In this document: positions 1 to 64,000 of the stretch, piece by piece | Position numbering within the stretch: the first letter of the stretch is position 1 | Layout of the letters: every line of letters starts with the position of its first letter | Origin: a virus | Virus record (IMG/VR): IMGVR_UViG_3300012931_000759 | Location: 124,001 to 188,000 of that record | DNA length: 64,000 bases | Reading direction: 5' to 3' (one strand) | Notes under the pieces: generated by a model | What the model was told of the DNA's origin: nothing | The model's database searches: none | The model's input: only the letters and a program-made list of their open reading frames with translations | Made by a program: the position numbers and the translations under genes

Positions 1-1
1 G

Positions 2-106
2 ATCGGCGCCAATTCCGATGCCAAGTTGATGGTGCGGGGATTTCGGCGTTGTCCGGATGAGCTCAGCCGGGAATCGTTCGACTGCCGCGTCGAGCCGGTG
101 AGCTAA
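2..106 (+). CDS. C-terminal end of an unidentified protein (partial)
   Basis: An open frame enters from before the window and stops with TAA at 104-106, three bases before the next ATG. Only 34 residues are visible (ending CRVEPVS), rich in Arg, Asp and Glu and without a recognisable motif. Strand and spacing fit the tightly packed + strand operon that follows, so a real gene end is likely. Nothing can be said about its function. Confidence 0.55.
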   Translation: MGANSDAKLMVRGFRRCPDELSRESFDCRVEPVS

Positions 107-108
107 CC

Positions 109-555
109 ATGTGCTGGAGTAGCAAACTGAAGACATCATTAGGGTTGAAGGTAAATGCCAACAAAGTGCCCGGCCTTCCCACACTTGCCTCCTACGAGCG
201 TGCGCTGGCAATTTTGATCGAAGAGTGCGCAAAGAGGCTTGACCCGTCCGCCGTGTCGAAAGCCGTGTCGTCTGTCACGGTCGAATGGTGGGATAAGATA
301 GCTCCACGGCCGTCTACAGGTGTACTTGATACCGTGGTGGTGGATGGCGATGCGATCTACAGCGGCCTGACAATCGGGACGGTGTGTAAGGTTGCCTGGC
401 GCGGAAAGTTCTACAGGAGCGCGTTCTGCCACGAGATTTTACACGTTGTCGGGGCGGTAGCCCTGAATGACGCCGATCCTGGACATGTCAACAATCTCCT
501 ATGGAAAGAGCTGGAATCAGCGGCAAACGGTCGACTGGCGGCCGAGCAGCTCTAA
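109..555 (+). CDS. Small zincin-like protein with HEILH motif
   Basis: 148 aa. Residues 108-112 read HEILH, the HExxH zinc-binding and catalytic signature of zincin metallopeptidases, inside a hydrophobic helix (FCHEILHVVG). A further His at 126 (DPGH) could be a third metal ligand. The preceding stretch (residues 72-105) looks like alternating beta strands ending in a Cys. No signal peptide is visible, so a cytoplasmic or virion role is more likely than secretion. The ATG lies 2 bases after the preceding stop, which suggests coupled translation. The fold assignment rests on the motif and its helical setting. Peptidase activity is inference, and the substrate is unknown. Confidence 0.6.
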   Translation: MCWSSKLKTSLGLKVNANKVPGLPTLASYERALAILIEECAKRLDPSAVSKAVSSVTVEWWDKIAPRPSTGVLDTVVVDGDAIYSGLTIGTVCKVAWRGKFYRSAFCHEILHVVGAVALNDADPGHVNNLLWKELESAANGRLAAEQL

Positions 556-572
556 CTCTGCTAGGAGGGCCG

Positions 573-1136
573 ATGGCAGGCAAGAAAAGGAAGGCGTCTT
601 GGACCAAGGCGCAGCTGGACACTCTTCACGAATGTTGGAAGGCCTCACAGACTCGCCAGAAGTACTTAGAACTTGTCGCGCAGAGGATGCCGGAGATCCC
701 GCCACCCACGGCGCTGTTGCTTGCCCGAAAGCTTTCACGATCCGACCGCGACTGGCAGATGACGGCCAGGCGGAAGGAGCGCGAGTGCGAGGAGCGCCAG
801 CTGGCCAAGGAGCGGAACCGGCAGGACAGGTTGCGTCGTCACGACGAGCGGCAGCGTGCCAAGGAGTGGAAAGGGCAGCGGGAGGCGATACGTGAGGCGC
901 TGTCCAAGAAGCACGCCGAACAGGTTGAGGAGGTTGTGGGCAGTGAGTTCTTCTTTTGCCCGGATACACGCCAGCACGTGTGTCACCTCTCCTGCGTGTT
1001 TAGAGTGTTCTCGAAGGACGACAAGTACGGTTTTGTACATGGTGGACCGTGCGATAAGTGCGAGCGCATGGATGAGCATATCCCAGCCTTGGAACGGATA
1101 ATTGGAGGTTTAGGCGATGAAGGACAAAAATCTTGA
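573..1136 (+). CDS. Basic coiled-coil protein with C-terminal Cys/His cluster
   Basis: 187 aa. I start it at ATG 573 because GGAGGG stands just upstream (564-569); the longer frame would run back into the preceding gene. The N-terminus (KKRKASWTKAQLDTLHECW) resembles a short Myb/SANT-like or other helical DNA-binding segment. Residues about 60-120 are a long Arg/Glu/Lys-rich coiled coil. The C-terminal third has C-P-D-T-R-Q-H-V-C-H and C-D-K-C groups that could bind zinc. I do not recognise the family. A DNA-associated role is plausible from charge and metal motif only. It overlaps the next gene by 20 bases. Confidence 0.6.
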   Translation: MAGKKRKASWTKAQLDTLHECWKASQTRQKYLELVAQRMPEIPPPTALLLARKLSRSDRDWQMTARRKERECEERQLAKERNRQDRLRRHDERQRAKEWKGQREAIREALSKKHAEQVEEVVGSEFFFCPDTRQHVCHLSCVFRVFSKDDKYGFVHGGPCDKCERMDEHIPALERIIGGLGDEGQKS

Positions 1137-1614
1137 CGATATCAGACCGGCAAGGGGTGTGAAGCTGGGACACAAGGCTGCTCCTCAGCCGCAGCGGTCG
1201 GTAAGGGCGCAGGTAGTCAAGGATGTCCAGCAGCCCACCAGCGACATTTCTCCGCCTACCGAGGAGGCCGCCAAAATTGTCCTGGAGAACAATAGGGCCA
1301 AGGAGGTTCTGATCGAGGCGATCAAGGGCGTCAACCGCCTGATGAACAGGCGCATCCTACCCGAGAACCGGTCGGTCAGGGAAAACGACGAAGAGAAGGT
1401 GGCTATAACGGATCTGGTAAATGCTGCCATCGTCATGGAGGGCCTTAGCCCCGGCGAGGGACTGCTTGGAATGGCAACCTTGGCCGTACGGCAGGGACTG
1501 TCGCTGCGCGACGCTGGCAACCATCTGGCGTACGAACTGGAGCTGGCACGCCGCGAATTAGCCGAGCTGCGCAAGCGCCTGGATATCTGTGAGAAGACCA
1601 AGTCCGATGGCTGA
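1117..1614 (+). CDS. Hypothetical protein, helical
   Basis: 165 aa. The basic, Pro-containing N-terminal tail (about 50 residues) precedes an alpha-helical body with a segment around SPGEGLLGMATLAVRQG and a C-terminal heptad-like helix rich in Glu/Arg/Leu. The start ATG is preceded by TTGGAGG at a good distance (1102-1108). It sits in a four-gene overlapping run leading to the FtsK-like ATPase. No family recognised. Confidence 0.55.
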   Translation: MKDKNLDDIRPARGVKLGHKAAPQPQRSVRAQVVKDVQQPTSDISPPTEEAAKIVLENNRAKEVLIEAIKGVNRLMNRRILPENRSVRENDEEKVAITDLVNAAIVMEGLSPGEGLLGMATLAVRQGLSLRDAGNHLAYELELARRELAELRKRLDICEKTKSDG

Positions 1615-1780
1615 TGCTCACGGCGTGATATCCTCCGTACTAGAGGAGCTGGACACTGAATATACAGAGTACCAGGAACTCCACTGTAGGTACCATATAC
1701 GCGAGGACGATGTCGCAAAGATCGTCCACAAGCGGCTTGTTGAGCTGTGTAAGCGGCTCTTGAGGGAGATACCCAGATAA
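1607..1780 (+). CDS. Small hypothetical protein (57 aa)
   Basis: 57 aa, starting at ATG 1607 inside the end of the preceding gene and ending with TAA whose last A begins the ATG of the FtsK-like gene (TAATG). This overlap on both sides is typical of the genome and supports it as real. The product is a charged, probably all-helical peptide (HIREDDVAKIVHKRLVELC). Function unknown; it could be a small partner of the downstream ATPase, but only position suggests this. Confidence 0.5.
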   Translation: MADAHGVISSVLEELDTEYTEYQELHCRYHIREDDVAKIVHKRLVELCKRLLREIPR

Positions 1781-2850
1781 TGACGGATCCGGGAATTGTC
1801 CTCGGCGACACGCTTCGCCAGTTTAAGATTAGGGCGAGGGTCAAGCAGTGCCGCCGTGAGGGGGCGTTCCTCGTCTGCGATATCATGCTGGAGCCAGGCG
1901 GCAAGGTCAGGCAGATAGAGCGGCACAGTATGGAGATTGCGCTTGCGATCCGTGCTACAGTCGAGCCGCTGGTGTATCCAGTGCCCTCCGAGGGTATTGT
2001 GCGGCTGGAGCTGATGATGGAGGATCCTGGTCCGGTGCCCTTCCAAGACGTGGTGAACTCAAAGGAGTTCCAAGTGGGAGATGCGGTTCTGCCGGTGGCT
2101 ATGGGCGTGGCGCGTAATGGTCGGAACCTCGTGGCGGATCTGGTACAGATGCCGCACCTGCTTGTCGCAGGGACGACTGGTTCTGGTAAGTCGATGGCTC
2201 TCCATGTCATCGTTAACAGTCTTATGCTGTGCGGCCAGGATCGGGTCCGCCTGGCCATGATAGATCCGAAGCGGATAGAATTCTCCCACTACATTGGAAT
2301 GCCGCAGCTGTACGCTCCCATCGCCAAGGATGTCGAATCGTCCATGGAGCTGCTTGGGCGCCTAATCTCCGACATGGAGACGCGGTTTGCCACTCTCCAG
2401 AAAGCAAAATGTCGTGACATTACACAGTATTGTGGCCGTATGCCGCGCATTGTGGTGCTGATTGACGAGTTTGCCGACCTCATGATGGCGTCGAAGCGCG
2501 CCGCGCAGGACCTGATCTGCCGTTTAGCCCAGAAGTCCAGGGCCTGCGGTATACACATGGTTCTAGCCACACAGAGGCCGTCTATCGATGTTGTGACTGG
2601 GCTCATCAAGGCGAACTTCCCCTCGCGCATGAGCTGCCAAGTCAGTTCGGCTACCGACAGCCGCGTCGTCCTTGATCGGAACGGGGCTGAGCGCCTGACC
2701 GGAAAGGGCGACGCCATCCTTGATTGTCCAGGCAATCGCTTCGTGCGGCTGAAGGGAGCCTTCCTGTCGGAGGCCGACATCATGCTAAACGTGAAGCGCC
2801 TAGCGTCGAACCAATCCTGGTGGAAGAGAATGTGGAGCGTAAAACCATGA
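1780..2850 (+). CDS. FtsK/SpoIIIE-type DNA translocase ATPase
   Basis: 356 aa. A RecA-fold motor of the FtsK/HerA superfamily: Walker A GTTGSGKS at residues 131-138, Walker B VVLIDEFADL at 225-234, and the family motif ATQRPS at 263-268 followed by the DxRVVLDxxGAERLTGKGD segment (293-311). There is no N-terminal membrane domain and no C-terminal gamma winged helix, so it is only the motor with a short N-terminal domain. Family members pump double-stranded DNA with ATP hydrolysis. In a phage that also has its own terminase, the substrate (genome segregation, concatemer handling or host DNA) is unknown. It overlaps the primase-polymerase gene by ATGA. Confidence 0.9.
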   Translation: MTDPGIVLGDTLRQFKIRARVKQCRREGAFLVCDIMLEPGGKVRQIERHSMEIALAIRATVEPLVYPVPSEGIVRLELMMEDPGPVPFQDVVNSKEFQVGDAVLPVAMGVARNGRNLVADLVQMPHLLVAGTTGSGKSMALHVIVNSLMLCGQDRVRLAMIDPKRIEFSHYIGMPQLYAPIAKDVESSMELLGRLISDMETRFATLQKAKCRDITQYCGRMPRIVVLIDEFADLMMASKRAAQDLICRLAQKSRACGIHMVLATQRPSIDVVTGLIKANFPSRMSCQVSSATDSRVVLDRNGAERLTGKGDAILDCPGNRFVRLKGAFLSEADIMLNVKRLASNQSWWKRMWSVKP

Positions 2851-3872
2851 AAGTGTTGGCTCCTGAACTAGAGCGCGGCTTGGCGGACATACTTGCGCGC
2901 GGAGGCTGCGTATTCCCAATATGCTCTGACAGCAAACGCCCTCTGCCTCTGCCCGGATGTAGCATTGGCAAGCCGGGGAAAGGCGGGTATAAGCTGGCCA
3001 CTAATGATCCGCGCGTGGCGTGGCGGTATTTCAGGGGTGACCCTCTGCCGGACGGTACGCCCGACATTTCCAAGAAGACTTTGCGCGCTTGGAGGAGAAC
3101 CGAGAGCCCGAACGCGGCCGTGACGCTGGACATGAGTGGCATGATGGTTCTCGACGCCGACAACCTGGACGAGCTGCGTGTCTTTCGGGCTCAGTATGGC
3201 GATTTGCCGCCAACCTACTGCGTACGCTCGCCAAGGGAGAACGGCGGGCTACATTACTACTTTAGGGCGAACCCCGATGCGAACTTTAGGCGCACGGTGT
3301 CCGGGTTTCCGCATCTCGACGTGAAGCATCACGGTTACGTGTTGATTCCAGGCAGTGTGAAACGGAACGGATCCGGGGAAGTAGTTGGGCGCTACGCTGT
3401 TGTGGATGATAGTCCGATAGCCGAGCTGCCAGCTTGGCTGATTCCGCTGATCGAGAGGCCGCCGGTCCAGCCGGGAGAGTCCTCCAGGATGGCTGATGAA
3501 TGGGGAGGCATGTGCGCCGAGATTGAGAGGGCGCGCGCCTATCTGGCCAAGATGCCGTCCGCCATATCTGGGCAAGGCGGGCATAACGCCACCTTCGCCG
3601 CAGCCTGTATTCTGGTGCGTGGCTTCGCGCTTCCTGAGGAGGAGGCGTACGATCTTCTGGTTACCCACTTCAATTCTCGCTGCGAGCCCCCGTGGACGGA
3701 ATGGGAGTTGCGCCACAAAGTTAGGAGCGCCATGGAGGTTGGTGGTTCCCCGATTGGGTACCTGCTGGATGGTGGTGAGAGGGAATCCGAGGTCGCTGAG
3801 GCCGTGGAAGTTGGGCCATACGACATTACGCCCCTTTGGGACGAAGCTGGAAACGATTGGGGTAACACATGA
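2847..3872 (+). CDS. Primase-polymerase (PrimPol) protein
   Basis: 341 aa, start ATG 2847 overlapping the preceding stop. It matches the N-terminal domain of phage and plasmid bifunctional primase/polymerases: acidic metal motif LDADN with D103 and D105, the S-x-R-x-G-G-x-H motif (residues 128-136, H136), and LDVKHHGYVLIPGS (157-170). A C-terminal helical domain (about 240-320, GQGGHNATFAAACIL through WTEWELRHKVRSA) resembles the PriCT-type primase C-terminal domain. No helicase domain is fused. It probably makes primers for the DnaE-type polymerase at 14.9 kb. Confidence 0.85.
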   Translation: MKVLAPELERGLADILARGGCVFPICSDSKRPLPLPGCSIGKPGKGGYKLATNDPRVAWRYFRGDPLPDGTPDISKKTLRAWRRTESPNAAVTLDMSGMMVLDADNLDELRVFRAQYGDLPPTYCVRSPRENGGLHYYFRANPDANFRRTVSGFPHLDVKHHGYVLIPGSVKRNGSGEVVGRYAVVDDSPIAELPAWLIPLIERPPVQPGESSRMADEWGGMCAEIERARAYLAKMPSAISGQGGHNATFAAACILVRGFALPEEEAYDLLVTHFNSRCEPPWTEWELRHKVRSAMEVGGSPIGYLLDGGERESEVAEAVEVGPYDITPLWDEAGNDWGNT

Positions 3873-5074
3873 AACTGGTTGTTCTTGGCGATCTCCATCT
3901 TGGCGGAGGATATTCACTCGGTAGGATAGATCCGTACAAGCAGTTGAACACCAGACTTATAGACCACTCGAACACATTCGACCACGTGGTCGATTTTATG
4001 GTGGATCATGGGGTGGAACACCTGGCGCTCACCGGAGATATCTACGAGCACCGCCGCCCGGAAGCCTCACAGATGGCGCTTTTTTCGGAGAAACTGGCGC
4101 GCCTGACGGACCTAGGCATACACACGCATATCGTAGCAGGGAATCACGACATAGTGCGGGCGCATAAGGCGACCACTATGGACAAATTCCGCCTCCTGCG
4201 GTTGCCGATGGTCCACGTGTACAATGACATTGAGAGTCACCACTGTATTGGGGCTGATGGAAACGGGATCAATCTGGTATTTCTGCCGTTCAGGACTAGG
4301 CAAATGCTCCAGTGCTGGTCGAACGGCGAGGCCGTAGCTTTCCTAAAGGAGAGGCTCCAGTTCGAGAAGCGTGGTTTTGGTAACGATAATCCAGCGGTCA
4401 TCGTCGGGCACTTGACATTACAAGGTGCGCAGTTACACGGCACGGCACTCGAGGAACATGCCGTGTTCGACATTGTAATGCCGCCAGACGCCTTTGACGG
4501 ATTCGAGGCTGTGTTCATGGGTCATGTACATCAGTTTCAGGTGCTGTCCAAGGATCCGTTGATTGCGCACGTGGGATCGATGGAGCGCACGGATTTTGGT
4601 GAGGCTGACCAGCCAAAGATGTTTGTGATGGTGGAGGTGTCCAAAGGACGGGTCGCGTGCGAGTTTGTGGCCCTGCCGGTAAAATCCCTGTGCGATATTG
4701 TGATCGATAGGACGGCCGACCATCCAGATGGGATGATGGATGGCATCAAGGCCTGGCTGAGAACCTATGCCTCGAGGAGCAGTTTGGTGGACAGCATTGC
4801 CAGGGTCACGATTACGGTCAGTGATGCGGCAGCTCATGCCGTGGACACCGCCGAGATCATGAGATTCTTGCTCCGCGATTTGGCGGTCAGCAACTGCGTC
4901 GGCGTACATGCGCAGATTGTGTCGAAACGACAGTTGCGAGATGCTACTATAACTGAGAAGTCCGACCCCTTGGTTTCCCTGAACAAATGGCTTGAACTTA
5001 ATGTCGCCGATCCAGCGACTCGCGACGAGATGGCCAAGGCGGGGGCGAGTATTATCGAAGGGAGCCGCAGATGA
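3869..5074 (+). CDS. SbcD/Mre11-like nuclease (phage gp47-type)
   Basis: 401 aa calcineurin-like phosphoesterase with all metal-binding motifs of the Mre11/SbcD family: D8-x-H10, G-D-I-Y-E at 56-60, G-N-H-D at 91-94, G-H at 180-181 and G-H-V-H at 218-221. The C-terminal 170 residues match the capping region of SbcD in position. The partner ATPase SbcC follows with an ATGA overlap, as for T4 gene 47/46. The complex resects or trims DNA ends for recombination-dependent replication, and clips hairpins or protein-blocked ends in cells. Cytoplasmic. Confidence 0.93.
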   Translation: MKLVVLGDLHLGGGYSLGRIDPYKQLNTRLIDHSNTFDHVVDFMVDHGVEHLALTGDIYEHRRPEASQMALFSEKLARLTDLGIHTHIVAGNHDIVRAHKATTMDKFRLLRLPMVHVYNDIESHHCIGADGNGINLVFLPFRTRQMLQCWSNGEAVAFLKERLQFEKRGFGNDNPAVIVGHLTLQGAQLHGTALEEHAVFDIVMPPDAFDGFEAVFMGHVHQFQVLSKDPLIAHVGSMERTDFGEADQPKMFVMVEVSKGRVACEFVALPVKSLCDIVIDRTADHPDGMMDGIKAWLRTYASRSSLVDSIARVTITVSDAAAHAVDTAEIMRFLLRDLAVSNCVGVHAQIVSKRQLRDATITEKSDPLVSLNKWLELNVADPATRDEMAKAGASIIEGSRR

Positions 5075-7191
5075 TTCCGGTTTATCTGCTGCTTGAAGAC
5101 TTTATGTCGCATGCGCACTCTGAGCTGGACTTCACCCAGTTCGACATGGCGCTGATCATCGGGATGGAGAATGACGATCCGGACTCGTCGAACGGCATCG
5201 GTAAGACGGCGCTTTTCGACGCAATCCGCTGGGTGCTGTACGGCAAGCACCGTTTTCGCACCAAAAAGCGCGTGATCAAGCGCGGCAAGGTGACCTGCTC
5301 GGTCACTTTCATATTCCAGATACAGAATGAGATGTATAGGATCGTGCGCAAGTTGAGCCAGCGGGCAACCTTGAGTGAGGTGTCGCTTTTTGTCCAGGAC
5401 GGTCAGGATTGGCGGGATCTGTCATGCGATACGGCTACTGCCACGAACAGGAAGATAGAAGAGCTGATCAGGCTGACCGACGAGACCTTTGTGAACTCAA
5501 TCTGCTTTCCGCAGAATGACCTGCTGCGCTTTGCGTCAGCCACAGCTAGCCAGAAGAAGGAGATAATGAAGGAGAGTCTGGAGATTGAGATCTGGGATCG
5601 CTACTACGAGAGGGCGAAGGAGGTCGCGCGTCGGCTTTCGGCGCAAATATCTGCGCTCGACGACAGGATTAGGTCGTTTGGCAATCCTGAGCGCGAGTTG
5701 GCGTCAAACAAGGCGGCAATACAGGAACTTACAAATCGTATAGAGAGGGTCAAGGGAAGCATTGCGGACAACATGCGTGAGCTGAATGTACTACAGGCTT
5801 CGGCCGACCCATCTGCCGGGCGGCTAGAGGCTATAGTGACGCGTGCCGCTGCAATAAAAGATCGAAAGCAGGCGATCATGGCCGAACTGGCCAACTACAG
5901 GAGTGTGGCAGACGCCGCTCGGGAGAACCAATCGGCCCTAGTTGACCGTCTTGTCGAGGCTGCGCACCAGGTTCTCGTAGTCTTGGGCCACCCTGATCGT
6001 TCAAAGGCTGAGGATGTGTTCAGGATGTTTGCGCCTTCGCGTAAAGTGCCGACGTACGCAGTGTTTCGCGATAGGTTGGAGCAGGACAAGACCTCCCTGA
6101 AAGAGGCGCAGAAGAAGGCGGACGATGCGAGCATGAAGCTCCAACAACTTCTGACGTTGGAGCCGGGCAAGAAGTGTCCGACATGTCTGACGACGCTCGA
6201 TGATCCGGAAAAGGTGCTGCGGGAGCGCAAGAAGCGCACGAAGTTCCTCGAGAACGCCAAGAGAGAGGCCGAAACGCTCGCGGCCGAGTTTATGAAAACC
6301 GTGATACGTCAGGATGGGATCATCGCCAAGGCAGATGTAGCATCTGCCAACATTGTACACATGGTTGAATCCATGTCGCAGCTCGACGCCCAGTTGTCGA
6401 ACCTGTCCACTTGGTGTACTAGCCTGGAGGCTGAATTGGGTTCTCTGGCAGATGAGTGGAGAGCCCTGAAGGACGAGAAGGCCAGCCTGAAGGCTATTGA
6501 TTCCGAACGGGTTGGACGGAGTGCTGACGACCTGCGGGTATCGCTTGAATTACTGCGCCAGGATCTGCTTAGGATGAGTGTTGAGTACGGCAACATACAG
6601 GGTCACACAGAGGATCTTGAGAGACAGGTGTCAGAGCGTAGAACGCTCGTGTCCCAGAAACCAATTATCGCCAAGGAGCTGGATATTCATAACCAGCTCG
6701 TGAAGGCGTTCGGGAAGGGCGGCGTTCCGGCCATCATCATGGAGAACGTCACCGAGGATCTACAGAACTACGCGAACGAGATTTTGAGGCTTATATCGGA
6801 TAAGCCGATGTCCGTCGACTTCATAACCCAGAAGCGGACGGAATCCGGATCATGGACCGAGACCTTCGATATCGCCGTGACCATAGACGACGAGGCGAAC
6901 GAGTTCGAGGACCTGAGCGGCGGCGAACAGGTTAGGACAGCGATGGCTATCAGGTTGGCGCTCAGCAAAGTGCTTATGCGGCGAATGGGCAGCACGGCCA
7001 AGTTCCTGCTATTGGACGAAGTGGATCAAGCCCTAGACCGCCGTGGAGTCCAGGCCCTCGCGGACACCCTGGCCCTCTTGTCGAAGGAATTTAAGATCCT
7101 GGTGATCACCCACAACGAGAATATGAAGGAACGCTTCGATCACATTGTGACGGTTCAGAAGGGTCCTGATGGGAGTTTTCTGCGTCAATAG
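5071..7191 (+). CDS. SbcC/Rad50-like ATPase (phage gp46-type)
   Basis: 706 aa SMC-like ATPase. The Walker A NGIGKT lies at 41-46 after an unusually long acidic loop (ENDDPDSS). Long coiled coils flank a zinc hook CPTC at 369-372. The ABC signature LSGGEQ is at 615-620 and Walker B FLLLDE at 645-650, with the D-loop just after. It is shorter than E. coli SbcC (about 1050 aa) but similar to phage gp46 proteins. It pairs with the adjacent nuclease, powers opening of DNA ends and tethers them through the hook. The reading frame overlaps the nuclease gene by four bases. Confidence 0.94.
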   Translation: MIPVYLLLEDFMSHAHSELDFTQFDMALIIGMENDDPDSSNGIGKTALFDAIRWVLYGKHRFRTKKRVIKRGKVTCSVTFIFQIQNEMYRIVRKLSQRATLSEVSLFVQDGQDWRDLSCDTATATNRKIEELIRLTDETFVNSICFPQNDLLRFASATASQKKEIMKESLEIEIWDRYYERAKEVARRLSAQISALDDRIRSFGNPERELASNKAAIQELTNRIERVKGSIADNMRELNVLQASADPSAGRLEAIVTRAAAIKDRKQAIMAELANYRSVADAARENQSALVDRLVEAAHQVLVVLGHPDRSKAEDVFRMFAPSRKVPTYAVFRDRLEQDKTSLKEAQKKADDASMKLQQLLTLEPGKKCPTCLTTLDDPEKVLRERKKRTKFLENAKREAETLAAEFMKTVIRQDGIIAKADVASANIVHMVESMSQLDAQLSNLSTWCTSLEAELGSLADEWRALKDEKASLKAIDSERVGRSADDLRVSLELLRQDLLRMSVEYGNIQGHTEDLERQVSERRTLVSQKPIIAKELDIHNQLVKAFGKGGVPAIIMENVTEDLQNYANEILRLISDKPMSVDFITQKRTESGSWTETFDIAVTIDDEANEFEDLSGGEQVRTAMAIRLALSKVLMRRMGSTAKFLLLDEVDQALDRRGVQALADTLALLSKEFKILVITHNENMKERFDHIVTVQKGPDGSFLRQ

Positions 7192-7236
7192 CATGGCGAA
7201 ATCTATCAATTTTCGGCTATTTTACATAGAGGGGCT

Positions 7237-7806
7237 ATGGATATCCTTAAAACCATAATCGCTTTGGTAGGTCCCTTAGGGGCTGGAAAAGATACGGTGG
7301 CTAACTGCCTCATGGGTAGGCACAGTTTTCAGCGGTTCGCATTTGCGGACGAGATTAAACGCCAGTACTACGCGGCCAGTGGATATTCCGAGGAGAAGTT
7401 CAAGGCCGCGCGTGGAACGCCGCTCGAGGAGGAGATCAGGAGAGGATTGTGGCAGTATAGCGACCAGGTGAAGTGCGAGAAGGGTCCGCTGTACTTTATC
7501 AACATCGTCTCTGTGGCTGTCTGCGACTGTAAATTGCCCGTCGTTGTGACCGACATCAGGACATACGACGAGCTGGCAGCCATGCGGGCGACTGGAGCTA
7601 AAATCGTCCTTGTTGTCAAGCTCGCTTCCGGCGAGGCTTTCCAGGAGCCGAAAGCGGGTGACAGAATCCCCGGCACACGGCTGCTATACGGTGATCTCGG
7701 CCCGGAGCGGGGCCTGTTCGTGAACCGGGAGAATCCGGATCTTCAGGCGGCCGAAGCTGCCATCGAGGAATGGTACATGGCTGAAAGCGGCAAGATGCGC
7801 TCGTAG
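7237..7806 (+). CDS. Deoxynucleoside monophosphate kinase-like protein
   Basis: 189 aa P-loop kinase: G-P-L-G-A-G-K-D-T at residues 12-20 is the Walker A found in T4 gp1-type dNMP kinases and related phage kinases (GKDT ending). A central strand VVTDIRTYDELAAMR corresponds to the conserved DxR segment of the same family. It would phosphorylate dNMPs from degraded host DNA to dNDPs. Alternatives are other adenylate-kinase-fold enzymes. The start has a GAGGGG ribosome site 4 bases upstream, and a 45-base gap separates it from the SbcC-like gene. Confidence 0.75.
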   Translation: MDILKTIIALVGPLGAGKDTVANCLMGRHSFQRFAFADEIKRQYYAASGYSEEKFKAARGTPLEEEIRRGLWQYSDQVKCEKGPLYFINIVSVAVCDCKLPVVVTDIRTYDELAAMRATGAKIVLVVKLASGEAFQEPKAGDRIPGTRLLYGDLGPERGLFVNRENPDLQAAEAAIEEWYMAESGKMRS

Positions 7807-7845
7807 CCGCCGTGCGCTTGACGCTCGGCGGCTTTGGAGACATCC

Positions 7846-8046
7846 ATGGTTGTCGAGTTTGCCACTACCAGAAGGGTACGCGCAGTCAGGCGGGCCATAA
7901 ACTTCTGGTATAGGAACCTGGCGGACAGGATGTCGCTTTTTAAGTTCCTGTCATGCTGCGACTGGTTGGAGACGGATGGGCAGCCGCTCCTGGTTTACGA
8001 CAGCGACAAGGCGGACGACGACACGAAGATCGCCGCCGGAGGGTGA
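7846..8046 (+). CDS. Small basic hypothetical protein (66 aa)
   Basis: 66 aa. ATG 7846 is chosen because GGAGA (7836-7840) stands 5 bases upstream; an in-frame TTG at 7834 is less likely. The N-terminal half is Arg-rich (TTRRVRAVRRAINFWYRN) and likely helical, and the C-terminus is acidic. Its stop overlaps the Shine-Dalgarno region of the next gene. Family and function unknown. Confidence 0.45.
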   Translation: MVVEFATTRRVRAVRRAINFWYRNLADRMSLFKFLSCCDWLETDGQPLLVYDSDKADDDTKIAAGG

Positions 8047-8049
8047 TGG

Positions 8050-8964
8050 ATGGCAGTCATCACGATAACCGCAATCGGACTCGGTCCCGACCTTGTGGCC
8101 GGGATACCGCAGCTTGTCGAACTGGCCACCAACCTCCCGGCGACGGTCTACTTTACCCTCGACGGATCCGAGCCTACCGCGTACTCGCCGGTCTATGTGA
8201 GCCCTATACAGCTTCCGACCGCCCTGCGCGTGCGCCTCAGGGCCTTGGCGATCAGCGGTCCGGACCAAGGAACGCTAGATCTGACCTTTAGTGCCTCACC
8301 CGGCCTCATCGGCGAGACTAGGAAGGGTACATTCACTGGAATTGTCGTGGACGCCTACGGGGTCCCCGAAGTCGTGGTCGACGGGTATGGGCCGAACATA
8401 GACCATCCGGTCACGGACAATGAGTTCACGGTGGATGTGCCCGTGCGCGGCTCCGACATTCCGCTGGTTGGCCTGGAGACAAAATATTCCAGAACCGGAT
8501 TCGATGGCGAGGGTCCCGGAACCCTGATTTCGATCGGTTTTCCTACCAAGGAGGAGCAGGAGCACGCCTCGGCTATCGATCCGAGGGCCAGCTCGCCAAA
8601 CAACGACAATGTCTATTTCAACCCGCGCTCGCAGTTCGTTGTGATAGATGGGCGGGACGGCTACCAGGATCAATCCGTATTCATCATCAACCGCCCGATG
8701 GGCGGAACAATGGACGATACTAAGTACCTAGGAGGTAAGTCACTCTACGAGCCAGCCCCGTATATCTCCGGGAGCCTGGTGCGGCATTTCTACAACTATG
8801 AGAAGGGAATAGCTGTTTTTTACTATTTTGATGGCAACGAATGCCGATGGATCAAAAGTATCCAAAAGTTACAAGAGCCACCGCTGCCGCCTGGAGTCGG
8901 ACAGAGACGAGGGGGAATGCCGCTTGTGTTCGCCTGGGTCTATGGCAGGCGCAGTATGATTTGA
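8050..8964 (+). CDS. Protein with CHB/HEX C-terminal-like beta domain, probable virion or surface-binding protein
   Basis: 304 aa, preceded by GGAGGG (8038-8043). Residues 33-60 (VYFTLDGSEPT...SPVYVSPIQLP) match the repeat seen in the chitobiase/beta-hexosaminidase C-terminal domain family, an Ig-like carbohydrate-associated fold common in secreted enzymes and phage adhesins. The remainder is beta-rich with many Gly/Pro/Asp and ends in an Arg-rich tail. No signal peptide is seen. The likely role is a decoration or fibre component. Its position among replication genes is unusual for a structural protein. No enzymatic motif is visible. Confidence 0.6.
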   Translation: MAVITITAIGLGPDLVAGIPQLVELATNLPATVYFTLDGSEPTAYSPVYVSPIQLPTALRVRLRALAISGPDQGTLDLTFSASPGLIGETRKGTFTGIVVDAYGVPEVVVDGYGPNIDHPVTDNEFTVDVPVRGSDIPLVGLETKYSRTGFDGEGPGTLISIGFPTKEEQEHASAIDPRASSPNNDNVYFNPRSQFVVIDGRDGYQDQSVFIINRPMGGTMDDTKYLGGKSLYEPAPYISGSLVRHFYNYEKGIAVFYYFDGNECRWIKSIQKLQEPPLPPGVGQRRGGMPLVFAWVYGRRSMI

Positions 8965-8979
8965 CCGGAAGGGGCGATT

Positions 8980-9768
8980 ATGGCAGACAATGAGACCGGA
9001 AAATCGGCTGAAGACGATGCCGAACAGGAGACCCGCAAAATCCTCATCAAACTTTCAGCATCGAGAGCAAAAACATTCGAGCAATGTCCTAGAAAATATT
9101 ATTATTTATACCTAGAACAGTTGCCGAAAAAAGAATGGGACCACCTTGAGCTGGGGACGTATGTCCACGCCGCGCTGGAGACCTTCCACCGCAGCATCAG
9201 GGACGGCTCCAAGGAGCCCCTGCGTAAGCTCATGGGGGCAGCCGTCGGCGATGCCTTCAAGCGGATGACCGACAAAGGCCGTTCGCTTCCCGACGAACAA
9301 CTTCGCGAGGCCAAGGTTATGCTCTCCGACTACCTGGTACGCATTGAGGAGAAGGGCCTTCCGGACGTCCTGGAGGTCGAATTCCCGTTTACCATCCCAC
9401 TGAACGACATGTACGACCTAACCGGAGTCATTGATCGCATAGACCGTGACTTAGATGGCACACTTCACATCGTGGACTACAAGACAAGCAAGAGTGCCAA
9501 ATATATGGAGCCTTTCCAGCTCAACACCTACGGGTTGCTTCTAGAGTCTAAGTATCCGGGCATCAAGCGTTTCAGGGCTTCGTACATCATGCTCAAGCTC
9601 GGCTGCCAGCCCCTGTCGTATGAGTTCACGTCCGACGACATCGAGAAGTGCCGCGCCAAGCTGATCAAATACGCCGACAGAATCACCTCCGAGGAACGCT
9701 GGCTCGCGAAGCCGGGAAGGCTTTGCGACTGGTGTGATTTCAAGGACGTCTGCTTCAATTCTTGGTAG
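8980..9768 (+). CDS. PD-(D/E)XK nuclease, Cas4/RecB family, with Fe-S cluster cysteines
   Basis: 262 aa. The core is of the RecB-like exonuclease family: H63, GVIDRID with D152, DYK at 166-168 (catalytic Asp and Lys) and the Q180-x3-Y184 motif. Four cysteines, C36 near the N-terminus and C249, C252 and C258 at the C-terminus, have the arrangement that holds a 4Fe-4S cluster in AddB and Cas4. No Cas1/Cas2 or CRISPR array is in the window, so a role in phage recombination or end-processing next to SbcCD and RecA is more likely than spacer acquisition. Confidence 0.88.
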   Translation: MADNETGKSAEDDAEQETRKILIKLSASRAKTFEQCPRKYYYLYLEQLPKKEWDHLELGTYVHAALETFHRSIRDGSKEPLRKLMGAAVGDAFKRMTDKGRSLPDEQLREAKVMLSDYLVRIEEKGLPDVLEVEFPFTIPLNDMYDLTGVIDRIDRDLDGTLHIVDYKTSKSAKYMEPFQLNTYGLLLESKYPGIKRFRASYIMLKLGCQPLSYEFTSDDIEKCRAKLIKYADRITSEERWLAKPGRLCDWCDFKDVCFNSW

Positions 9769-9784
9769 ACAATGGAGAAAAATA

Positions 9785-10354
9785 TTGCGAACCGATGAGG
9801 CCCGGTTTTTTGTCGGCCACGCCCTGGTCTATGGTCGCCGGGTTTGTGTCGATACTGCCAGCGGAGTCGGCATTGCCGACGTGTTGGAAAGGATGTCCGC
9901 TTTCCTGGACGGCTTCGCTCGCTGGCGGCACACTGATCCCATGTTTGGCACCGCCGACATGCGTCAGGAAGCGTACGCTGCCGCTATAGAGGGGATGAGG
10001 GCATACCGGACCGGATATTCGGCACAGCTATCTACATTTTTACACATGTATGTACGAAATCGCATGATTGACATCAGACGCGGACGCCAACCTATCCACA
10101 CGGAGCTTCCGGACATCCCTGTCCCACAGACCATGAGCCCGGAGGAGGTCATCGATCTCGCCAATGCGATCGGGGACCTTGGGGAACGATGGGAACGCAT
10201 CGCGCGCAGGCTGCTTATCGAGGGTGAGCGTGTGGGCGACGTGGCCCGCGAGGAGCAGATGTCCCCGTGGGGTCTAACACGCGCTCTTAGGAAGCGGATG
10301 GATTTCGTCAGGCGCCAGAGGTGTCAGGACGGCAAACTGACAGGAAAGTCATGA
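9785..10354 (+). CDS. Sigma-70 family RNA polymerase sigma factor
   Basis: 189 aa. I choose TTG 9785, which follows GGAGA (9775-9779) and the preceding stop; the longer frame would need a GTG deep inside the nuclease gene. Residues 55-100 look like sigma region 2 (DMRQEAYAAAIEGMRAYR, then STFLHMYVRNRMIDIRR, the -10 recognition and melting helices). Residues 135-175 form a region-4-like HTH (RIARRLLIEGERVGDVAREE). The small two-domain layout is ECF-like. It probably redirects host RNA polymerase to phage promoters. The unusual start codon may keep levels low. Confidence 0.78.
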   Translation: MRTDEARFFVGHALVYGRRVCVDTASGVGIADVLERMSAFLDGFARWRHTDPMFGTADMRQEAYAAAIEGMRAYRTGYSAQLSTFLHMYVRNRMIDIRRGRQPIHTELPDIPVPQTMSPEEVIDLANAIGDLGERWERIARRLLIEGERVGDVAREEQMSPWGLTRALRKRMDFVRRQRCQDGKLTGKS

Positions 10355-12372
10355 AGAGCAAGGAAGCTGAACTTGAAGCCAAGGCCTGGTTGGCGGAACA
10401 CGCCGTCCTGCTGGGACCGGAGGAGTTGCCGTTCGAAGAGGAAAAGTTGGCTGAAGCTTTCGTGCTCCGTGATGGCAGCTGGCCTTTGCCGCGCCAAGTT
10501 GAGCACATGGGGCAGTTCGCTGAAATAGTGGACGAGGGAAGTTTCAATAGGGTAGTGGGCGAACCCAGCAACTGGCAGATAATCCTCGACAGGCCCGATC
10601 TGTACCATTATTGGATCCTGCCAAAAGCTGCCGTCATATTTGGTCGGACTTGGTTCGAGCGTGTACAGTGGAAAAACTCCATCAGACGTGGCGTTCCGTT
10701 CGCCCTGTTCAGTACGGACGAACGCAGGGTGGCCAAGGAGTCCGGTATTCAGCTCGCGGAAACCACGGCCGGACGCAGCATTGTGTACAAGATCGTTTCG
10801 CGCATCGAACACGCCATGGATGTGTACCTTGCCGGGGGCGGCCGTTCGAAATCCGATGATCGTATCAAACAGCCCGGCGGATACATCGTCGAATCTATAG
10901 CTAACGAATTTATACAAGATGCGGGCGCAGACACGGGGTATCGACTCCTTCGCGTCCGGGCCTGTCCAAATTGCCTTGCGGCTGGGCAGGGGCGTTCCAA
11001 GCGTCGCCAGGTCAAGCATGTCGTGGGAAACATCTATCAATGCGAACAGTGCGTGGACACTGTGCGCAACCTCGACTTGGCCATCGACAAGCATTATGCG
11101 AACGGCACGCCCGTTCCGTCGGGGATCCTGTCGGAGCGTGAACGTGCAAGCCATTTCCAGGAATTTTCGGCCGTGGTGTGCGTCTGTCCGAACCCGGCGT
11201 GCCGGGGTCGTTTTGTGCCGACCGACTGTGTCGAGGACCCCGGATGGTGGTCTACACCCGAGGGACGCCTGGCAAAGGAGGAATTGTCACGCATCCATCC
11301 GCTCAAGGGGACGCAGAGGTTCCGGGATCCGCCCAATGCCATGATGAAGTTGCCACTACAGTGTCCGGTTTGCGAAGAGAAGTTTACACCGGCGTCCGCT
11401 ATGGCGGTCTCGAACGGATTCAGGGGACAGTCCGGGAAGTTGACGGGCCTGCCATCTATGTTCGTGTGGGTGAAGCGCGAAGTACGTGCAATCGACCACG
11501 GCCAGGCCAATATCCATTCGGTTCTCAAGGACAGCTTGGTTGACTCTTTGTGCCTAGATCCGGCACGGCGCATAAGTGCTGAACAGCATGTACGCATATT
11601 GACTGGGGAATTGGCCATATATGCGCAAGCGTTGTCCGGACAGACGGCTCCCGCCATCGTGTCGCGCTGTTTCTGTGAGGCAGTGTCAGAATGGATGGCC
11701 AGACATCCGGAGGACGCATCGCGGTACTTTTTCGAATGGTCGTCCGTGGGGAAGGATGAGAAGCGCATAACCAAGGTCGCCAAGGGACGGGAGGTGGCCA
11801 TCCACCAGACGATTCTGTCGGCGTGGTTGGCCCGGATCCTGGCGCGGATGGACGAGATACGCCGGGCGAAAGGATCGAAGATTAGGACCTTGGATGACTT
11901 GAAGTGGTTCTGCCGCTCTCCGGCATACAACGGTGGGCCAAGATCGTCATTCGTGGCTGAGGTCGACGACGGGCTTCGCGTGCGTAACGCGAGTCGCATA
12001 GTGTCCATGGACGGCACTACCGACAAGCCGCGGATGGCGTGGGTGTTTTCCGTTCGTCGGATTGGTGCGAACGGAAAATCCGGTCCGGAGCTTGCGCCGC
12101 TCATAAGGTCGCGTGAGTGGCAAGTCATCTCAATGTCCAGGGAATCCGGCTTGGTTCCGGGGGATAAGGTCAAGGTCGTGGCGCTCATGATGCCCGGACA
12201 CCATTGCCATGCGCCGATCCAGAGGATAATTAGGTTGAGGACATCCCTCCTGTCCGCCATCATCGAACGGATCAGATCCGAGGAATCTATGGGCGAGACC
12301 GACACGGCGTTCTGGTGGGAATGGCAGAAACGTGCTGAGGCGGCCAGGAAGGCCACAGGTATTGGCATCTGA
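10351..12372 (+). CDS. Large unknown protein with two zinc-binding pairs, paralogue of the core of the 1769-aa fusion
   Basis: 673 aa, start ATG 10351 overlapping the sigma-factor stop. Cysteine pairs C205/C208 with C231/C234, and C279/C284 with C338/C341, form two probable zinc ribbons. Between and after them are blocks that also occur, in the same order, in residues 275-1060 of the protein at 50035-55344. Examples are FGRTWFERVQWKN...PFALFSTDE (here 97-124) against IGKAWWEINKRRK...PFGLFSSDE, and the C-terminal EGD/PGDKVKVVALMMP (603-615). No known catalytic motif is seen. The zinc ribbons and position in the replication module suggest a nucleic-acid-binding role, but this is inference. Confidence 0.75.
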   Translation: MKSKEAELEAKAWLAEHAVLLGPEELPFEEEKLAEAFVLRDGSWPLPRQVEHMGQFAEIVDEGSFNRVVGEPSNWQIILDRPDLYHYWILPKAAVIFGRTWFERVQWKNSIRRGVPFALFSTDERRVAKESGIQLAETTAGRSIVYKIVSRIEHAMDVYLAGGGRSKSDDRIKQPGGYIVESIANEFIQDAGADTGYRLLRVRACPNCLAAGQGRSKRRQVKHVVGNIYQCEQCVDTVRNLDLAIDKHYANGTPVPSGILSERERASHFQEFSAVVCVCPNPACRGRFVPTDCVEDPGWWSTPEGRLAKEELSRIHPLKGTQRFRDPPNAMMKLPLQCPVCEEKFTPASAMAVSNGFRGQSGKLTGLPSMFVWVKREVRAIDHGQANIHSVLKDSLVDSLCLDPARRISAEQHVRILTGELAIYAQALSGQTAPAIVSRCFCEAVSEWMARHPEDASRYFFEWSSVGKDEKRITKVAKGREVAIHQTILSAWLARILARMDEIRRAKGSKIRTLDDLKWFCRSPAYNGGPRSSFVAEVDDGLRVRNASRIVSMDGTTDKPRMAWVFSVRRIGANGKSGPELAPLIRSREWQVISMSRESGLVPGDKVKVVALMMPGHHCHAPIQRIIRLRTSLLSAIIERIRSEESMGETDTAFWWEWQKRAEAARKATGIGI

Positions 12373-12383
12373 AGGAGATTTTT

Positions 12384-13700
12384 ATGGAAGAGCAGGTAAG
12401 GAAGGACGAGATTGAACAGCAGCAATGGCATCATGTTGTGACTTTGGAGGACCTTGGTGGCCTGAAGAGGAAGTTGGGTGTGACCTACGACCAGGAGGCA
12501 GTTAAGATGGCTTTCGACAAGGCCAACCAGGCTGTTGGTAAGCGGGCGATGATAAATGGTTTTCGTCGCGGGAAGGCTCCGCAGGCCCTGGTGGCGAGAT
12601 TCTGTGCGAAGGAGATCGAGACTGCTGCGTCCAGTATGCTGGCGCAGGAAGGATATCTTCACGCTGTTTACGAGCACAAGCTGGCTGCGCTCACTGAGCC
12701 TAAGGTGGAGAATCCCAAGTTCAATACTGATGGGACATTCTCTTGCGAGATCGTGGTCGAGGTACGTCCGGCCATTACCCCGACGGGATACGTGGGGCTC
12801 AAGCTGTCGAAACCACCGATCGATCCCGGACGGACGGTAGATGGTCTGATGGCCGAGCTGCGTAGTAGGTTCGCGACATTTGAGGAGCGAGAGAAGGTTG
12901 CCCCAGGCATGACCGTGGTGGTTGACTATTCCTTGGCGGTCGACGGGAAGGAGGTAATGGCACACCAAGGAGTACCTTTCACAGTAAGTGAGTCCGGCAC
13001 ATTGCCACTTGGAGGTGTTCAGGTAGCGGGTCTCGGGAGCGACGGATCTGCCACCGCCAAGATGACCCTGCCTGTAGATTTCAAGGACCACGGTGGTAAG
13101 GAGGCCGAGGTGCGCGTCCAGGTCAGGAAGATCCTGGAGAGCGTGCCCCCGACCGACGAGGAGCTGGCGGTCCGGAATGGCCAGGCATCTATAGACGACC
13201 TGGCCCGTAACGTACAGCAGCAGGCTAACATAGAGGTTGGACACAGGATCCGCCAGGTGCTTGAGGAGCAGGTTGTCGACAACTTGCTATCGTCACACCA
13301 GTTCGAAGTCCCTGGCGACTGGATCGACCGCGAATCACAGTACCTCGTCAAGCAGCTCGGCATTACCAGCGAGATGGACAACAATACGAAGGAGGCGGTG
13401 CGACAGCTCGCCGAGCGCAACGTGAGGCGCTCCTTTATGCTGGATGCCGTCTACGATTCCGAACCTGGCCTCCGTGTGAAAACCGAGGAGGTGGAAACAG
13501 TTCTCGACCAGGAAGCTGCCAGGCAGAGCGTCCCCAAAACGCAGCTAAAAAGGATGCTGCTCAAGCAGGGGATGATGGACAGTGTAGTCGAGCTGGTTAA
13601 GGGTCGGAAGATCATGGATTTTCTGATCTCGAATGCCGAGATCTTAACTGCGGACAGTGAGTCCGCGTCACAGGGGGCCTCGGCCCCCGTGGAAGCGTAG
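12384..13700 (+). CDS. tig: Trigger factor-like ribosome-associated chaperone
   Basis: 438 aa, the usual length of bacterial trigger factor. The ribosome-docking signature NGFRRGKAP is at 58-66 in a domain of the right topology (14-125). The linker-to-FKBP junction (RSRFATFEEREKVAPGM then VVVDYSLAVDGKEV) matches the family, giving an FKBP-like domain at about 173-250. The C-terminal arms (about 255-420) are helical. The last 16 residues are a low-complexity Ser/Ala tail. In bacteria it binds L23 at the exit tunnel and shields nascent chains. Here it could assist phage proteins. AAGGAG lies 7 bases before the ATG. Confidence 0.92.
   Translation: MEEQVRKDEIEQQQWHHVVTLEDLGGLKRKLGVTYDQEAVKMAFDKANQAVGKRAMINGFRRGKAPQALVARFCAKEIETAASSMLAQEGYLHAVYEHKLAALTEPKVENPKFNTDGTFSCEIVVEVRPAITPTGYVGLKLSKPPIDPGRTVDGLMAELRSRFATFEEREKVAPGMTVVVDYSLAVDGKEVMAHQGVPFTVSESGTLPLGGVQVAGLGSDGSATAKMTLPVDFKDHGGKEAEVRVQVRKILESVPPTDEELAVRNGQASIDDLARNVQQQANIEVGHRIRQVLEEQVVDNLLSSHQFEVPGDWIDRESQYLVKQLGITSEMDNNTKEAVRQLAERNVRRSFMLDAVYDSEPGLRVKTEEVETVLDQEAARQSVPKTQLKRMLLKQGMMDSVVELVKGRKIMDFLISNAEILTADSESASQGASAPVEA
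13651..13688 (+). promoter_or_regulatory. Two adjacent hairpins at the 3' end of the trigger factor gene
   Basis: The end of the trigger factor reading frame contains CGGAC/GTCCG arms with a 5-base loop (13651-13665), followed directly by GGGGGC/GCCCCC arms with a 4-base loop (13673-13688). No T-run follows, so it is not a standard intrinsic terminator. It could stabilise mRNA, limit read-through into the small genes downstream or cause pausing. The overlap with a low-complexity coding tail makes chance less likely but does not exclude it. Confidence 0.35.
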
Positions 13701-13709
13701 GAGGGCAAG

Positions 13710-13925
13710 ATGGCCGACAAGATCAAGACGCAGCCGGTGCAGGGCTTCAAGGTGGACAGTTTCCTCGTCAAGAAGGACGAGATCAAACTGGTCCTCAAGG
13801 CAAGCAAAGACGACGTCCGCGCCGGGAACTTCAACCTCGGTGATGTGCTGGGGATGCTCGAACTCCACAGCACGGCCGACTACGCGGTCGAGTTGGCGCT
13901 CGTGTCCGAGGAGCTTCCGGAATGA
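13710..13925 (+). CDS. Small hypothetical protein (71 aa)
   Basis: 71 aa with a strong ribosome site (GGAGG, 13700-13704) before the ATG. The product reads as a compact beta/alpha fold (VDSFLVKKDEIKLVLKAS, then a Leu-rich helix). It overlaps the next gene by ATGA. No family recognised. The two small genes sit between the chaperone and a homing endonuclease in front of dnaE. Confidence 0.55.
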   Translation: MADKIKTQPVQGFKVDSFLVKKDEIKLVLKASKDDVRAGNFNLGDVLGMLELHSTADYAVELALVSEELPE

Positions 13926-14218
13926 CCGCGAGGGCCGGCAGACGGAAGATCGGCACATGCCCCAGCGGGTGCGTGACTTTCGCGTACGACCTGCCGGTCC
14001 GGCTGGACGAGGGCATCCTGCCGTTCCTGGAACCGCTCGGCAGGTTTGCCCTCCCTTTTCTGAAGACGTCGGTTCTGAAGCTGGAGTGTCCTGGGTTCAC
14101 CGTGAGCGGAATCAAGCGCCTGCGGGAGATCCGGGTCGTTCTGAAGAAGGGCACGACCGAGCAGGACCTGCTCGCGTTCGAAGCTGCTCTCGACGACTGG
14201 CTTGCCAAGGCCGGTTAG
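13922..14218 (+). CDS. Small hypothetical protein (98 aa)
   Basis: 98 aa, translationally coupled to the preceding 71-aa gene through ATGA. Basic N-terminus, a C-P-S-G-C pair at residues 13-17, then hydrophobic beta strands and a C-terminal helix. It resembles a small alpha/beta fold and has no known motif. Confidence 0.5.
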   Translation: MTARAGRRKIGTCPSGCVTFAYDLPVRLDEGILPFLEPLGRFALPFLKTSVLKLECPGFTVSGIKRLREIRVVLKKGTTEQDLLAFEAALDDWLAKAG

Positions 14219-14230
14219 GAACAACCGCAG

Positions 14231-14884
14231 ATGGAAACGACACCTGTAATCTATGCTATAGAAAACAGGATCAATCACAAGGTCTACATTGGCTCTGCGA
14301 CGCATTTCGATAAGAGATGTCGCATCCATCTGTATTATTTGAACAAAAACAAACATCACAGTAAACACCTCCAAGCAGCCTGGAACAAGTATGGGGCCGA
14401 CGCGTTCTATTTCCATGTTTTGGAATATGTGAATTGTTCCAATATGTTGAAGCGAGAACAATGGTGGCTCGATACGGTTCAACCCTTTCGTCGCGAAGTT
14501 GGATACAACATTTCACCCACAGCTGGCAACATCTCTGGAACAGAACTGTCGTATGAGGCCAAACGGCAAATTTCGGACAGAATGAGGAAAATTTGGGCTT
14601 CGCCGGATGGACGCAAGAAAATGTCAGATTCCATGAAAGAAGGATGGGATGCCGAAGCCCGCCAGAACAAATCGGTTGCTTCGCAACGAATGTGGACGCC
14701 GGAACGGAAAAGACGGCAGTCTGAAAGGATGAAACAGATATGGGCGCGCCCGGAGGAAAAGGAAAGTCGAGCAAATCTAATGAAAGAGGCCTGGGCCTCT
14801 GAAACCAGACGCCAAAACCTATCGAATGCCGCCAAACAAGTTTGGTCCAAACGCAAAGCCCAAGACAAGAGGAACAAGACATGA
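14231..14884 (+). CDS. GIY-YIG homing endonuclease with NUMOD-type repeats
   Basis: 217 aa. The GIY-YIG nuclease domain occupies about residues 5-100: V-I-Y-A-I-E-N (motif GIY variant) and K-V-Y-I-G-S (YIG), Arg in the KRCRIH segment and a distal Glu. The C-terminal half has repeated basic helical units (SDRMRKIWASPDGRKKMSDS and similar), which bind the target DNA in this family. AT-richer than its neighbours, as expected for a mobile gene. It is inserted directly before dnaE, its TGA overlapping the dnaE ATG. It is free-standing, so it presumably cuts phages that lack it. Confidence 0.9.
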   Translation: METTPVIYAIENRINHKVYIGSATHFDKRCRIHLYYLNKNKHHSKHLQAAWNKYGADAFYFHVLEYVNCSNMLKREQWWLDTVQPFRREVGYNISPTAGNISGTELSYEAKRQISDRMRKIWASPDGRKKMSDSMKEGWDAEARQNKSVASQRMWTPERKRRQSERMKQIWARPEEKESRANLMKEAWASETRRQNLSNAAKQVWSKRKAQDKRNKT

Positions 14885-17800
14885 AGTTTGTCAACCTACA
14901 TGTCCATTCGTCGATCGGTTCGATGCTAGACAGTCTCGCAACCGTGGATGGGCTTTTTTCCAGAGCGAAAGAACTTGGACAGACGGCATTAGGAATCACT
15001 GATCATGGTACACTTGCGGCCCATTTTGATGCGTACAAAATAAGCAAAACAAAAGGCTTGAAGTTTGTGCCAGGCTGTGAAGCGTATTTTGTACATGATT
15101 ACGATCCCATACCGGGAGAAAATAAGCGCAAGAAGAATGAGCCGAGGAAGCATATCATCCTCATCGCCCAGAACGACCTAGGCTACAAGAACCTCCTGTC
15201 GGCCACCTACAAGGCGTTCCAGCACAGTGAGATCACCGTGGGACGCGTGTATCCTCGCCTGAGCTGGGATATCTTGCGCGAGCACGCCGAGGGCCTAGTC
15301 TGTACCACCGCCTGTGGGCAGGGGATAGTCGCCGAGAAGCTCATGCTCGGCGACGAGCAGGGCGCCAAGGACATGGCCTCCACGCTGGCCGGGATCTTTC
15401 CCGGCCGTTTTTTCATGGAGATCCAGCCGCACCACCTGAAGGTGCCTAGGATTGATCAGGAACTGATCAATTCCGGCACCATCCGCATTGCCCGCGAGCT
15501 GGGCATCCCGCTCGTGGCAGGTGTGGACACACACTACCTGTCCAAGGGCATGGCGAAGTACAAGGACATGTTCTCTGCCCTCCGCCTGAAGCGATCGCTC
15601 GAGGAGCAGCTGTCCGACGAGGGTCCGGCGATCGACGAGTTCTACATGAAGAGCGGCGACGAGGTGTTCGAATTCTTCTCCAAGCACTACGGCGAAGAGG
15701 TGGCGACCGAGGCGGTGGGGAACACGGTGCGCATCGCGGAGGAGATGTGTGCCGAACCGGACTATCTGAAGCCGACCGGGAACCATCTTCCAGCGTACCG
15801 TCCGCAGGACGAGTCTGACTACGCGGAATTCGCGGAGTGGCGCAAAGTCAAGGTTCCGGAAACCTTGGATGAGGCCGCAGCTTTCATGCGTTTCAGGTGC
15901 TTCAAGGGCTTCATGGAGAAGTTCGGACACCGTGATCCGGAGATCCAGAAGCAGCGCTGGGACCGGGTGAAGTACGAGATCAGGATCCTGGAGAAGAACA
16001 AGTTCTCCAGCTACATGCTGGTCGTGGCCGATTTCATCAACTGGGCTAAGTCGAACGGCATCCTGGTGGGCATAGGGCGCGGCTCGGACGGAGGATGCCT
16101 GGTGGCACACCTGCTTGGTATTCATGGGGTTGATCCATTCGACTACGGCTTAATATTCGAAAGGTTCCAGAACGCCGAGAAGAAGTCTCTGCCGGATATC
16201 GACACGGACTTCACTTCGGCCGGGCGCGACATAGTCGAGGAATACGTCCGGGGTAAGTACGGGTATGACAAGTGTGCGCAGGTCAGTAACATCAACACTT
16301 TTACGCCAAAAAACACCATCAGCGAGCTCGCCCGCTCGATGAGGATTGGGGGAGGGGATGGCAAGAATTACTTCCAGACCGCTGTAGCGATCAAGGATTC
16401 CATACCGGATAAGGACGAGAAAGACCATAAGGTAACAACGCTCAAGCAAGCGCTAGAACTATCAGCCAAATTCCGGGAGTTTGCGACACAGTATCCGGAA
16501 CTCATGGAGCATGCCAAGCTTTTCATAGGCTTGGAGAAGGAGTACAGCACCCACGCCGGCGGTTTGGTTGTGTCCGACATCCCGCTGACCGAATTTGTTC
16601 CGTTGCGGATAGACAAGGACGGCAAGGTAGCCATCCAACTGGAGAAGAACCGCTGCGAGGAGCTTGGTCTGGTGAAGATGGACTTCCTGGCCATCAGCAC
16701 GCTGGATATCATAGACGAGGCTTTTAAGAATATTGCCAAACTAGGCGAGAATGGACCGGAATCGATGGAGGTGATCCCACTGGATGACCCAGAGACCTAC
16801 GCCATGATCGCCAAGGGACACACGCGGTGCGTGTTCCAACTTGGGAAAACTGGCATGATGGCGGCCCTTTGTAAACAGATAAAGCCGACCCGCATCATCG
16901 ACATCGCTATCATCAATGCCCTTGGCAGACCCTCCTCGAAATTGGTGAACAAGGACACCGGGCGTAGTGAGCGTGAGGAATTTGTTGGGCGCCGTTGCGG
17001 CGCCATTAAGGTGACATACCTCCATCCAAGCCTGGAATGTCTGAAGGAAACCAATGGTATGTGTATCATCGAGGACCAGTTGATGAAGGTGGCTCAGCAT
17101 GTTGCCGGATGGGACCTGAACAAAGCCGATGGTTTACGTAAACTTACAAAACTGAAAGAGAAAGGCAAGGATCTGGCCGCCAAGCTCGAGAAAGAGTTTG
17201 TCGAGGGTGCGATGGCCACCCATGCGATGACGAGGGAGCTTGCGCAGGAGATTTGGGACAAGATCGTGGGCAAGTTTGGAGGATATGGGTTTAACCTCAG
17301 TCATGCCGTCTTCTATTCGATCAATGGTTATTATACGGCGTATCTGAAATGCCACCATCCGGCAGCCTTCATGGCGGCTAAGCTCAAGATTGAAACCAGC
17401 AAGAACAGCATCACCAGCGACGACGAGATCGACGCGGCGAAGCAGGAGTGCAAGCGCCTGGGTATCCGCATCATGCCTCCGGACGTGAACCGGAGCGGCA
17501 CGGGCTACGAGGTGCTGGACGCCAAGACCATCATCACGGGCCTGGCGGCCATCAAGGGGCTGGGGGAGAAGGCGGCGGGCGAGATCGTGTCCAAGCAGCC
17601 CTACGCCTCCTTCGTGGATTTTCTCCAGCGCACGGATGCCAGGATCGTGAACAAGAGCAAGCTCGAGGCCATGGCGAAGGCCGGATGCTTCGACTCGCTC
17701 GGGGTGCCCCGCCGGTTTGTGTTCGAGGCGGGCAAGGACGCGCGGGAGAGGCTCAAGAGGGTGGTGGCGAAGCGCATGAAGGACGGGTACGCGGCGGAGG

Positions 17801-18294
17801 ACGCCGCGAGGGACTTCTCGCTGGGGACCTCGGACGAGTGGGACCGCAAGACCCTGCTTGAGCACGAGGCCGCGGTGCTCGGGCAATGCCTGTCGGGGAG
17901 CATCAACGAGATCTACGGTGGGTTCTTCACCGGAGTCAACGCGACGCCGCTGTCGCGCCTGAAGGCTCTCCCCAACCGCCACGAGATCGTGGTTGAGGTC
18001 CTGGTCAAGGCGGCGACCCGCGAGTTCACCATCCGCAAGGACGGGCGGAACAAGGGCCGTAAGATGATCAAGTACAGCGTTGAGGACATCGAGGGCACGG
18101 CCACCGAGCTCACGGTGTGGCCGGACCAGTACGAGATGGCCAAGCGACGGCTTTCGGACGGCGTACCGATACGGGCGCAGTGCCAAGTTAGTGACTTCAA
18201 CGGACAGAAGACGCTCATGCTTATGAAATTCCAGGAGATATATGGGGAAAAAAAGGACAAGGGCAAGGTTGACACGCCGGAGGAGGCGGGATAA
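14881..18294 (+). CDS. dnaE: DNA polymerase III alpha subunit
   Basis: 1137 aa, close to bacterial DnaE length. An N-terminal PHP domain (LHVHSS with H7 and H9; GITDHGTLAAHF) appears intact. The C-family palm carries PDIDTDF at 438-444 with catalytic D439 and D441, preceded by G-I-G-R-G-S-D-G-G. A helix-hairpin-helix (IKGLGEKAAGEIV, from residue 891) and an OB-fold region (about 1020-1120) follow. The start is the ATG at 14881 overlapping the homing gene. The first 250 bases are AT-richer than the rest. It is the replicative polymerase of this phage. No beta clamp or clamp loader is visible in the window, so it may use host ones. Confidence 0.95.
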   Translation: MKFVNLHVHSSIGSMLDSLATVDGLFSRAKELGQTALGITDHGTLAAHFDAYKISKTKGLKFVPGCEAYFVHDYDPIPGENKRKKNEPRKHIILIAQNDLGYKNLLSATYKAFQHSEITVGRVYPRLSWDILREHAEGLVCTTACGQGIVAEKLMLGDEQGAKDMASTLAGIFPGRFFMEIQPHHLKVPRIDQELINSGTIRIARELGIPLVAGVDTHYLSKGMAKYKDMFSALRLKRSLEEQLSDEGPAIDEFYMKSGDEVFEFFSKHYGEEVATEAVGNTVRIAEEMCAEPDYLKPTGNHLPAYRPQDESDYAEFAEWRKVKVPETLDEAAAFMRFRCFKGFMEKFGHRDPEIQKQRWDRVKYEIRILEKNKFSSYMLVVADFINWAKSNGILVGIGRGSDGGCLVAHLLGIHGVDPFDYGLIFERFQNAEKKSLPDIDTDFTSAGRDIVEEYVRGKYGYDKCAQVSNINTFTPKNTISELARSMRIGGGDGKNYFQTAVAIKDSIPDKDEKDHKVTTLKQALELSAKFREFATQYPELMEHAKLFIGLEKEYSTHAGGLVVSDIPLTEFVPLRIDKDGKVAIQLEKNRCEELGLVKMDFLAISTLDIIDEAFKNIAKLGENGPESMEVIPLDDPETYAMIAKGHTRCVFQLGKTGMMAALCKQIKPTRIIDIAIINALGRPSSKLVNKDTGRSEREEFVGRRCGAIKVTYLHPSLECLKETNGMCIIEDQLMKVAQHVAGWDLNKADGLRKLTKLKEKGKDLAAKLEKEFVEGAMATHAMTRELAQEIWDKIVGKFGGYGFNLSHAVFYSINGYYTAYLKCHHPAAFMAAKLKIETSKNSITSDDEIDAAKQECKRLGIRIMPPDVNRSGTGYEVLDAKTIITGLAAIKGLGEKAAGEIVSKQPYASFVDFLQRTDARIVNKSKLEAMAKAGCFDSLGVPRRFVFEAGKDARERLKRVVAKRMKDGYAAEDAARDFSLGTSDEWDRKTLLEHEAAVLGQCLSGSINEIYGGFFTGVNATPLSRLKALPNRHEIVVEVLVKAATREFTIRKDGRNKGRKMIKYSVEDIEGTATELTVWPDQYEMAKRRLSDGVPIRAQCQVSDFNGQKTLMLMKFQEIYGEKKDKGKVDTPEEAG

Positions 18295-18318
18295 GTTGGT
18301 GGTTGAGGAGGAAATTCA

Positions 18319-18945
18319 ATGAACTGCGCAAGTTGTGGAGCACAGGTCCCGGCGGCCTTCGGCCACGCGATCAGGAAGAACGAGTGTCCGGCCTGCGGTA
18401 GCGTTCTCATGGACGAGGAATCTATGGCCATCGTGGAGGAGCTACGCGGCTTTGTTCTCCAGACCGTCAAGGTCAGGGAGGAGACGGCCGACACGCTGGC
18501 GCTGGCTTTGGTCGCAGCTTATCAGATCTCCGGGCGCGGGGACGCGCCACGGCAGCCGGTGACTAGGCCCTCTGCGGCCCAGAGGCCGAAGACGGGCGCG
18601 TCCGTCCAGCGGGCCGAGGAGGAGACCGGCGAGACGGCGGATGGTGAGTTCGTCAAGGCCTCCGACCTGTTTGATCCGAACAGCCCCCTTTCCAAGGAGG
18701 AAAGGGAGGCGGAAATCCAGCGCCGCATCGAGGAACGACTGATGACCCAGGCCATGATCCCGTCCAAGGTCGCGGCCAGGGTCGCCACGGCGGCCGGGGC
18801 GGGTCGCATGTTGACGGATCGCGAGTTGGCCGAGAGTCCCATCCTGGAGGCGCAACGCCTCGCCCGCCTGGAGCGGCAGGAGGCTAACCGGATGAACAAT
18901 CCGAGCAGCATGTGTTCGCCGGTAAGCCGCAGGGACGAGACGTGA
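18319..18945 (+). CDS. Zinc-ribbon protein of unknown function
   Basis: 208 aa, preceded by GAGGAGGAAAT. An N-terminal zinc ribbon (C3-x2-C6, C23-x2-C26) is followed by a helical region, a disordered middle (residues 75-105) and a charged helical C-terminus. The order next to the polymerase suggests a replication accessory or DNA-binding role, but there is no specific family match. The stop overlaps a GTG start of the next gene. Confidence 0.55.
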   Translation: MNCASCGAQVPAAFGHAIRKNECPACGSVLMDEESMAIVEELRGFVLQTVKVREETADTLALALVAAYQISGRGDAPRQPVTRPSAAQRPKTGASVQRAEEETGETADGEFVKASDLFDPNSPLSKEEREAEIQRRIEERLMTQAMIPSKVAARVATAAGAGRMLTDRELAESPILEAQRLARLERQEANRMNNPSSMCSPVSRRDET

Positions 18946-19247
18946 CCATCCAGATCATCGACCACAAGGCCGTCGATATGACGGACGAGGAGTTCGCCTA
19001 CTACCAGAAACTGGTTCAGGAGTTCACTGTGGGTATGGCGAATGGCAAAGATCAGTTCCACGATCTTTTTGAAGTGGATGGTGACGGCTGTATTATTCTC
19101 ATCCATCCACCCATCAGGCGGCAGATAGGCTGGGGCATTTTGTTTTTTGTACAGAACCTCATGATCAATCAGCGTCTTAGGCGCATGGAGAGTCAGGTCG
19201 GCCAGTGGCTTGTGCGCCTGGCGGCGGAGGGAAGAAATGGCCAGTGA
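18942..19247 (+). CDS. Hypothetical protein with hydrophobic C-terminal half
   Basis: 101 aa, taken from GTG 18942, which overlaps the preceding TGA; an upstream GTG at 18912 would add 10 residues. The acidic N-terminal half is followed by a hydrophobic stretch (GWGILFFVQNLMINQRL) that could be a buried helix or a membrane-associated segment. No family recognised. Confidence 0.5.
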   Translation: MTIQIIDHKAVDMTDEEFAYYQKLVQEFTVGMANGKDQFHDLFEVDGDGCIILIHPPIRRQIGWGILFFVQNLMINQRLRRMESQVGQWLVRLAAEGRNGQ

Positions 19248-19728
19248 GCTTGGTGCCATCCTCGGGTTCGCGGATTTCGATCCAGAAAGGATCGACGTCA
19301 CCGAGATCAGGGAACTGACGGACGCCATCCCGCCGGATGGAAACGTCGATATTGTCATCGCCGAGGTTCTGGCGACCAAGTTCCTGCGGGGTGCCGATCG
19401 GTGCTCCGAAATCCTGGCCCAGCTGACTTGGTGGGAAGCCAAGATGGATGACGAGAAGCGGCGCGCGCTGGCGAAAGCTGCCCTTGTGACGGCCGTCGAG
19501 AAGGGTCTTAAGACGGCGACCGAGAAGCGGACGTATGCCGACGGGGATCCTGAATACCTCAAGGCATGCGAGTCGGCAAATAGGGCTAAGGCAATGAAAC
19601 AGTGGTTCAAGAACAAGCACGAGAGTCTTGTAAGCGCGCATTACCTCATGAAGGAGATCGCCAAGGGCGGAAGGTCGCACCAGGCGGCGGGCGGAAGTTC
19701 TTCATGGGGCGAACAGGAATGGAAGTGA
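19237..19728 (+). CDS. Hypothetical helical protein (163 aa)
   Basis: 163 aa. ATG 19237 follows a purine-rich GGAGGGAAGAA site inside the end of the previous gene. Mostly helical and charged, with a segment KACESANRAKAMKQWFKNKHESLVSAHYLMKE in its C-terminal half (shown by key residues W, K and E) and a Gly/Ser tail. The size and the helical, basic/acidic pattern resemble recombination or replication accessory proteins in phages, but I cannot place it. Confidence 0.55.
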   Translation: MASELGAILGFADFDPERIDVTEIRELTDAIPPDGNVDIVIAEVLATKFLRGADRCSEILAQLTWWEAKMDDEKRRALAKAALVTAVEKGLKTATEKRTYADGDPEYLKACESANRAKAMKQWFKNKHESLVSAHYLMKEIAKGGRSHQAAGGSSSWGEQEWK

Positions 19729-19906
19729 ATCAAAATGTCGACCGGACGCAAAAAGGCGCTTATCGATTATAACAGGGGCTAGGTGTATCCTAGCGTACAC
19801 GGTAATAGGATGATAGATCGCATCATAAACCGCACGCACAAGCCCAAATAGGGGCACAAAACGAACCCAGCAGGCCAAGGCCGCATGGGAAAACCAGGAG
19901 GACAAC
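19729..19906 (+). promoter_or_regulatory. Longest non-coding gap of the replication half; possible promoter/leader before the SSB gene
   Basis: About 178 bases without a supported gene. It holds a perfect hairpin (GCTAGG/CCTAGC, 19778-19794), a TATAAC-like box (19768-19773) without a clear -35 partner, and at its end GGAGGAC just before the next ATG. A 15-codon frame beginning at 19735 (MSTGRKKALIDYNRG) ends inside the hairpin and may be a leader peptide or nothing. A phage SSB is needed in quantity, so a dedicated promoter here would make sense, but no consensus can be claimed. Confidence 0.35.
19778..19794 (+). promoter_or_regulatory. Hairpin in the leader of the SSB gene
   Basis: Six-base perfect inverted repeat GCTAGG and CCTAGC around a 5-base loop. 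No T-run follows. It lies about 115 bases upstream of the SSB-like gene and could be an operator or an mRNA structure. It is short enough that chance cannot be excluded. Confidence 0.3.
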
Positions 19907-20569
19907 ATGTCACAGGAATACAAATACGGCGAGCTACAGGATTGGAACGAGGCTGAGGTCAAGACCGGATCGGAGTTCATGAAACTGGTCGAGGGCGACA
20001 ATGTCGTAAGATTCATCACGAAGCCCCACCAGTTTGCGGTTGCCTGGATTACGGATGGCAGCGGAGTTCCCCGTAAAGTTCGCGCTTCGGATCAGAGGAA
20101 TTGTCCGCTTCGAAAGCGTGGGGAGAAGATTCAGAGTAGGTGGTATGTAGGCGTCATCAGCCGCAAGGCGAAGTCTGCCCAAATCCTGGAGATCTCCAGC
20201 CAGATTGTCTCTGCCATCAAGAAACTATACAAGGATGAGGATTGGGGCGATCCAGAGCAGTACGATGTCAACATCTGCCGTGGACCTGCAGGCTCCCAGC
20301 CATTGTACACTGTCATAGCCAAGCCCAAGAGGCCTCTTAACGATGACGACAAAGCGATGGCCGCAAGATTCGTCGAGAACACCGACCTCAAGAAGATGAC
20401 GACTCCTCCAACCCCGGAGGAGGTCGCCGAGCGCCTCGCTGCCATCGAGGGCGGACAGACCAACAACAGCAAGGGACAGCAGGGCGGATCCGCCCGCAAT
20501 AACGCTGGCGGCGGCGGACGTGTCGGCTCTGATCCGAGCCTCTTTAGCTTTGACGACGAGCAGATCTAG
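19907..20569 (+). CDS. Phage single-stranded DNA-binding protein (gp32-like family)
   Basis: 220 aa. The N-terminal 150 residues follow the pattern of phage ssDNA-binding proteins: E-F-M-K-L-V-E-G-D-N-V-V-R-F, a C-P motif (NCPLRKRGEK), RWYVGVISR, LEISSQI and a WGDPEQYDVNICR segment. A flexible Gly/Asn/Gln linker (residues 180-207) leads to an acidic tip ending SFDDEQI, the usual partner-recruiting tail. It would coat single strands during DnaE/PrimPol replication and modulate RecA. A strong GGAGGAC ribosome site precedes it. Confidence 0.82.
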   Translation: MSQEYKYGELQDWNEAEVKTGSEFMKLVEGDNVVRFITKPHQFAVAWITDGSGVPRKVRASDQRNCPLRKRGEKIQSRWYVGVISRKAKSAQILEISSQIVSAIKKLYKDEDWGDPEQYDVNICRGPAGSQPLYTVIAKPKRPLNDDDKAMAARFVENTDLKKMTTPPTPEEVAERLAAIEGGQTNNSKGQQGGSARNNAGGGGRVGSDPSLFSFDDEQI

Positions 20570-20578
20570 TTACCGACC

Positions 20579-20612
20579 GACGCGGGAGTCGGCTGTGGTC
20601 GGCTCCCGCGTC
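20579..20612 (+). terminator. Strong hairpin after the SSB gene, terminator-like but lacking a T-run
   Basis: A perfect 10-base inverted repeat, GACGCGGGAG (20579-20588) and CTCCCGCGTC (20603-20612), starts 10 bases after the SSB stop codon. The following bases (CTCCATTCC) are not a T-run, so it may work as a partial terminator or as a 3' stabiliser of the SSB message. Position and strength make it the best terminator-like structure in this half. Confidence 0.5.
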
Positions 20613-20630
20613 CTCCATTCCAAACACAAC

Positions 20631-21224
20631 ATGCCGGAAATCATATCCGCACAGATTATCAGCATTGGCCGCTTTCGCGCTTTCTTTTTCGGGTCGGTGC
20701 CTCCTCGTCTTGAGGCGGCGGTGGTGTTCGACGGCCAAACCCTGAGCCAGAAGCTTGTGTTCCAGATGATGGACATCAGCTGGCGGCACGGTTTTGGATG
20801 CTCAGCTCCACAGTTCGAGGAGAAAGGCGATATGGTGTTCTCCATCGGGGCTAACCTGCCGTCGCGGCGCTCGTTGCGTCGGTATGCTTCCAGGCTCGGC
20901 GCCTGCCTGGAGGAGGTGTCCGACTTTTCGGCGGAGTTTGCGCGCCAACTAGATTTCAGTAAACTTGACGTTTCGATGTTCGGGGATCTCGACCCGGCTG
21001 CTTTGGATCTGTCGTTCATAGCGGCTGTCCGCGACCAGCAGTACAATGGCGACTGGGATCGGTTTCTGCGCGCGATGCGAGACACGGATCGGCAGGAGGA
21101 GGCACATGTGATAGAAAGGTGCCGGGTCTTCGAAAATACCAACGGCAAAGATATCGGCCTCGTTGGAGGTAAGCTTCTGGATTTACTAGCTATCCTGTCG
21201 GAAGCCCCCTCCGGTCAGAACTGA
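20631..21224 (+). CDS. Hypothetical protein (197 aa)
   Basis: 197 aa from ATG 20631, just after the hairpin; the frame is open further upstream but that part overlaps the SSB gene end and has no ribosome site. Begins PEIISAQIISIGRFRAFFFG with strong beta character, then helical. Positioned between SSB and the RuvC-like resolvase in a recombination cluster, which is the only hint of function. No family recognised. Confidence 0.55.
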   Translation: MPEIISAQIISIGRFRAFFFGSVPPRLEAAVVFDGQTLSQKLVFQMMDISWRHGFGCSAPQFEEKGDMVFSIGANLPSRRSLRRYASRLGACLEEVSDFSAEFARQLDFSKLDVSMFGDLDPAALDLSFIAAVRDQQYNGDWDRFLRAMRDTDRQEEAHVIERCRVFENTNGKDIGLVGGKLLDLLAILSEAPSGQN

Positions 21225-21229
21225 GGAAT

Positions 21230-21817
21230 ATGGGATCGCGCAGAATTGTTCTTGAACCAGGATTTGACAGGAGCGGGACCGTTCTTGGCCTCGACTGTAG
21301 CTCGAAAACCATCGGCTGGGGACTTCTTGGCACACATCCCCCGGTTCTGGTAGCGCATGGACATTTCAATCCGTTACCCTCTAAACACTCCCTGATGGCC
21401 CGTCTGTCCGACGTATTTGACAGAATCACCACCCTGTGTGTCGAGCTTCGGCCGGATTTGGTGGCTGTCGAAGACATCATCCAGCACATGAAACGCGGCG
21501 GCGGATCGAGCGCCCAGACCATTACTATCCTTGCGGCCTTTAACCGCGTGGCGTCCCTTGCGGCCTGGCGGCAGGTCTGTGGAGGTCTTTCGTTCTATCC
21601 GGTCGCTACCATACGTAAAACAATCCGCGAGGGTGTCGGGCGGCAGACCAAGATCGAGAAGGAAGACATGCCGGTCGTCGTTCGGGCGCATTTGTGCCCG
21701 AAATTCTCGGATGTCATCTCCAAGCGGGGAGCCGTATCCGATTTTACGATGGACGAGGCCGACGGGATTGCCGTCGCCTGGTGCCACGTCCTCACGCTCG
21801 AAAGGGAAAGCAGATGA
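21230..21817 (+). CDS. RuvC-like Holliday junction resolvase
   Basis: 195 aa RNase-H-fold nuclease. GLDCSSKTIGW holds the first acidic residue (D22), LVAVED the second (E81), and the C-terminal MDEADGIAVAW the last pair (D175, D178), the arrangement of RuvC. The central helical segment (GGSSAQTITILAAFNRV) matches the RuvC region following the second acid. It would resolve four-way junctions from recombination and clear branches before packaging. TGAGGAAT precedes the start, and its stop overlaps the dnaJ start. Confidence 0.85.
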   Translation: MGSRRIVLEPGFDRSGTVLGLDCSSKTIGWGLLGTHPPVLVAHGHFNPLPSKHSLMARLSDVFDRITTLCVELRPDLVAVEDIIQHMKRGGGSSAQTITILAAFNRVASLAAWRQVCGGLSFYPVATIRKTIREGVGRQTKIEKEDMPVVVRAHLCPKFSDVISKRGAVSDFTMDEADGIAVAWCHVLTLERESR

Positions 21818-22800
21818 GGAATCCGCATGAGATTCTCGGTGTGGCACCAAACGCCTCCGACGGGGATATCAAGAAGGCCTATAAGAAGATGGCTATGGAG
21901 TGGCATCCTGACCACCATGGCGGCAGCAAGGAGGCCGAGGAGAAGTTTAAGGAAATCAACGCGGCATACCAGATCCTGACCGGCAAGGCCAAGAACCAGG
22001 AGTCGGTTTTCCGCCCTAGCGCGACCGACGAGGAGGTGTTTGAGTTCTTCAGGAACGGCGGAGGATTCCCCTTTGATGACGTGTTTGCGCCTTTCATGCA
22101 CCGCGCGCGCATGCGTGTAAGTCTGACCATCATGATTTCTTTGGAGGAGGCCTATGCGGGTGGTCGCAAGACGATCCAGTACACAAGGCAGGATCCGTGC
22201 CCCGGTTGCGGTGGACACGGCCGCGAGATTAACGAGGAGGCCTGTACGTCCTGCGGCGGTTCCGGCAGGACGGCCGCATCCACAAGTTCTACCGTGTTCA
22301 CTATCATGTTTACCTGTCAGGCATGCTCTGGCCTTGGCAAAAAGTTCGGTAACGTCTGCGCCAAGTGCCGAGGTGCGCGCAACGTTACAACCCAGCGCGA
22401 AACTGTAGTAGATCTGCCGAAAGGGATCTCAGACGGCCAGCGTCTGGATGCGGCGGACGGATCGCAGATCATAGTGCGTTATCTTCCCCATCCATCCCTA
22501 TCGATAGTACCTGGTACACTAAATACGCAGAGCGAAGCGGAGGTGGGAATTTTCGATCTGATACTTGGCGGCAGCGTTTCTGTAAAGACGCTTGCCGGGG
22601 AAATGAGCGTAAAGATCGAACCTGGATGGCGGCCTGGCAATTCGCTCCGCATGAGAGGTGCGGGAATGGCTGGCTGCCAGGGGGCCAAGGGAGACCACAT
22701 TCTCCGTATTTGGGCGAGGATGCCCGCGCTCACAGAGGAGCAAAGGAAGGCTCTTGAGGCAATGAGGGCCAAGATCGAAGGAGGGGCTTATGGCAAGTGA
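21814..22800 (+). CDS. dnaJ: DnaJ co-chaperone
   Basis: 328 aa. J domain at 1-62 with HPD at 31-33, a short Gly/Phe region (GGGFPFDD), then a cysteine-rich zinc domain with four C-x-x-C-x-G-x-G-type repeats starting at C129, C144, C168 and C182 (the last degenerate to CAKCRGAR), and the paired beta C-terminal substrate-binding domains. It is a type-I (DnaJ/Hsp40) architecture slightly shorter than bacterial DnaJ (about 375 aa). The intact HPD implies it can stimulate the host DnaK ATPase. ATGA overlap with the resolvase; the RecA gene starts inside its end. Confidence 0.93.
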   Translation: MRNPHEILGVAPNASDGDIKKAYKKMAMEWHPDHHGGSKEAEEKFKEINAAYQILTGKAKNQESVFRPSATDEEVFEFFRNGGGFPFDDVFAPFMHRARMRVSLTIMISLEEAYAGGRKTIQYTRQDPCPGCGGHGREINEEACTSCGGSGRTAASTSSTVFTIMFTCQACSGLGKKFGNVCAKCRGARNVTTQRETVVDLPKGISDGQRLDAADGSQIIVRYLPHPSLSIVPGTLNTQSEAEVGIFDLILGGSVSVKTLAGEMSVKIEPGWRPGNSLRMRGAGMAGCQGAKGDHILRIWARMPALTEEQRKALEAMRAKIEGGAYGK

Positions 22801-23905
22801 GAAGTGTGCTCCCAGCGCCATGGATAAGATATGGGATGAGGTCTACAAGACTTTCGGTTCGGACGGCATGTTCGAGGGTGATGGCGATTTCATCGAACCG
22901 GCATCCCCCGAGACGTCTGGCAGTCCATCGTTGGACGAGGCGATCGGCATCTGGGGCTATCCCAAGGGACGGCTGATCCAGGTGGCCGGCCACGAGAGTA
23001 GTGGCAAGACGCTGTTGTCCCTTATGGCCATCCGCGAGTGGCAACGCAAGGATCCGAAGAACTGGGCCCTGTTTATTGATGCCGAGTACACTTTCGACCC
23101 ATCGTGGGCCAAGCGCCTAGGTGTCGACCTGTCCAGGCTGCGCATCATGAAGACAAACTCGGGCATCGAAATCTTCGAGCGCTTGTGTGGCAAGCCGCAC
23201 AAGGAGCCGGGGAAGCCAAAGGTGAAAAAGGGTTTCCTGGACCTGGTGATCGAGCAGGGGGGCGCCGACAAGTCCGGCCTCGGCATTATCGTCCTGGACA
23301 GCGTGGCGGCCGTGGTGCCTCCGCAGGAGGAGGCTAGCGAGGTCGGGAAGCAGAACGTGGCCGCACTGGCCAGGTTCCTGACGCCAGAACTTCGCAGGAT
23401 ACTTCCAATTCTCGCGGAGAGCCAGGTAGTGTTCATTGGCATCAATCACCTGAAAGTCGCTATCGGCGTGTACGGCGATCCGGAAACGAGCCCCGGCGGC
23501 GCGGCTTGGAAGTTCCATTGCTCCCTCATGCTTAATGTAGCCAGGATCAAGAAGGAGGAATGTAAGATCTACGAGGGCAACGAGCAGGTCGGGCACCGCA
23601 TCAGAATGAAAATCGGCAAGAACAAGATGGCACCCCCGTTTCAGGAGGCCGAGGTGGACATCGCCTACCTGCGGGGTTTCGTCAATCGCCATGCGGAGAT
23701 CAAGGACCTGGCAGTGAAGTACGGCGTCGTCAAGAGGCCCAACAACCAGACATACGTATTTGGGGATCTCAACGTGCGCGGAAAAGACAACTTTCTAAAG
23801 TATCTGGAGCAGGATCCTGCGCTGTGTGACAAGTTGTTGGTGCTGGTTAAGGAGGCGAAGGCCTCCGGAACGAAGTTGACCGAAGCGACGGAAGAAGAGG
23901 AGTAA
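22790..23905 (+). CDS. recA: RecA-family recombinase
   Basis: 371 aa. Walker A GHESSGKT at 67-74, a Walker B strand GIIVLDSVAAVVP, the intervening FIDAEYTFDPSWAKRLGVDL segment and a RecA-type NHLKV...PGGAAWKFH block (L2-like region). The C-terminus is acidic (ATEEEE), as in bacterial RecA. It forms filaments on single strands and drives strand exchange together with SSB, SbcCD and RuvC nearby. A GGAGGGG site (22780-22786) inside the dnaJ end sets the start. An insertion around residues 135-155 (PHKEPGKPKVKK) separates it from typical host RecA. Confidence 0.92.
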   Translation: MASEKCAPSAMDKIWDEVYKTFGSDGMFEGDGDFIEPASPETSGSPSLDEAIGIWGYPKGRLIQVAGHESSGKTLLSLMAIREWQRKDPKNWALFIDAEYTFDPSWAKRLGVDLSRLRIMKTNSGIEIFERLCGKPHKEPGKPKVKKGFLDLVIEQGGADKSGLGIIVLDSVAAVVPPQEEASEVGKQNVAALARFLTPELRRILPILAESQVVFIGINHLKVAIGVYGDPETSPGGAAWKFHCSLMLNVARIKKEECKIYEGNEQVGHRIRMKIGKNKMAPPFQEAEVDIAYLRGFVNRHAEIKDLAVKYGVVKRPNNQTYVFGDLNVRGKDNFLKYLEQDPALCDKLLVLVKEAKASGTKLTEATEEEE

Positions 23906-23912
23906 TAACAAC

Positions 23913-24263
23913 ATGTTGATTACCTGTACAAACAAAGGCTGCCTACAGTCCACCGAGGCGAAGCTCGACAAGAAGACGAATGAAGTCGTCTGTATGGTCT
24001 GCGGAAAGCCGATCTCCAACCTGACTGAGCAGATGAAGCGGACGCTTGTGGCGTTCGGCCAGGTCACGCGGTCAGCAGAACGGAAGCCGTTCCAGATCCA
24101 TTGCTCGAAATGCGCGGCACAACGCGATATCTCTCTGTCAGGGGATGTAGCCCATTGCTCGACATGTGGTACAGAGCTGCGCATGTCGACGTCCTTCCTG
24201 AACGCCTTCAAGCAGCATATTATACAGGCCGACAAAGAAAAGAAAAGCGACGGGGACAAGTAG
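23913..24263 (+). CDS. Double zinc-ribbon protein
   Basis: 116 aa with two CxxC-type pairs per unit: C5/C10 with C27/C30, and C64/C67 with C82/C85, giving two zinc ribbons joined by a helix. Ribbons of this kind occur in small transcription or replication factors. The gene directly precedes the sigma/HTH gene, so a transcription role is a reasonable guess but not shown. Confidence 0.6.
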   Translation: MLITCTNKGCLQSTEAKLDKKTNEVVCMVCGKPISNLTEQMKRTLVAFGQVTRSAERKPFQIHCSKCAAQRDISLSGDVAHCSTCGTELRMSTSFLNAFKQHIIQADKEKKSDGDK

Positions 24264-24282
24264 GCGACCGCATAGGAGCGCG

Positions 24283-24840
24283 ATGGGGATGTCAACATAC
24301 GATCGTTTAGACGACGACATCGACGGTGATCTCGACGATACTGAGGGGGAGAAGGAGGGCGGCGAACCGGCTCAGCCGACTGTCGAGGTGTTTTCGTTGG
24401 CACGCCGCAATAAGTCCGATTCGTACCAGTATCGCATCATCGAAATCGCGATTGATCCCTTCCTCCTGTCAGATTTTCCGAACGAGGACGGGTTTGGGGC
24501 GCAAGTGAATACTTCTGGATACTCAGAGGAGCTCTCCGAGCTGCGTCATGAGTTGATCCACGAAGTGCGGCGTCTAATCAAGACCTCCCTGACCAAGCGA
24601 CAAGTACAGGTTATGTCCCTGCGGTTACAAGGGAAGACGCAGGTTGAAATCGGGCAGAAGCTTGGGATTAAGCAGCCTACCGTACACAATGCGATCAATG
24701 GCGTCATAGATTACAAGAACGGAGGAGCCAAGTACGGCGGGGCTATAAAGAAGTTGCGCAAGATGTGTCTTAAGGATGAACGCGTGCTTAGCATCCTAAA
24801 AAGGATAGAGGAGATCCGTTCGGAGGAGGGCGATGCCTGA
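24283..24840 (+). CDS. Sigma region 4-like HTH regulator
   Basis: 185 aa. The acidic, disordered N-terminus (DDDIDGDLDDTEGEKEG) precedes a domain whose residues 103-143 (LTKRQVQVMSLRLQGKTQVEIGQKLG then IKQPTVHNAI) match the C-terminal HTH of sigma-70 region 4 and LuxR-type regulators. No region 2 is present. It may act as a sigma-like activator, a late-transcription factor, or together with the sigma factor at 9.8 kb. Its stop overlaps the next ATG by one base. Confidence 0.65.
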   Translation: MGMSTYDRLDDDIDGDLDDTEGEKEGGEPAQPTVEVFSLARRNKSDSYQYRIIEIAIDPFLLSDFPNEDGFGAQVNTSGYSEELSELRHELIHEVRRLIKTSLTKRQVQVMSLRLQGKTQVEIGQKLGIKQPTVHNAINGVIDYKNGGAKYGGAIKKLRKMCLKDERVLSILKRIEEIRSEEGDA

Positions 24841-25034
24841 TGGCTTTGCTCCTGTGCTGTAACTGTATGGTTCTGCTGCGTGCGAAACGCGGTCACAGGT
24901 GCCGGACGAGCTATCCTAAGTCGACCTCTGACAGCCTCGGTGTGGCCAGGATAGGGGTGCTGAACATGCTGTGTATCGACAAACTGTGGCCACGGGAATG
25001 CCCGTGGACCTTGCGAAGGGAAACCATCATATGA
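24840..25034 (+). CDS. Small Cys-rich hypothetical protein (64 aa)
   Basis: 64 aa, coupled on both sides (TGATG at the start, ATGA at the end). Five cysteines in the first 50 residues (CCNC near the N-terminus, one after KRGHR, one in LNMLCID) suggest metal binding, but spacing is irregular. The double overlap is the main argument that it is real. Function unknown. Confidence 0.4.
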   Translation: MALLLCCNCMVLLRAKRGHRCRTSYPKSTSDSLGVARIGVLNMLCIDKLWPRECPWTLRRETII

Positions 25035-27799
25035 ACGGCGACGATATCCTTAGCCGCATTCTGGAGAGGTGTGCCAAGATCACTATCGTGGGTGGCGGCT
25101 ATGTGGGGCTTCCGCTCGCCATTCGATGCGCTAATGTAGGACATGTTGTGACAGTGTACGACATAGACCAGCGTAAGATTGATAGTTTGGCCGCTGGCAA
25201 ATCTTACATTGACGACGTAAAAGATGAGCAGCTCCAGCTTAACGGTTATCCGCTCCTGTGTGCGACATCTGATCCAGTCATCGCAATGCGTGATCCGGAC
25301 ATTGTGATCATCTGCGTTCCCACGCCGCTCAACAAAACAAAGGACCCCGATGTCTCCATGGTGGTCAGCGCGGCGAGGATGGTGCGCGACCACACGCCGT
25401 TCCCTCCTCCCGAGCGCCTTGTTGTCCTGGAGTCGACCGTCTATCCAGGCTTCACCCGTGAGGTTATGCTGCCAGAGCTGCTTGTCGGCGGAACGCATGA
25501 TGAAAAAACGCTGGCCATGGAGAGCCTTTTCGTGGCATTCTCCCCTGAGAGGGTGGACCCCAGCAATCCCGTATTTGGCGTCCAGAACACGCCCAAGGTC
25601 GTGGGCGGCCTGACCCCAAGGAGTGCCGAACTCGCGGTCGCCTTCTACACCGACCTCGTGCCCAAGGTGGTGCCCGTCAGTTCCTGCGACGCAGCCGAAA
25701 TGGCCAAAGTTGTTGAGAATACCTTCAGAATGGTGAATATTGCCTTGGCCAACGAGACCGCACTCGAGTGTGGCAAGCTTGACCTGGACGTCTGGGAAGT
25801 GATAGGTGCCGCAGCAACCAAGCCTTTCGGCTTTATGCCCTTTTGGCCAGGTCCCGGCGTGGGCGGTCATTGTCTGTCAGCCAATGAATGGGTGTATTTT
25901 CGGCGCAATAGTCACATTGGCATAGACACAACGGCCAGCTTGTGGAAAATATTGGCAAATCCAGATCAGAATCTTGTTTTTCCCGAAAATCTACAAGTGC
26001 TTGCTTTGGATGAATCAGGACAGGTGCGATGGTCTGCTGTCAAGGCCTTCTCAAAACGCAGCTTTTCTGGCGACATGGTGCGCATAAAAACAGGATATGG
26101 ATATGTTTTGGATGTTACCGCCGATCATCCCATGCTGACTGCGGTATGCGGTGCTATACAGACAAAAACAGCCGACAAGGTAGAACCAAAGGATATAATT
26201 CCTGTTTTTGTAGGCGGAGCCCCAGAGAATAGTGCTGTTCCCACCATAGATATCATAGAATATTTGTTGCCACAACAAATGGACAATATACGCGTGCGTC
26301 TGCGTAACAGGGACTGGAAATCCTACAAGGATATTATATATAGACTAGTTGACAATCAGAATAAATATGATTTCATCAAAAACAACTGTATACCTCTTCA
26401 TATTTTCTTGGAATTCGAGAAAGTTTGCGGTAGCAATTTCAGGGAAGACGCCTTTCTGCTAACGGGTCGCGGACCATCTTTTTCCATGACACCGGCAATA
26501 CTCACCATCGATTGTGATTTCGCACGCCTGGTTGGTTATTATCTCAGCGAAGGGTGTTTGACCGAGGAAAAGTTGCTGCCGCGCGTGCGTCTTACTTTTG
26601 GGGCGCATGAGAGAGAGTACATAAGCGATGCGCATGCCATATTGTCGAAACTCGGAATGCGATGGTCTGACCATGTGTGTAACAATGCGCATCATATACG
26701 AATCGCATCCGCTGTTTTTGGATTTGTCCTGCGGGATATCCTGAAGTGCGGGTGTAACAGTCTTGGAAAAAGAATTCCCGCCTCACTGCTTGATTTGCCG
26801 ACATTACAACGAAGACATTTGCTAGGAGCTTTGATAAAAGGCGACGGATCATGTGGGGGATCACACGGCAAAAAGCAATATGTTAAGAATGGTCGGAAAT
26901 ACAGCCATCAGAACAACAGTGTACGAGTGTCCTTCTTCTCGGCAAGTGAAAATCTGTCCAGGGGCGTGGCATACTTGATGCAGTCTCTGGGAATCATTCC
27001 ACGAATTGGACAAAAGAAAAACCAGAATGGGATGGAAGTGACCATCGGCGGCGGATCCGCCGCCATACACAGTTGTCTAGATTTCTTGGGTTCAGAGAAA
27101 GGTGATCGCATAAGGAAAATCCTTGCTTGTACAAGACACGAATCAGGTGCTCATTTAATGCGGCGCGAAGGTCCATTTATTGGCGTTCCCGTCATTGGTG
27201 TTGGCAAATATCGTGTTTTTGACAACGATGTGTTTTCGTTCGAGGTGGAGGGCCCACATACTTTTGCCGCTGGTTTTGGATGTTTTGTCCACAATTGTAT
27301 CGGCCTGGATCCTCACTATTTAGCATGGAAGTTGCGAAGCCTCAACTACAGATCGCGGTTTATAGAGTTGGCTGAACAGATCAACTCGGCCATGCCGGAG
27401 CATGTTGTGCGCCTGGTTGTCGATACCCTGTCGCAGCGGTGCGGGAAGGCGATCTCCGGCGCCAAGGTGCTGGTGCTCGGCATGGCGTATAAGCCGAACG
27501 TCTCCGATGTACGCGAATCCCCGGCTTTCGACATTGTCCGCCTGCTGGATCAGCACGGTGCCAAGGTCAGGTTTTTCGATCCGCACGCTCCGACCGTGCG
27601 GTTGGAGAACGGGGATAGGTGGCACGCCGTATCAGATCCCGTGGAGGAGGCCAAGACCTCGGATTGTGTCCTGATAGTGACCGACCACCGTGCGGTCGAC
27701 TATCGCGCCGTGTGCGAGGCGGCTCAGCTCGTGGTCGATTCGCGCAACGCCACCAAGGAGCTCCGCAAGGAATTCCCAAACAAAATCGTGGTTCTATAG
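25031..27799 (+). CDS. Nucleotide-sugar (UDP-GlcNAc/ManNAc-type) 6-dehydrogenase interrupted by an intein
   Basis: 922 aa precursor. N-extein (280 aa) has the Rossmann motif GGGYVGLPLA at 21-30 and, near its end, the family segment GPGVGGH. The C-extein resumes with C-I-G-L-D-P-H-Y-L and carries the second Rossmann domain (VLVLGMAYKPNVSDVRESP). Joined, they give a 447-aa enzyme of the UDP-sugar dehydrogenase family, oxidising the sugar C6 to the acid with two NAD+. The intein's +1 residue is the catalytic cysteine, so the enzyme is inactive until splicing. The product may modify host surface glycans or phage structures. Starts by ATGA overlap. Confidence 0.9.
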   Translation: MNGDDILSRILERCAKITIVGGGYVGLPLAIRCANVGHVVTVYDIDQRKIDSLAAGKSYIDDVKDEQLQLNGYPLLCATSDPVIAMRDPDIVIICVPTPLNKTKDPDVSMVVSAARMVRDHTPFPPPERLVVLESTVYPGFTREVMLPELLVGGTHDEKTLAMESLFVAFSPERVDPSNPVFGVQNTPKVVGGLTPRSAELAVAFYTDLVPKVVPVSSCDAAEMAKVVENTFRMVNIALANETALECGKLDLDVWEVIGAAATKPFGFMPFWPGPGVGGHCLSANEWVYFRRNSHIGIDTTASLWKILANPDQNLVFPENLQVLALDESGQVRWSAVKAFSKRSFSGDMVRIKTGYGYVLDVTADHPMLTAVCGAIQTKTADKVEPKDIIPVFVGGAPENSAVPTIDIIEYLLPQQMDNIRVRLRNRDWKSYKDIIYRLVDNQNKYDFIKNNCIPLHIFLEFEKVCGSNFREDAFLLTGRGPSFSMTPAILTIDCDFARLVGYYLSEGCLTEEKLLPRVRLTFGAHEREYISDAHAILSKLGMRWSDHVCNNAHHIRIASAVFGFVLRDILKCGCNSLGKRIPASLLDLPTLQRRHLLGALIKGDGSCGGSHGKKQYVKNGRKYSHQNNSVRVSFFSASENLSRGVAYLMQSLGIIPRIGQKKNQNGMEVTIGGGSAAIHSCLDFLGSEKGDRIRKILACTRHESGAHLMRREGPFIGVPVIGVGKYRVFDNDVFSFEVEGPHTFAAGFGCFVHNCIGLDPHYLAWKLRSLNYRSRFIELAEQINSAMPEHVVRLVVDTLSQRCGKAISGAKVLVLGMAYKPNVSDVRESPAFDIVRLLDQHGAKVRFFDPHAPTVRLENGDRWHAVSDPVEEAKTSDCVLIVTDHRAVDYRAVCEAAQLVVDSRNATKELRKEFPNKIVVL
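25871..27295 (+). mobile_element. Intein with LAGLIDADG homing endonuclease in the sugar dehydrogenase
   Basis: 475 aa in frame. It begins with Cys (CLSANEW, an atypical first block), has the splicing B block with T-A-D-H (VTADHPML), two LAGLIDADG helices (LVGYYLSEG and LLGALIKGDG), and ends C-F-V-H-N before a +1 Cys. Boundaries were fixed by restoring the continuous GGHCIGLDP motif of the dehydrogenase. Its DNA is clearly AT-richer than the flanking exteins, supporting recent transfer. Insertion exactly at an invariant catalytic residue is the classic way inteins escape loss. Confidence 0.92.
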
Positions 27800-27969
27800 C
27801 CACGTACGCCAAATTCCCACCATCAGGGCCTCCGGCCCTCCCTCCCCGGTTTCCCCTTCCTTTCTGTACAAACCGCATGTGCGCATTTTTTCTATCAATA
27901 TCTGGGTATTAACTTGAACCCGCGTCCAGCGCGCGTTGCACGCCTATTCCTGGCGTCCTAGGAGACCCG
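27800..27969 (+). promoter_or_regulatory. Gap between the replication half and the virion half
   Basis: 170 bases with no supported gene. A hairpin lies at 27825-27839, followed by a pyrimidine-rich tract and an AT-rich stretch (about 27883-27916) that may hold a promoter. I cannot assign -35/-10 boxes with confidence. It separates the dehydrogenase from a block of unrecognised, probably virion-related genes, so it is a natural site for a late promoter. AGGAGAC precedes the next ATG. Confidence 0.4.
27825..27839 (+). terminator. Hairpin after the sugar dehydrogenase gene
   Basis: AGGGCC and GGCCCT form a perfect 6-base stem with a 3-base loop, 26 bases after the stop codon, followed by a C/T-rich tract rather than a pure T-run. 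A weak intrinsic terminator is possible. Its location at the boundary of two gene blocks favours a real role. Confidence 0.45.
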
Positions 27970-28836
27970 ATGGGAGCATTCGATCTGGACTATTCGCACC
28001 TTCGCGCGGTCGTCGCGCCCGACAGGATTCCCCTGCGCGGGAACGAGCACCGTCTCGCGAGGGTCGCGTTCGACTTGTTCAAGCTCGACGAGGACAAGGA
28101 GCACCTGTGGCAGGTCCAGGCGGACGACGACGGCAACGAGTTCCTCGTCCGCACGTACGAACTGCCGAAGGAGGAACTCCAAGCCAAGTCCGATTGGAGT
28201 GTGGTCGAGGATGGCAAGAAGGCAAGCCTGACCGTGGCGTACCGCGGCATGCCCGTTCACCGCGTTGTAGCCGCCAAGTACGGCGCGCACACGCCCGAGG
28301 ACGTGGGGCTTCTGCGTGATCTGCTCCAGGCCAAACTTACGGACGACGAGTTCGCGGCCCGTTTCCTGATGTCCATGCCCCAGTCGAAGCGCGCCGCCCT
28401 CGCGGCGCTTTTCCCCAAGTTCGCAGCCATGGTTCCCAAGGCTCCGCCAGCCGACGAGCTGCCGGAGGAGACTGAAAGCGAGCCCTCCGAGGAGCAGGAT
28501 CCGGACGTATGGCGTGCCATGGCCTTTGAGGCCGACATGGGACGTCCGGCGCTCAGGCAGGAAGCCAAGGAGATCGTTCCGAAAGTCATGGCCTATTTGA
28601 GGTCTCGCCCAGGCAAGAAGGTCTCTCTCCAGAACATCTATATGGACCTGGAGGTCAACGACATCCCCCTCTACATGGCGCTACACGCGCTTGTGAAGGG
28701 CGGGGCGATCCAAGGCGTGTCCCCGTACGACACACAGTCGGCCGAGATGGCCGCACTGACCGGCCAGCCGGAGACGACGCACAGGGACCTGTTCTATAGT
28801 GTGGGCGGTTCGAAACTTCAGAACGCGGATCGATGA
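27970..28836 (+). CDS. Hypothetical protein with possible winged-helix C-terminus
   Basis: 288 aa. N-terminal 110 residues look like a compact beta-rich domain (RLARVAFDLFKLDEDKEHLW). The middle is a helical segment, and residues about 160-180 are acidic and disordered (ELPEETESEPSEEQDPD). The final 90 residues contain PKVMAYLRSRPGKKVSLQNI and a following hydrophobic helix that resemble a winged helix. First gene of the virion-side block. Family not recognised. Confidence 0.55.
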   Translation: MGAFDLDYSHLRAVVAPDRIPLRGNEHRLARVAFDLFKLDEDKEHLWQVQADDDGNEFLVRTYELPKEELQAKSDWSVVEDGKKASLTVAYRGMPVHRVVAAKYGAHTPEDVGLLRDLLQAKLTDDEFAARFLMSMPQSKRAALAALFPKFAAMVPKAPPADELPEETESEPSEEQDPDVWRAMAFEADMGRPALRQEAKEIVPKVMAYLRSRPGKKVSLQNIYMDLEVNDIPLYMALHALVKGGAIQGVSPYDTQSAEMAALTGQPETTHRDLFYSVGGSKLQNADR

Positions 28837-28892
28837 CGCGCCAGCCGGAAATGCCGGATGGAGGAAGACACCTTTACGGAGGAGAGGATTCC

Positions 28893-30560
28893 ATGAGCCA
28901 CTTCAACGAGCTCAAGCGCCGTGCGGAGGCCCTGCTGTCGCAGATGGAGCGCGGCAAGGAGTACACCGTCGGGCATGTGAGCCAGCGCCTCGAGAGGGCG
29001 GCGGCGGACCATCCGCAGGACACGGTCATACGCGCCGTGGCGGGAGTCCTCGACAAAATGAGCCGCCAGAATCCGGGCACCCTGATCAGCCAGGCCGACA
29101 TGGACAAGATCTACAACCAGCTTGTCGGACTGGACGCCAGCGGCACCCGATTCCGGGAGGTGCTGGGCGACCTGCTGCTGTCGGAGAAGCCGGCCTCGGC
29201 CGCGCCTGATCCGAAATATGCGGAGGCTCGCCGAGATCCTCTACAGGAGGCGTTGTCCGAAACCGAGCCCGCCTTGACCCAAGAGCTGGGCGCGATGTTC
29301 GATTTCGCGGACAGCCACTATGATCCGAGGCACGCCCTGCTGGCACGCGAGAAGATCGGCATGGAGCTACACTCCATGGGGCTGCGTAACGCGCGGGTAC
29401 GGATCGCGGGGGGCAACCCGCGCCATCTGGTGTTCGCGACCGACATCGACACCAATCGCGGGGCGGTCAGAGTCTACATCCCAGTCGAGGCCTCCGGCGG
29501 CAAGCTCCCGAGCGTTTTCGTCGCAGGCGACCGTTTCGCCGAACTTACACCCTCCAATTTAAAAACCCATCTCGACCAGGCGTCCATCCGTAGCGACAAA
29601 CTGCCTGACGTCTCGGCCATCCTGAAATCCCTCGACGTCCTGACCATGCAATCGAAACGACAGGTTCCGGCCGACAAGGTGGCGAAGATCGCTGCCATGC
29701 TCCCGGACAACAATGGCAGCGTCGGCCTGTCCGCACCAGGGCTTTTCGCATCCCTGCCTGAGGGCAAGGGTATCGGCGAGGTCAAGATCCCCAGAATTGA
29801 ACCGCCCGAGCCATTGAAGTCGTTGGCTGCCGAAATCGAGGAAAGTGTCCTCGAGGCTGCCGTCGGCTATCCCCAGGTTGCCGTCAGGCTCGCGAAACGC
29901 ATGCTGCTGGCTGAGCTGGCCGCGATGGGGTTTAAGGGCACGCAGGTTCGCGTGGCCGCCCCGACAAGCGACGGCTTCATTTGCGAGGCGGTGCTCAACA
30001 CGCCGCGCGGCAAGATCTCCGTAGATGTGCCGATCGAGATGCGCGACAACCAGCCGCTTATGCCGGCCGTGTTCGCACAGGGCGACAAGGTGGAAGATTT
30101 CACCGAGACCAATTTGAAGGTAATGCTCGCCCGTGAACCTGAGACGGTCAACATCGCCGTACGCCGCGACAGCCAGTTGCTCGGCATGGAGTACCACGAC
30201 TTGAAGGACGCGCTCATCAGGAATGCTGCCCAGGGTAATCTGACGGCGTGCGACGAGGTGATGGAGGCGATCGCCGAGAAGTTTGGGTCGGAGATCTACC
30301 GGAACGCGTTGTTCGACTATCAGAAGCTCCTCATTGACCTCGGCAGCGCCAGGCAGCAGACCGAGTCTCGTTGCGGGCGCGTGCTAAGGAGCTCCACTTC
30401 CATTTTCCCGCTGTGCGGGCACTTCATGGTTCCCCTACACAAGGTAGTCCAGGACGAGGATGGCGCGTGCCACCTTGCCTCGACTTACTACTCCCGCAAG
30501 AACCAGATGGAGGAGGGCGCATTCTTCAGCAACGCCAAGGTGCTACTCGGCGACAAGTAA
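28893..30560 (+). CDS. Protein with an internal domain duplication
   Basis: 555 aa. I prefer ATG 28893, which has GGAGAGG five bases upstream; an ATG at 28833 overlapping the previous stop would add 20 residues. Two copies of a roughly 100-residue alpha/beta domain are visible at about 130-227 and 312-411, sharing the order: helix with L-A-R/K, E-L-x-x-M-G, R-V-R/RVA, then strands, V-P/IPVE, P-S/AVF-V-A-G/Q-G-D, and T-x-x-N-L-K. A helical N-terminus and a C-terminal domain with a Cys pair (RCGRV, LCGHF) flank them. Likely a structural or scaffold-like virion protein, but that is inference. Confidence 0.6.
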   Translation: MSHFNELKRRAEALLSQMERGKEYTVGHVSQRLERAAADHPQDTVIRAVAGVLDKMSRQNPGTLISQADMDKIYNQLVGLDASGTRFREVLGDLLLSEKPASAAPDPKYAEARRDPLQEALSETEPALTQELGAMFDFADSHYDPRHALLAREKIGMELHSMGLRNARVRIAGGNPRHLVFATDIDTNRGAVRVYIPVEASGGKLPSVFVAGDRFAELTPSNLKTHLDQASIRSDKLPDVSAILKSLDVLTMQSKRQVPADKVAKIAAMLPDNNGSVGLSAPGLFASLPEGKGIGEVKIPRIEPPEPLKSLAAEIEESVLEAAVGYPQVAVRLAKRMLLAELAAMGFKGTQVRVAAPTSDGFICEAVLNTPRGKISVDVPIEMRDNQPLMPAVFAQGDKVEDFTETNLKVMLAREPETVNIAVRRDSQLLGMEYHDLKDALIRNAAQGNLTACDEVMEAIAEKFGSEIYRNALFDYQKLLIDLGSARQQTESRCGRVLRSSTSIFPLCGHFMVPLHKVVQDEDGACHLASTYYSRKNQMEEGAFFSNAKVLLGDK

Positions 30561-30570
30561 GGGAAGCGGA

Positions 30571-30651
30571 ATGGGCAGAATGGCGAAAGATAAGATGACC
30601 GGCGGCGCCCCGGTTCCGGCAGTTGCCCAGCGCCGGAAATGGCTACAGTAG
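30571..30651 (+). CDS. Possible 26-aa peptide
   Basis: A 26-codon frame (starts MGRMAKDKM, ends RRKWLQ) follows the preceding stop by 10 bases with only a weak purine-rich site upstream. Basic and Pro/Ala containing. No independent support; the 130-base gap between two genes may be non-coding instead. Confidence 0.2.
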   Translation: MGRMAKDKMTGGAPVPAVAQRRKWLQ

Positions 30652-30690
30652 CGGAGCCGGTCATTTCCATGGGAGGACGATGTTCGAGCC

Positions 30691-31698
30691 ATGTCCCAGC
30701 CGATTTCGAAACGTGCCCTGAACAGGCCGCTAGCGGCCCTTGTTCATAAAATACAGCCGCTGGTCAGTGGCATGCTCATGTTCACTAAGAGGGTTGGCGG
30801 CGAGACCGAGGAGAATTTGTCCGCCCAGATGGAGACCATGCGCGGCTACCTCCTAGAGATGGGCTGCCTACTCGAAAAGCACGATTCGTTGGTCTGCCGC
30901 AGTGCCGCAGTTCCCGTCCTGGTGCGACTAGCCGATCAGCTTGACGCTATCGGCGCGCATGCGATGGCTGACGTAGCCGACGAGGCTGCCCAGCTCATCA
31001 AAACCGCCCAGGCATCCCAGGCCCCACAGCAGCAGCTCGCCCAGCAGCAACAGCAACAAACCACACTCCAGCAGCTTGCCGACAGGTTCATCAACATTCA
31101 CACCGAGATGCTCAACGCGACCCGCCTGTTCTCGAATCCGGCCACCATCCCGTCCGGTATGAAACGTCTGCTAGACGCAGCCAGGGAGATGGGTTTGGCT
31201 GCCAACGCGCTGAAACAATCCATCTCCACCACGACCACAACGACTTCTACTCCAATCCCAGCCACCACGTCCGCAGTTCCGGGGGGACCGACCACGGCTG
31301 CTGACGCCGCCAGAGAGCTTGTCGCATTGGCCAACAGGCTGGATGTCGAGGGGAACTACGTGCTCGCCGACTTGGCGGATTGCGCGGCCAAGATGGTGCT
31401 AAAGTTTTCCGACAATCGGGAGCAGGAGGAATCACCGATCAGGCCGGGTCATCTCTCTCCGCTGTCGACGCGCTATTGCCCTGATCACTGTGGCGTACAA
31501 GCTTACAGGGTAGCCGACAGGGTGTTCCAATGTCCTATAGACGGGCGCATGTACGACTACGAGGGCGGGTACGTGGATTACAGCGGACAGAGGGTTCCGG
31601 GTGGCAACATCGCCAACCAGACCCCAACAACGATGCCATACCAGCTGCCACAGCGCTTGTATGACCCGAACCAGTACGTACTGAACACGATGAATTGA
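30691..31698 (+). CDS. Tagged virion-type protein with two dispersed-motif helical hairpins
   Basis: 335 aa. The N-terminus carries P-I-S-K-R-A (residues 4-9), the short tag shared with several other proteins of this half. Two copies of the pattern L-x-x-L-A-x-x-L-D-x-x-G-x4-A-D occur at 76-103 and 209-236, separated by a Gln-rich (CAG/CAA repeats, 31028-31062) and Thr-rich linker. The C-terminus has three cysteines (C262, C266, C280) and a Tyr/Gly-rich end. I do not recognise a family. Low-complexity linkers and shared motifs suggest a multi-contact virion protein. The ribosome site is distant (GGGAGG about 14 bases upstream). Confidence 0.6.
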   Translation: MSQPISKRALNRPLAALVHKIQPLVSGMLMFTKRVGGETEENLSAQMETMRGYLLEMGCLLEKHDSLVCRSAAVPVLVRLADQLDAIGAHAMADVADEAAQLIKTAQASQAPQQQLAQQQQQQTTLQQLADRFINIHTEMLNATRLFSNPATIPSGMKRLLDAAREMGLAANALKQSISTTTTTTSTPIPATTSAVPGGPTTAADAARELVALANRLDVEGNYVLADLADCAAKMVLKFSDNREQEESPIRPGHLSPLSTRYCPDHCGVQAYRVADRVFQCPIDGRMYDYEGGYVDYSGQRVPGGNIANQTPTTMPYQLPQRLYDPNQYVLNTMN

Positions 31699-31705
31699 GG
31701 AACGC

Positions 31706-32464
31706 ATGGCTTTCCCGAAAATAATGGAGCATCCGGACAAGAATCGGATCGTAAAATGGCTGCTTGAGGGCAAGGGTGTGCGCAGGGTCAGCAAGATGCT
31801 GCGCGAGATGTATCCCGACGACAAGGAGAAGCAGTTGTCGGTGCCTACGCTCCAGGATTTTAGGAAGAAGCACCTCAAGTTGGAGGGTGACGCGCTGGAG
31901 GACGTAAAGAAGGCGAAACGCCAGCATGACGGCGAGAAGACACTACAGAAGGAACACACGCAGGTTAAAAACCTGCCGACCTATAAGCAGAAGCTGAACG
32001 AAGTTGTTGATCTCCATCTCGACATCAAGAGAGGTTTGGTCGGCATGGAGAAACTGATCACAGCGCGGCTTGAGGATTTGTTCGATATGGCGGCCCGTGG
32101 CGAGGCCACGATCGACAAGGAAAAGCTGTTACAGGGCTATTTCGACCGCTATTTCATGATGATAGACAAGTGGGCCAAGTACGTGGACAAGGTGGCTGAC
32201 TTCAAGATCGAGGCAAATGTCAACGTGACGGTCATACAGGATCAGATGGCCGTCCTGAGGCAAGTTGTGTACGAGCTTCTGCGAGAGATGGACCCCGAGC
32301 TGGCCATCGGGTTCCTGGATCGGCTGAATAACCACGTGCGCACCCTGACGTACAGGCCTACCACGCCGTCAAAGGCGGCCTCGCTAGCGACCTTGCGCGA
32401 CGAAATCGCAGCGCTACCGGATGCCCAAATTATTGACGCTCCGGAGGGATACGATGCCGACTAG
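31706..32464 (+). CDS. Possible terminase small subunit-like protein
   Basis: 252 aa. The N-terminal 55 residues (KNRIVKWLLEGKGVRRVSKMLRE and SVPTLQDFRKKHL) resemble an HTH that scans for a packaging or regulatory site. The rest is a long helical region rich in charged residues, like the oligomerisation domain of small terminases, and ends with PEGYDAD. It lies 6 kb upstream of the large terminase, so the assignment is tentative; a different DNA-binding virion protein is possible. GAGGAACGC precedes the ATG. Confidence 0.4.
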   Translation: MAFPKIMEHPDKNRIVKWLLEGKGVRRVSKMLREMYPDDKEKQLSVPTLQDFRKKHLKLEGDALEDVKKAKRQHDGEKTLQKEHTQVKNLPTYKQKLNEVVDLHLDIKRGLVGMEKLITARLEDLFDMAARGEATIDKEKLLQGYFDRYFMMIDKWAKYVDKVADFKIEANVNVTVIQDQMAVLRQVVYELLREMDPELAIGFLDRLNNHVRTLTYRPTTPSKAASLATLRDEIAALPDAQIIDAPEGYDAD

Positions 32465-34055
32465 CTATGTCGACGACATGATGGGCGACATTTCCGGAGA
32501 CGGGATGGACGACGAGTTGCGGCAGCTAGCCGACGACGACGAGACTATGCTTGGTCGGCTTGGCGTCGGGGACGAACGCGAGCGTAACCTGGCTTTCTAT
32601 CTGGATCATTTTCTCGACGAGTTCTGCGCCGAGATGGGCATGCCAGTTCCGGACGACAGGCGGGCCGTTGTGGCTGCCGCTTTCTCCGACCTGCGAGGCG
32701 GAGCCAATGTCGGACTTGCGGACATCAGGAGCGCTCTGTACCGCGCGATGGGCGGGAAACGGTCCGTGAAAAGGGCTTATCCGAATGTCACCGGAATCAT
32801 GGAGGCGAACGTCAAGCCGCAGCGTGATGTTTCGAAGTGGGTCAGGACGCTCGGCGACATTCGCGCAGCAGAGCGCATTGGGGAGGGTGGTGACGGGGTC
32901 AAGAGAAGACTTACCGAGGAGTGGGATCCTGTGGAGAAACAGGACTTCGAGCAGTGGCTCCGCTTCTACGAGCGGGGCGATCATGAGAAATACGCCGGCA
33001 TTGAGTCAGAGGTTGCGTCTCCTATTCCAGCCGGGCAGGCCTCCCCGGTTACTCAGCATCCAGTAGTCGGCCCTCGGCGCGGTCGCCCCAAGGCGGATAC
33101 TCGCACACTAGCCGACAACCAGAAGGCCCTGATTGGGAGGCTCGATGCCGCCAAACGCCTCCTGCGTCTCTTTAGGCCGCCTATTTGGCCGCAGGAGCGC
33201 TGGTATAGCATCTACCGGGCGCTGTCGGATCTTGAGCAAGAGATTGTCAGTTTGCGCACCACAGCATCGATGCGCGATAGGATCATCAGAACCGCTGGAC
33301 TGTTGACAAGGGCTGGTTTCCGGGAGGGTGCTGATGTGCTGCTTAAGGTTGCACAGCCCCCGGACGAGGATGTGGCGAGCCAGATCGAGAAGGCGTTGAC
33401 TGGTCGCGAGTACGACATCAAGTCGCCCGGTGGCTCAGCTGAACTCCCTGGCGGGATGTCGGATATTCCGTCCACGCCCGCTCCAGAGGCGGGAGGAACA
33501 ATCCCGGTCCCTCCGGAAAGCGAATCTGCGCCTCCAGCGTCGCCAGAAGGCATGCCGCCGGAGGCCATGGGGAAACTGCCGGAACCGCCGCCACCCCCTG
33601 AGCCCGAGGCCGAAGCCGAAAAGCCTAAGCCCAAAAAGGATGAGAACCCCTACGCCGGGGCCACCACTAAGGATATCCTTGAAGTTCTTGAGCCGCTCAT
33701 GAAGAGGTTTAAGGAGCGGGAGATTGTTAGGCAGCTGTCCAAGGCGGACATGATGATGGATGCCTTGAACATCGTCTCCTATTTCCCGGAACTTGGGGAG
33801 GCCATCGGCCGCCTGATCGAGACGGACTCGTATGTTGGCACGCGGCTGGAGAAAGTCATCGGCAAGCTGCGAGGAGGCCTGAAAGAGGAGGAGGGAAAGG
33901 GCAAGAAAAAACCAGAGCCTCCTAGCATCGAGATGGGTCCGCCGCCCGAGGAGGTTGCTACCGAGGTATCCGAGAAGCCGACCGAGGAGACGGCGGTGGA
34001 GGTTGGCGAGCGTCCGACTGCGGCCCCTGAAGCGCCTGCGGCGCCTGGAGTGTGA
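32454..34055 (+). CDS. Pro-rich virion-type protein carrying the dispersed helical motif
   Basis: 533 aa. Start at ATG 32454 behind GGAGGG (32443-32448), inside the previous gene's end. Acidic N-terminus, a helical middle, the shared hairpin pattern at about 277-302 (IIRTAGLLTRAGF then ADVLLKVAQ), a long Pro/Glu/Ser linker (about 335-405), a second helical domain (DILEVLEPLMKRFKEREIV and following), and a disordered Glu/Pro/Val tail. No catalytic motif. Multi-domain and flexible, it looks like a structural or adaptor protein. Confidence 0.55.
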   Translation: MPTSYVDDMMGDISGDGMDDELRQLADDDETMLGRLGVGDERERNLAFYLDHFLDEFCAEMGMPVPDDRRAVVAAAFSDLRGGANVGLADIRSALYRAMGGKRSVKRAYPNVTGIMEANVKPQRDVSKWVRTLGDIRAAERIGEGGDGVKRRLTEEWDPVEKQDFEQWLRFYERGDHEKYAGIESEVASPIPAGQASPVTQHPVVGPRRGRPKADTRTLADNQKALIGRLDAAKRLLRLFRPPIWPQERWYSIYRALSDLEQEIVSLRTTASMRDRIIRTAGLLTRAGFREGADVLLKVAQPPDEDVASQIEKALTGREYDIKSPGGSAELPGGMSDIPSTPAPEAGGTIPVPPESESAPPASPEGMPPEAMGKLPEPPPPPEPEAEAEKPKPKKDENPYAGATTKDILEVLEPLMKRFKEREIVRQLSKADMMMDALNIVSYFPELGEAIGRLIETDSYVGTRLEKVIGKLRGGLKEEEGKGKKKPEPPSIEMGPPPEEVATEVSEKPTEETAVEVGERPTAAPEAPAAPGV

Positions 34056-34058
34056 GAT

Positions 34059-34829
34059 ATGAGACTCGAGGAGCTGCTCGGCATTCTTGGCCACCTGGCG
34101 GAGACGGCCGATCTGTCGGAACCCTTTCTGGTCGGGGGATTCCCGAGAGATAGGCGACTCGGAAAGCTGCCAACGCAGGTCGAGGATATCGACCTGACGA
34201 CTGGAGACAAGGATAGCCTGGCGTTGGCCCTGCTGGCTAGCAGACAGTGGCAGGACGCGGCGTTCCGCTCGTACGACGACGGGCACGTGTCCTTGTCTTT
34301 TAAGAACATCAGGATGGATTTTTCGAACCATTTTGTCCTACCTGGCATCGATGCCGAACTGGTCAAGAGGGGAATCACGGAGCCCACGAACCTACAGCGC
34401 GAAATGTTCTCCAGGGATTTCACGGTGAACACGCTTCTACAGCCCATGAATCTATCGCGCGAGCCCGGCGATCCTACAGGAATGGGCCTGGCCGACTTGG
34501 AGGCAAAGCTGCTGCGGACGCCGGTCGATCCGGATCTGACGATAGGCCACGACTCGAGACGGATCCTGCGCGCTCTAAAGCTGTCGCTGCGGCTGGGATT
34601 CAGGATAGATGAAGACCTCGGGAAAGCAATGTTGAAGTATCGCGGGGCGGTCGGCCAGCTGTCCGCCGGGCATGTGCGCCGCCAAGTACACCAGATGTTC
34701 CATCTGGATTCGAGAAAGGCTATTGAACTGCTGTCGGAGTACAAGTTGCTTCCGATTATCCCGCTCAGCAGGTTGATGGCTATGGAGATGGCCAAGCACC
34801 GCATGATCCAGCACCTGCTGGATTCATGA
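34059..34829 (+). CDS. CCA-adding/poly(A) polymerase-like nucleotidyltransferase
   Basis: 256 aa. Class-II nucleotidyltransferase head: VGGFPRD at 25-31 (the G-G-x-x-R-D type motif), catalytic acidic pair in VEDIDL (D43, D45), SRDFTVN for template-independent base choice, and the neck segment DSRRILRALKLSLRLGF. It is shorter than bacterial tRNA nucleotidyltransferases (about 400 aa), lacking most of the body and tail. Possible roles are restoring tRNA 3' CCA ends after host tRNA cleavage or tailing RNA. It lies among virion-type genes, in line with an early-acting delivered enzyme, but that is inference. Confidence 0.85.
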   Translation: MRLEELLGILGHLAETADLSEPFLVGGFPRDRRLGKLPTQVEDIDLTTGDKDSLALALLASRQWQDAAFRSYDDGHVSLSFKNIRMDFSNHFVLPGIDAELVKRGITEPTNLQREMFSRDFTVNTLLQPMNLSREPGDPTGMGLADLEAKLLRTPVDPDLTIGHDSRRILRALKLSLRLGFRIDEDLGKAMLKYRGAVGQLSAGHVRRQVHQMFHLDSRKAIELLSEYKLLPIIPLSRLMAMEMAKHRMIQHLLDS

Positions 34830-34847
34830 GATTAATGGTGGTTAGCA

Positions 34848-34865
34848 ATACAAATACAAATACAA
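34848..34865 (+). repeat. Three tandem ATACAA repeats
   Basis: Three exact copies of the hexamer ATACAA, followed by an AGAGAGAGAGG tract that provides the ribosome site of the next gene. An A-rich unstructured leader of this kind can raise translation initiation. Alternatively it codes an Asn/Thr stretch if the next gene starts at ATG 34826. Confidence 0.5.
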
Positions 34866-34885
34866 AGAGAGAGAGGACATTACTG

Positions 34886-35557
34886 ATGGAGACCACCACT
34901 ACGACACCCTCTGAGGACAAAGATAAGAAAAAGGCTTCCCCGCTGGATCGTCTGCTTCGCTTGGCGACTGTCATGGAGGATGCTGGCGCGGACACGGTGG
35001 CTTTTGATTGTCAACTTGATCTCTACCTACAACGCGGCATCCAACGCAGGGCTCACGTGGTGCCTAGCAAAGAGACGAACACGCCTCCCATGTGGAGAAA
35101 GAACATGGACTACGCGCCGAAGGAGGAATCATCCTATTTCGGCAGTGTATCAGAGTTCATGAAGCGATTTCCTGGTGGAATCGCCGAGTGGAAGAAGTGG
35201 CGTGGAAAGACCCGTAAGCAGCGCGAGCGCAAGTGGCGCATTGCGTCCCTGATGCCAGGAACACAGGACGACGGCCTGGACGCTTTCCTTATGGAAGCGT
35301 GGAAGCAGGAAGAGAAGCCAGAACTGGCGCTGGCCCATTTTGTGCCCGAGGGCGGGGACGACGTTGACAAACTTGGCGGCAAAGAGCCGAAACTTTGGTC
35401 CGACGACCCCAAATGGAAGAGCATCGGGGAGTTCTTGGAGGCGCACAGCGAGCATTTCGGCCAGGACGCTGACGATGCGGCCCTTAGGGCCGCGCGTGAC
35501 TTTGTGAAGTACTGGAAGCTCACAACTAAGAAGTCCAAGGGGTCGAAGGGTAAATGA
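34886..35557 (+). CDS. Virion-type protein with dispersed helical motif near the N-terminus
   Basis: 223 aa from ATG 34886 (GAGAGG 9 bases upstream); an ATG at 34826 overlapping the previous stop would add 20 residues. A Thr-rich, Lys-rich tail is followed at 23-48 by the shared pattern (LLRLATVMEDAGADTVAF). The remainder is a charged helical domain with PGGIAEWKKWRGKTRKQRERKWR and a Lys/Ser tail. It overlaps the next gene by ATGA. Family not recognised. Confidence 0.55.
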   Translation: METTTTTPSEDKDKKKASPLDRLLRLATVMEDAGADTVAFDCQLDLYLQRGIQRRAHVVPSKETNTPPMWRKNMDYAPKEESSYFGSVSEFMKRFPGGIAEWKKWRGKTRKQRERKWRIASLMPGTQDDGLDAFLMEAWKQEEKPELALAHFVPEGGDDVDKLGGKEPKLWSDDPKWKSIGEFLEAHSEHFGQDADDAALRAARDFVKYWKLTTKKSKGSKGK

Positions 35558-36186
35558 AAAAGACCTGTTGGATACGCGGTGAGGATAAGGTGAAACGGTG
35601 CCCGTTCGGGCTGCCGATCACCCTTGCCTGTAAAAACGCGGGCGAGTCTGTCACGCACATGTGCCCGCTGGAGGGTCTGTCAGAGGGGAACGGCGGGCGG
35701 ATTGCACTGGCTAACAAGAGGGTGTACATATACCACAAGAGCGGCCAACGATGTTTGTATGCTGTGAATGTTATGGACGAGGCCCAGGCAGTGAACTGTG
35801 ATTTCGGGGACGCTGGCGCCGGAATGGGCGGGACCCCCTTTGCGGGCAGCCCGTTGTACACCCAGACCTTCAGCGGCATCGGCCTGGACGGCCTGTATGC
35901 GTTCCCGATGGGCTTCTATGCCGACAACAACGAGTCGCGTAACCTATTCCAAGGATTGTTCTCACTGTTGGGTGCGGCAGCCCCGACCATAGTCAAGATG
36001 GCCATTGAGGAGGGCGACGCAGGCCTTTGGGCGAAACTCAGGGAAGGCGAACCGCTCACGGGTGAGGAGAAAGCGCGGTTGGAGGGCATCATCGAGAACT
36101 GCCGTCGAGAGTTCGAGGCGGCGCGCACTGATCCAGCTAAGGCCAGGGAGCTTGTTGATAAATTCAATCCCCGGCTAGGCTTGTGA
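35554..36186 (+). CDS. Cys-containing hypothetical protein (210 aa)
   Basis: 210 aa. Four cysteines in the first 40 residues (C5, C16, C26, C37) form a possible metal site. Residues 40-125 are beta/Gly-rich, then a hydrophobic stretch (LFQGLFSLLGAAAPTIVKMAI) and a charged C-terminal helix. A hydrophobic helix in the middle could be membrane-interacting. No family identified. Confidence 0.5.
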   Translation: MKKTCWIRGEDKVKRCPFGLPITLACKNAGESVTHMCPLEGLSEGNGGRIALANKRVYIYHKSGQRCLYAVNVMDEAQAVNCDFGDAGAGMGGTPFAGSPLYTQTFSGIGLDGLYAFPMGFYADNNESRNLFQGLFSLLGAAAPTIVKMAIEEGDAGLWAKLREGEPLTGEEKARLEGIIENCRREFEAARTDPAKARELVDKFNPRLGL

Positions 36187-36204
36187 AATCGCGAGGTGTA
36201 TCTC

Positions 36205-36549
36205 ATGGAGTTGACTAGCAGCGCGTTGACGGCGGCCCTTGTGGGCGTAATCGTCGTCCTGACCAAGGTGATCGAGTGGCTTATGAATCGCAGCGGGAAC
36301 GGGAAAACTAAGGCGGGCAAGGAGTTCAATGGTCACGGAGATACCCTGACGAGGGTTGAGGCAAAACTCGACATGGTCGCCAGTGGTTTACAGGAGATGA
36401 GGCAAGGTCGGGCGCTGATGGTGGAGCACATGGCCAGCGTGGCAAGTGGCCAAGAGCACATCATCGAGCGCCTCGGTGACGTGGCACGTGGGGTGGAGAG
36501 GGTCGCAGATAATGTCGCCGAACTGAGAAGCGATATCAAGCACCGGTAG
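36205..36549 (+). CDS. Small membrane protein with coiled coil, holin-like candidate
   Basis: 114 aa. One transmembrane helix at residues 8-27 (LTAALVGVIVVLTKVIEWLM) followed by a basic Asn/Gly/Lys segment and a long coiled coil (residues 50-112). This arrangement occurs in phage holins, spanin-like and tail-associated membrane proteins. The N-terminal side is short and the coiled coil would be on one face. A lysis function is only one option. It is preceded by GCGAGGTG. Confidence 0.5.
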   Translation: MELTSSALTAALVGVIVVLTKVIEWLMNRSGNGKTKAGKEFNGHGDTLTRVEAKLDMVASGLQEMRQGRALMVEHMASVASGQEHIIERLGDVARGVERVADNVAELRSDIKHR

Positions 36550-36568
36550 AACCGACGGAGGGTACAAC

Positions 36569-37477
36569 ATGGCCACGAATGAGGAAGCGATTATCGCGGT
36601 GTCCGAGACGAGCACCGTCACGGCCGAGGGCGACACCATTGTTGTCAAGGAGGCCTTTGGCGAAATGCCGAGTCAGGTCATGCCGCCCGCGCCGGAGCCG
36701 ATGCCAGCTCCGTCACCAGAGCCACAGCCTCCCGATATGGGCGACAATGGAGGGGCGCGGGCTCCGGCGGACAAGCTAAAGGGATGGATGGATTCTCAGG
36801 AAGCCAAGGATTTCGTGCCATTCCTTGTCGGAGAGATGAAGCGCATCAAACAACCTGGTGCGTGCGCCAGGAATCGCAACGAGGCTGAACGTGCCCTTGG
36901 GCAGTCCAAGAAGTTGGATGCCTATGTCTCCAAGGCGCTGCGCGAGGACTGGGCCGATGATATCCCAATCGGAGATGTCGATCGCATGCGGCAGCAGCTG
37001 GAACAGAATATTGAAGCGTTCGAGCGCATGCTGGAAGCACACCACGAGATGAAGAGGCAGCGTAGGCAGGTGCGCAGGCACCGTCGCGCCTCAGATGATT
37101 CCGTGTGTCCAAAATGCGCCGTCCCGCTGTGGAATGACGATGGGAGTGCGGTCTGCCTTGCCTGTGGTGGTGACAGTCTGAGGAAGGAGGCTGGCACGCC
37201 GCATTTCGAAGGGCTCCAGTACCAGATCAGCGCTTTCGAGCGTGCCCTGGTGGGGACGCTTATCAACGCCGTGGTTGCGGGTGGCCGCGATATGGAGGAG
37301 CTGTTTAAGAAGCTGGAGAAAAAGTATAAGCTTGACCCCCGCGAGCGGCTGGCGGTCCAACAGATTCTGGCCGACATGGGGTATCCTGTGTTCAAGGACC
37401 GCGCCCGTATCGATGAGGACGAGGATCCGACCGACCCCGACGAGCCGCGCGAATGGCAGTCGCAGTACTATGCGTGA
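36569..37477 (+). CDS. Zinc-ribbon virion-type protein (302 aa)
   Basis: 302 aa. Pro-rich disordered N-terminus (PAPEPMPAPSPEPQPP), helical centre with a basic tract (MKRQRRQVRRHRRAS), a zinc ribbon C180/C183 with C196/C199, and a C-terminal helical domain ending in an acidic tail. Function unknown; basic tract plus zinc ribbon suggest nucleic acid contact. It precedes a gene with the shared helical motif. Confidence 0.5.
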   Translation: MATNEEAIIAVSETSTVTAEGDTIVVKEAFGEMPSQVMPPAPEPMPAPSPEPQPPDMGDNGGARAPADKLKGWMDSQEAKDFVPFLVGEMKRIKQPGACARNRNEAERALGQSKKLDAYVSKALREDWADDIPIGDVDRMRQQLEQNIEAFERMLEAHHEMKRQRRQVRRHRRASDDSVCPKCAVPLWNDDGSAVCLACGGDSLRKEAGTPHFEGLQYQISAFERALVGTLINAVVAGGRDMEELFKKLEKKYKLDPRERLAVQQILADMGYPVFKDRARIDEDEDPTDPDEPREWQSQYYA

Positions 37478-37487
37478 GGTGGGAGAT

Positions 37488-38168
37488 ATGGTTTTCGGCA
37501 GGGAATACGAGATAGCCAGACCGTCTGCCGTACCGGAGTGGCTGCGCGAGTTTGCTGAAAGCGCGTTACGCCGATCGGCCGACGGCTCGAATCCGTTCCA
37601 GGAACTTAAGAGCTTATTCCAGAGGAATAAGGATCTTGGCGCCATCGAGGAGCGTGTCCGCGAATTGAAGGACCGGATCGGCTTGAGTTTACTTGCGGGA
37701 CACGAGGCCGACCATCCCCCTGTTAAGACGGCCTCTGTAGCTTTCCGGCCGGACATGGCGAGGTTGGTTCGCTTGGCCAATTGGCTCGACAAGTGTGGTC
37801 TCGAAAACGAGGCGCGGGACGTGGATAATATGATCTGCGTGCGGGCCGCCCAGGCAAAGGCAGACGGTGTGTTTGCCAAATACCCTAAACTGAAGTCTTT
37901 CTTGGACAATGTGATCCGGTCGCGCGGTGGCCACGTGACGGTGCCCGCCCTCCTAAAGATGGTGAGGGACGAACGTCCCGATGAGAGTGTGGCGGCCTCC
38001 GACGAGTCGCTGAGGGAGTACGTGGAGAGCATGATCCGCAGCGAGAAGCGCGAGGTGGGCGACGCCAGCGACAGCCTTGCTGGTTTTGGTGTGGGGCTCT
38101 CCGTGCCCGAGGTTGATCTCCAGGAAGACAACAAAATGTTCGAGCCAGCAAAACCAGCCAACAGATAG
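37488..38168 (+). CDS. Virion-type protein with dispersed helical motif (226 aa)
   Basis: 226 aa from ATG 37488 (upstream GAGGTGGGAGA); an in-frame ATG at 37470 overlaps the previous stop. The clearest copy of the shared pattern lies at 93-118 (LVRLANWLDKCGLENEAR, then DVDNM). N- and C-terminal parts are helical and charged. No other recognised motif. Two more genes carrying the pattern flank the terminase-portal region. Confidence 0.55.
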   Translation: MVFGREYEIARPSAVPEWLREFAESALRRSADGSNPFQELKSLFQRNKDLGAIEERVRELKDRIGLSLLAGHEADHPPVKTASVAFRPDMARLVRLANWLDKCGLENEARDVDNMICVRAAQAKADGVFAKYPKLKSFLDNVIRSRGGHVTVPALLKMVRDERPDESVAASDESLREYVESMIRSEKREVGDASDSLAGFGVGLSVPEVDLQEDNKMFEPAKPANR

Positions 38169-38171
38169 CCG

Positions 38172-38348
38172 ATGATAGTGCCGAACACGCGGCGCCTAAA
38201 ACGCTTCGCGGTGATATACAAGGGAAGATCTTGCGGCCCGACCACGTCGTGGCCGCAAACCATTTGGTTTGATAAGGAGGAGGAGTACGATGAGGCGGTT
38301 CGCAAGCTGAAGACGCTGGTCGTGGATCTGAATGCCAATGCCGATTAG
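38172..38348 (+). CDS. Small hypothetical protein (58 aa) overlapping the terminase start
   Basis: 58 aa, ATG 38172 two bases after the preceding gene's stop region, ending TAG at 38346-38348 inside the terminase start. Mixed beta/alpha character (RRLKRFAVIYKGRSCGP, then EEEYDEAVRKLKTLVVDL). The overlap with the large terminase makes it a plausible coupled gene. No homologue recognised. It could be a small terminase partner, by position only. Confidence 0.5.
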   Translation: MIVPNTRRLKRFAVIYKGRSCGPTTSWPQTIWFDKEEEYDEAVRKLKTLVVDLNANAD

Positions 38349-40182
38349 GACAATTAACACCAGCCGTTGGGCTCCGGAGAACAGCTTCGAAGAGCTGAAG
38401 GCCGAACTGATGAAAGTCGATCCGGTCTATTTCGCCGAGTCATACCTGACGCTCGACGGAAATCCGATGAAGCTGACGGGCAATGGATGGAAGTTCATCG
38501 CCGACATCTACCGCTACATCATGTCCAAGGCGGTGTCGCCCGACGGCAAACCGATCGTCATCGTCAAGGGTCGCCAGGTCGGCGCCACAACGATGGCCTC
38601 GGCGCTGGAATTACACATGGTCGCCAGTGGTGTGTTTGGGCAGGGCGGAGCCAGGCCTATCCGCGTCATGCATGCTTTCCCACAGTTGGAGCTGATGCAT
38701 GCCTTCTCCAAGGACAAGCTGGAGAAAATGGTTCGTGAGTCGGCGATGGTTCCGGATCCGGATGATCCGCGGCACCAGATGAGGCCTTTCGTCGAGACTA
38801 TGAAAGATGCCTCGCGTGAGGCTTCCGACAGCCTGACCTACAAACAGTTCAAGCACGGCAACACCCTGTGGTGTGATTCCATAGGAAATGAGGGGGTTAG
38901 GGTGCGCGGCCGTACCATCGATGCCATCTTTTTCGACGAGGCCCAGCTCATGACGAAGCAGGCGGTCGACACGGCGGTCAAGTGTACCACGCGAGCCCAG
39001 TATGGTCCACAGCCTGGCGGCATCCAGGTCTACTTCGGCACCCCGGAGCATAAGAACTCTCACTTCTACGAAATGTGGGAAAACTCCGACCAACGCCGGT
39101 ATTACCTCGGCTGCGCTGAATGCCACCGCTACTTCCTTCTATACACTCCTGGCTCCGATAAGTGGGAGAAGGACATCTGGCTATACGAGAATGTGGTGAA
39201 ATGTCCTAACTGCGGTCACGAGCAGGACAAGGTAGAAGCAATCGAGCGCGGCAAATGGCTCCCTGCCCCCGGTAAAGAGGACGCTAAGATCGTCGGTTTC
39301 CACTTCAACCAACTCTTTATTCCGGAGTTTACGAAGGAAAAGATCCTCAATGAGAGCCCGGCGTATAACCCGATGAAGAGGGAGGTGGACTGGAACAATG
39401 AGGTGCTTGGCGAGTTTCACACGGGAACCGGCCTACCAATCACCCGCGAGGAGATCTATAAAACCTGCCGGGACCCTATGCGCACGATGGCCAAGCATAT
39501 CACCAAAGACGAGCGAAAGATGGTGTACATGGGTATCGACTGGGGAGGTAAGCCGGATATCGACGACGTAAAGACCCGTGGACAGTCCTTCTCCTGCGCA
39601 GTTGTGATCTCGGTAGAACACGACGGCCGGGTGTTGATAGAGTTCGCCCAGAAGTTAAAGAAGCTAGACCTACAGTCCAAGATGCAGTTTGTCGAGGAAA
39701 TGATGCGCCTGTACAACGTGCGGATGGTCGGGGCGGACATTGGGTATGCCGAGGACATTTCGGGTGAACTGAAAGCACGCCTAGGCGACCGCTTCAAGAC
39801 AGTGCGGAACTCCGCCCAGGTTCTCAGTGGCACCAAGTACCGGGAGGACGAGTTGGAGATCGTCATTGACAAGGATAAGTGGATTGGCGATATGTTCAAT
39901 CTGCTGCGTCGCGGCGGCGTTCGTTTCCCGTGGGGAAGCTACGAGCGCGTGGCCTGGCTGGTAGACCATTGCTGCTCCATGGAGAGCAAGCAGACCATCC
40001 GCGCGGGCATGCCGCATACCATGTTTGTCAAGGGGAAAACACACAACGACGGGCTGATGGCGCTCATTTACGCCTATGTCGCATACAAGTTCGAGCAGAC
40101 GCATGGCTTCAAGGCCACGCCTGGCAATGCGGTCGCGAAGTCGGTGAAGCCGGTCCTGGCGTTCGTTCCGCGCATGAGATGA
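38332..40182 (+). CDS. Terminase large subunit
   Basis: 616 aa. Start ATG 38332 (MPMPIR) or the ATG two codons later. ATPase domain: Walker-A-like GRQVGAT at 80-86, Walker B AIFFDEA at 198-204. A zinc-binding pair C261/C264 with C291/C294, seen in gpA-type terminases, separates it from the C-terminal RNase-H-like nuclease, which opens with GIDWGG (D403) and contains MVGADIGYAED. It cuts concatemers and drives DNA through the portal, whose gene follows after 12 bases. The protein has no intein. Confidence 0.93.
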   Translation: MPMPIRTINTSRWAPENSFEELKAELMKVDPVYFAESYLTLDGNPMKLTGNGWKFIADIYRYIMSKAVSPDGKPIVIVKGRQVGATTMASALELHMVASGVFGQGGARPIRVMHAFPQLELMHAFSKDKLEKMVRESAMVPDPDDPRHQMRPFVETMKDASREASDSLTYKQFKHGNTLWCDSIGNEGVRVRGRTIDAIFFDEAQLMTKQAVDTAVKCTTRAQYGPQPGGIQVYFGTPEHKNSHFYEMWENSDQRRYYLGCAECHRYFLLYTPGSDKWEKDIWLYENVVKCPNCGHEQDKVEAIERGKWLPAPGKEDAKIVGFHFNQLFIPEFTKEKILNESPAYNPMKREVDWNNEVLGEFHTGTGLPITREEIYKTCRDPMRTMAKHITKDERKMVYMGIDWGGKPDIDDVKTRGQSFSCAVVISVEHDGRVLIEFAQKLKKLDLQSKMQFVEEMMRLYNVRMVGADIGYAEDISGELKARLGDRFKTVRNSAQVLSGTKYREDELEIVIDKDKWIGDMFNLLRRGGVRFPWGSYERVAWLVDHCCSMESKQTIRAGMPHTMFVKGKTHNDGLMALIYAYVAYKFEQTHGFKATPGNAVAKSVKPVLAFVPRMR

Positions 40183-40194
40183 TAAGGAGAATTC

Positions 40195-43100
40195 ATGGTT
40201 GACCAGAGCAGGCGGGCAACGGGGCGGACACCAGGACCGAAGGTCCTACGAACATCTCCCAAGCTAGCCAATGTGTTGTCGCCAATTCGGCGCGGAGCGC
40301 TACAGGACGAGGTTGAGAATGGCATAGTCAGGGAGGGCGCACAGTACGGCGGTAGTATGCTGCGTCGAGGAATTGCCGAACCTATGCCTGCGGATCTCGA
40401 CAAAGGTCTTGCTCGCGGAGTGTGGATGGAGGGGGGTCGGCCAACCAGCGGGAAGAAAGCTGCAGAGGGCAGCCAGGCCCTGATCGCGCACAGCCCATCC
40501 TTCAGAAAACAGGCCGCCGTGGGCGTGATGAATGGCGGTGTCGGCAGTACGGCCGGCGCGCCGGTGGAGCGCCTGGCGCCCGAGGTGTATTCGCCATTGT
40601 TCGTGATGGCGAACCTAAACCTGCCGCGTGATCGCATCACGGTGAATGCGTGGTGTTTTCTTCCAGGAACAATGGTGTGGATGGCCGACGGGACACGTAA
40701 GCCTATCGAGGAAATCTGTGTCGGAGACATGGTCCTGTCTGGCGAGGGTTTGCCGCGCCGAGTCACAACCGTGTTTCGGCGACATGTGGACGAGGAGATT
40801 GTTGGTCTCCGTGTCAAAAACTCGCAGGAAACTGTGTGGTGTACTACAAATCACGGCTTCAATGCCGTCAAGGCTGATGCTGTCCGCTGCCACGATAAAA
40901 CGACGTTTGTAAAATGTAAGCCGGACGGGGATGGATGTTTTTGTTCCCGTTGCGGGCGTAAAGATGACCCATATGTGTTCGGGAAAGTGGAGTCCGGACA
41001 ACTTGGAGAAAGAGACATTCTCTATATGCCGGTGCCCAAACTAGAACCGGTTTCGAATGATCCATTGTTGAGCAATCCCGAAGCCATAGAACTTCTTGGC
41101 TATTATGCCGCCGAAGGCTTCGTCGCACACAATAGGGTGACTTTCTCGCTGGGCAGTCATGAGAAGCAGTTGGCTGTTAGGATTGAGGAATTGGTCGGCA
41201 AACTGTTTGCTGAAGGTCAAATCCATACGCGATCAGACAGGTCGACGGAAATCTATGTGGATTGTTCCAATGCCAAATTGGCTGCTTTTGTTTTGCGGCA
41301 CTGCGGACAAGGCTCCCTGACAAAACGCCTGTCGTTCGAATTGATGTCGGTTGAGCCCGGATTGCTGCTGCGGTTCCTGGTTGCCTGGCTGGACGGGGAC
41401 GGTGGACAGGAAAAGTATAATTCGGGCATTTTTGTTGGCAACACTTCCTCCGAGAACCTAGCCTGGCAAATGCGAATGTTGTGTTTGCGCTGCGGCCTGG
41501 TGGCACATGTGTTCCGGGCCCATAGCCAGAAAACTATGGTTTCACCAACCAACGGGGAAACATATCCCGCTGCTCCTCGCTACTATGTTAAGATTCGTGG
41601 CAAATCAGCACTAAAACTGGCGGAATGTTTTTCGTCTGAGTTTTATAGGTTTGCCGCCATCGAACGCTCATATGAGCGCGACGGCTGCTGTTTTATCCAC
41701 AAAGACAAAGCGATCCAGTGGATCAACACCGTGAAGAGGTCAGGCTACATAGGGTTCGTCCACAATATCGAGGTTGAAATTGACCACACCTATGTGGTTG
41801 GATATGGTGTAAGTGTTCGAAATTGCAGGAATTTTTTTGATTTGCACCCGCTTGTGCGCAACGCGATCACGATGCATGCGACCTATCCGATCTCCAAGAT
41901 CAGCATCAGGTGCCAGGACAAGAAGGTTCAGCAGTTCTTCGAGGACATGATCGAGGAGATGGACCTGCTCGGGGCGCTCGGGGATATCTCACTGGAGTAT
42001 TGGAAGCTCGGTGAGGCTTTCCCTTACGCGGAGCTTGACGAGAACACGCTGAAGTGGAAGAGGATCGTCGTTCAGAACCCGGACTACATCCACGTCAAGA
42101 AGATGGTGATCGCCAGCGAGCCGGTTATCTCACTGCGTCCGGATGCCGTACTACAGCGGCTCGTCATGAGCAACAACCCAGCCGACGTCCAGCTGCGCAA
42201 GCAGATCCCGCAGCACATTGTGTACCACGTGCGCCGCGGGGAGAATATTCCCTTGGACAATTTTAACGTCAGCCACCTAAAGATGTTGTCAAGCCCGTAC
42301 GATGTGCGCGGCACCAGCGTCATTGTGGCAGCCTTCAAAGACCTGATGCTTTATGACAAAATTAGGGAATGTTTCTCAATAGATAGCGAAATCATGACCG
42401 AAAGGGGCTTCAAAACTTATGACGAGATCAAGGAGGATGACAGGCTTGCCACTTTCAACCCGGCCACTGGGATAATGGAGTTCCAACCATATACAGCTCG
42501 CATCAAAAGGCGACATGACGGGGATATGTGCCATTTTCATGGCAAGAAGGTGGATGTTCTAGTAACGCCCAACCATCGCATGTGGCTCGCTCAAAGTAGA
42601 TCGCATGGGGGCGGATATCACGATTTCGGCATTATCGAGGCCCAGGATGTTAAGAAGGGCTATTTCTACAAGTTGCGATGCGTTGCCGACTGGGTGGGCA
42701 AGGAACTGAAGACAATTTCGGTTCTCGGGCACGAAATGCCAGCCGAAACCTATATGAGAATCCTTGGGCACCTAGTAGCCGAAGGATGTATCCACTACAA
42801 GAATATCAACAACTATAAGTACAAAGTTGGCATAAGCCAAAACCTTGACCAGAATGAATTGATTTTCGGTCATATTTGCCAATCTATGGTTGATCTTGCT
42901 CGGTTTTGTGGGAAACATCTTGGAACATATGACCATAGGAATACCAAGGGGTTTTCGGTCAACAAGCCATCCGAGATGAGGAATTGGACAATTTCCAGCA
43001 AGGAACTCGCTGCCCATTTTGCCGCCGAGATTGGTACAAACAGTCACGACAAGCATCTGCCGCGCTGGGTGTTCGACTTGTCCCCGCGCCTGTTGCGTAT

Positions 43101-44451
43101 CCTGCTTGATGCCGCCACGGAGGGCGATGGGACGGTCAAGTCCAGTAAATACGGTACGGAATCTGTTGGTATCCGCTACACCACGGTATCCAAGCAACTG
43201 GCGGACGACATCCAAGAGATCGCCTTCAGGTGCGGCTATGCGCCCATCATGCGACGCGACCAGAATGGTCAAGGCAAGTGGTTCTGGGCGGTTGACTGGT
43301 CGAACACGTCTTATGGACATTTTCCCACGGTTTACGGCAATCGCAAAGCCAAGAGGAACGGTGGTGGTGCGACCTTCGAAAGGATTCCGTACAACGGCGA
43401 TGTGTTCTGTTTCGAAGTGCCAAACGGTCTGCTGGTGGTTCGGCGCAATGGGCATATCTCGATCCAGGGCAATTGTAAATTCGCGCAGGCCGACGACCTC
43501 ATCAACCCGATTACGTTGGTGAAGATCGGCGGCACGGGCGAGGGCGAGTTCCACCCGGACGACGCACAACTCGAGGCGTGGCGCAACGTTATCGAGGAGG
43601 CTCAGTACGACAAGAACTTCAAGATTGTTACTCACGCGGGCGTAGTGATCGAGCGCGTGGGATCCTCCGGAGCTGTTCTCGACATCAGCCAGGACATGGA
43701 TCTCATCATCAAGAACATCATGTGGGGTCTCATGGTACCGCACGCCGTGATCGACACTGAGAGCGCCGTGTATGCTTCGGCCTCCATTGGTCTAGAAGTA
43801 CTGCGGCAGCGATACTTCAACTTCCGCAACATGATAGCCAAGTGGTTGACGAACAAGATTTTCTCGCCCATCAGCGATCTCCAGGGATTCTATAGGGCGG
43901 AAGCTGGGTACAAGAAGCTAATCGTTCCCGAGGTCGAGTGGAACCACATGAACCTGTATGACCTACAGGATTACATCAGCAATGTCTCTAGCCTGGTGAC
44001 GGCAAAGCAGGTGTCTCTACAGACGCTGTACAGGAGCCTCGGACTCAATTACGAGGAGGAACGTCAGAAAATGCGCAAGGAGGCGATCAACGACGCTGTA
44101 CGCCAACGCGAGGAACAGGCGCTGTCCAGCATGTCCCTCCTGGAGCTTAGGTCTCTTGACCCCGAACGCGAGATCATGGAGTCTACGCAGGCGGCGCAGC
44201 CGATGGGAGGGCCCTCCATGGGCGCACCTGGTGCGCCGGGATCCGATATGGGCGCTCCGCCGATGGGTGGAGGGGCTCCCCCGATGGGCGGTGGAGGCGG
44301 CGGTCTTCCGGGAGGATTGCCCGAACTAGCCCCGCCGCCCGGTGAAGCAATGGCAGGGCCTGGTGGTGCCGGGGCACCACCTCCTGGGGGAGCAACCCCT
44401 CCGCTCGGACCGGGTGGGCCGGGGGCTCCCCCGGCAGGGCCAGGGAAGTAG
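40195..44451 (+). CDS. Portal protein precursor with two inteins
   Basis: 1418-aa precursor. Removing the two inteins leaves about 660 aa in three exteins (153, 182 and 325 aa). The joined exteins contain a helix-rich core with PISKISIRCQDKKVQQFFED, an SVIVAAFKDLMLYDKIR stem-like segment and a C-terminal Gly/Pro/Met tail (GAPGAPGSDMGAPPMGG-type). Position after the terminase, size and the ED-I/ILE pattern of the helical core fit a dodecameric portal. The gene ends with a collagen-like tail. Assignment to portal is by size, gene order and helical core; no catalytic motif is expected. Confidence 0.8.
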   Translation: MVDQSRRATGRTPGPKVLRTSPKLANVLSPIRRGALQDEVENGIVREGAQYGGSMLRRGIAEPMPADLDKGLARGVWMEGGRPTSGKKAAEGSQALIAHSPSFRKQAAVGVMNGGVGSTAGAPVERLAPEVYSPLFVMANLNLPRDRITVNAWCFLPGTMVWMADGTRKPIEEICVGDMVLSGEGLPRRVTTVFRRHVDEEIVGLRVKNSQETVWCTTNHGFNAVKADAVRCHDKTTFVKCKPDGDGCFCSRCGRKDDPYVFGKVESGQLGERDILYMPVPKLEPVSNDPLLSNPEAIELLGYYAAEGFVAHNRVTFSLGSHEKQLAVRIEELVGKLFAEGQIHTRSDRSTEIYVDCSNAKLAAFVLRHCGQGSLTKRLSFELMSVEPGLLLRFLVAWLDGDGGQEKYNSGIFVGNTSSENLAWQMRMLCLRCGLVAHVFRAHSQKTMVSPTNGETYPAAPRYYVKIRGKSALKLAECFSSEFYRFAAIERSYERDGCCFIHKDKAIQWINTVKRSGYIGFVHNIEVEIDHTYVVGYGVSVRNCRNFFDLHPLVRNAITMHATYPISKISIRCQDKKVQQFFEDMIEEMDLLGALGDISLEYWKLGEAFPYAELDENTLKWKRIVVQNPDYIHVKKMVIASEPVISLRPDAVLQRLVMSNNPADVQLRKQIPQHIVYHVRRGENIPLDNFNVSHLKMLSSPYDVRGTSVIVAAFKDLMLYDKIRECFSIDSEIMTERGFKTYDEIKEDDRLATFNPATGIMEFQPYTARIKRRHDGDMCHFHGKKVDVLVTPNHRMWLAQSRSHGGGYHDFGIIEAQDVKKGYFYKLRCVADWVGKELKTISVLGHEMPAETYMRILGHLVAEGCIHYKNINNYKYKVGISQNLDQNELIFGHICQSMVDLARFCGKHLGTYDHRNTKGFSVNKPSEMRNWTISSKELAAHFAAEIGTNSHDKHLPRWVFDLSPRLLRILLDAATEGDGTVKSSKYGTESVGIRYTTVSKQLADDIQEIAFRCGYAPIMRRDQNGQGKWFWAVDWSNTSYGHFPTVYGNRKAKRNGGGATFERIPYNGDVFCFEVPNGLLVVRRNGHISIQGNCKFAQADDLINPITLVKIGGTGEGEFHPDDAQLEAWRNVIEEAQYDKNFKIVTHAGVVIERVGSSGAVLDISQDMDLIIKNIMWGLMVPHAVIDTESAVYASASIGLEVLRQRYFNFRNMIAKWLTNKIFSPISDLQGFYRAEAGYKKLIVPEVEWNHMNLYDLQDYISNVSSLVTAKQVSLQTLYRSLGLNYEEERQKMRKEAINDAVRQREEQALSSMSLLELRSLDPEREIMESTQAAQPMGGPSMGAPGAPGSDMGAPPMGGGAPPMGGGGGGLPGGLPELAPPPGEAMAGPGGAGAPPPGGATPPLGPGGPGAPPAGPGK
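40654..41823 (+). mobile_element. Portal intein 1 with LAGLIDADG endonuclease
   Basis: 390 aa in frame. Classic first block C-F-L-P-G-T-M-V-W-M-A-D-G, B block T-T-N-H, LAGLIDADG helices in LLGYYAAEGF and LVAWLDGDGG, a zinc-type group (C-x5-C-x-C-x2-C) inside, and a terminal V-S-V-R-N followed by +1 Cys. Its start follows NAW of the portal. AT-richer than the flanking portal sequence. Confidence 0.92.
42370..43473 (+). mobile_element. Portal intein 2 with LAGLIDADG endonuclease
   Basis: 368 aa in frame. Begins C-F-S-I-D-S-E-I-M, B block V-T-P-N-H-R-M, two LAGLIDADG helices (ILGHLVAEGCI and LLDAATEGDGT), and ends S-I-Q-G-N before a +1 Cys in CKFAQADD. It differs in sequence from intein 1, so the two are independent insertions. 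Both splice junctions keep a cysteine in the mature portal. Confidence 0.92.
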
Positions 44452-44454
44452 CCC

Positions 44455-44907
44455 ATGGATCGTTCGGAACTCTTGTTTAGGGACGGCTGCCGCAAATGGC
44501 ATGCCTACTTCGAGCGGTGCGCGAACGATGGTCGGATGGCCGAGATTCCGCATCTTATCAGGAAAATCGCGCAATACCTGGATGCCTGGAAGGGTGGCCT
44601 CGTGGCCGCTCATCGCAAGACGCAGGAGGCTGAAAAGTACCTCCTGGAGTGCCGTCAGAAGGAGGCCTCGATCCAGTCTCGGCTGAGGCTGCTGGGGCAG
44701 CTCGCCGCCACCATGGATAGCAGATTTGCCGAGAGGAGTCAGCAGGAGCGTTTTGTCAGGAGGGAGCGCGCGCTAGCGGCGGCCGAAACCTGGAGGCTGG
44801 TGGAGGGAAAGAAGCGGGAGGAATCCGAGCGGGAAAGGCTCGAGAGGGCTGAGAGGCACATGGCCGCACAAGAGCAGGAAGGCAGATCCGGAGGCGACAA
44901 TGAATAG
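44455..44907 (+). CDS. Coiled-coil protein (150 aa)
   Basis: 150 aa, nearly all charged helix rich in Arg/Glu/Ala, with a continuous coiled coil from about residue 50 to the end. It follows the portal immediately, where scaffold, head-completion or internal proteins are usually encoded. The basic/acidic pattern suits a scaffold-like or DNA-associated role. No family recognised. It overlaps the next gene by 8 bases. Confidence 0.5.
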   Translation: MDRSELLFRDGCRKWHAYFERCANDGRMAEIPHLIRKIAQYLDAWKGGLVAAHRKTQEAEKYLLECRQKEASIQSRLRLLGQLAATMDSRFAERSQQERFVRRERALAAAETWRLVEGKKREESERERLERAERHMAAQEQEGRSGGDNE

Positions 44908-46081
44908 GGAAATAACATTTGCCAAGATCGCCGCTATGGCGCAGCTGCTGGACGATCACGGGCTACACGACGACGCCACAGTTATGGATGAAGTGCTGGA
45001 GGCGGCCGCGTTTCCCGGCATCCTCAAGGAGGCAGGATTGTGGAAGAACATCTTGTCCAGGCTGAGCGGCTGGGCGCGTAAGGTCCTTTTTAGTGAGTAT
45101 CGCGAGATGTACGATATGGCTGAGGAGGCCCAGAACGCACTCGATGAGCGCATCGAGGCACTCCAGGATGCCAACAAGGAACTCAAGGCCATGCTGTCGC
45201 GTCACGAGCTTCCCGAATGGCGCAAGAATATTGCTACCATCATCGCTGGTGTCGGCGAGAATGCGGATGAGGTCATGTCCGACTATGATTCGCTCCACGC
45301 GAAGATGACGGCGCGTCTGCTGAAGCTCGCCCCGGCGGCCAAAAAGAGGGAAAAGAAGCCAACAACGCCCGCGCTGCTACCGAAAGAGGAGGGGGAAAAG
45401 GAGGAGCCCAAGTCCCCAGAGAAGGCCATAGAAGAGACCTTAGTTCCCGAAAAACCGGCCGAGCCAACCAGCATCCCGGAGGAGCCGATTCCCCTGACCG
45501 AGGTCAAAAAGAAGCCGACGCCGGAAGCGCCCCCGGAGCCTGCGCCAGCCCCGAAGCCAACTCTCGCTCCGGTAGCTCCGCTACCCAACTGGAAAAAAGA
45601 GAGGTTCGGCACTAGCGGCAAACATGGCTGGGAATGGGAATGGGAAGTGTCACCTGACAACAACCAGCTGCGCCTTCTGAAGAGCCAGCTGGCTGCTGCC
45701 TCCAGCGGCAAGGGGAAGGTCCTACATAGGCATGGGGATAAGTACCGCCCGACCGGTGGCACGTCCAGCATTAAGCTGCGTAAACTCATGGGCGGCACGT
45801 TTTGGGAGATGGACGACGACCCCTCTGATCCAAACATGGTGATCCTGACGCGTACGGAAGAGGTTGTACCTTTTCCGCTGTCGATGCGCCAGGAGCCGGT
45901 CGAACAGGCCAAGAAGCTTAAGGAGCTCGGCAAGTCTTCCAAAGAGCGGATGAACCGACTTGTGACCATTGCTGTCGGCAGATCGGCCGGGGAAGAGATG
46001 AGCGAGGAGGAGAAGCTCGACGTGGCCGCCGAGGCTCTGCTCGAGGGTTTCGAATCCGAGGAGACCGAGGAGGAAATTTAG
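44900..46081 (+). CDS. Helical-motif protein with Pro/Glu/Lys linker (393 aa)
   Basis: 393 aa. The shared pattern is at 10-35 (IAAMAQLLDDHGLHDDAT, then VMDEVLEA). A helical region follows, then a long disordered Pro/Glu/Lys linker (about 150-240), a compact domain beginning KKERFGTSGKHGWEWEWEVS (residues about 244-330) and a helical acidic tail. The Trp-rich compact domain is unlike the rest. It directly precedes the 1298-aa fusion. Function unknown. Confidence 0.5.
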   Translation: MNREITFAKIAAMAQLLDDHGLHDDATVMDEVLEAAAFPGILKEAGLWKNILSRLSGWARKVLFSEYREMYDMAEEAQNALDERIEALQDANKELKAMLSRHELPEWRKNIATIIAGVGENADEVMSDYDSLHAKMTARLLKLAPAAKKREKKPTTPALLPKEEGEKEEPKSPEKAIEETLVPEKPAEPTSIPEEPIPLTEVKKKPTPEAPPEPAPAPKPTLAPVAPLPNWKKERFGTSGKHGWEWEWEVSPDNNQLRLLKSQLAAASSGKGKVLHRHGDKYRPTGGTSSIKLRKLMGGTFWEMDDDPSDPNMVILTRTEEVVPFPLSMRQEPVEQAKKLKELGKSSKERMNRLVTIAVGRSAGEEMSEEEKLDVAAEALLEGFESEETEEEI

Positions 46082-46083
46082 TT

Positions 46084-49000
46084 ATGGCGTGGCCATCCCT
46101 TTCGCGACGCGCTTCCCCCGGCATATCCCCGGTGGCCCTGATGCGCCTGACGGAGATTGATGATCCTGATGAACTACTCAAAAAGTTCAACAGAGATGAT
46201 ATTATAGTAGAACATAAATACGATGGCTGGAAGGCGCAGATCATCAAGGACGGGGAAAAGGTCCGCATCTTCAGCAGGCGCGGCGAGGAGGTCACTGGGA
46301 ACTTCCCGGCGATCGCCAAGGAGATGGTTGGTCTTCCTGACGGTACCCTTGTCGAGGGCGAGCTGGTCTACTGGGACAAGGGCAAACAGGATGTGACGAA
46401 GGTAACGTCCCTTGCCGGAAGCTCGGTCGACAAGGCCTTGGAGAAAGTGAAGGGGCTGCCCGGCAAGATGAAGCTCCATATCTACGACATCCTGTGGCTC
46501 AAGGGCAAAAACGTGGCCGACAGACCCTTCTCCGAGAGGCGCAAGCTGCTTGAGTCGGCTGTGAAGACCTCCGATACGGTCCTCCTGACAAAGCAGTACC
46601 CTTTCGCCAAGTGGCAGAATGCCATGAACACGGCAGTCGGCCAAGGTGGCGAGGGCATCGTACTCAAGCTCAAAGGCACCAAGTACCAGTACAAGCCCAA
46701 GGGCGAGTCCGAGCCAAAACCAAAAGATACGATGTGGAAGTATAAGGGCGGGGCTGGCAAGCACGACTCCGACGACTATGTGGTCTACGGCACGACCAAG
46801 AGCAAGACCGGCAAGCTCATGGCGCAGTTCGGCCAGTACTACAAGGGCAAGCTGTACGCCATCAGCGAGATCGACAACTTCTCGGCCGAGAACGAAGCCG
46901 AGATCGAGAAGCGCCTGAAAAAGGGTCCGTTCGTCATCGAAATTGGTTTCCAGGAGCGCGTGCCGGGCGGGCTGCGGCACCAGAAGTTTCTCAGGTTTCG
47001 GGACGACAAAAAGCCCAAGGATGCCACCATGCACGAATTCCATGCGGAGCATATCGGCGAGTTCGAACCAGCCAAGATGGAGCGGAAAGCAATGTTTGCG
47101 CTGGCGGGTACTCCCGATCTCGCCAAACTTGTTACGACGCTGGAACGGGCGGTTGGAAAAACAGACCCCATGAAGACGGGACCGACAAGGATCGGCGACG
47201 TGGGTGGTGTGGATGGCGACAAACTGTTCCAGCTCGTATCCAAACTTGAATCGAACGGTAGGACAGATGTTGTAGGAGACGCTGGAACGTCCTTTGGACC
47301 GACACAAATTCATGGGCCCTACCTCCTGGCCAGGCTTGCTGGAATGTCCGGCGCGCAGGCGGCCACCGGCTTGTCGCCCGATGAGATGCGCAAACTCTCC
47401 TCTTCCTGGCTGGACACCCTGAGGCAGCTTCGCGGCGCGCGCGTTTGGAAAGAGGTTCCAGTAGATCAGGACGAGGCGCGGAGATTACCTAGGATCAAGC
47501 GCCTGGAGAAGACCTTTATCCGCAGGCCGGATATGGTCATCGAGCAGAGGGACGGCCGGTATGTCGGTCGCATCTTGGATCTGGACGCCCTGCGAAGCCT
47601 GGGCTTCGATGTCGACTCGCAGATCTTCAGGAACGCCTTGCGCAGGATCTACGCGGAGTACATCACCGACAATGTCGCACTTAGCGGCCTGGCCCAGGCC
47701 CATCTGGGCTCCTTGGCCCCCGAGGCCTTCTACAAGTTCAAAAGGCAGTTCAACCCCGCCGGTATCCGGAAGAACAAGCCCCTAGCATCCCTGCTGGAGA
47801 GGGCCTCAACTAGCGACCTAACCAGCAGGATCGCTGCCGTGGTCCGGATGGTCGAGAAATCCGGGTACGACACGACTGCGCCGGGCGCGTTCAGCATCCC
47901 GCAGCTGGTCTTCATCGCCAACGGGAGCGGTATAGGGCGGGTCCAGCAGTTCCTCATGGACAGGAAGCCCTTCGCGCCGGGGAACTTACACTACCTACAG
48001 AGCCCCAGGTTTAAAGCCGCCATGAGCGCCTTTGTGAAAAACGATCCCGATCTTCGTGGAATGGCCACCCAGCTGCTCGCCGGGCTTCCTTCCGGCGACG
48101 GCATAGCTGGCTTTAAGGGGGAGGTTGCCGCTCGCATCGCGGCGCTGCTCGGGGCGGACAGCGAAGAGATCAGCCGGTCCGATGCAGTGAGGATGTTAAC
48201 GTTCGCCGACGGCCATCCAGATCGAGGGCGTGGCCGCTATCCGCGCTGGAATCCGGCCCTCCAGGCCCGCGAGATCATGAACTTGGTCGACCGCTGGCTG
48301 AACTATGAGAACATCCGGCCAATTGACCTGAAGGCGGTGGGCGTGACGCTCATTCGCGTCGACAGGGAGCAGGATCCGCCAAAGCTCGTCCTCTGGATCA
48401 TGGGGGACATTCAGGCGCTACAACGCCTGCTGCCGAGAAAGATGTGGGGCATGCCCGTTGTTCTACACTCCGACATCCCGAGGGCGACAACGGAGCTACC
48501 GGCCGTCACGGAGTTCGAGGAGGAACCGACGCTCGTTGACGTGGAGTCAAGAATGCCGACTAAGCTGTTCCAGGAGTACAGTGATCTCCTGGTGCGGGTA
48601 CGCGCCGAACTAAAGAGGACGCACAGGCACGTTCCCGAGGATCAGCTAAGACGTACGGTCTTTCTACACATTGCCGAGGAGCTGGGATACGATCTCGGGG
48701 AGCTGGAGAGAACCCTGGGTGAGCACGCCTGGCTCAGATTCTCCCATTGGCAGCCTCCTTTGTCCAAGCTGGCGATGGGCAATCGTGGCGTGCTCGCGTT
48801 CCCTGGACAGTACGCTGAGGATATCAAATCCGGCAAGATGGAACGGACGATCAGGCCTGGTGACATGCCGGTCGAGCCGGAGGAAGTGGTAGACGCTATC
48901 ACCTATTCGGGAGGACCTATTTGCCGGATCAAGATTCTGCTTAAGGAGATCATGAGCCTGCCGCGTCTCGCCAAGGCGTTCGGCAAGCATGTGGCCAGGT

Positions 49001-49980
49001 CCCTCGAGCACCGTTTCGGGCCGGACAGGCGCTTTATGGTCATCCGTTTCACTCGCTTCGGGGAGCAGGATGCCGACGACGGTGAACTTGACGAGAAAAA
49101 GCGCGGCGAGATCCTGATCGACAAGGATGGGATCGAACTCACGCGCGGGCAGATCTACGACCACTACGCCAAACCAGCGATCCGCAAACAGATCATGTCC
49201 CGCATCAAAGGCAAGCCTGTGCTAGTCTATCTTGGTGTGGGCAAGAACGAGAAGATCTTGAAGCGCAACCATGACAGTAAACCCATCGTCATTTCCAGCG
49301 ATGACCCAAAAGGGGATGGAGACAGTGGAAATTACTGGTACTGGGTCAAACGTCGGCTATTGGCTATTCATCAAGTGTTCGGTACGAAAACAGGTATTGG
49401 TTTTGTCGACCTGGATCTACATGGCGGATACCCACTCGATAAGAGCAAGGAGTACGCTAGGAAGGCAGTTGCGGCCATCAAGGAAAAGTATGGCGTTCAG
49501 CCGAAGGTCTACCAGAGTGGCGGCACTGGGCTCCATGTGGAGTTTGAGCTTGGCAAGGAGGTTGGTATCGACGGCCTGCGCAAGGAGTTGCGTGAGCTGC
49601 TCGACAAACTGAACGAGGATTTCGAGGGCGCGACGACCGGCCTTGTGAAGGGAAAAGGTATGCGGACGGATGTGAGTACACTTCACAACAAGGGCAGCCT
49701 ACGTGTGCCTGGTTCATTGGGTGAAACTTGGGGCAAGATGAAAAAGTCTTTGTCCCAATCGACCGATGACGATTATCAGAATGGGCAATTTGGTGGCAAA
49801 TATTCGGACACTGGCCCATTTGGCGATGGTGGTTCTATTGTGCCTATGCCCTATCAGTCTTCGGCTCCCGAACAGGTCGGAGCTGCGACGGCCTCTGAGA
49901 GAATCAAGTTATTCCGAATTGTTGCGCAGCAGTACGATGATGAAGTGAAGCCTGGAACAATAGCTCCTGGAAAATTTTGA
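46084..49980 (+). CDS. 1298-aa fusion: ATP-dependent DNA ligase, lysozyme-like, ASCH-like and LigD-type polymerase domains
   Basis: Tag L-S-R-R-A at 6-10. Residues 12-325: DNA ligase with motif I EHKYDGWK (K45 nucleophile), motif III LHIYDILWL, motif IV GEGIVLK and motif V WKYKGG. Residues 378-445: lysozyme/transglycosylase-like, E389 in KLESNGRTD and GTSFGPTQI. A long unassigned middle (450-885). Tag P-P-L-S-K-L-A at 891-897, followed by an ASCH-like domain (FPGQYAEDIKSGKMERTIRPGD, 901-1000, by key residues) and a LigD-type primase-polymerase (1015-1225; D1109, D1111, SGGTGLH at 1145-1151, R1207). It seals and fills DNA ends; the lysozyme part may act on the cell wall. Fusion of these in one frame is very unusual. 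Confidence 0.85.
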   Translation: MAWPSLSRRASPGISPVALMRLTEIDDPDELLKKFNRDDIIVEHKYDGWKAQIIKDGEKVRIFSRRGEEVTGNFPAIAKEMVGLPDGTLVEGELVYWDKGKQDVTKVTSLAGSSVDKALEKVKGLPGKMKLHIYDILWLKGKNVADRPFSERRKLLESAVKTSDTVLLTKQYPFAKWQNAMNTAVGQGGEGIVLKLKGTKYQYKPKGESEPKPKDTMWKYKGGAGKHDSDDYVVYGTTKSKTGKLMAQFGQYYKGKLYAISEIDNFSAENEAEIEKRLKKGPFVIEIGFQERVPGGLRHQKFLRFRDDKKPKDATMHEFHAEHIGEFEPAKMERKAMFALAGTPDLAKLVTTLERAVGKTDPMKTGPTRIGDVGGVDGDKLFQLVSKLESNGRTDVVGDAGTSFGPTQIHGPYLLARLAGMSGAQAATGLSPDEMRKLSSSWLDTLRQLRGARVWKEVPVDQDEARRLPRIKRLEKTFIRRPDMVIEQRDGRYVGRILDLDALRSLGFDVDSQIFRNALRRIYAEYITDNVALSGLAQAHLGSLAPEAFYKFKRQFNPAGIRKNKPLASLLERASTSDLTSRIAAVVRMVEKSGYDTTAPGAFSIPQLVFIANGSGIGRVQQFLMDRKPFAPGNLHYLQSPRFKAAMSAFVKNDPDLRGMATQLLAGLPSGDGIAGFKGEVAARIAALLGADSEEISRSDAVRMLTFADGHPDRGRGRYPRWNPALQAREIMNLVDRWLNYENIRPIDLKAVGVTLIRVDREQDPPKLVLWIMGDIQALQRLLPRKMWGMPVVLHSDIPRATTELPAVTEFEEEPTLVDVESRMPTKLFQEYSDLLVRVRAELKRTHRHVPEDQLRRTVFLHIAEELGYDLGELERTLGEHAWLRFSHWQPPLSKLAMGNRGVLAFPGQYAEDIKSGKMERTIRPGDMPVEPEEVVDAITYSGGPICRIKILLKEIMSLPRLAKAFGKHVARSLEHRFGPDRRFMVIRFTRFGEQDADDGELDEKKRGEILIDKDGIELTRGQIYDHYAKPAIRKQIMSRIKGKPVLVYLGVGKNEKILKRNHDSKPIVISSDDPKGDGDSGNYWYWVKRRLLAIHQVFGTKTGIGFVDLDLHGGYPLDKSKEYARKAVAAIKEKYGVQPKVYQSGGTGLHVEFELGKEVGIDGLRKELRELLDKLNEDFEGATTGLVKGKGMRTDVSTLHNKGSLRVPGSLGETWGKMKKSLSQSTDDDYQNGQFGGKYSDTGPFGDGGSIVPMPYQSSAPEQVGAATASERIKLFRIVAQQYDDEVKPGTIAPGKF

Positions 49981-50034
49981 ATATCAGTTTGTGTAAATAT
50001 TTGAGATCGCTCAACATTATGGAGTGTGGTGCTG

Positions 50035-53000
50035 ATGGTCAGCCTTCGTAGACGAATCCTCATGCTGGTGGCCCCGAAAGGGTTCTTTGAACCCGAATAT
50101 TCGGCATCACGTGCCGTGTTTGCCGATAGGGGCATCGATGTGGCCGTGGCCACGGCCGGTAAGTCGGCTGTGAGTGCGCAGGGCACAACCATCAGGGTCG
50201 ACCTTGACGTAGCGGACGCTGACGCAAAGGACTTCGACGCACTGTTTGTGGTCGGCGGCAAAGGTATGATCGAGTTTTCGGACGACAAGGCCGCTAAGCG
50301 CATCCTGCGCAAGTTTGTGCGCGTCGGCAAGCCGGTAGCCATGATCTGTCACGCCCCGCTCTTGGCGGCAAAGGCGAAGGTTGCTGCCGGTCGGCAGATG
50401 ACCGGATGGCCAGAGATCCGTCCCGATATGGTGGCCTCCGGAGCCAAGTGGACCGGCATGCCGGTGGAGCGGGACGGCGATCTGTTTACAGCCGTGGGAC
50501 CGGAGGATGCCGAATCCCTCGCCGACATCCTGGTCCGGCGGATGGATGGTGCCCCGACGCTCTCCGAGGCAATGTTAGATGACAACGCCGCCATGCGCAA
50601 ATTGGCGCGCCTGTGGCGCGCCGCAGCAAGGCTCGACAAGCCGATGACGGACGAGGAGGCCGAGCGCTGGTTGACGGAGTTTGAGCGCAGGGACGAGGGC
50701 GAGGAGGAGCCACCTTCTGAACCTACCACTCCCAAGCCGGTTCTAGCACCCGCGCCGAAATCGGTCCCGGCGCTCGCCGCCAAACCCAAACCTGAACCAG
50801 AGTTTACGCCCGACCCAGAGAGGCGCGATCAGATCACACATAAGCCGAAAAACGAATGGAATATTGTGGTGGAGCTTCGGCCACCCCGCACAGACGGCGG
50901 CTGGCCGGAACTTCCCGAGACCCCTCCAGTCGGATTCCCGTTCCCAGCTGAGGCGCTGAAGGACAGCCCTTCCATCAGGGCGCTATTCCAGAAGCCTGAG
51001 ACCTGGCGCGCACTCAAAGAGATTGCCGCCAATCCCAACAAGAGTGGTACAATACAGTCATACCTCGTGCCGACGCTAGTGCTCGTTATCGGCAAGGCCT
51101 GGTGGGAGATCAACAAGCGTCGCAAGCAGCTCGGCAACGCGCCGTTCGGCCTTTTCTCGTCCGACGAGTACAAGACCATACAGGACGCCAATGTCCCCAT
51201 GGAGGAGACGCAGATTGGACGGGCCTTCATTGCGCTGATCAACTGGCAGGTTACCAAGATACTCCAGTTCTACCTCGCCACCGGCAAGATCGAGAATGCT
51301 CGGCTGGATGGCTATATCTATGACGCCCTGAACAAGCACATGGTGAACGATGCGGGCAAGCGGCACGGATTCGAACCCAAGCGCCAGCCCGCCTGTGCCT
51401 ACTGTCGCAGCAAGCGCGTCATAGAGACGACGCCTCCGTTCCTTTCGCAGATCGGGACGCACACTGTCCAGGAAAGGAATCTGACGCGAAGCCGTCCCCT
51501 GTTCAAGTGCCCAACCTGCGAGGATCTGATCGAGACCAAGGAACAGGAGCTTCGCCTGAAGGAACAGGGTGTCCGCAACGCGGAAGAGAGTTTGCGCGAT
51601 ATAGCCAAGAATGTCCGGAACACCAAGGACAATCTGACCAAGGATCCGGACAGTGCCGAGCTGAAGCAGCGCCTGGTGAACTATGAGGCTATGTTGGCCA
51701 GCTACCGCCCACAGGTAGAGGAACTTGCCAAGGAGCGCAACACCCTGAAGGGCGAGATCCAGAACAGGCGCAATATGATAGGCGTGCCTTATTCGCATCT
51801 CTCTTGTATTAACGAGGCCTGCCCAGGCGCCGCTATACCCCTCACGTTCGTGGACTGGGACAACTCTTTCTGGAAGACGCCTGCTGGAGATGTGGCCAGG
51901 CGTGACCTAGCCAGCTTCTACCACATCGAGAAGAGTCCCGAAGGTCAGAAGGCTGAGGATGCGCCACAGGAAAGCGTTCAGCCTACATCTGAGCGCGCCG
52001 GGAAAAAACCGCCCCCGTGGATGTGGCACATTCCGTTCCGCTGCCCGTTTGATGGGCTTGTTTTCACGCCGCATGAGGCATTCGGGAAGGGGCGTGTCGG
52101 CGAGGACGGGACAAGACTTGGTGGCTTGTTTGTTAACCCGCCTCGCGCCACTAGGTGGTGGAAGCCGATGTCTCTCGAGCAGCAGCGGATGCCCGATGAC
52201 GAGGGCCAGAAGCAGCGCATCGAGGAGATCCGGTCGTTGACCGGTATCGAAACCACCACGGACTCGCCGGATTTCCTGCGCTCTCAGGAGATGAAACAGG
52301 AGAACGCCTGGCTGGCGGACCGCCTGCGCGAGGATATCCTCCGGCAGAGGGAAAATTTTATGAAAGAGCGCGGAACGCTTGAGGGCCATCGCGAGGTCAA
52401 GCTCCGCAGGACTATGTTCGACGCTTTGCTTGAATGGGCATATCTACATCCCATACATCTTGTGGCATTCTATAGCGCGCGTTCCCAGGCTACACAGAAG
52501 CCGCAGACGCACGTGCCAGTCGGCACCGAGCCAGTTGTGGACGGAAAGAGTGGGGAAGTCAAGGAGCATCTCGACGAAAAGAACATTAAGATGTCCCCAA
52601 AGCAGGCCGAGCGGATCATCTCCGCAATCATACAGGTGTGGTTCGAGAAGATGCTGGCCGAGAAGGATGGGCTGACCATCCTCAAAGGTAGGCCGGGCAA
52701 AGGGCGTTCAGGCAAGCTCACGGGACAGGGCAACTACCTGGCCATCAAGGAAGTCGACGGCGTAGAGCCGGACGGCTTTTTTGTCACGACGGTACAGCGA
52801 GCGTTGGACGGGCAGCTCGAAGCGCTTTGTAATCTCCGCACAACCAGCCCTAAGACTCGCGGGGCCGGATACTACCCCGCTCCATGGATGGCGCTTGTAC
52901 AGGGTATCTGGGACTACGACGGCCCAGCCGAGCGAATGGGTATCTCTATGCCCCTCGTGGAGGGGCAGAAGCTGGTCGCGGGCAAGAGAAGCCATCTCCA

Positions 53001-55344
53001 CGAAATGGAGACCCACAACAGCCATGGCATCCGATTCGACCCCGAAACGACGCTGAAGGAGGGGGATCGCATTGTTGTGAAGGCCCTGCTGATGCCGCGT
53101 AACTCCTCCTGGCCTCCCAATAAGTTCGTTAGCCATATCCGGCAAGGTCTGAAGTGGGACATCGGCGATGCCAAGGTCTACTACTCGGCGCTGCGCCGCC
53201 GCCAGAAACCTAAACCCTCGGACGAGCAGGTTATGGCCTTCTGGACGAAAAAGATGCAAGAAGCCAACATGACCGAGAAACTTGAGAAGTTTTATGAGAC
53301 GGTATACGACAGGCTGCGCCACAAGGAGGACCTCTCGGCTTTCGAGATAAGGCTGTTGGAGCAGTTTGAGCAAGCCAAGGAACAGGAGGCGTCCGACACC
53401 ATGGTTTCCGAAGCCAAGGATCCCCTCGCAAAATACCAGGGCAAGCGCGAATTCGACAAGACCACGGAGCCGAAAGGTAAGGAGTCGGAGGGTGGGAACA
53501 GGTACCGCTTTGTCATCCAACTACACCATGCCAAGAAAGCGGGTGACCATTACGATTTACGCCTAGAGAACGACGAGGGCGCATTGTCGTCGTGGAGTAT
53601 CCCGAAGCACCGGCTACCCAAGGGCAAGGAGAAGTTGCTCGCTGTCAGGACCGAAGACCATCCGGTCGAATACCTGAAGTTCAAGGGCGAAATCCCGGCG
53701 GGCGAGTATGGGGTCGGCACGATGGAGATCCACGACTCGGGAACCTACGAGGAGATCGAGGCCGGCAAGACCAAGATCGTCTTCTGCTTGAAGGGAAAGA
53801 AGGAGAAGGGGGCCTACAAGTTATTCCGGGCAGGCGAGGGAAACAAATGGATGGTGATGGAACATACAGAAAATAAACAGGAAAAGAAAGAGGCAGCCTG
53901 TGGCTCGAGTGTAACTCTATTCTCCAAACGAATTGGCAGTGTTCCGTTGTCAAAGATGGCGGCGCACAGTGGTGCGATGTTGGCTCTCATGGCTCCGTCG
54001 GCCATTGCCAGGAAGATGCGCAAGGCCAAGATGGTAGAGGACGAAGATCTGTCTGATACCCTTCACATGACTCTGTTGTACCTCGGGAAAGCTGCTGACC
54101 TCAGCAAAGAGACGCTGGAAGCAGTCCGGAAGGCGGCAGAGAAGGTGTGCGAGCGGCACGACCCGCTAAAGATGGGTGTTTCGGGTGCCGGGACATTCAC
54201 TCCGGAAGAAGATGGCACTCCGGTATACGTGGTACCTAATGCGAAGGGATTGAGCGCTCTACAGGCCGACCTGGAGAATGTTATCGGCAGCATCGTCGAC
54301 CTGCCCTCTGAGCACGGCTGGGTTCCGCATATGACTGTATGCTACTGCCGCGACGGGAAACCGGAACTCCCAGACCTGACGGAGAAACTGGAGTGGACCG
54401 CTGATAAGGTGCGTCTACAGGCTGGTGACGAGAAGATCGCGGACATTCCCATTGGCCGCAGGAAAAAGGGTGGAAGCGAGCTTCCGCTGTCCAGGCGGGC
54501 TGCGCTGGAGCGGTTGCCGATAGCCGCTGATCCTGTAATGTGGACGGATGAACAGTTGGTGGAAGCCGTCCGTCGACCGGAACTGTTCGGAAACGACAAA
54601 GATCGGTATCGGGCAGCAGTCGAACAGTTGGCCAAACGCGGTCTGGTGAAAAAGGTGGAGCCAACAGACATCGGCGAATGGCGTGAGCGCGGTTGGTGGC
54701 TACTAATGTGGGCGGGGATCCCACTCGCTTTCTACAACAACGATGCTGCTGCCAGTATGGCTAAACGGCTGCTCGCAGAGGATTTCGCCAAGGACGGCAC
54801 GCAGCCTATTGCTGCGCGTAAGTTTGATCCGATCCATTCCCGTCTGCGTTGGCAACTCGACGAGGTCATGGATCTGGGCCCGGCCGAGGACTACGAGGAG
54901 GCTGATCACCGGCGCGGTAGGGCAGGAACGGCCGTGGATGAACTGGTTACGCATCCTATGTACGCAAAACGGCGCAGGGAATTCGCCGAGAAGGCATTGA
55001 ACATCGCCAAGGCTCCCGCTGGTTTCAGACCGTTCAAAGAGTCGGTTCCCTCAGGTGCGCGACCAACCGAAACTAACGCTGACGCAGCTGAGGCTCGCAT
55101 CACGGACATGCGGTTCGGTAACACCCTGCCGGAGTTTACTGGACCGCTGGTGGATTCCCAGGAGGCTGCGAAGGACGCCGGTGACGAACTGGTCGAGGAC
55201 ACCGCCAAGAGACTTGCCAAGCGGCTGGAGGCCGAGCGGGCCGGTCTAGATCCTGAAAAACTGGCGGACGACGATGCGCTGGAACTAGCCCTGATCGAGC
55301 CGGACGAGGTTCCGCTCTCGAAGCGGACGGAAACATACCAATAA
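50035..55344 (+). CDS. 1769-aa fusion: DJ-1/PfpI, paralogue of the 10.4-kb protein, LigD 3'-phosphoesterase, 2H phosphoesterase
   Basis: Start ATG 50035 with GGAG 10 bases upstream. Residues 1-172: DJ-1/PfpI fold with nucleophile C105 in MICHAPLL. A Pro-rich linker follows. Residues 275-1060: paralogue of the 673-aa protein with two zinc pairs. Residues 1132-1278: LigD-type 3'-phosphoesterase (QLHHAKKAGDHYDLRLE; IPAGEYGVGTMEIHDSG). Tags L-F-S-K-R and P-L-S-K-M at 1295-1308. Residues 1311-1475: 2H phosphoesterase with H-M-T at 1344-1346 and 1432-1434. Tag P-L-S-R-R at 1484-1488, a helical tail domain, and tag P-L-S-K-R at 1760-1764 near the C-terminus. A multi-enzyme polypeptide, likely processed. 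Confidence 0.85.
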   Translation: MVSLRRRILMLVAPKGFFEPEYSASRAVFADRGIDVAVATAGKSAVSAQGTTIRVDLDVADADAKDFDALFVVGGKGMIEFSDDKAAKRILRKFVRVGKPVAMICHAPLLAAKAKVAAGRQMTGWPEIRPDMVASGAKWTGMPVERDGDLFTAVGPEDAESLADILVRRMDGAPTLSEAMLDDNAAMRKLARLWRAAARLDKPMTDEEAERWLTEFERRDEGEEEPPSEPTTPKPVLAPAPKSVPALAAKPKPEPEFTPDPERRDQITHKPKNEWNIVVELRPPRTDGGWPELPETPPVGFPFPAEALKDSPSIRALFQKPETWRALKEIAANPNKSGTIQSYLVPTLVLVIGKAWWEINKRRKQLGNAPFGLFSSDEYKTIQDANVPMEETQIGRAFIALINWQVTKILQFYLATGKIENARLDGYIYDALNKHMVNDAGKRHGFEPKRQPACAYCRSKRVIETTPPFLSQIGTHTVQERNLTRSRPLFKCPTCEDLIETKEQELRLKEQGVRNAEESLRDIAKNVRNTKDNLTKDPDSAELKQRLVNYEAMLASYRPQVEELAKERNTLKGEIQNRRNMIGVPYSHLSCINEACPGAAIPLTFVDWDNSFWKTPAGDVARRDLASFYHIEKSPEGQKAEDAPQESVQPTSERAGKKPPPWMWHIPFRCPFDGLVFTPHEAFGKGRVGEDGTRLGGLFVNPPRATRWWKPMSLEQQRMPDDEGQKQRIEEIRSLTGIETTTDSPDFLRSQEMKQENAWLADRLREDILRQRENFMKERGTLEGHREVKLRRTMFDALLEWAYLHPIHLVAFYSARSQATQKPQTHVPVGTEPVVDGKSGEVKEHLDEKNIKMSPKQAERIISAIIQVWFEKMLAEKDGLTILKGRPGKGRSGKLTGQGNYLAIKEVDGVEPDGFFVTTVQRALDGQLEALCNLRTTSPKTRGAGYYPAPWMALVQGIWDYDGPAERMGISMPLVEGQKLVAGKRSHLHEMETHNSHGIRFDPETTLKEGDRIVVKALLMPRNSSWPPNKFVSHIRQGLKWDIGDAKVYYSALRRRQKPKPSDEQVMAFWTKKMQEANMTEKLEKFYETVYDRLRHKEDLSAFEIRLLEQFEQAKEQEASDTMVSEAKDPLAKYQGKREFDKTTEPKGKESEGGNRYRFVIQLHHAKKAGDHYDLRLENDEGALSSWSIPKHRLPKGKEKLLAVRTEDHPVEYLKFKGEIPAGEYGVGTMEIHDSGTYEEIEAGKTKIVFCLKGKKEKGAYKLFRAGEGNKWMVMEHTENKQEKKEAACGSSVTLFSKRIGSVPLSKMAAHSGAMLALMAPSAIARKMRKAKMVEDEDLSDTLHMTLLYLGKAADLSKETLEAVRKAAEKVCERHDPLKMGVSGAGTFTPEEDGTPVYVVPNAKGLSALQADLENVIGSIVDLPSEHGWVPHMTVCYCRDGKPELPDLTEKLEWTADKVRLQAGDEKIADIPIGRRKKGGSELPLSRRAALERLPIAADPVMWTDEQLVEAVRRPELFGNDKDRYRAAVEQLAKRGLVKKVEPTDIGEWRERGWWLLMWAGIPLAFYNNDAAASMAKRLLAEDFAKDGTQPIAARKFDPIHSRLRWQLDEVMDLGPAEDYEEADHRRGRAGTAVDELVTHPMYAKRRREFAEKALNIAKAPAGFRPFKESVPSGARPTETNADAAEARITDMRFGNTLPEFTGPLVDSQEAAKDAGDELVEDTAKRLAKRLEAERAGLDPEKLADDDALELALIEPDEVPLSKRTETYQ

Positions 55345-55370
55345 TCCCGTATCCGTAGGGGTGATCCAAC

Positions 55371-55664
55371 ATGGGCATGGCTGAGTACATCGCGAAGAAA
55401 TTTATGGGCGAAGAAATCTGGGTCGACTTGGACGACGAGGCGGAGACTGTCGTATACAGTGAAGTATGGGCAAAAAATCGCGAAATAATTCGAGGCATTG
55501 TACGCACAGTTGAAGAAGGAGTGCTAGAATTCGAGATTCCCACCGTTGGTGTGATCTATATTAACTGTGACTGTATCAAAGTGCTCTGGAAACCAGGAAT
55601 TGATTGGCGAAAGGCAACAAAAGGATCTTTCACCAATCGTCTCCTTAGTGCCAACAGGCGATAA
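55371..55664 (+). CDS. Small hypothetical protein (97 aa), AT-richer than neighbours
   Basis: 97 aa (a second in-frame ATG at 55377). Acidic N-terminal half (EEIWVDLDDEAETVVYSE) and beta-rich C-terminal half. AT-rich composition compared with the preceding fusion gene, shared with the adjacent homing endonuclease, which suggests it belongs to the transferred or co-converted stretch. No family recognised. Confidence 0.5.
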   Translation: MGMAEYIAKKFMGEEIWVDLDDEAETVVYSEVWAKNREIIRGIVRTVEEGVLEFEIPTVGVIYINCDCIKVLWKPGIDWRKATKGSFTNRLLSANRR

Positions 55665-55667
55665 CAA

Positions 55668-56864
55668 ATGTCAAAAAAGAAGGCAACTCCCGATAACAAT
55701 CTACAATCTGTCAATCCTGAATTGGCGAAAGAGTGGCATCCGACCAAGAATGGGAGTCTGAAGCCGACAGAGGTCTTGCCGTATAGCCAAAAGAAAGTCT
55801 GGTGGAGTTGTGTCAAAGGGCACGAATGGTCTGCCGAGATAGGAAGCCGTTCACAAGGGTACAAATGTCCATATTGTTGGGGAAGATTTGCTACGCCCGA
55901 GAACAATCTTGCGATTATACATCCGGAAGTGGCCACAGAATGGCATCCGATGAAAAATGGCACCTTGCGCCCAATCGATGTGACACCATTGTCGAGCAAA
56001 AGGGTGTGGTGGAAATGTACCAATGGGCATGAAAGATGCTCAACGGTAAAAAGTCGTGTGCGCGCTAATGGATGTCCGTGTAAAAAAGGCAGGTTGTTTT
56101 CCCAAGAACACAGTCTCGCCGCACTTTTCCCCAAAGTAGCGAAACAATGGCATCCAACCAAGAATGGCCGCTTGGCGCCCTGCGATGTTGGCCCCAGATC
56201 AAACAAAATTGTATGGTGGATATGTGAACAAGGACATGAATGGAAAACATTCGTATATACGCGGACAGATGGATGGGGGTGTAGGATTTGTAGTGGGCGA
56301 GTGGCAACTTCCGAACACAATCTAGAAATCGCATTTTCTGACATAGCATTACAGTGGTGTTTAGTAAAAAATGGTTCTCTGAAACCTTGCGATGTAACCC
56401 CGCATTCAGGCACAAAAGTGTGGTGGAAATGTATAAACGGGCATGAATGGGAAGCGGCTATCTGTAACAGGACAAGCACCAACAAGACAGGATGTCCATA
56501 TTGTTCCACACGCGTCTCCAAGGGTTGTGTGAAATGGCTTGACAGCATTGGGTTGCCGAACGATAGCCAGCATCGAGAAGTGATATTGAAAGCGGGCAAA
56601 CACTGGTACTGTGTTGATGGGTTTGATAAAGATATAAACACAGTATATGAATATCTTGGAGACTTTTGGCACGGCAATCCTAATAGGTTTAAACCAACTG
56701 GTGTAAATCCACAATGTAAAGAAACATACGGGTCATTGTTGTTAGGAACAGTAGACAAGTTGAATAATATTTACAACGGCGGCTTCAAAATTATATATAA
56801 GTGGGAAAGTGCCGCCAATCATCAGGTATACAAGCCTGGAGTGATAAGCGCATCGGCGCATTGA
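55668..56864 (+). CDS. Homing endonuclease with four zinc-ribbon repeats and a Vsr-like nuclease domain
   Basis: 398 aa. Four repeats at about 9-70, 79-138, 147-208 and 217-279, each with hPxxAxxWHPxKNG, a vWWxC segment, GHE and a CxxC pair, matching the DUF4379-type probable zinc-ribbon. The C-terminal domain has V-Y-E-Y-L-G-D-F-W-H-G (E328, D332, H335), the pattern of EDxHD/Vsr-like homing endonucleases. AT-rich and inserted between virion genes. The zinc repeats probably read the DNA target in a modular way. Confidence 0.88.
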   Translation: MSKKKATPDNNLQSVNPELAKEWHPTKNGSLKPTEVLPYSQKKVWWSCVKGHEWSAEIGSRSQGYKCPYCWGRFATPENNLAIIHPEVATEWHPMKNGTLRPIDVTPLSSKRVWWKCTNGHERCSTVKSRVRANGCPCKKGRLFSQEHSLAALFPKVAKQWHPTKNGRLAPCDVGPRSNKIVWWICEQGHEWKTFVYTRTDGWGCRICSGRVATSEHNLEIAFSDIALQWCLVKNGSLKPCDVTPHSGTKVWWKCINGHEWEAAICNRTSTNKTGCPYCSTRVSKGCVKWLDSIGLPNDSQHREVILKAGKHWYCVDGFDKDINTVYEYLGDFWHGNPNRFKPTGVNPQCKETYGSLLLGTVDKLNNIYNGGFKIIYKWESAANHQVYKPGVISASAH

Positions 56865-56873
56865 GGCGCATCC

Positions 56874-57581
56874 ATGGAGAAGCAGGCTAACATAGTCAAG
56901 ATCGCCTTCATCCGCAAAGTGAAAGGTAAGGGATGGTGCGTTTTTGCCCACCGCAAAACCAAAAGCGGAAAACGCCAGAATTTCGGATGCTACAAATCGA
57001 AGGCGGCCGCGAAAAAACGCCTTGGTCAGATCTATTTCTTCAAGGGTCGCGGAGCTTTGGATGGCATGATCGGCATTGCGGATGACTTGGATCGCAGGGG
57101 ACTTCTCCATTTCGCGGACGCCCTGATGGATAGTCTGGAGCAGATCGTGGCTGCCAGCCTAGGCGAGATATCTGAGCGCCCGGTCTCCGTGACCATCGGC
57201 AAGATCGCCTCACTGCTGGAGAAAAAGGGCGAGGCAGCGCTCGCAGAGCGGCTGGACAGTCTTCTGCCAGCCGTGCTGGATGTGGAGTGTGGCGGAGTTG
57301 ACTGCCCCGACTGCCCGGACATGGTGGTCGAGGCCGATCTCGGCCGCTGCGGCGGCATCACTAGGCAGGTGTCCGCCGACAAGCTGTATGCGATGGCGGC
57401 CCGCTGCCGCCAGATGTACCGCGAGGGCATGATAGACGAGAACAGCTTCGAATACAGGAAGTTCCGTGAGCTGCGCTATATGCTGCGCACTGGTTTCCTG
57501 TTCCCGCCCCCTGAGGGACAGGGCGTCCCAAAGGACGCCGCGAACTGGTGGGACCATTTCGAGAAGGAGGCGGGCGAATGA
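56874..57581 (+). CDS. Protein with KxGKxxGxYxSKxxAxxRLxQIxxFK domain and two helical-motif copies
   Basis: 235 aa. Residues 20-58 (WCVFAHRKTKSGKRQNFGCY through KKRLGQIYFFKG) form a small domain found in many phage proteins, probably a short beta-beta-alpha unit. The shared hairpin pattern occurs twice: 65-90 (MIGIADDLDRRGLLHFAD) and 108-133 (IGKIASLLEKKGEAALAE). A Cys pair (CPDCPD) and a Trp-rich end follow. A virion-associated adaptor is likely. It overlaps the next gene by ATGA. Confidence 0.6.
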   Translation: MEKQANIVKIAFIRKVKGKGWCVFAHRKTKSGKRQNFGCYKSKAAAKKRLGQIYFFKGRGALDGMIGIADDLDRRGLLHFADALMDSLEQIVAASLGEISERPVSVTIGKIASLLEKKGEAALAERLDSLLPAVLDVECGGVDCPDCPDMVVEADLGRCGGITRQVSADKLYAMAARCRQMYREGMIDENSFEYRKFRELRYMLRTGFLFPPPEGQGVPKDAANWWDHFEKEAGE

Positions 57582-58153
57582 GCGGACGACTTTTGAGGCT
57601 GGCCAAGGCCATCGCCGTGATCGATGTCAAGGAGCCGGAGGGCGGCTGCTTTCCCGGTGCCGAGAAGGTTTTAGAAAAGCAGAAAGGTCCCGGCGGCATG
57701 TGGCGCGAGGACGAGTTGCTGGACTATGGGCGCGCCAAAGGCACCGTGCCGGACAAGAAGCCGAAAGATCTCGACCTGAGGGCCGAGGACCTCGCCAACC
57801 GGCTCGAGGAGGCTGTGGCTGCCATTGGCGACTGCGTGGCAATCCTGAAGGAATTGGGAATGGACGAGGGGAAGGCTGGGGACAAAATCCTCTCCATCGT
57901 CCGGGACGAGACGCTCGGACCGGAGAGGATTCCGGGCGGGTTCTCGGAGGGCAAACCGGACTCCGAGTTCGACCCCGACCAGCTGGAGAAGGGCATCAAG
58001 GTCGAATTGGAGCATACGGGCAACATCGGGGTCGCAAAAGAGGTCTCCAAAGACCATCTTTGCGAAAACAAGCGTTATTACGATTACTTAGAAGAAATGG
58101 AAGAAAAAGCCGAAAAGAAGGGCGATTCGTGTAGGTTGGCGGATCAAACATGA
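57578..58153 (+). CDS. DUF5661-like protein (191 aa)
   Basis: 191 aa. Residues 133-176 (FDPDQLEKGIKVELEHTGN through KRYYDYLEEME) match a small domain found in many phage proteins and named DUF5661: G-x-K-V-E-x-E-H-T, A-x-E-V-x-x-D-H-L and YYxxL. Its AT-rich last 130 bases differ in composition from its GC-rich start, as expected if the next homing gene brought flanking DNA with it. Function of the domain is unknown. Confidence 0.6.
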   Translation: MSGRLLRLAKAIAVIDVKEPEGGCFPGAEKVLEKQKGPGGMWREDELLDYGRAKGTVPDKKPKDLDLRAEDLANRLEEAVAAIGDCVAILKELGMDEGKAGDKILSIVRDETLGPERIPGGFSEGKPDSEFDPDQLEKGIKVELEHTGNIGVAKEVSKDHLCENKRYYDYLEEMEEKAEKKGDSCRLADQT

Positions 58154-59016
58154 ATCTGTGTCAATGTGGCTGCGGCGCCCTCGTTGAGAAGCGTTACAAA
58201 AAAGGTCATGGGCGGCGTGGCAAAACAAATACTCCAGAACACAATCAGAAAATAGGTCTGGCCAATTCTGGTAGGAAACACACGCGAGTTGGTACAACCA
58301 GCGAATACAAAGCTGTTCCTGATTCTTTCCTCCAAAACCAACAGGTTGGTCGTCGTCTGTCCGAAGAAACAAAGGCGAAAATGAGTCGCATCGCCAAAGA
58401 AAAGGGTTTTGGAAAATGGATGGTCGGCAGAAAACGATCTGAGGAAAGTATCAAAAAAGGAGCAGACAAGGTAAAAGGACACGAAGTGTCCTCCGATACG
58501 CGCAAAAAGATCTCCGATGCCAACGGTGGTCAGAACAACGGTATGTTTGGGAAACGTCACACAGAGGAAGCGAAAACGAAAATTGCTGAAGCCGCTGCTG
58601 CTATGTGGGAAAACCCGGAAATCAGAGCACAACTGCTTGAGGCGTTCAATGCTCCAGAACATATCGAAATGCTGCGCCAGAGAAGGGCCAATATGGTGTT
58701 GCCCGTCAAGGACACAACCATTGAGGTGATCGTGCGCGGATTCTTGGACGCTTTGGGTGTTCTGTATCAACAGCACAAGATGATCAAGGACATAGAGCAC
58801 AGATATCAATGCGATTTTTATGTAGAGGCTCATGGGCTGGTCATAGAATGCGATGGCGATTACTGGCATCAGTATCCACATGGCCGCGACATAGACCGCG
58901 CGCGAACCTTTGAGATGGAACAGCAGGGATATAAAGTATTGCGACTGTGGGAGCACTCCATTCGCAAAATGTCCTGCGATGATTTTCGTCTGGTATTAGA
59001 AAAGGTGGTCAGATGA
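58150..59016 (+). CDS. NUMOD-type homing endonuclease with Vsr-like nuclease domain
   Basis: 288 aa. N-terminal CQCGCGALV zinc-type motif, NUMOD-type repeats (LSEETKAKMSRIAKEKG, RSEESIKKG, HTEEAKTKIAEAA) and a C-terminal nuclease with V-I-E-C-D-G-D-Y-W-H (E233, D235, D237, H240) followed by GYKVLRLWEHSIR. Its start overlaps the previous stop and its stop overlaps the next start, both by ATGA. AT-richer than neighbours. Confidence 0.88.
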   Translation: MNLCQCGCGALVEKRYKKGHGRRGKTNTPEHNQKIGLANSGRKHTRVGTTSEYKAVPDSFLQNQQVGRRLSEETKAKMSRIAKEKGFGKWMVGRKRSEESIKKGADKVKGHEVSSDTRKKISDANGGQNNGMFGKRHTEEAKTKIAEAAAAMWENPEIRAQLLEAFNAPEHIEMLRQRRANMVLPVKDTTIEVIVRGFLDALGVLYQQHKMIKDIEHRYQCDFYVEAHGLVIECDGDYWHQYPHGRDIDRARTFEMEQQGYKVLRLWEHSIRKMSCDDFRLVLEKVVR

Positions 59017-60137
59017 ACCTGCGCCAGAGGTTATTGGTCCTGCGCCCCGCCATGGCGGCGGCCGCCCAGAAGGTGGTCGACGAGTGGCAGCTGGACGAGG
59101 AGGGGCTTGATCCGGAGCTGGGCGCGGGCGGGATCTGCGACCGCGTGGCCGACGCCATCACCGACACGCTGTACTCCCATCTCGGCGATGTCGAGGTGGC
59201 GCTTGGCGCTCCGGAGGGCGAGGACCACCAGTGGGTTGTTGTGAGTGACGGGAAGGAGGCCTTTGTGGTCGACATCCCGCCAGGCGCGTACGAAACCGGC
59301 GGCGGCTACGCCTGGACAAAGATCGAAGGCGCCCGGATCGAACCAAGTGATGTGTTCGTAGGCCCGATCGACCTAGAACTAGCGCAAGACCTTCTCAAGG
59401 AGGGTGGACGGATGCATAGACTCGTTGTCCTGGCCGAGGCGCTCGAGGCGCTCGGCGAAGCGAACAGTGCCGCGCTCGCGCGCGTGCTGGCGGTCCCCGA
59501 ACTCGTCAGCGAGGCACAGGGCTGGGCTGATCGGTTTTTTAAGGCGAATCCCGAACTACTGGACAGGGCTGAGCAATTCGCTGAGGCCAAGGGTATCTCA
59601 GTCGGGCAATATCTCGGCCATCTTGAGCAGCTTCCGGAGGATATCGGCCGCAAAAAGGTCCATCAGGATCTCGGTTATGTCGGAATGGGCGCGGCGTGGT
59701 CCCCGACCGGTAAACCGACCGCAAAACCGGAGCCTAAGCCGGAGAAGCCGGAGCCGAAACTACAGCCGGAGACCGAACTCCGGTGGCCGTTCCCGCCGCC
59801 GAATGTCCTCCAGGACAGAAAGGCCTTCATTGCCGCCGCCCTCGGATGGGCGATGGGCGAGGGCAGGGACCTCTACGGGCGCATGTACGGTTCGCAGGGG
59901 CTGCGCGACACGGGCAGGAAGGGGGAGGTGGGGGCTGCGCGCGCCTATCTGCGATACCTCATGAAGGATGTGGCGCCGCGCCTGGCCGCCACCCTGCAGG
60001 CCAAATGGAAGGAGGCCTCGACCAAGGGCGACACGGAGGCGCAGCGCACGCTGAGAGCCTGGTGGTCGTCGCTGTCGGACGTGTGGGAGCTGATCCAGGA
60101 TATGGTCGGCAACATCAACGAATATTCTATGGAATAG
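59013..60137 (+). CDS. Cysteine-peptidase-like protein carrying a helical motif copy
   Basis: 374 aa. Residues 35-120 hold C42 in GGICDRVADAITD, H72 in DHQWVVV and D87 in VVDIPP, in the order of a papain/transglutaminase-like Cys-His-Asp triad. GGGYAWTKIEG follows. The shared pattern is at 137-162 (LVVLAEALEALGEANSAA). A Pro-rich linker and a helical C-terminal domain complete it. Peptidase assignment is inferred from residue order only. Coupled to the preceding homing gene by ATGA. Confidence 0.55.
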   Translation: MNLRQRLLVLRPAMAAAAQKVVDEWQLDEEGLDPELGAGGICDRVADAITDTLYSHLGDVEVALGAPEGEDHQWVVVSDGKEAFVVDIPPGAYETGGGYAWTKIEGARIEPSDVFVGPIDLELAQDLLKEGGRMHRLVVLAEALEALGEANSAALARVLAVPELVSEAQGWADRFFKANPELLDRAEQFAEAKGISVGQYLGHLEQLPEDIGRKKVHQDLGYVGMGAAWSPTGKPTAKPEPKPEKPEPKLQPETELRWPFPPPNVLQDRKAFIAAALGWAMGEGRDLYGRMYGSQGLRDTGRKGEVGAARAYLRYLMKDVAPRLAATLQAKWKEASTKGDTEAQRTLRAWWSSLSDVWELIQDMVGNINEYSME

Positions 60138-60140
60138 TTA

Positions 60141-60815
60141 ATGGTTTCTGGGATATACCTCATAACAAACACCATAAATGGCCATCGGTATGTGGGCAGC
60201 AGCGCCGATGTTGACATGCGCTGGAGCCAGCACAAATGGAATGCCGGAAAGAACAAACACATAAACCCTCATTTTCAGCATGCCTGGAACAAATACGGGC
60301 AACAAGCATTCGCGTTCGAGGTGTTGGAAATTGTACCGGATCCTGCTGATTTGGTGACCATAGAGCAGTACTACCTGGATTGGCTGGAACCGGAGTACAA
60401 CATTTGTCCTGTGGCGGGTAGTTGCCTTGGTCGGGCGTGTTCCAAACAGCATCGGGCAAGAATCAGCGCGTCGCACAAGGGCAAAGTGCTGTCGGAGGAA
60501 CACAAGACCAAGATCAGCGCGTCTCATCAAGGCAAGCCCCTGTCGCAATCGCATCGGGATCACATAGGTGCCGCACATCTTGGACGACACCTTTCCGAGG
60601 AGACCAGAGCGAAACTCAGGGCCGCAAACATGGGAAAATGTCCTTCTGAAGCGACATTGGCGGCAGTACGCAAAGCAAATAAAGGAAGGCCATTGTCCGA
60701 GGAACATCGTGCCAAATTGAGTGCGGCACACAAGGGCAAGGTGTTTTCTGACGAACACCGCGCCAGGTTGAGCGAAGCGGCCAAACGCAGATATGGTCGC
60801 TTGTCGGAGGGCTAG
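60141..60815 (+). CDS. GIY-YIG homing endonuclease with NUMOD3 repeats
   Basis: 224 aa. The GIY-YIG domain is clear: GIYLITN (from residue 4) and HRYVGSS with the Arg/His region (SQHKWNAGKN) and a distal Glu in TIEQYYLDW. Residues 84-220 are about seven tandem NUMOD3-type units (LSEEHRAKLSAAHKGK and variants) for DNA recognition. Located 3 bases after the preceding stop. It shares its start sequence with the remnant at the window end. Confidence 0.93.
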   Translation: MVSGIYLITNTINGHRYVGSSADVDMRWSQHKWNAGKNKHINPHFQHAWNKYGQQAFAFEVLEIVPDPADLVTIEQYYLDWLEPEYNICPVAGSCLGRACSKQHRARISASHKGKVLSEEHKTKISASHQGKPLSQSHRDHIGAAHLGRHLSEETRAKLRAANMGKCPSEATLAAVRKANKGRPLSEEHRAKLSAAHKGKVFSDEHRARLSEAAKRRYGRLSEG

Positions 60816-60818
60816 GCC

Positions 60819-61202
60819 ATGGCGACTCCACCGCTCTCCAAGAGGAGCAATTCCACACCGCTGCTTCCCATCTCGAAGCGGGCGCAGGATCCCGTGCGCC
60901 GCACGGCTGAGTCCATCCTGAAGATCATCACCTTCATCCTTTTCCGCGTGGCGCCGAAAGACAAGACACGATACCTACAGCGTATTAGAGGAAAAATACT
61001 AAGGATTCCAACAGGGCAAGTGAGTCTGAAAAAGTTGCCGCAAACAGCGGCCATTGGACAAGCTATCAGTTTGACCAAAAACATCTTGTCCGGTTTGAAC
61101 CCCTTCTTTGTCAAAAGAGTGGTGGACGAACTGGCGAACCTTATGCTTCTACAGGTGCCCGTTCGCCAGACTCTACCAATCCAGCGACCTAGGGTCCAAT
61201 GA
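60819..61202 (+). CDS. Tag-bearing protein, possibly truncated (127 aa)
   Basis: 127 aa. N-terminus carries two copies of the shared tag, P-L-S-K-R (5-9) and P-I-S-K-R-A (17-22). The GC-rich start (to about 60955) gives way to AT-rich sequence that continues to the HNH gene. The C-terminal half is helical and basic (FFVKRVVDELANLML) and ends abruptly in QRPRVQ. Truncation or replacement of its tail by homing-gene insertion is possible. No enzyme domain recognised. Confidence 0.55.
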   Translation: MATPPLSKRSNSTPLLPISKRAQDPVRRTAESILKIITFILFRVAPKDKTRYLQRIRGKILRIPTGQVSLKKLPQTAAIGQAISLTKNILSGLNPFFVKRVVDELANLMLLQVPVRQTLPIQRPRVQ

Positions 61203-61855
61203 TGAAAACCTGTACGCGCTGTAACCAACCAAAATCCAAAGACGAATTCTACGCAGATCATAGGGTTTACGACGGACGACGAAGTGTTTGTAAACAGTGT
61301 CAAGATACTGTGAATAATCAATATCGCACTCAGCATAAGAATGAGGTGGAGGCACAGCGGGCCGCCTATCGCGAAGCGCACAAAAACGAGAACCAGGCGT
61401 ATCAGAAGCAATATCGTGCCATCCACAGACAAGAACTATCTGAGAAAAAACGGGCATACTACAATCAGTCCGATGTGAGGGATGCGAAACAACTCCATGA
61501 CAGGGCGTACCATGCTAGTAACAAAGAAAGTCGCGCGGAGACCATGAAGCGTTGGCGGCAAACTGACGCCGGACAGGCCTCCAGAGCAAATTCGTGTGCC
61601 AAACGTCGCTCCAGGGTTGGAGACAACATCATCTCAACAACCGAGTGGCAACTCATCATGTCCAATGCCAACTGGCATTGCGTTTATTGTGACATCGCGC
61701 TCACCCCAGAAAACCGTAGTCTGGATCATGTGGTGCCTCTATCGAAAAACGGATCACATTGCGTAGACAATCTAGTGGCATGTTGTAGAACATGTAATTC
61801 CAGTAAAAAAGACAAACCTGTCCTGGAATTTGTCTCCAACAGAGGTCAGATATGA
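61199..61855 (+). CDS. HNH homing endonuclease
   Basis: 218 aa. Two CxxC groups at the N-terminus (CTRCNQ, CKQC), a basic helical middle with repeated QYR/YR units, then the HNH nuclease: WHCVYCDIAL, LDHVVPLSKNG, NLVACCRTCNSSK (the H/N/H residues and structural zinc Cys pairs). ATGA overlaps on both sides with tagged genes. AT-richer than neighbours. It appears inserted between two tag-carrying genes. Confidence 0.92.
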   Translation: MMKTCTRCNQPKSKDEFYADHRVYDGRRSVCKQCQDTVNNQYRTQHKNEVEAQRAAYREAHKNENQAYQKQYRAIHRQELSEKKRAYYNQSDVRDAKQLHDRAYHASNKESRAETMKRWRQTDAGQASRANSCAKRRSRVGDNIISTTEWQLIMSNANWHCVYCDIALTPENRSLDHVVPLSKNGSHCVDNLVACCRTCNSSKKDKPVLEFVSNRGQI

Positions 61856-63345
61856 TTCCCCTCAGCAAACGCGCGATCCAGGTCGTCATCGAGCCGCTTG
61901 ATCCTGCGGTCCAGCAGGCTGTGACGCGCATCAATGCGCGCGACCCTGCTCTTCTTGCGCGTGTCCACAAGATTGTGGTACACCCAGGTGGCGGAGCCGA
62001 GTTGGGTCATGTTCAATCCGGAAAAGGACATGATCCGCAGGAGATCCACCTTTTCAAGGGGCGCATAGAGCAGATGGTTCGTCAGCAGACCAGCGCCACC
62101 GGCGTGAAGCCAACCCCGACGGATTTCGCCCAGGCTTTGGAACAGGCAATAGTGGAAGTAATCGGCCATGAGGCCGGGCACATCGGGCCGGAGCGGCCGA
62201 TTGTGCCGGGAGCGCAGCCTTTCCTTGGGGAACCGGAGGCTGAGACGAAGGCCAAGGAGACCGTCCGGAGGATCTATCCCGGAGCCGTCGCGCACGCGGC
62301 CATCGAACTGGACGACATCAGACGGAAATTCATGCCAGATGCCCCCATGGGCGAGCCGGATCTGGCCTTTGTGGCAAAGGTTGCCGCCGGAAACGGCGCT
62401 GGCGCCCTGCGCGACGGGTTGAGGATCTTGCGCCACGGCAGCGTGCCTGTGGCTTTGGCTATGGGACAGGCCTGCGTGTTCAACAGCCAGGTCGCGCGTC
62501 GCACGGATGTGGCCAGGAAGTTGGGCTTCCTAGTGAGCCTGTTTGGGGCGCTGCCGAACTCCAACGATTTCGCGATGGCGCTTGCCGCCTGCCAAACGGA
62601 CAACGGCCTCGAGCCGACAGGGAAGCTCGACCGTCCAACCATAGCGCACCTGCGCGCCCGCATGGCGCCCTCCGAGGAGTTCCCGCGCAACTTCGGCATG
62701 GTGGCCGAGGGACTGTATCGCGGAAGGCAGCCCGACAGCATCGGGCAGCTCGCGGCCCTGCGCGACAGGCTGGGCGTCCGCCGCGTTGTGACGCTGAACG
62801 ACGACGGCCCACCGATCGCCGACTGGTGCCGCCAGCTGGGCCTGGGGCACCTCCACGCGATGCTGTCGTCCGGCGCTCCCCAGGAGCCCGGATGGCAGGT
62901 TTTCGGCCCCGAGCTGTCGGATTTCCTGCTTGAGACCCCCACATTCGTCCATTGCCGCCATGGAGCCGACCGGACGGGCGGCGTCGTGGCGCGGTGCCGC
63001 ACCGAGATGGGTTGGCCCTGCGACCTGGCATACGCCGAAGCCAAAGCCTTCGGTTTCAAGGACCGTTTCCCCGACATGGTCGACCGGTTTACCGACGCCT
63101 GCGGACACGACCCGCACGGGCACCGGCACCCGCCCATCGACACCGCCCTGATCCGCCGCATCATGGGGGCGGAGCTTGCCGCCAACGCCCCGCGTCCTTC
63201 GGTCGAGCAGGATCTGCTCGAGCCCACCCCGTTTGACCTCCACTACACCACCGACAACAACAGCTACGAGAGTGGGATCGATACGATCCTGTCGCCATAT
63301 TCCATCATGTCTATTCCGACAGGTTTTCCGGGGGCGGGGAGATGA
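61852..63345 (+). CDS. Tagged fusion: HExxH metalloprotease, PG-binding-like and dual-specificity-type phosphatase
   Basis: 497 aa. Tag P-L-S-K-R-A at residues 3-8. H-E-A-G-H at 106-110 in VIGHEAGHIG, with acidic E128/E131 as possible third ligands, indicates a zincin. Residues 240-268 (MALAACQTDNGLEPTGKLDRP) look like a peptidoglycan-binding repeat. Residues about 281-400 are a tyrosine/dual-specificity phosphatase: AEGLYRGRQP and RVVTLND, then active loop H-C-R-H-G-A-D-R-T (367-375; C368, R374). Three different enzyme-type modules plus a tag point to a protein that acts on the host after delivery. This is inference. Confidence 0.8.
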   Translation: MIPLSKRAIQVVIEPLDPAVQQAVTRINARDPALLARVHKIVVHPGGGAELGHVQSGKGHDPQEIHLFKGRIEQMVRQQTSATGVKPTPTDFAQALEQAIVEVIGHEAGHIGPERPIVPGAQPFLGEPEAETKAKETVRRIYPGAVAHAAIELDDIRRKFMPDAPMGEPDLAFVAKVAAGNGAGALRDGLRILRHGSVPVALAMGQACVFNSQVARRTDVARKLGFLVSLFGALPNSNDFAMALAACQTDNGLEPTGKLDRPTIAHLRARMAPSEEFPRNFGMVAEGLYRGRQPDSIGQLAALRDRLGVRRVVTLNDDGPPIADWCRQLGLGHLHAMLSSGAPQEPGWQVFGPELSDFLLETPTFVHCRHGADRTGGVVARCRTEMGWPCDLAYAEAKAFGFKDRFPDMVDRFTDACGHDPHGHRHPPIDTALIRRIMGAELAANAPRPSVEQDLLEPTPFDLHYTTDNNSYESGIDTILSPYSIMSIPTGFPGAGR

Positions 63346-63911
63346 GTTGTGAACTGACCCTCCTTGTACACCTAGCCGACGAGTTGGACAGGCGCGGAAT
63401 GCTCTGGGAAGCTGATGAGGTCGACCACATAGTGCGCTTGGCTGTCGGCGGGCCGGATGTAAGGGACTGGTTGCGCCGCCAGTATGAGCGTCTGCGCCGA
63501 CTCTTTTCCAGGAAAAAGACTGATCCAGGTGCCGCGAAGACGTACGACGCCGCTGCGGCGAACCGTCTGGATGACATGTTGCGTCGCAAACAGAGTGGCC
63601 CGCCGGATGAGCGCGTGTTTCTCTGGTTTTGCCAGCAGTTCCCGAATTCCTGTCCAGCTTGTCGCGGCCGACACGGCCGCATGCGAACCATGCGCCAATG
63701 GCGCGGGGAAGGCCTGCCAGGCCCCATGGTCTGTGAAAAGGACGATTGCGCGTGCCACCTTGTGCCGCTGCTGCCAGGAGGTGTTGCCCAGATGGATGAG
63801 GATGGCGACATCATGGCGAACATTACCGGCCTCCAGGAGGACAGCTCTGGCCACAGCATGAATCAAGGATTTGCTCTCGAGCCCTTCTTCAGCGACACAA
63901 CAACTAGTTGA
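63342..63911 (+). CDS. MuF-like minor head protein candidate with dispersed helical motif
   Basis: 189 aa, ATGA overlap with the phosphatase fusion. The shared pattern is at 8-33 (LLVHLADELDRRGMLWEADE, then VDHIVRL). Residues 125-165 (CPACRGRHGRMRTMRQW through CEKDDCACHLVPLL) resemble the Cys/His C-terminal segment of phage Mu gpF-type head proteins. It ends in a low-complexity tail just before a degenerate GIY-YIG sequence. A truncated end is possible. Confidence 0.5.
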   Translation: MSCELTLLVHLADELDRRGMLWEADEVDHIVRLAVGGPDVRDWLRRQYERLRRLFSRKKTDPGAAKTYDAAAANRLDDMLRRKQSGPPDERVFLWFCQQFPNSCPACRGRHGRMRTMRQWRGEGLPGPMVCEKDDCACHLVPLLPGGVAQMDEDGDIMANITGLQEDSSGHSMNQGFALEPFFSDTTTS

Positions 63912-63920
63912 GAAAGCCTG

Positions 63921-63992
63921 AGCGGCATCTACTTGATTACCAACCGCGTGAATAGAAAACAGTACATTATCGCAGCAAAACACACGGACTAG
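63921..63992 (+). pseudogene. Degenerate GIY-YIG homing endonuclease remnant
   Basis: Twenty-three codons (SGIYLITNRVNRKQYIIAA...) ending in TAG at 63990-63992 match the start of the GIY-YIG gene at 60141 (SGIYLITNTINGHRYVGSS) but have lost the YIG motif. No ATG, GTG or TTG start exists in frame after the upstream TGA; the first codons are Glu-Ser-Leu. It looks like the decayed start of a homing gene, or the end of an active one beyond the window rewritten by mutation. Confidence 0.6.
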
Positions 63993-64000
63993 ACAAAACA

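Follow-up and report, generated by a model that had tools for sequence, protein, structure and literature searches.

Two adjacent giant ORFs in the head locus of an uncultivated jumbo phage carry an ATP-dependent DNA ligase, a predicted LigD-type primase-polymerase (archaeo-eukaryotic primase type, AEP) and a LigD-type 3'-phosphoesterase (PE), together with several other domains. On balance, these polyvalent (injected)-type giant proteins are read as a virion-loaded, Ku-less kit for the repair of DNA ends; the anatomy of the proteins, as described below, is practically certain. The analyzed window of 64,000 bases corresponds to positions 124001–188000 of record G000, which belongs to an uncultivated virus and is 340,392 bases long; end repeats are absent, so that the record may be incomplete. 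A virion locus that combines a LigD-type polymerase and PE with either a ligase or topoisomerase IB appears to be undescribed in the open-access literature searched, and so does the peptide repeated between the domains; polyvalent proteins and LigD domains are each already known.

Domain composition of the giant proteins

Giant ORF 1 (46084–49980, 1298 aa) encodes, in this order, the ligase, a helical domain, an ASCH-like domain and the LigD-type polymerase. Giant ORF 2 (50035–55344) encodes a DJ-1 domain, a region with CxxC pairs, the PE, a 2H domain and a C-terminal extension; its length is 1769 aa from the ATG at 50035 and 1772 aa from the GTG at 50026. Both ORFs, with all their domains, lie on the + strand and share a reading frame. 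Two in-frame TGA codons, at 49978–80 and 50002–04 of the same strand, separate them, which makes the split real in this contig and a simple single-stop readthrough across the break unlikely. The sequence-only reading had recognized the three catalytic domains of LigD in these proteins; all three are present, with conserved active-site residues, and its placement of ligase, polymerase and PE holds as given. Additional to that reading are three domains (DJ-1, 2H and ASCH-like) and, at the domain junctions, a conserved peptide.

The ATP-dependent DNA ligase (NTase and OB parts, residues 10–326, 46111–47061) was identified by Pfam, PDB and motif comparison: Pfam DNA_ligase_A_M matches residues 26–207 (E 1.4e-31), and PDB 2hiv was also matched (E 3e-20). 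The catalytic Lys45 is located within EHKYDGW, and the OB part ends in motif VI (RxDKxPxDAT), represented here by RFRDDKKPKDAT. Motifs I (KxDG), III, IV, V and VI are all present in the 10 sequences/contigs compared. The family ligase HMM gave 116 bits for the Alicyclobacillus phage ligase, 59 for LigB of SPbeta, 58 for a LigB-type (cisplatin-response) bacterial ligase and 31–51 for the ligase domains of LigD, and the ligase scores below the NCBIfam cut-offs for LigD. As judged from HMM scores rather than a tree, the ligase appears nearer to phage and LigB-type ligases and not to belong to the LigD clade. A second, separate ATP ligase is encoded at genome positions 30049–31467; accordingly, the ligase of the giant protein need not be the replicative one.

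The LigD-type primase-polymerase occupies residues 1015–1225 (49126–49758), with D1109, D1111, S1145, H1151, D1196 and R1207 as catalytic residues. Direct sequence evidence for it is weak, the Pfam LigD_Prim-Pol match having E 0.01 in the window, E 9e-4 in the relative L048 and E 1e-3 in L081. The PDB sequence search gave a weak match to archaeal PriS (E 0.04–0.18), and profile and fold comparison were therefore used. Profile–profile alignment with four LigD Pol domains gave E 1.3e-5 and was collinear over 165 columns. In a Foldseek search with an AlphaFold model of low confidence (pLDDT 46.5), the top nine matches, comprising all hits with E<1e-3, were to the Pol domain of Mycobacterium tuberculosis LigD, the best of them with E 5e-5 over 103 residues at 2.0 Å. 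The DxD and SGGxGxH motifs and the motif-III Asp are invariant in every relative reaching this region; the family polymerase HMM had no direct match to LigD. These profile and model comparisons bear out the earlier assignment to the LigD type and point to a polymerase distant from LigD Pol.

The LigD-type PE (residues 1131–1285 of ORF 2, 53416–53880) matches TIGR02777 (E 1.6e-40) and PDB 3p43 (E 6e-30). Against the TIGR02777 cut-off of 144, the PE of the relative L045 passes with 144.9, and that of the window is slightly under with 138.4; the PE HMM scores 103–118 bits with the PE domains of LigD. By its sequence, the enzyme is a close relative of LigD PE. The residues of its center, numbered from the GTG, are Q1165, H1167, H1175, D1177, R1179, H1212 and Y1216. 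His42, His48, Asp50, Arg52, His84 and Tyr88 are given in the LigD review as the essential residues of the phosphoesterase center, and equivalents of all six are present in the window and conserved across the family. In L023 (17951–19258), a 380-aa intein is inserted between the two metal-ligand histidines of the PE. Inteins are usually located in conserved active sites, and the interruption of the active site suggests that the PE of L023 is a maintained enzyme.

The helical domain (47209–48123), with the invariant Glu389 and the SFGxTQ motif, is conserved in relatives. Its AlphaFold model is confident (pLDDT 82), and neither PDB nor BFVD yielded a significant match to it, the hits of RPF/SLT type being weak; this result lends no clear support to a lysozyme-like identity, and the domain possibly represents a new fold. 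The ASCH-like domain (48763–49068) was matched by Pfam ASCH with E 0.025 in a segment search, and a match of the NCBIfam ASCH type (E 2.3e-4) was found at the equivalent position of L045. In ORF 2, the DJ-1/PfpI domain (50050–50553; Pfam E 2.3e-34) keeps its nucleophile cysteine in the window, but the residue is gone in three of seven family members, so that not every domain need be active. It is followed by the conserved region with CxxC pairs, putatively Zn-binding (50926–51945), and, beyond the PE, by the 2H (LigT/2'-5' RNA ligase-like) phosphoesterase (53950–54435; Pfam E 6.6e-16), which was undetected in most giant proteins of the family. Domains of the CCA-adding/poly(A) polymerase type were observed in or near the arrays (L017:17425–19425; L051:5120–13024; window 34059–34829), hinting at tRNA repair.

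Relatives and comparison with LigD

Scans of IMG/VR added 16 contigs that encode the polymerase, the PE or both. The first scan, with ORF 2 as the single query, gave no relatives; these were retrieved with ORF 1 and with alignments as queries. An AEP scan of GTDB contigs gave zero relatives, neither PE nor polymerase had matches with E<=0.01 in a set of 50,697 phage records, and the polymerase had none in plasmids.

In six relatives (L017, L023, L024, L045, L047 and L048), ligase, polymerase and PE are encoded by a single ORF of 1362–3474 aa in the order ligase, helical domain, ASCH-like domain, polymerase, DJ-1, CxxC region and PE, with DJ-1 and the CxxC region missing from some. Accordingly, the division between two proteins reported by the sequence-only reading, although real in the window contig, is not typical and is a peculiarity of that contig. 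In L001, the ORF is broken before the PE. In L071, ligase and polymerase share one ORF, and the PE is fused to topoisomerase IB. In L051 and L081, topoisomerase IB occupies the N-terminus of proteins that also contain polymerase and PE and in which ligase was not detected. Topoisomerase IB is located in the head-locus arrays at L051:5120–13024, L081:2655–8456, L048:19354–20808 and L071:7650–10646. A topoisomerase IB gene was also observed near the portal gene of the 485-kb uncultured phage L084 (LR745208.1).

In LigD, the PE removes 3' phosphates and ribonucleotides, the polymerase fills gaps with a preference for ribonucleotides, and the ligase seals (PMC8656161). As predicted from sequence, the giant proteins share with bacterial LigD the three catalytic activities, with a close PE, a distant polymerase and retained catalytic residues. 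They differ from it in the order Lig–Pol–PE, in the separation of the catalytic parts by further domains and by as much as >1000 aa, in the head-locus position of the gene and in the lack of Ku. The four LigD references are 578–893 aa long, in contrast to the much longer one-ORF relatives and the two ORFs of the window, and no LigD in the LigD review has such domain order and spacing. The proposal of a rearranged LigD, or end-joining toolkit, was thus not upheld: the ligase is not LigD-like in particular, the distances of the domains from LigD differ greatly, and order and spacing are unlike those of LigD. Such different distances, measured by HMM scores rather than a tree, suggest assembly from several sources. 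Capture by a phage of a bacterial LigD, now broken or rearranged and decaying, would account for the presence of the three domain types and for the closeness of the PE to LigD PE (117 bits). However, the catalytic residues are conserved across contigs, and ligase is undetected where topoisomerase IB is present; with the affinity of the ligase to phage and LigB types and the foreign order and spacing, this origin is very improbable and was rejected.

Ku, which the sequence-only reading had not seen in the window, was likewise not detected by HMM in the whole record. The search for PF02735 found no Ku in 12 records, namely the window record and the 11 relatives retrieved before the last five contigs; these records may be incomplete. 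Without Ku, nick or gap repair, or work on RNA, is possible instead of end joining in the fashion of LigD. In mycobacteriophages Omega and Corndog, the phage Ku acts with the LigD of the host. These phages bring Ku and borrow LigD, whereas the phage of the window brings LigD-type enzymes without Ku.

Among PDB chains, the PE of the window matches 3p43 and 3p4h best; these presumably correspond to the PE structures of Methanosarcina and Korarchaeum that the LigD review mentions. Archaeal Lig, Pol and PE are separate cellular proteins. Unlike the enzymes described here, these stand-alone proteins are neither fused nor encoded in a virion locus; the likeness to archaeal NHEJ of the Methanocella type (PMC4797286) lies in the PE.

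Head locus and the proposed virion loading

Upstream of the giant genes, on the + strand, are located genes for the large terminase (38332–40182; Pfam E 5.8e-19), for a 1418-aa portal protein with an intein (Hint, LAGLIDADG; 40195–44451) and for a 393-aa protein (44900–46081), which has counterparts at the same position in L001, L017, L023, L024 and G008. The giant genes are followed by the head maturation protease, encoded by a 1326-aa ORF just past the window (G000:189622–193602; match at 116–217) and homologous to gp19 of phage G, and by the major head protein (G000 203147–204172). This order is conserved in relatives, which confirms the placement downstream of terminase and portal that the sequence-only reading had pointed out. 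Bacillus phage G (Donellivirus gee) has homologous portal, head protease and major capsid proteins, the capsid protein being about 52% identical, but its portal–capsid interval holds genes of ordinary size and no giant genes. Intein-like inserts were also observed in the portal proteins of L001 and L017, and the portal of L024 (673 aa) appears to be intein-free. Several homing endonuclease-like genes (HNH/GIY-YIG type, by eye) are located among the head-locus genes at 58150–61855 of the window, and in L017 and L023 similar genes are found ahead of the giant gene.

Phage polyvalent proteins are very large polypeptides of the virion locus with disparate enzymatic domains, including 2H, for which injection with the DNA and processing into units by built-in metallopeptidases were proposed (Iyer et al. 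2017, PMC5512222). The giant proteins likewise combine several unrelated enzymatic domains in a very large polypeptide encoded among the virion genes of a portal–terminase phage, but a conserved interdomain peptide is found in them, and neither giant ORF of the window contains a recognized peptidase domain. LigD, DNA ligase, DJ-1 and ASCH are not mentioned in PMC5512222, and Primpol appears there only in polyvalent proteins of conjugative elements. Taken together, gene position, the shared peptide and the precedents (PMC5512222, PMC10052503) make loading into the virion probable.

According to the proposed mechanism, the giant proteins would be synthesized late, taken up into the head and ejected along with the DNA. 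In the new cell, the PE would clean 3' ends, the polymerase would fill short gaps, probably with ribonucleotides as in LigD, and continuity would be restored by the ligase or, in some relatives, by topoisomerase IB; the incoming genome would be protected or circularized ahead of any new protein synthesis. A further factor would be required for end bridging, which may be the Ku of the host, the SbcCD-like pair of the phage (an SbcD-like phosphoesterase and an SbcC-like ATPase, window 3869–7191) or annealed overhangs. Repair of DNA ends or gaps has slightly better than an even chance of being the main function, the predicted activities being those of LigD biochemistry (PMC8656161).

Late genes of the head locus can encode non-virion proteins, and the giant proteins could be repair or replication proteins made late and acting on phage DNA in the producing cell before packaging, in RNA-primer removal, gap filling and ligation. 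Ligase, AEP and PE would also be suited to cleaning 3' ends and ribonucleotide patches, and adjacency to the terminase could serve the mending of DNA before packaging. This explanation is unlikely, since the phage encodes another ligase, separate from the giant protein, and a DNA polymerase III, the alpha subunit of which is encoded in the window, since the peptide is common to other small proteins of the head locus, and since DJ-1, 2H and CCA-adding-type domains are ill-suited to packaging repair.

Less likely still is a role as counter-defence cargo, the main target of which would be nucleic acids or signals of the host and not the phage genome: 2H would degrade cyclic or 2'-5' nucleotides, cleaved tRNA would be mended by the CCA-adding domain, 2H and ligase, and damage from nuclease defences would be undone by the DNA enzymes. 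Such a role is consistent with the sharing of arrays or locus by 2H and poly(A)-polymerase/CCA-adding domains, and action on RNA or 2'-5' oligoadenylates was proposed for 2H of injected polyvalent proteins (PMC5512222). However, catalytic conservation is best in the DNA enzymes (polymerase and PE, joined by ligase or topoisomerase IB), and 2H is not found in most of the giant proteins. If the giant proteins are indeed a virion-loaded kit for DNA-end repair, phage genomes are not defenceless before expression of their own genes, since ready-made enzymes healing DNA ends arrive with the genome, and LigD-type enzymes work apart from any phage-encoded Ku.

The boundary peptide

The first 12 contigs contained 49 copies of the consensus F-x-[LI]-S-K-R-A in a slightly relaxed form. 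Where the domains of a protein had been mapped, the copies (29/29) are located outside recognized domains, which make up 54% of the length; the naive P of 2e-10 overstates this evidence because the sequences are related. Copies are often located 5–15 residues away from the edge of a domain, as behind the ligase and the helical domain, in front of ASCH and on both sides of the PE. Seven copies are present in one 1933-aa protein of L081. A DNA repeat or recombination scar was ruled out as their origin: the codons differ between copies, and it is thus the peptide, not the DNA, that is conserved.

The giant proteins of the window contain degenerate copies only, all on the + strand. LSRRA precedes the ligase (46099–46113), LSKLA is located immediately before ASCH (48760–48774), FSKRI and LSKMA belong to the PE–2H interval (53920–53961), a second LSRRA follows 2H (54487–54501), and LSKRT is found at the C-terminus of ORF 2 (55315–55329).

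In three long records, 4/5, 6/6 and 5/6 of the copies are located in the head locus, where they occur in giant proteins and in small neighbors, among them the proteins of 127 aa and 497 aa; the peptide is absent from the portal, protease and capsid proteins of these records. This restriction speaks mildly for a cargo tag rather than a general protease site. The FxLSKRA peptide may be an encapsidation tag and/or a processing site, and in the proposed mechanism it would act as one or the other. Internal proteins of T4, with their capsid-targeting sequence, and ejection proteins of SPN3US become head cargo by means of short N-terminal signals or propeptides, which the prohead protease removes (PMC10052503). 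Those phages have Glu-type cleavage motifs and mostly one N-terminal propeptide, whereas the basic FxLSKRA recurs here between many domains. A literature search for the peptide gave nothing relevant.

A broader generalization is tentative, with somewhat less than an even chance: a lineage of jumbo phages would deliver a Ku-independent kit for DNA-end repair, comprising LigD-type polymerase, PE and either ligase or topoisomerase IB, into the cell with the genome, as strings of enzymes punctuated by F-x-[LI]-S-K-R-A as tag or processing site. If this is true, the peptide is a short, testable signal for head cargo or polyprotein processing, by which capsid-loaded enzymes could be revealed in other phages.

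Three further proteins encoded on the + strand of the window begin with forms of the peptide: a 335-aa protein (30691–31698) starts with MSQPISKRA, the 127-aa head-locus protein (60819–61202) with MATPPLSKRSNSTPLLPISKRA, and the 497-aa protein (61852–63345) with MIPLSKRA. The last contains a zincin-like motif of the HExxH type (by eye) and weak matches to PG-binding and DSP-type phosphatase (HCxxGxDRT) domains; its counterpart in L024 has 669 aa.

Follow-up and report, generated by a model that had tools for sequence, protein, structure and literature searches.

A tag-punctuated multi-enzyme polypeptide, probably virion-loaded, encoded among the head genes of a giant phage

Among the head genes of a giant phage lies a single reading frame for a large polypeptide, here called P0001, in which several enzyme modules are joined and the later ones are separated by short tag peptides. 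An earlier note on this DNA had suggested a multi-enzyme, probably virion-loaded, tag-separated protein, and this suggestion is backed by the location of the gene, by its relatives and by the statistics of the tags. We lean toward the reading that P0001 is a virion-loaded polyvalent protein, in which the tags would act as processing or targeting sites and some of the modules, together with those of the upstream protein P0002, would make up a LigD-like end-healing kit; packaging, cleavage, end healing and the substrate of the 2H module are the parts of this reading that we infer. The DNA analyzed, called the window below, is 64,000 nucleotides long and corresponds to bases 124001-188000 of a 340,392-bp phage record.

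Modules of the chain and their genomic setting

P0001 is one uninterrupted ORF, whose reading frame is open from a GTG at 50026 that offers an alternative start to the ATG at 50035. Its modules, in window coordinates, are as follows.

50035..55344, + strand: P0001, 1769 aa from the ATG
50050..50532, + strand: DJ-1/PfpI module (aa 6-166; PF01965, E 2.3e-34, Pfam profile search)
50902..53214, + strand: Cys-rich core (aa ~290-1060), zinc-ribbon-like, with two CxxC
53425..53868, + strand: LigD-type 3'-phosphoesterase, PE (aa 1131-1278; TIGR02777, E 1.6e-40, at a score of 138.4 bits that is under the curated 144)
53965..54432, + strand: 2H phosphoesterase module, LigT/ThpR-like (aa ~1311-1466)
54502..55281, + strand: tail domain (aa 1490-1749), recurring among relatives

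The ORF and the profile matches bear out a single multi-enzyme polypeptide with a tail domain, as well as the DJ-1/PfpI fold, the LigD 3'-phosphoesterase and the 2H phosphoesterase that had been read from the letters. The nucleophile Cys of the DJ-1 module sits in ICHAP at position 104, and the catalytic motif is intact. The PE is also matched by LigD_N at aa 1162-1265 (E 1.3e-25; PF13298, above cut-off), and its catalytic motifs are intact, namely FVIQ..H..H.DLRLE (HxDLR) and EDHP with the conserved His, Asp and Arg. The 2H profile match covers aa 1338-1461 (PF13563, E 6.6e-16), with both HxT motifs present at aa 1344 and aa 1432. The tail domain occurs in six ORFs of this phage family, including P0001, and a significant solved relative was not found for it. 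Matches of P0001 in GenBank phages were limited to short stretches of 2H or DJ-1.

The Cys-rich core, with four invariant Cys in its two CxxC, is common to the polyproteins of relatives. Its predicted model (pTM 0.40) matched no known fold below E 0.36, and a search of viral contigs with the core alone found no close relatives. The earlier note had spoken of a paralogous zinc protein, which is not confirmed within this phage: the core matched no second copy in the phage's own record, and relatives alone yielded paralogues (G005:40281, G009:260852 and G014:72680).

The surrounding genes, and the modules of the upstream partner P0002, are the following.

38332..40182, + strand: terminase large subunit (TerL), upstream of P0001
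40195..44451, + strand: portal protein with two intein-like insertions, upstream of P0001
46084..49980, + strand: P0002, 1298 aa, fused with the P0001 homologue in relatives
46099..47079, + strand: ATP-dependent DNA ligase module of P0002 (PF01068, E 1.4e-31; KYDG motif)
47182..48120, + strand: conserved module of P0002, peptidoglycan-hydrolase-like by motif only (LES..GD.G.SFG.TQ)
48766..49101, + strand: ASCH-like domain of P0002 (PF04266, 7.8e-4 and 0.01 in relatives, below cut-off)
49105..49899, + strand: AEP or LigD-Pol-like primase-polymerase of P0002 (DLDLH and SGGTGLH motifs)
61852..63345, + strand: phosphatase-like (PTP-SAK) protein (PF22784, 2.7e-5, below cut-off) with the N-terminal tag MIPLSKRA

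Upstream of P0001 and on the same strand, the order is TerL, the portal gene with its intein-like insertions, two small ORFs and P0002. Downstream follow the genes for a head maturation protease (189622-193602 of the record; phrog_18299, E 2e-11) and the major capsid (major head) protein (203147-204172 of the record; phrog_2522, E 3.4e-76), so that P0001 is located between terminase and portal on one side and protease and major capsid protein on the other.

Several neighboring genes carry intein-like insertions or resemble mobile genes. The portal insertions match Hint and LAGLIDADG, and the portals of several relatives are uninterrupted at one or both sites. The genes behind P0001 (window 55668-56864, 58150-59016 and 60141-60815) resemble homing-endonuclease-type mobile genes, with four DUF4379 treble-clef repeats, a NUMOD3/Vsr-like match and an N-terminus that looks like GIY-YIG by eye. 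Farther upstream, window positions 24971-27799 encode a 942-aa protein that matches UDP-glucose dehydrogenase in two stretches and is possibly intein-interrupted. In addition, a 539-aa ORF (G000:C1:43123-44742) has an N-terminus that is GroEL chaperonin-like by eye.

Resemblance to bacterial LigD differs among the modules. The PE aligns with bacterial LigD PE at an hhalign E of 4.8e-44. The profile of the AEP module aligns with bacterial LigD Pol at an hhalign E of 3.7e-5 (prob 71), compared with at least 0.2 for controls, and the Pfam family PF21686 (LigD Prim-Pol) matches relatives only below cut-off (4.4e-4 in G014). Among solved relatives, the P0002 ligase is nearer to archaeal/eukaryotic DNA ligases (4e-22) than to LigD ligase (2e-8). 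The term LigD-like set thus describes activities and not a proven descent from a single LigD. Nor is the P0002 ligase the only one of the phage, because a second ATP-dependent DNA ligase is encoded outside the head cluster (G000:C1:30049-31467, i.e., positions 30049-31467 of the record). Ku was found neither in the phage's own record nor in the records of 11 relatives, which are mostly fragments. For the peptidoglycan-hydrolase-like module of P0002, a significant solved relative was not found; in the homologous ORF of G012, the glucosaminidase family PF01832 matches at 7.7e-6, which is short of its cut-off.

Fusion and fission in related phages

Relatives were collected by a terminase (TerL) scan of IMG/VR, which yielded 14 loci, and scans with the PE, the primase and the 2H module added more. 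A single ORF combines the P0002 and P0001 homologues in each of G005, G009, G011 and G014 (2718, 2851, 3178, and 3474 aa, respectively), and the modules follow the same order in all four: ligase, hydrolase-like, ASCH, AEP, DJ-1, Zn core and PE. Of 12 records, several of them fragments, 9 have the PE, 8 have the ligase and 10 have the AEP core; PE and ligase occur together in 7 of the 12, and all 7 have the AEP as well. PE, primase and ligase form the core of the polyprotein, while the 2H module is optional (3 of 12 records).

Among the fragment records, the PE is found without ligase in G019 and G020, and the AEP without PE or ligase in G018. In G012, PE and ligase were not matched, and the ASCH-AEP region is left as flanking remnants only. 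A strict co-loss of ligase, AEP and PE, which we considered, fits G012 and is broken by G018, G019 and G020.

The optional modules have their own distribution. In G009 and G012, a separate ORF has the 2H module following a type IB topoisomerase. G012 also has the tail domain as a stand-alone protein, beginning MQYILSKRAMNTLPIAEDP; in G003, G005 and G014 this domain belongs to the ORF upstream of TerL. As the 2H and tail modules follow in gene order elsewhere, P0001 looks like a Zn core/PE polyprotein fused with 2H and tail.

Other arrangements were seen among the relatives as well. An intein with a LAGLIDADG endonuclease lies inside the PE module of G011 (L036, aa 2703-3068 of the 3178-aa ORF). 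The major capsid gene of G009 (L024, contig 187656-192111) is split into two parts, separated by about 3.7 kb that contain other ORFs, which resembles an intron or intein arrangement. A 178-kb viral contig (L094) encodes a stand-alone 537-aa PE-ligase protein.

A short tag at module borders

The tags found in P0001 and P0002 are the following.

48757..48774, + strand: tag PLSKLA of P0002, preceding ASCH/primase
53920..53961, + strand: double tag FSKRIGSVPLSKMA, separating PE from 2H in P0001
54484..54501, + strand: tag PLSRRA (aa 1484), separating 2H from the tail domain of P0001
55312..55329, + strand: C-terminal tag PLSKRT of P0001 (aa 1760), 4 aa before the end

At the PE/2H border, PLSKMA is located at aa 1304; the border homologous to the PLSRRA site reads LSKRA in G009 and G012, and a tag-like SLSRRA stands at the N-terminus of the P0002 ligase module. 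Tag peptides between the later modules, as the earlier note had described them, are thus present at the PE/2H and 2H/tail borders and at the C-terminus. Within the phage itself, however, the tags are degenerate and P[LI][ST][KR] is enriched only about twofold (24 vs 11 in shuffled sequences), so it is the relatives that give the tag its statistical weight, and there it has the sharper form [LIVMFY]SKRA. In 38 module-bearing ORFs this form occurs in 42 copies, compared with 0.29 in shuffled sequences (maximum 3 in 300), a count that overstates the independent events because many tags are homologous copies; counted by hand, there are about 19 border classes, none of which is inside a module. The remaining 338,000 aa contain 6 copies, mostly in neighboring ORFs. 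None of the 42 lies inside a module core, with cores (profile matches trimmed by 12 residues at each end, and by 40 at the PE start) covering 49.9% of residues. The densest case is a 1933-aa ORF (L093) with seven exact tags and one degenerate.

A looser form, phi-x-K-x-A, is concentrated at the N-termini of head-cluster proteins. Within the first 30 aa it is found in 10 of 35 head-cluster proteins of the phage vs 10 of 223 elsewhere (p 4e-5), and the corresponding counts are 11 of 40 vs 10 of 237 in G009 (p 2e-5), 8 of 35 vs 4 of 99 in G005 (p 0.002) and 7 of 31 vs 5 of 74 in G014 (p 0.03). The carriers in the head cluster include the protease and capsid proteins, and the pattern fits a head maturation or targeting signal. 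DELIKRAL in the capsid protein was dropped as a candidate tag, since it lies in a fully conserved region and is hence uninformative. We know of no protease with a phi-S-K-R-A recognition motif.

Packaging, processing and delivery

Taken together, we hypothesize that P0001 would be made late, together with the head proteins, would probably be loaded into the prohead through its tags, and would be delivered with the DNA. P0001 and P0002 would form one bead chain of modules, as they do within one polypeptide in related phages. The phi-S-K-R-A tags at module borders and N-termini may be prohead recognition sites. Most likely they would be cut by the head maturation protease encoded downstream, a plausible step, and they might in addition direct proteins to the capsid, as such signals do in T4. 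The PE would clean 3' ends, the primase-polymerase would fill them, and the ligase would close the ends or nicks in the incoming genome, while the DJ-1, ASCH, Topo IB, phosphatase and 2H modules may be interchangeable accessories. A wider claim, which we put forward tentatively, is that giant phages of one clade encode, as a tag-punctuated polyprotein, a LigD-like machine for DNA-end healing that is loaded into the virion, and that phi-S-K-R-A is a universal plug-in signal for processing and packaging, with modules freely swapped between head-delivered polyproteins.

Tags need not be cut in order to be useful. They might instead be docking (cargo-loading) peptides, one per module, that bind the inner capsid or the scaffold, with the protein packaged at full length. 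In some stand-alone proteins the tag lies within the first 13 residues, where cutting would free only a short peptide, and the C-terminal tag of P0001 is similarly placed, 4 aa from the end; further, phage N4 packages its virion RNA polymerase without cutting it (PMC5512222). However, seven exact tags in one 1,933-aa protein exceed the need for one anchor, and the cluster itself includes a maturation protease gene. We regard uncut docking as rather doubtful.

It is also conceivable, but in our judgment unlikely, that these are late-made intracellular repair enzymes that are not packaged and were fused by chance, the tags being remnants of the starts of the fused ORFs. The N-terminal tags of stand-alone homologues do match the internal tags of the fusions, for example in the G012 tail domain, and fusion and fission vary among relatives. 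However, internal tags are exact across divergent relatives, unlike decaying remnants, and the genes adjoin terminase and portal in those relatives whose contigs extend that far. Processing or targeting of a packaged chain, as hypothesized above, is the reading with which we continue.

The 2H module

The earlier note had read the 2H module as a possible pre-loaded counter-defense enzyme akin to Acb1, but the best matches of the module lie elsewhere. Its profile matches are 2_5_RNA_ligase2 and RNA 2',3'-cyclic phosphodiesterase, and its PDB sequence matches are PH0099-type proteins and an RNA 2',3'-cyclic phosphodiesterase; Acb1 was not matched in either search. The predicted model (pLDDT 66, pTM 0.66) aligns better in VIA-align with drCPDase (Z 14.7) and LigT (13.7) than with the phage BCSR5 phosphodiesterase (8.8) or the penguinpox cGAMP PDE (7.4), and an Acb1 structure is absent among the Foldseek and VIA matches listed for the module. 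Against viral models (BFVD), the module matches actinophage proteins (E 1e-8), among them one annotated as a capsid morphogenesis protein, whereas two Acb1 proteins come only at rank 39 (E 0.08) and rank 47 (E 0.3), far below the LigT-like matches. Profiles, Foldseek, VIA-align and BFVD thus all side with the RNA-processing LigT/ThpR enzymes and actinophage 2H domains, which is the first of the observations that the earlier note had named as counting against its proposal, and the anti-CBASS reading is left without specific support, although the module may still act on nucleotides. A shared 2H fold would not by itself fix the substrate, but nothing in these comparisons indicates Acb1 in particular. 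Most likely the module acts on RNA 2',3'-cyclic or 2'-5' linkages, and it would heal or degrade such species. An Acb1-like enzyme that is freed at the tags and destroys CBASS cyclic oligonucleotides is quite improbable given these matches and the presence of the module in so few records, even though the fold has both HxT motifs and virion-borne 2H domains of polyvalent proteins were proposed in 2017 to degrade signaling nucleotides as counter-defense (PMC5512222).

Comparison with known systems

The polyvalent proteins that phages and conjugative elements encode are predicted to enter the host together with the DNA (Iyer et al. 2017; PMC5512222). Like them, P0001 is large, joins several unrelated enzymatic domains and is encoded with portal, terminase and head genes, and 2H is already among the polyvalent domains (PMC5512222). 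The difference is in processing, which is ascribed to built-in zincin metallopeptidases in polyvalent proteins (PMC5512222), whereas here a linear border tag is combined with a separate maturation protease. LigD, DJ-1 and PfpI are not mentioned in the polyvalent-protein text (PMC5512222), nor is DJ-1 in a survey of jumbo phages (PMC7824862). In a limited literature search neither the tag nor the LigD-like set turned up, a silence that is weak evidence for their being undescribed; the polyvalent kind is already known, and the tag and the DNA-end-repair enzyme set are new as far as we found.

If the preferred reading is true, the tag would predict the set of proteins that enter the head, their cut sites and the delivered products, and could help to locate, by sequence, the effectors that other giant phages inject. 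If LigD-like end healing is indeed virion-borne and proceeds without Ku, a phage would have a new means of protecting or circularizing its incoming genome. By comparison, mycobacteriophage Corndog seems to depend on end joining assisted by a Ku that the phage encodes (PMC4351075).

Compared with bacterial LigD, the PE is clearly homologous, the AEP appears LigD-Pol-like, with DxD and SGGxGxH, and an ATP-dependent ligase is part of the same chain. Unlike in bacterial LigD, the modules lie far apart or in two ORFs, in another order and with extra modules, Ku was not found, and the phage ligase module is nearer by sequence to archaeal/eukaryotic ligases. For the 2H module, LigT/ThpR phosphodiesterases belong to the same 2H family by profile and fold, and gp20 of Arthrobacter phage Kovu, a 2H protein, is also encoded between a portal/capsid maturation protease and the major capsid protein; in contrast to both, the 2H of P0001 is a tag-bounded module of a giant chain.

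For the tag itself, T4 and SPN3US are the closest parallels. In T4, propeptides direct proteins into the core of the prohead, and the SPN3US prohead protease cuts after AxE (PMC10052503). As in these phages, a putative processing motif of head proteins is accompanied by a maturation protease in the genome (the phrog_18299 match). Unlike theirs, the putative motif here is phi-S-K-R-A or phi-x-K-x-A and is also repeated inside polyproteins.
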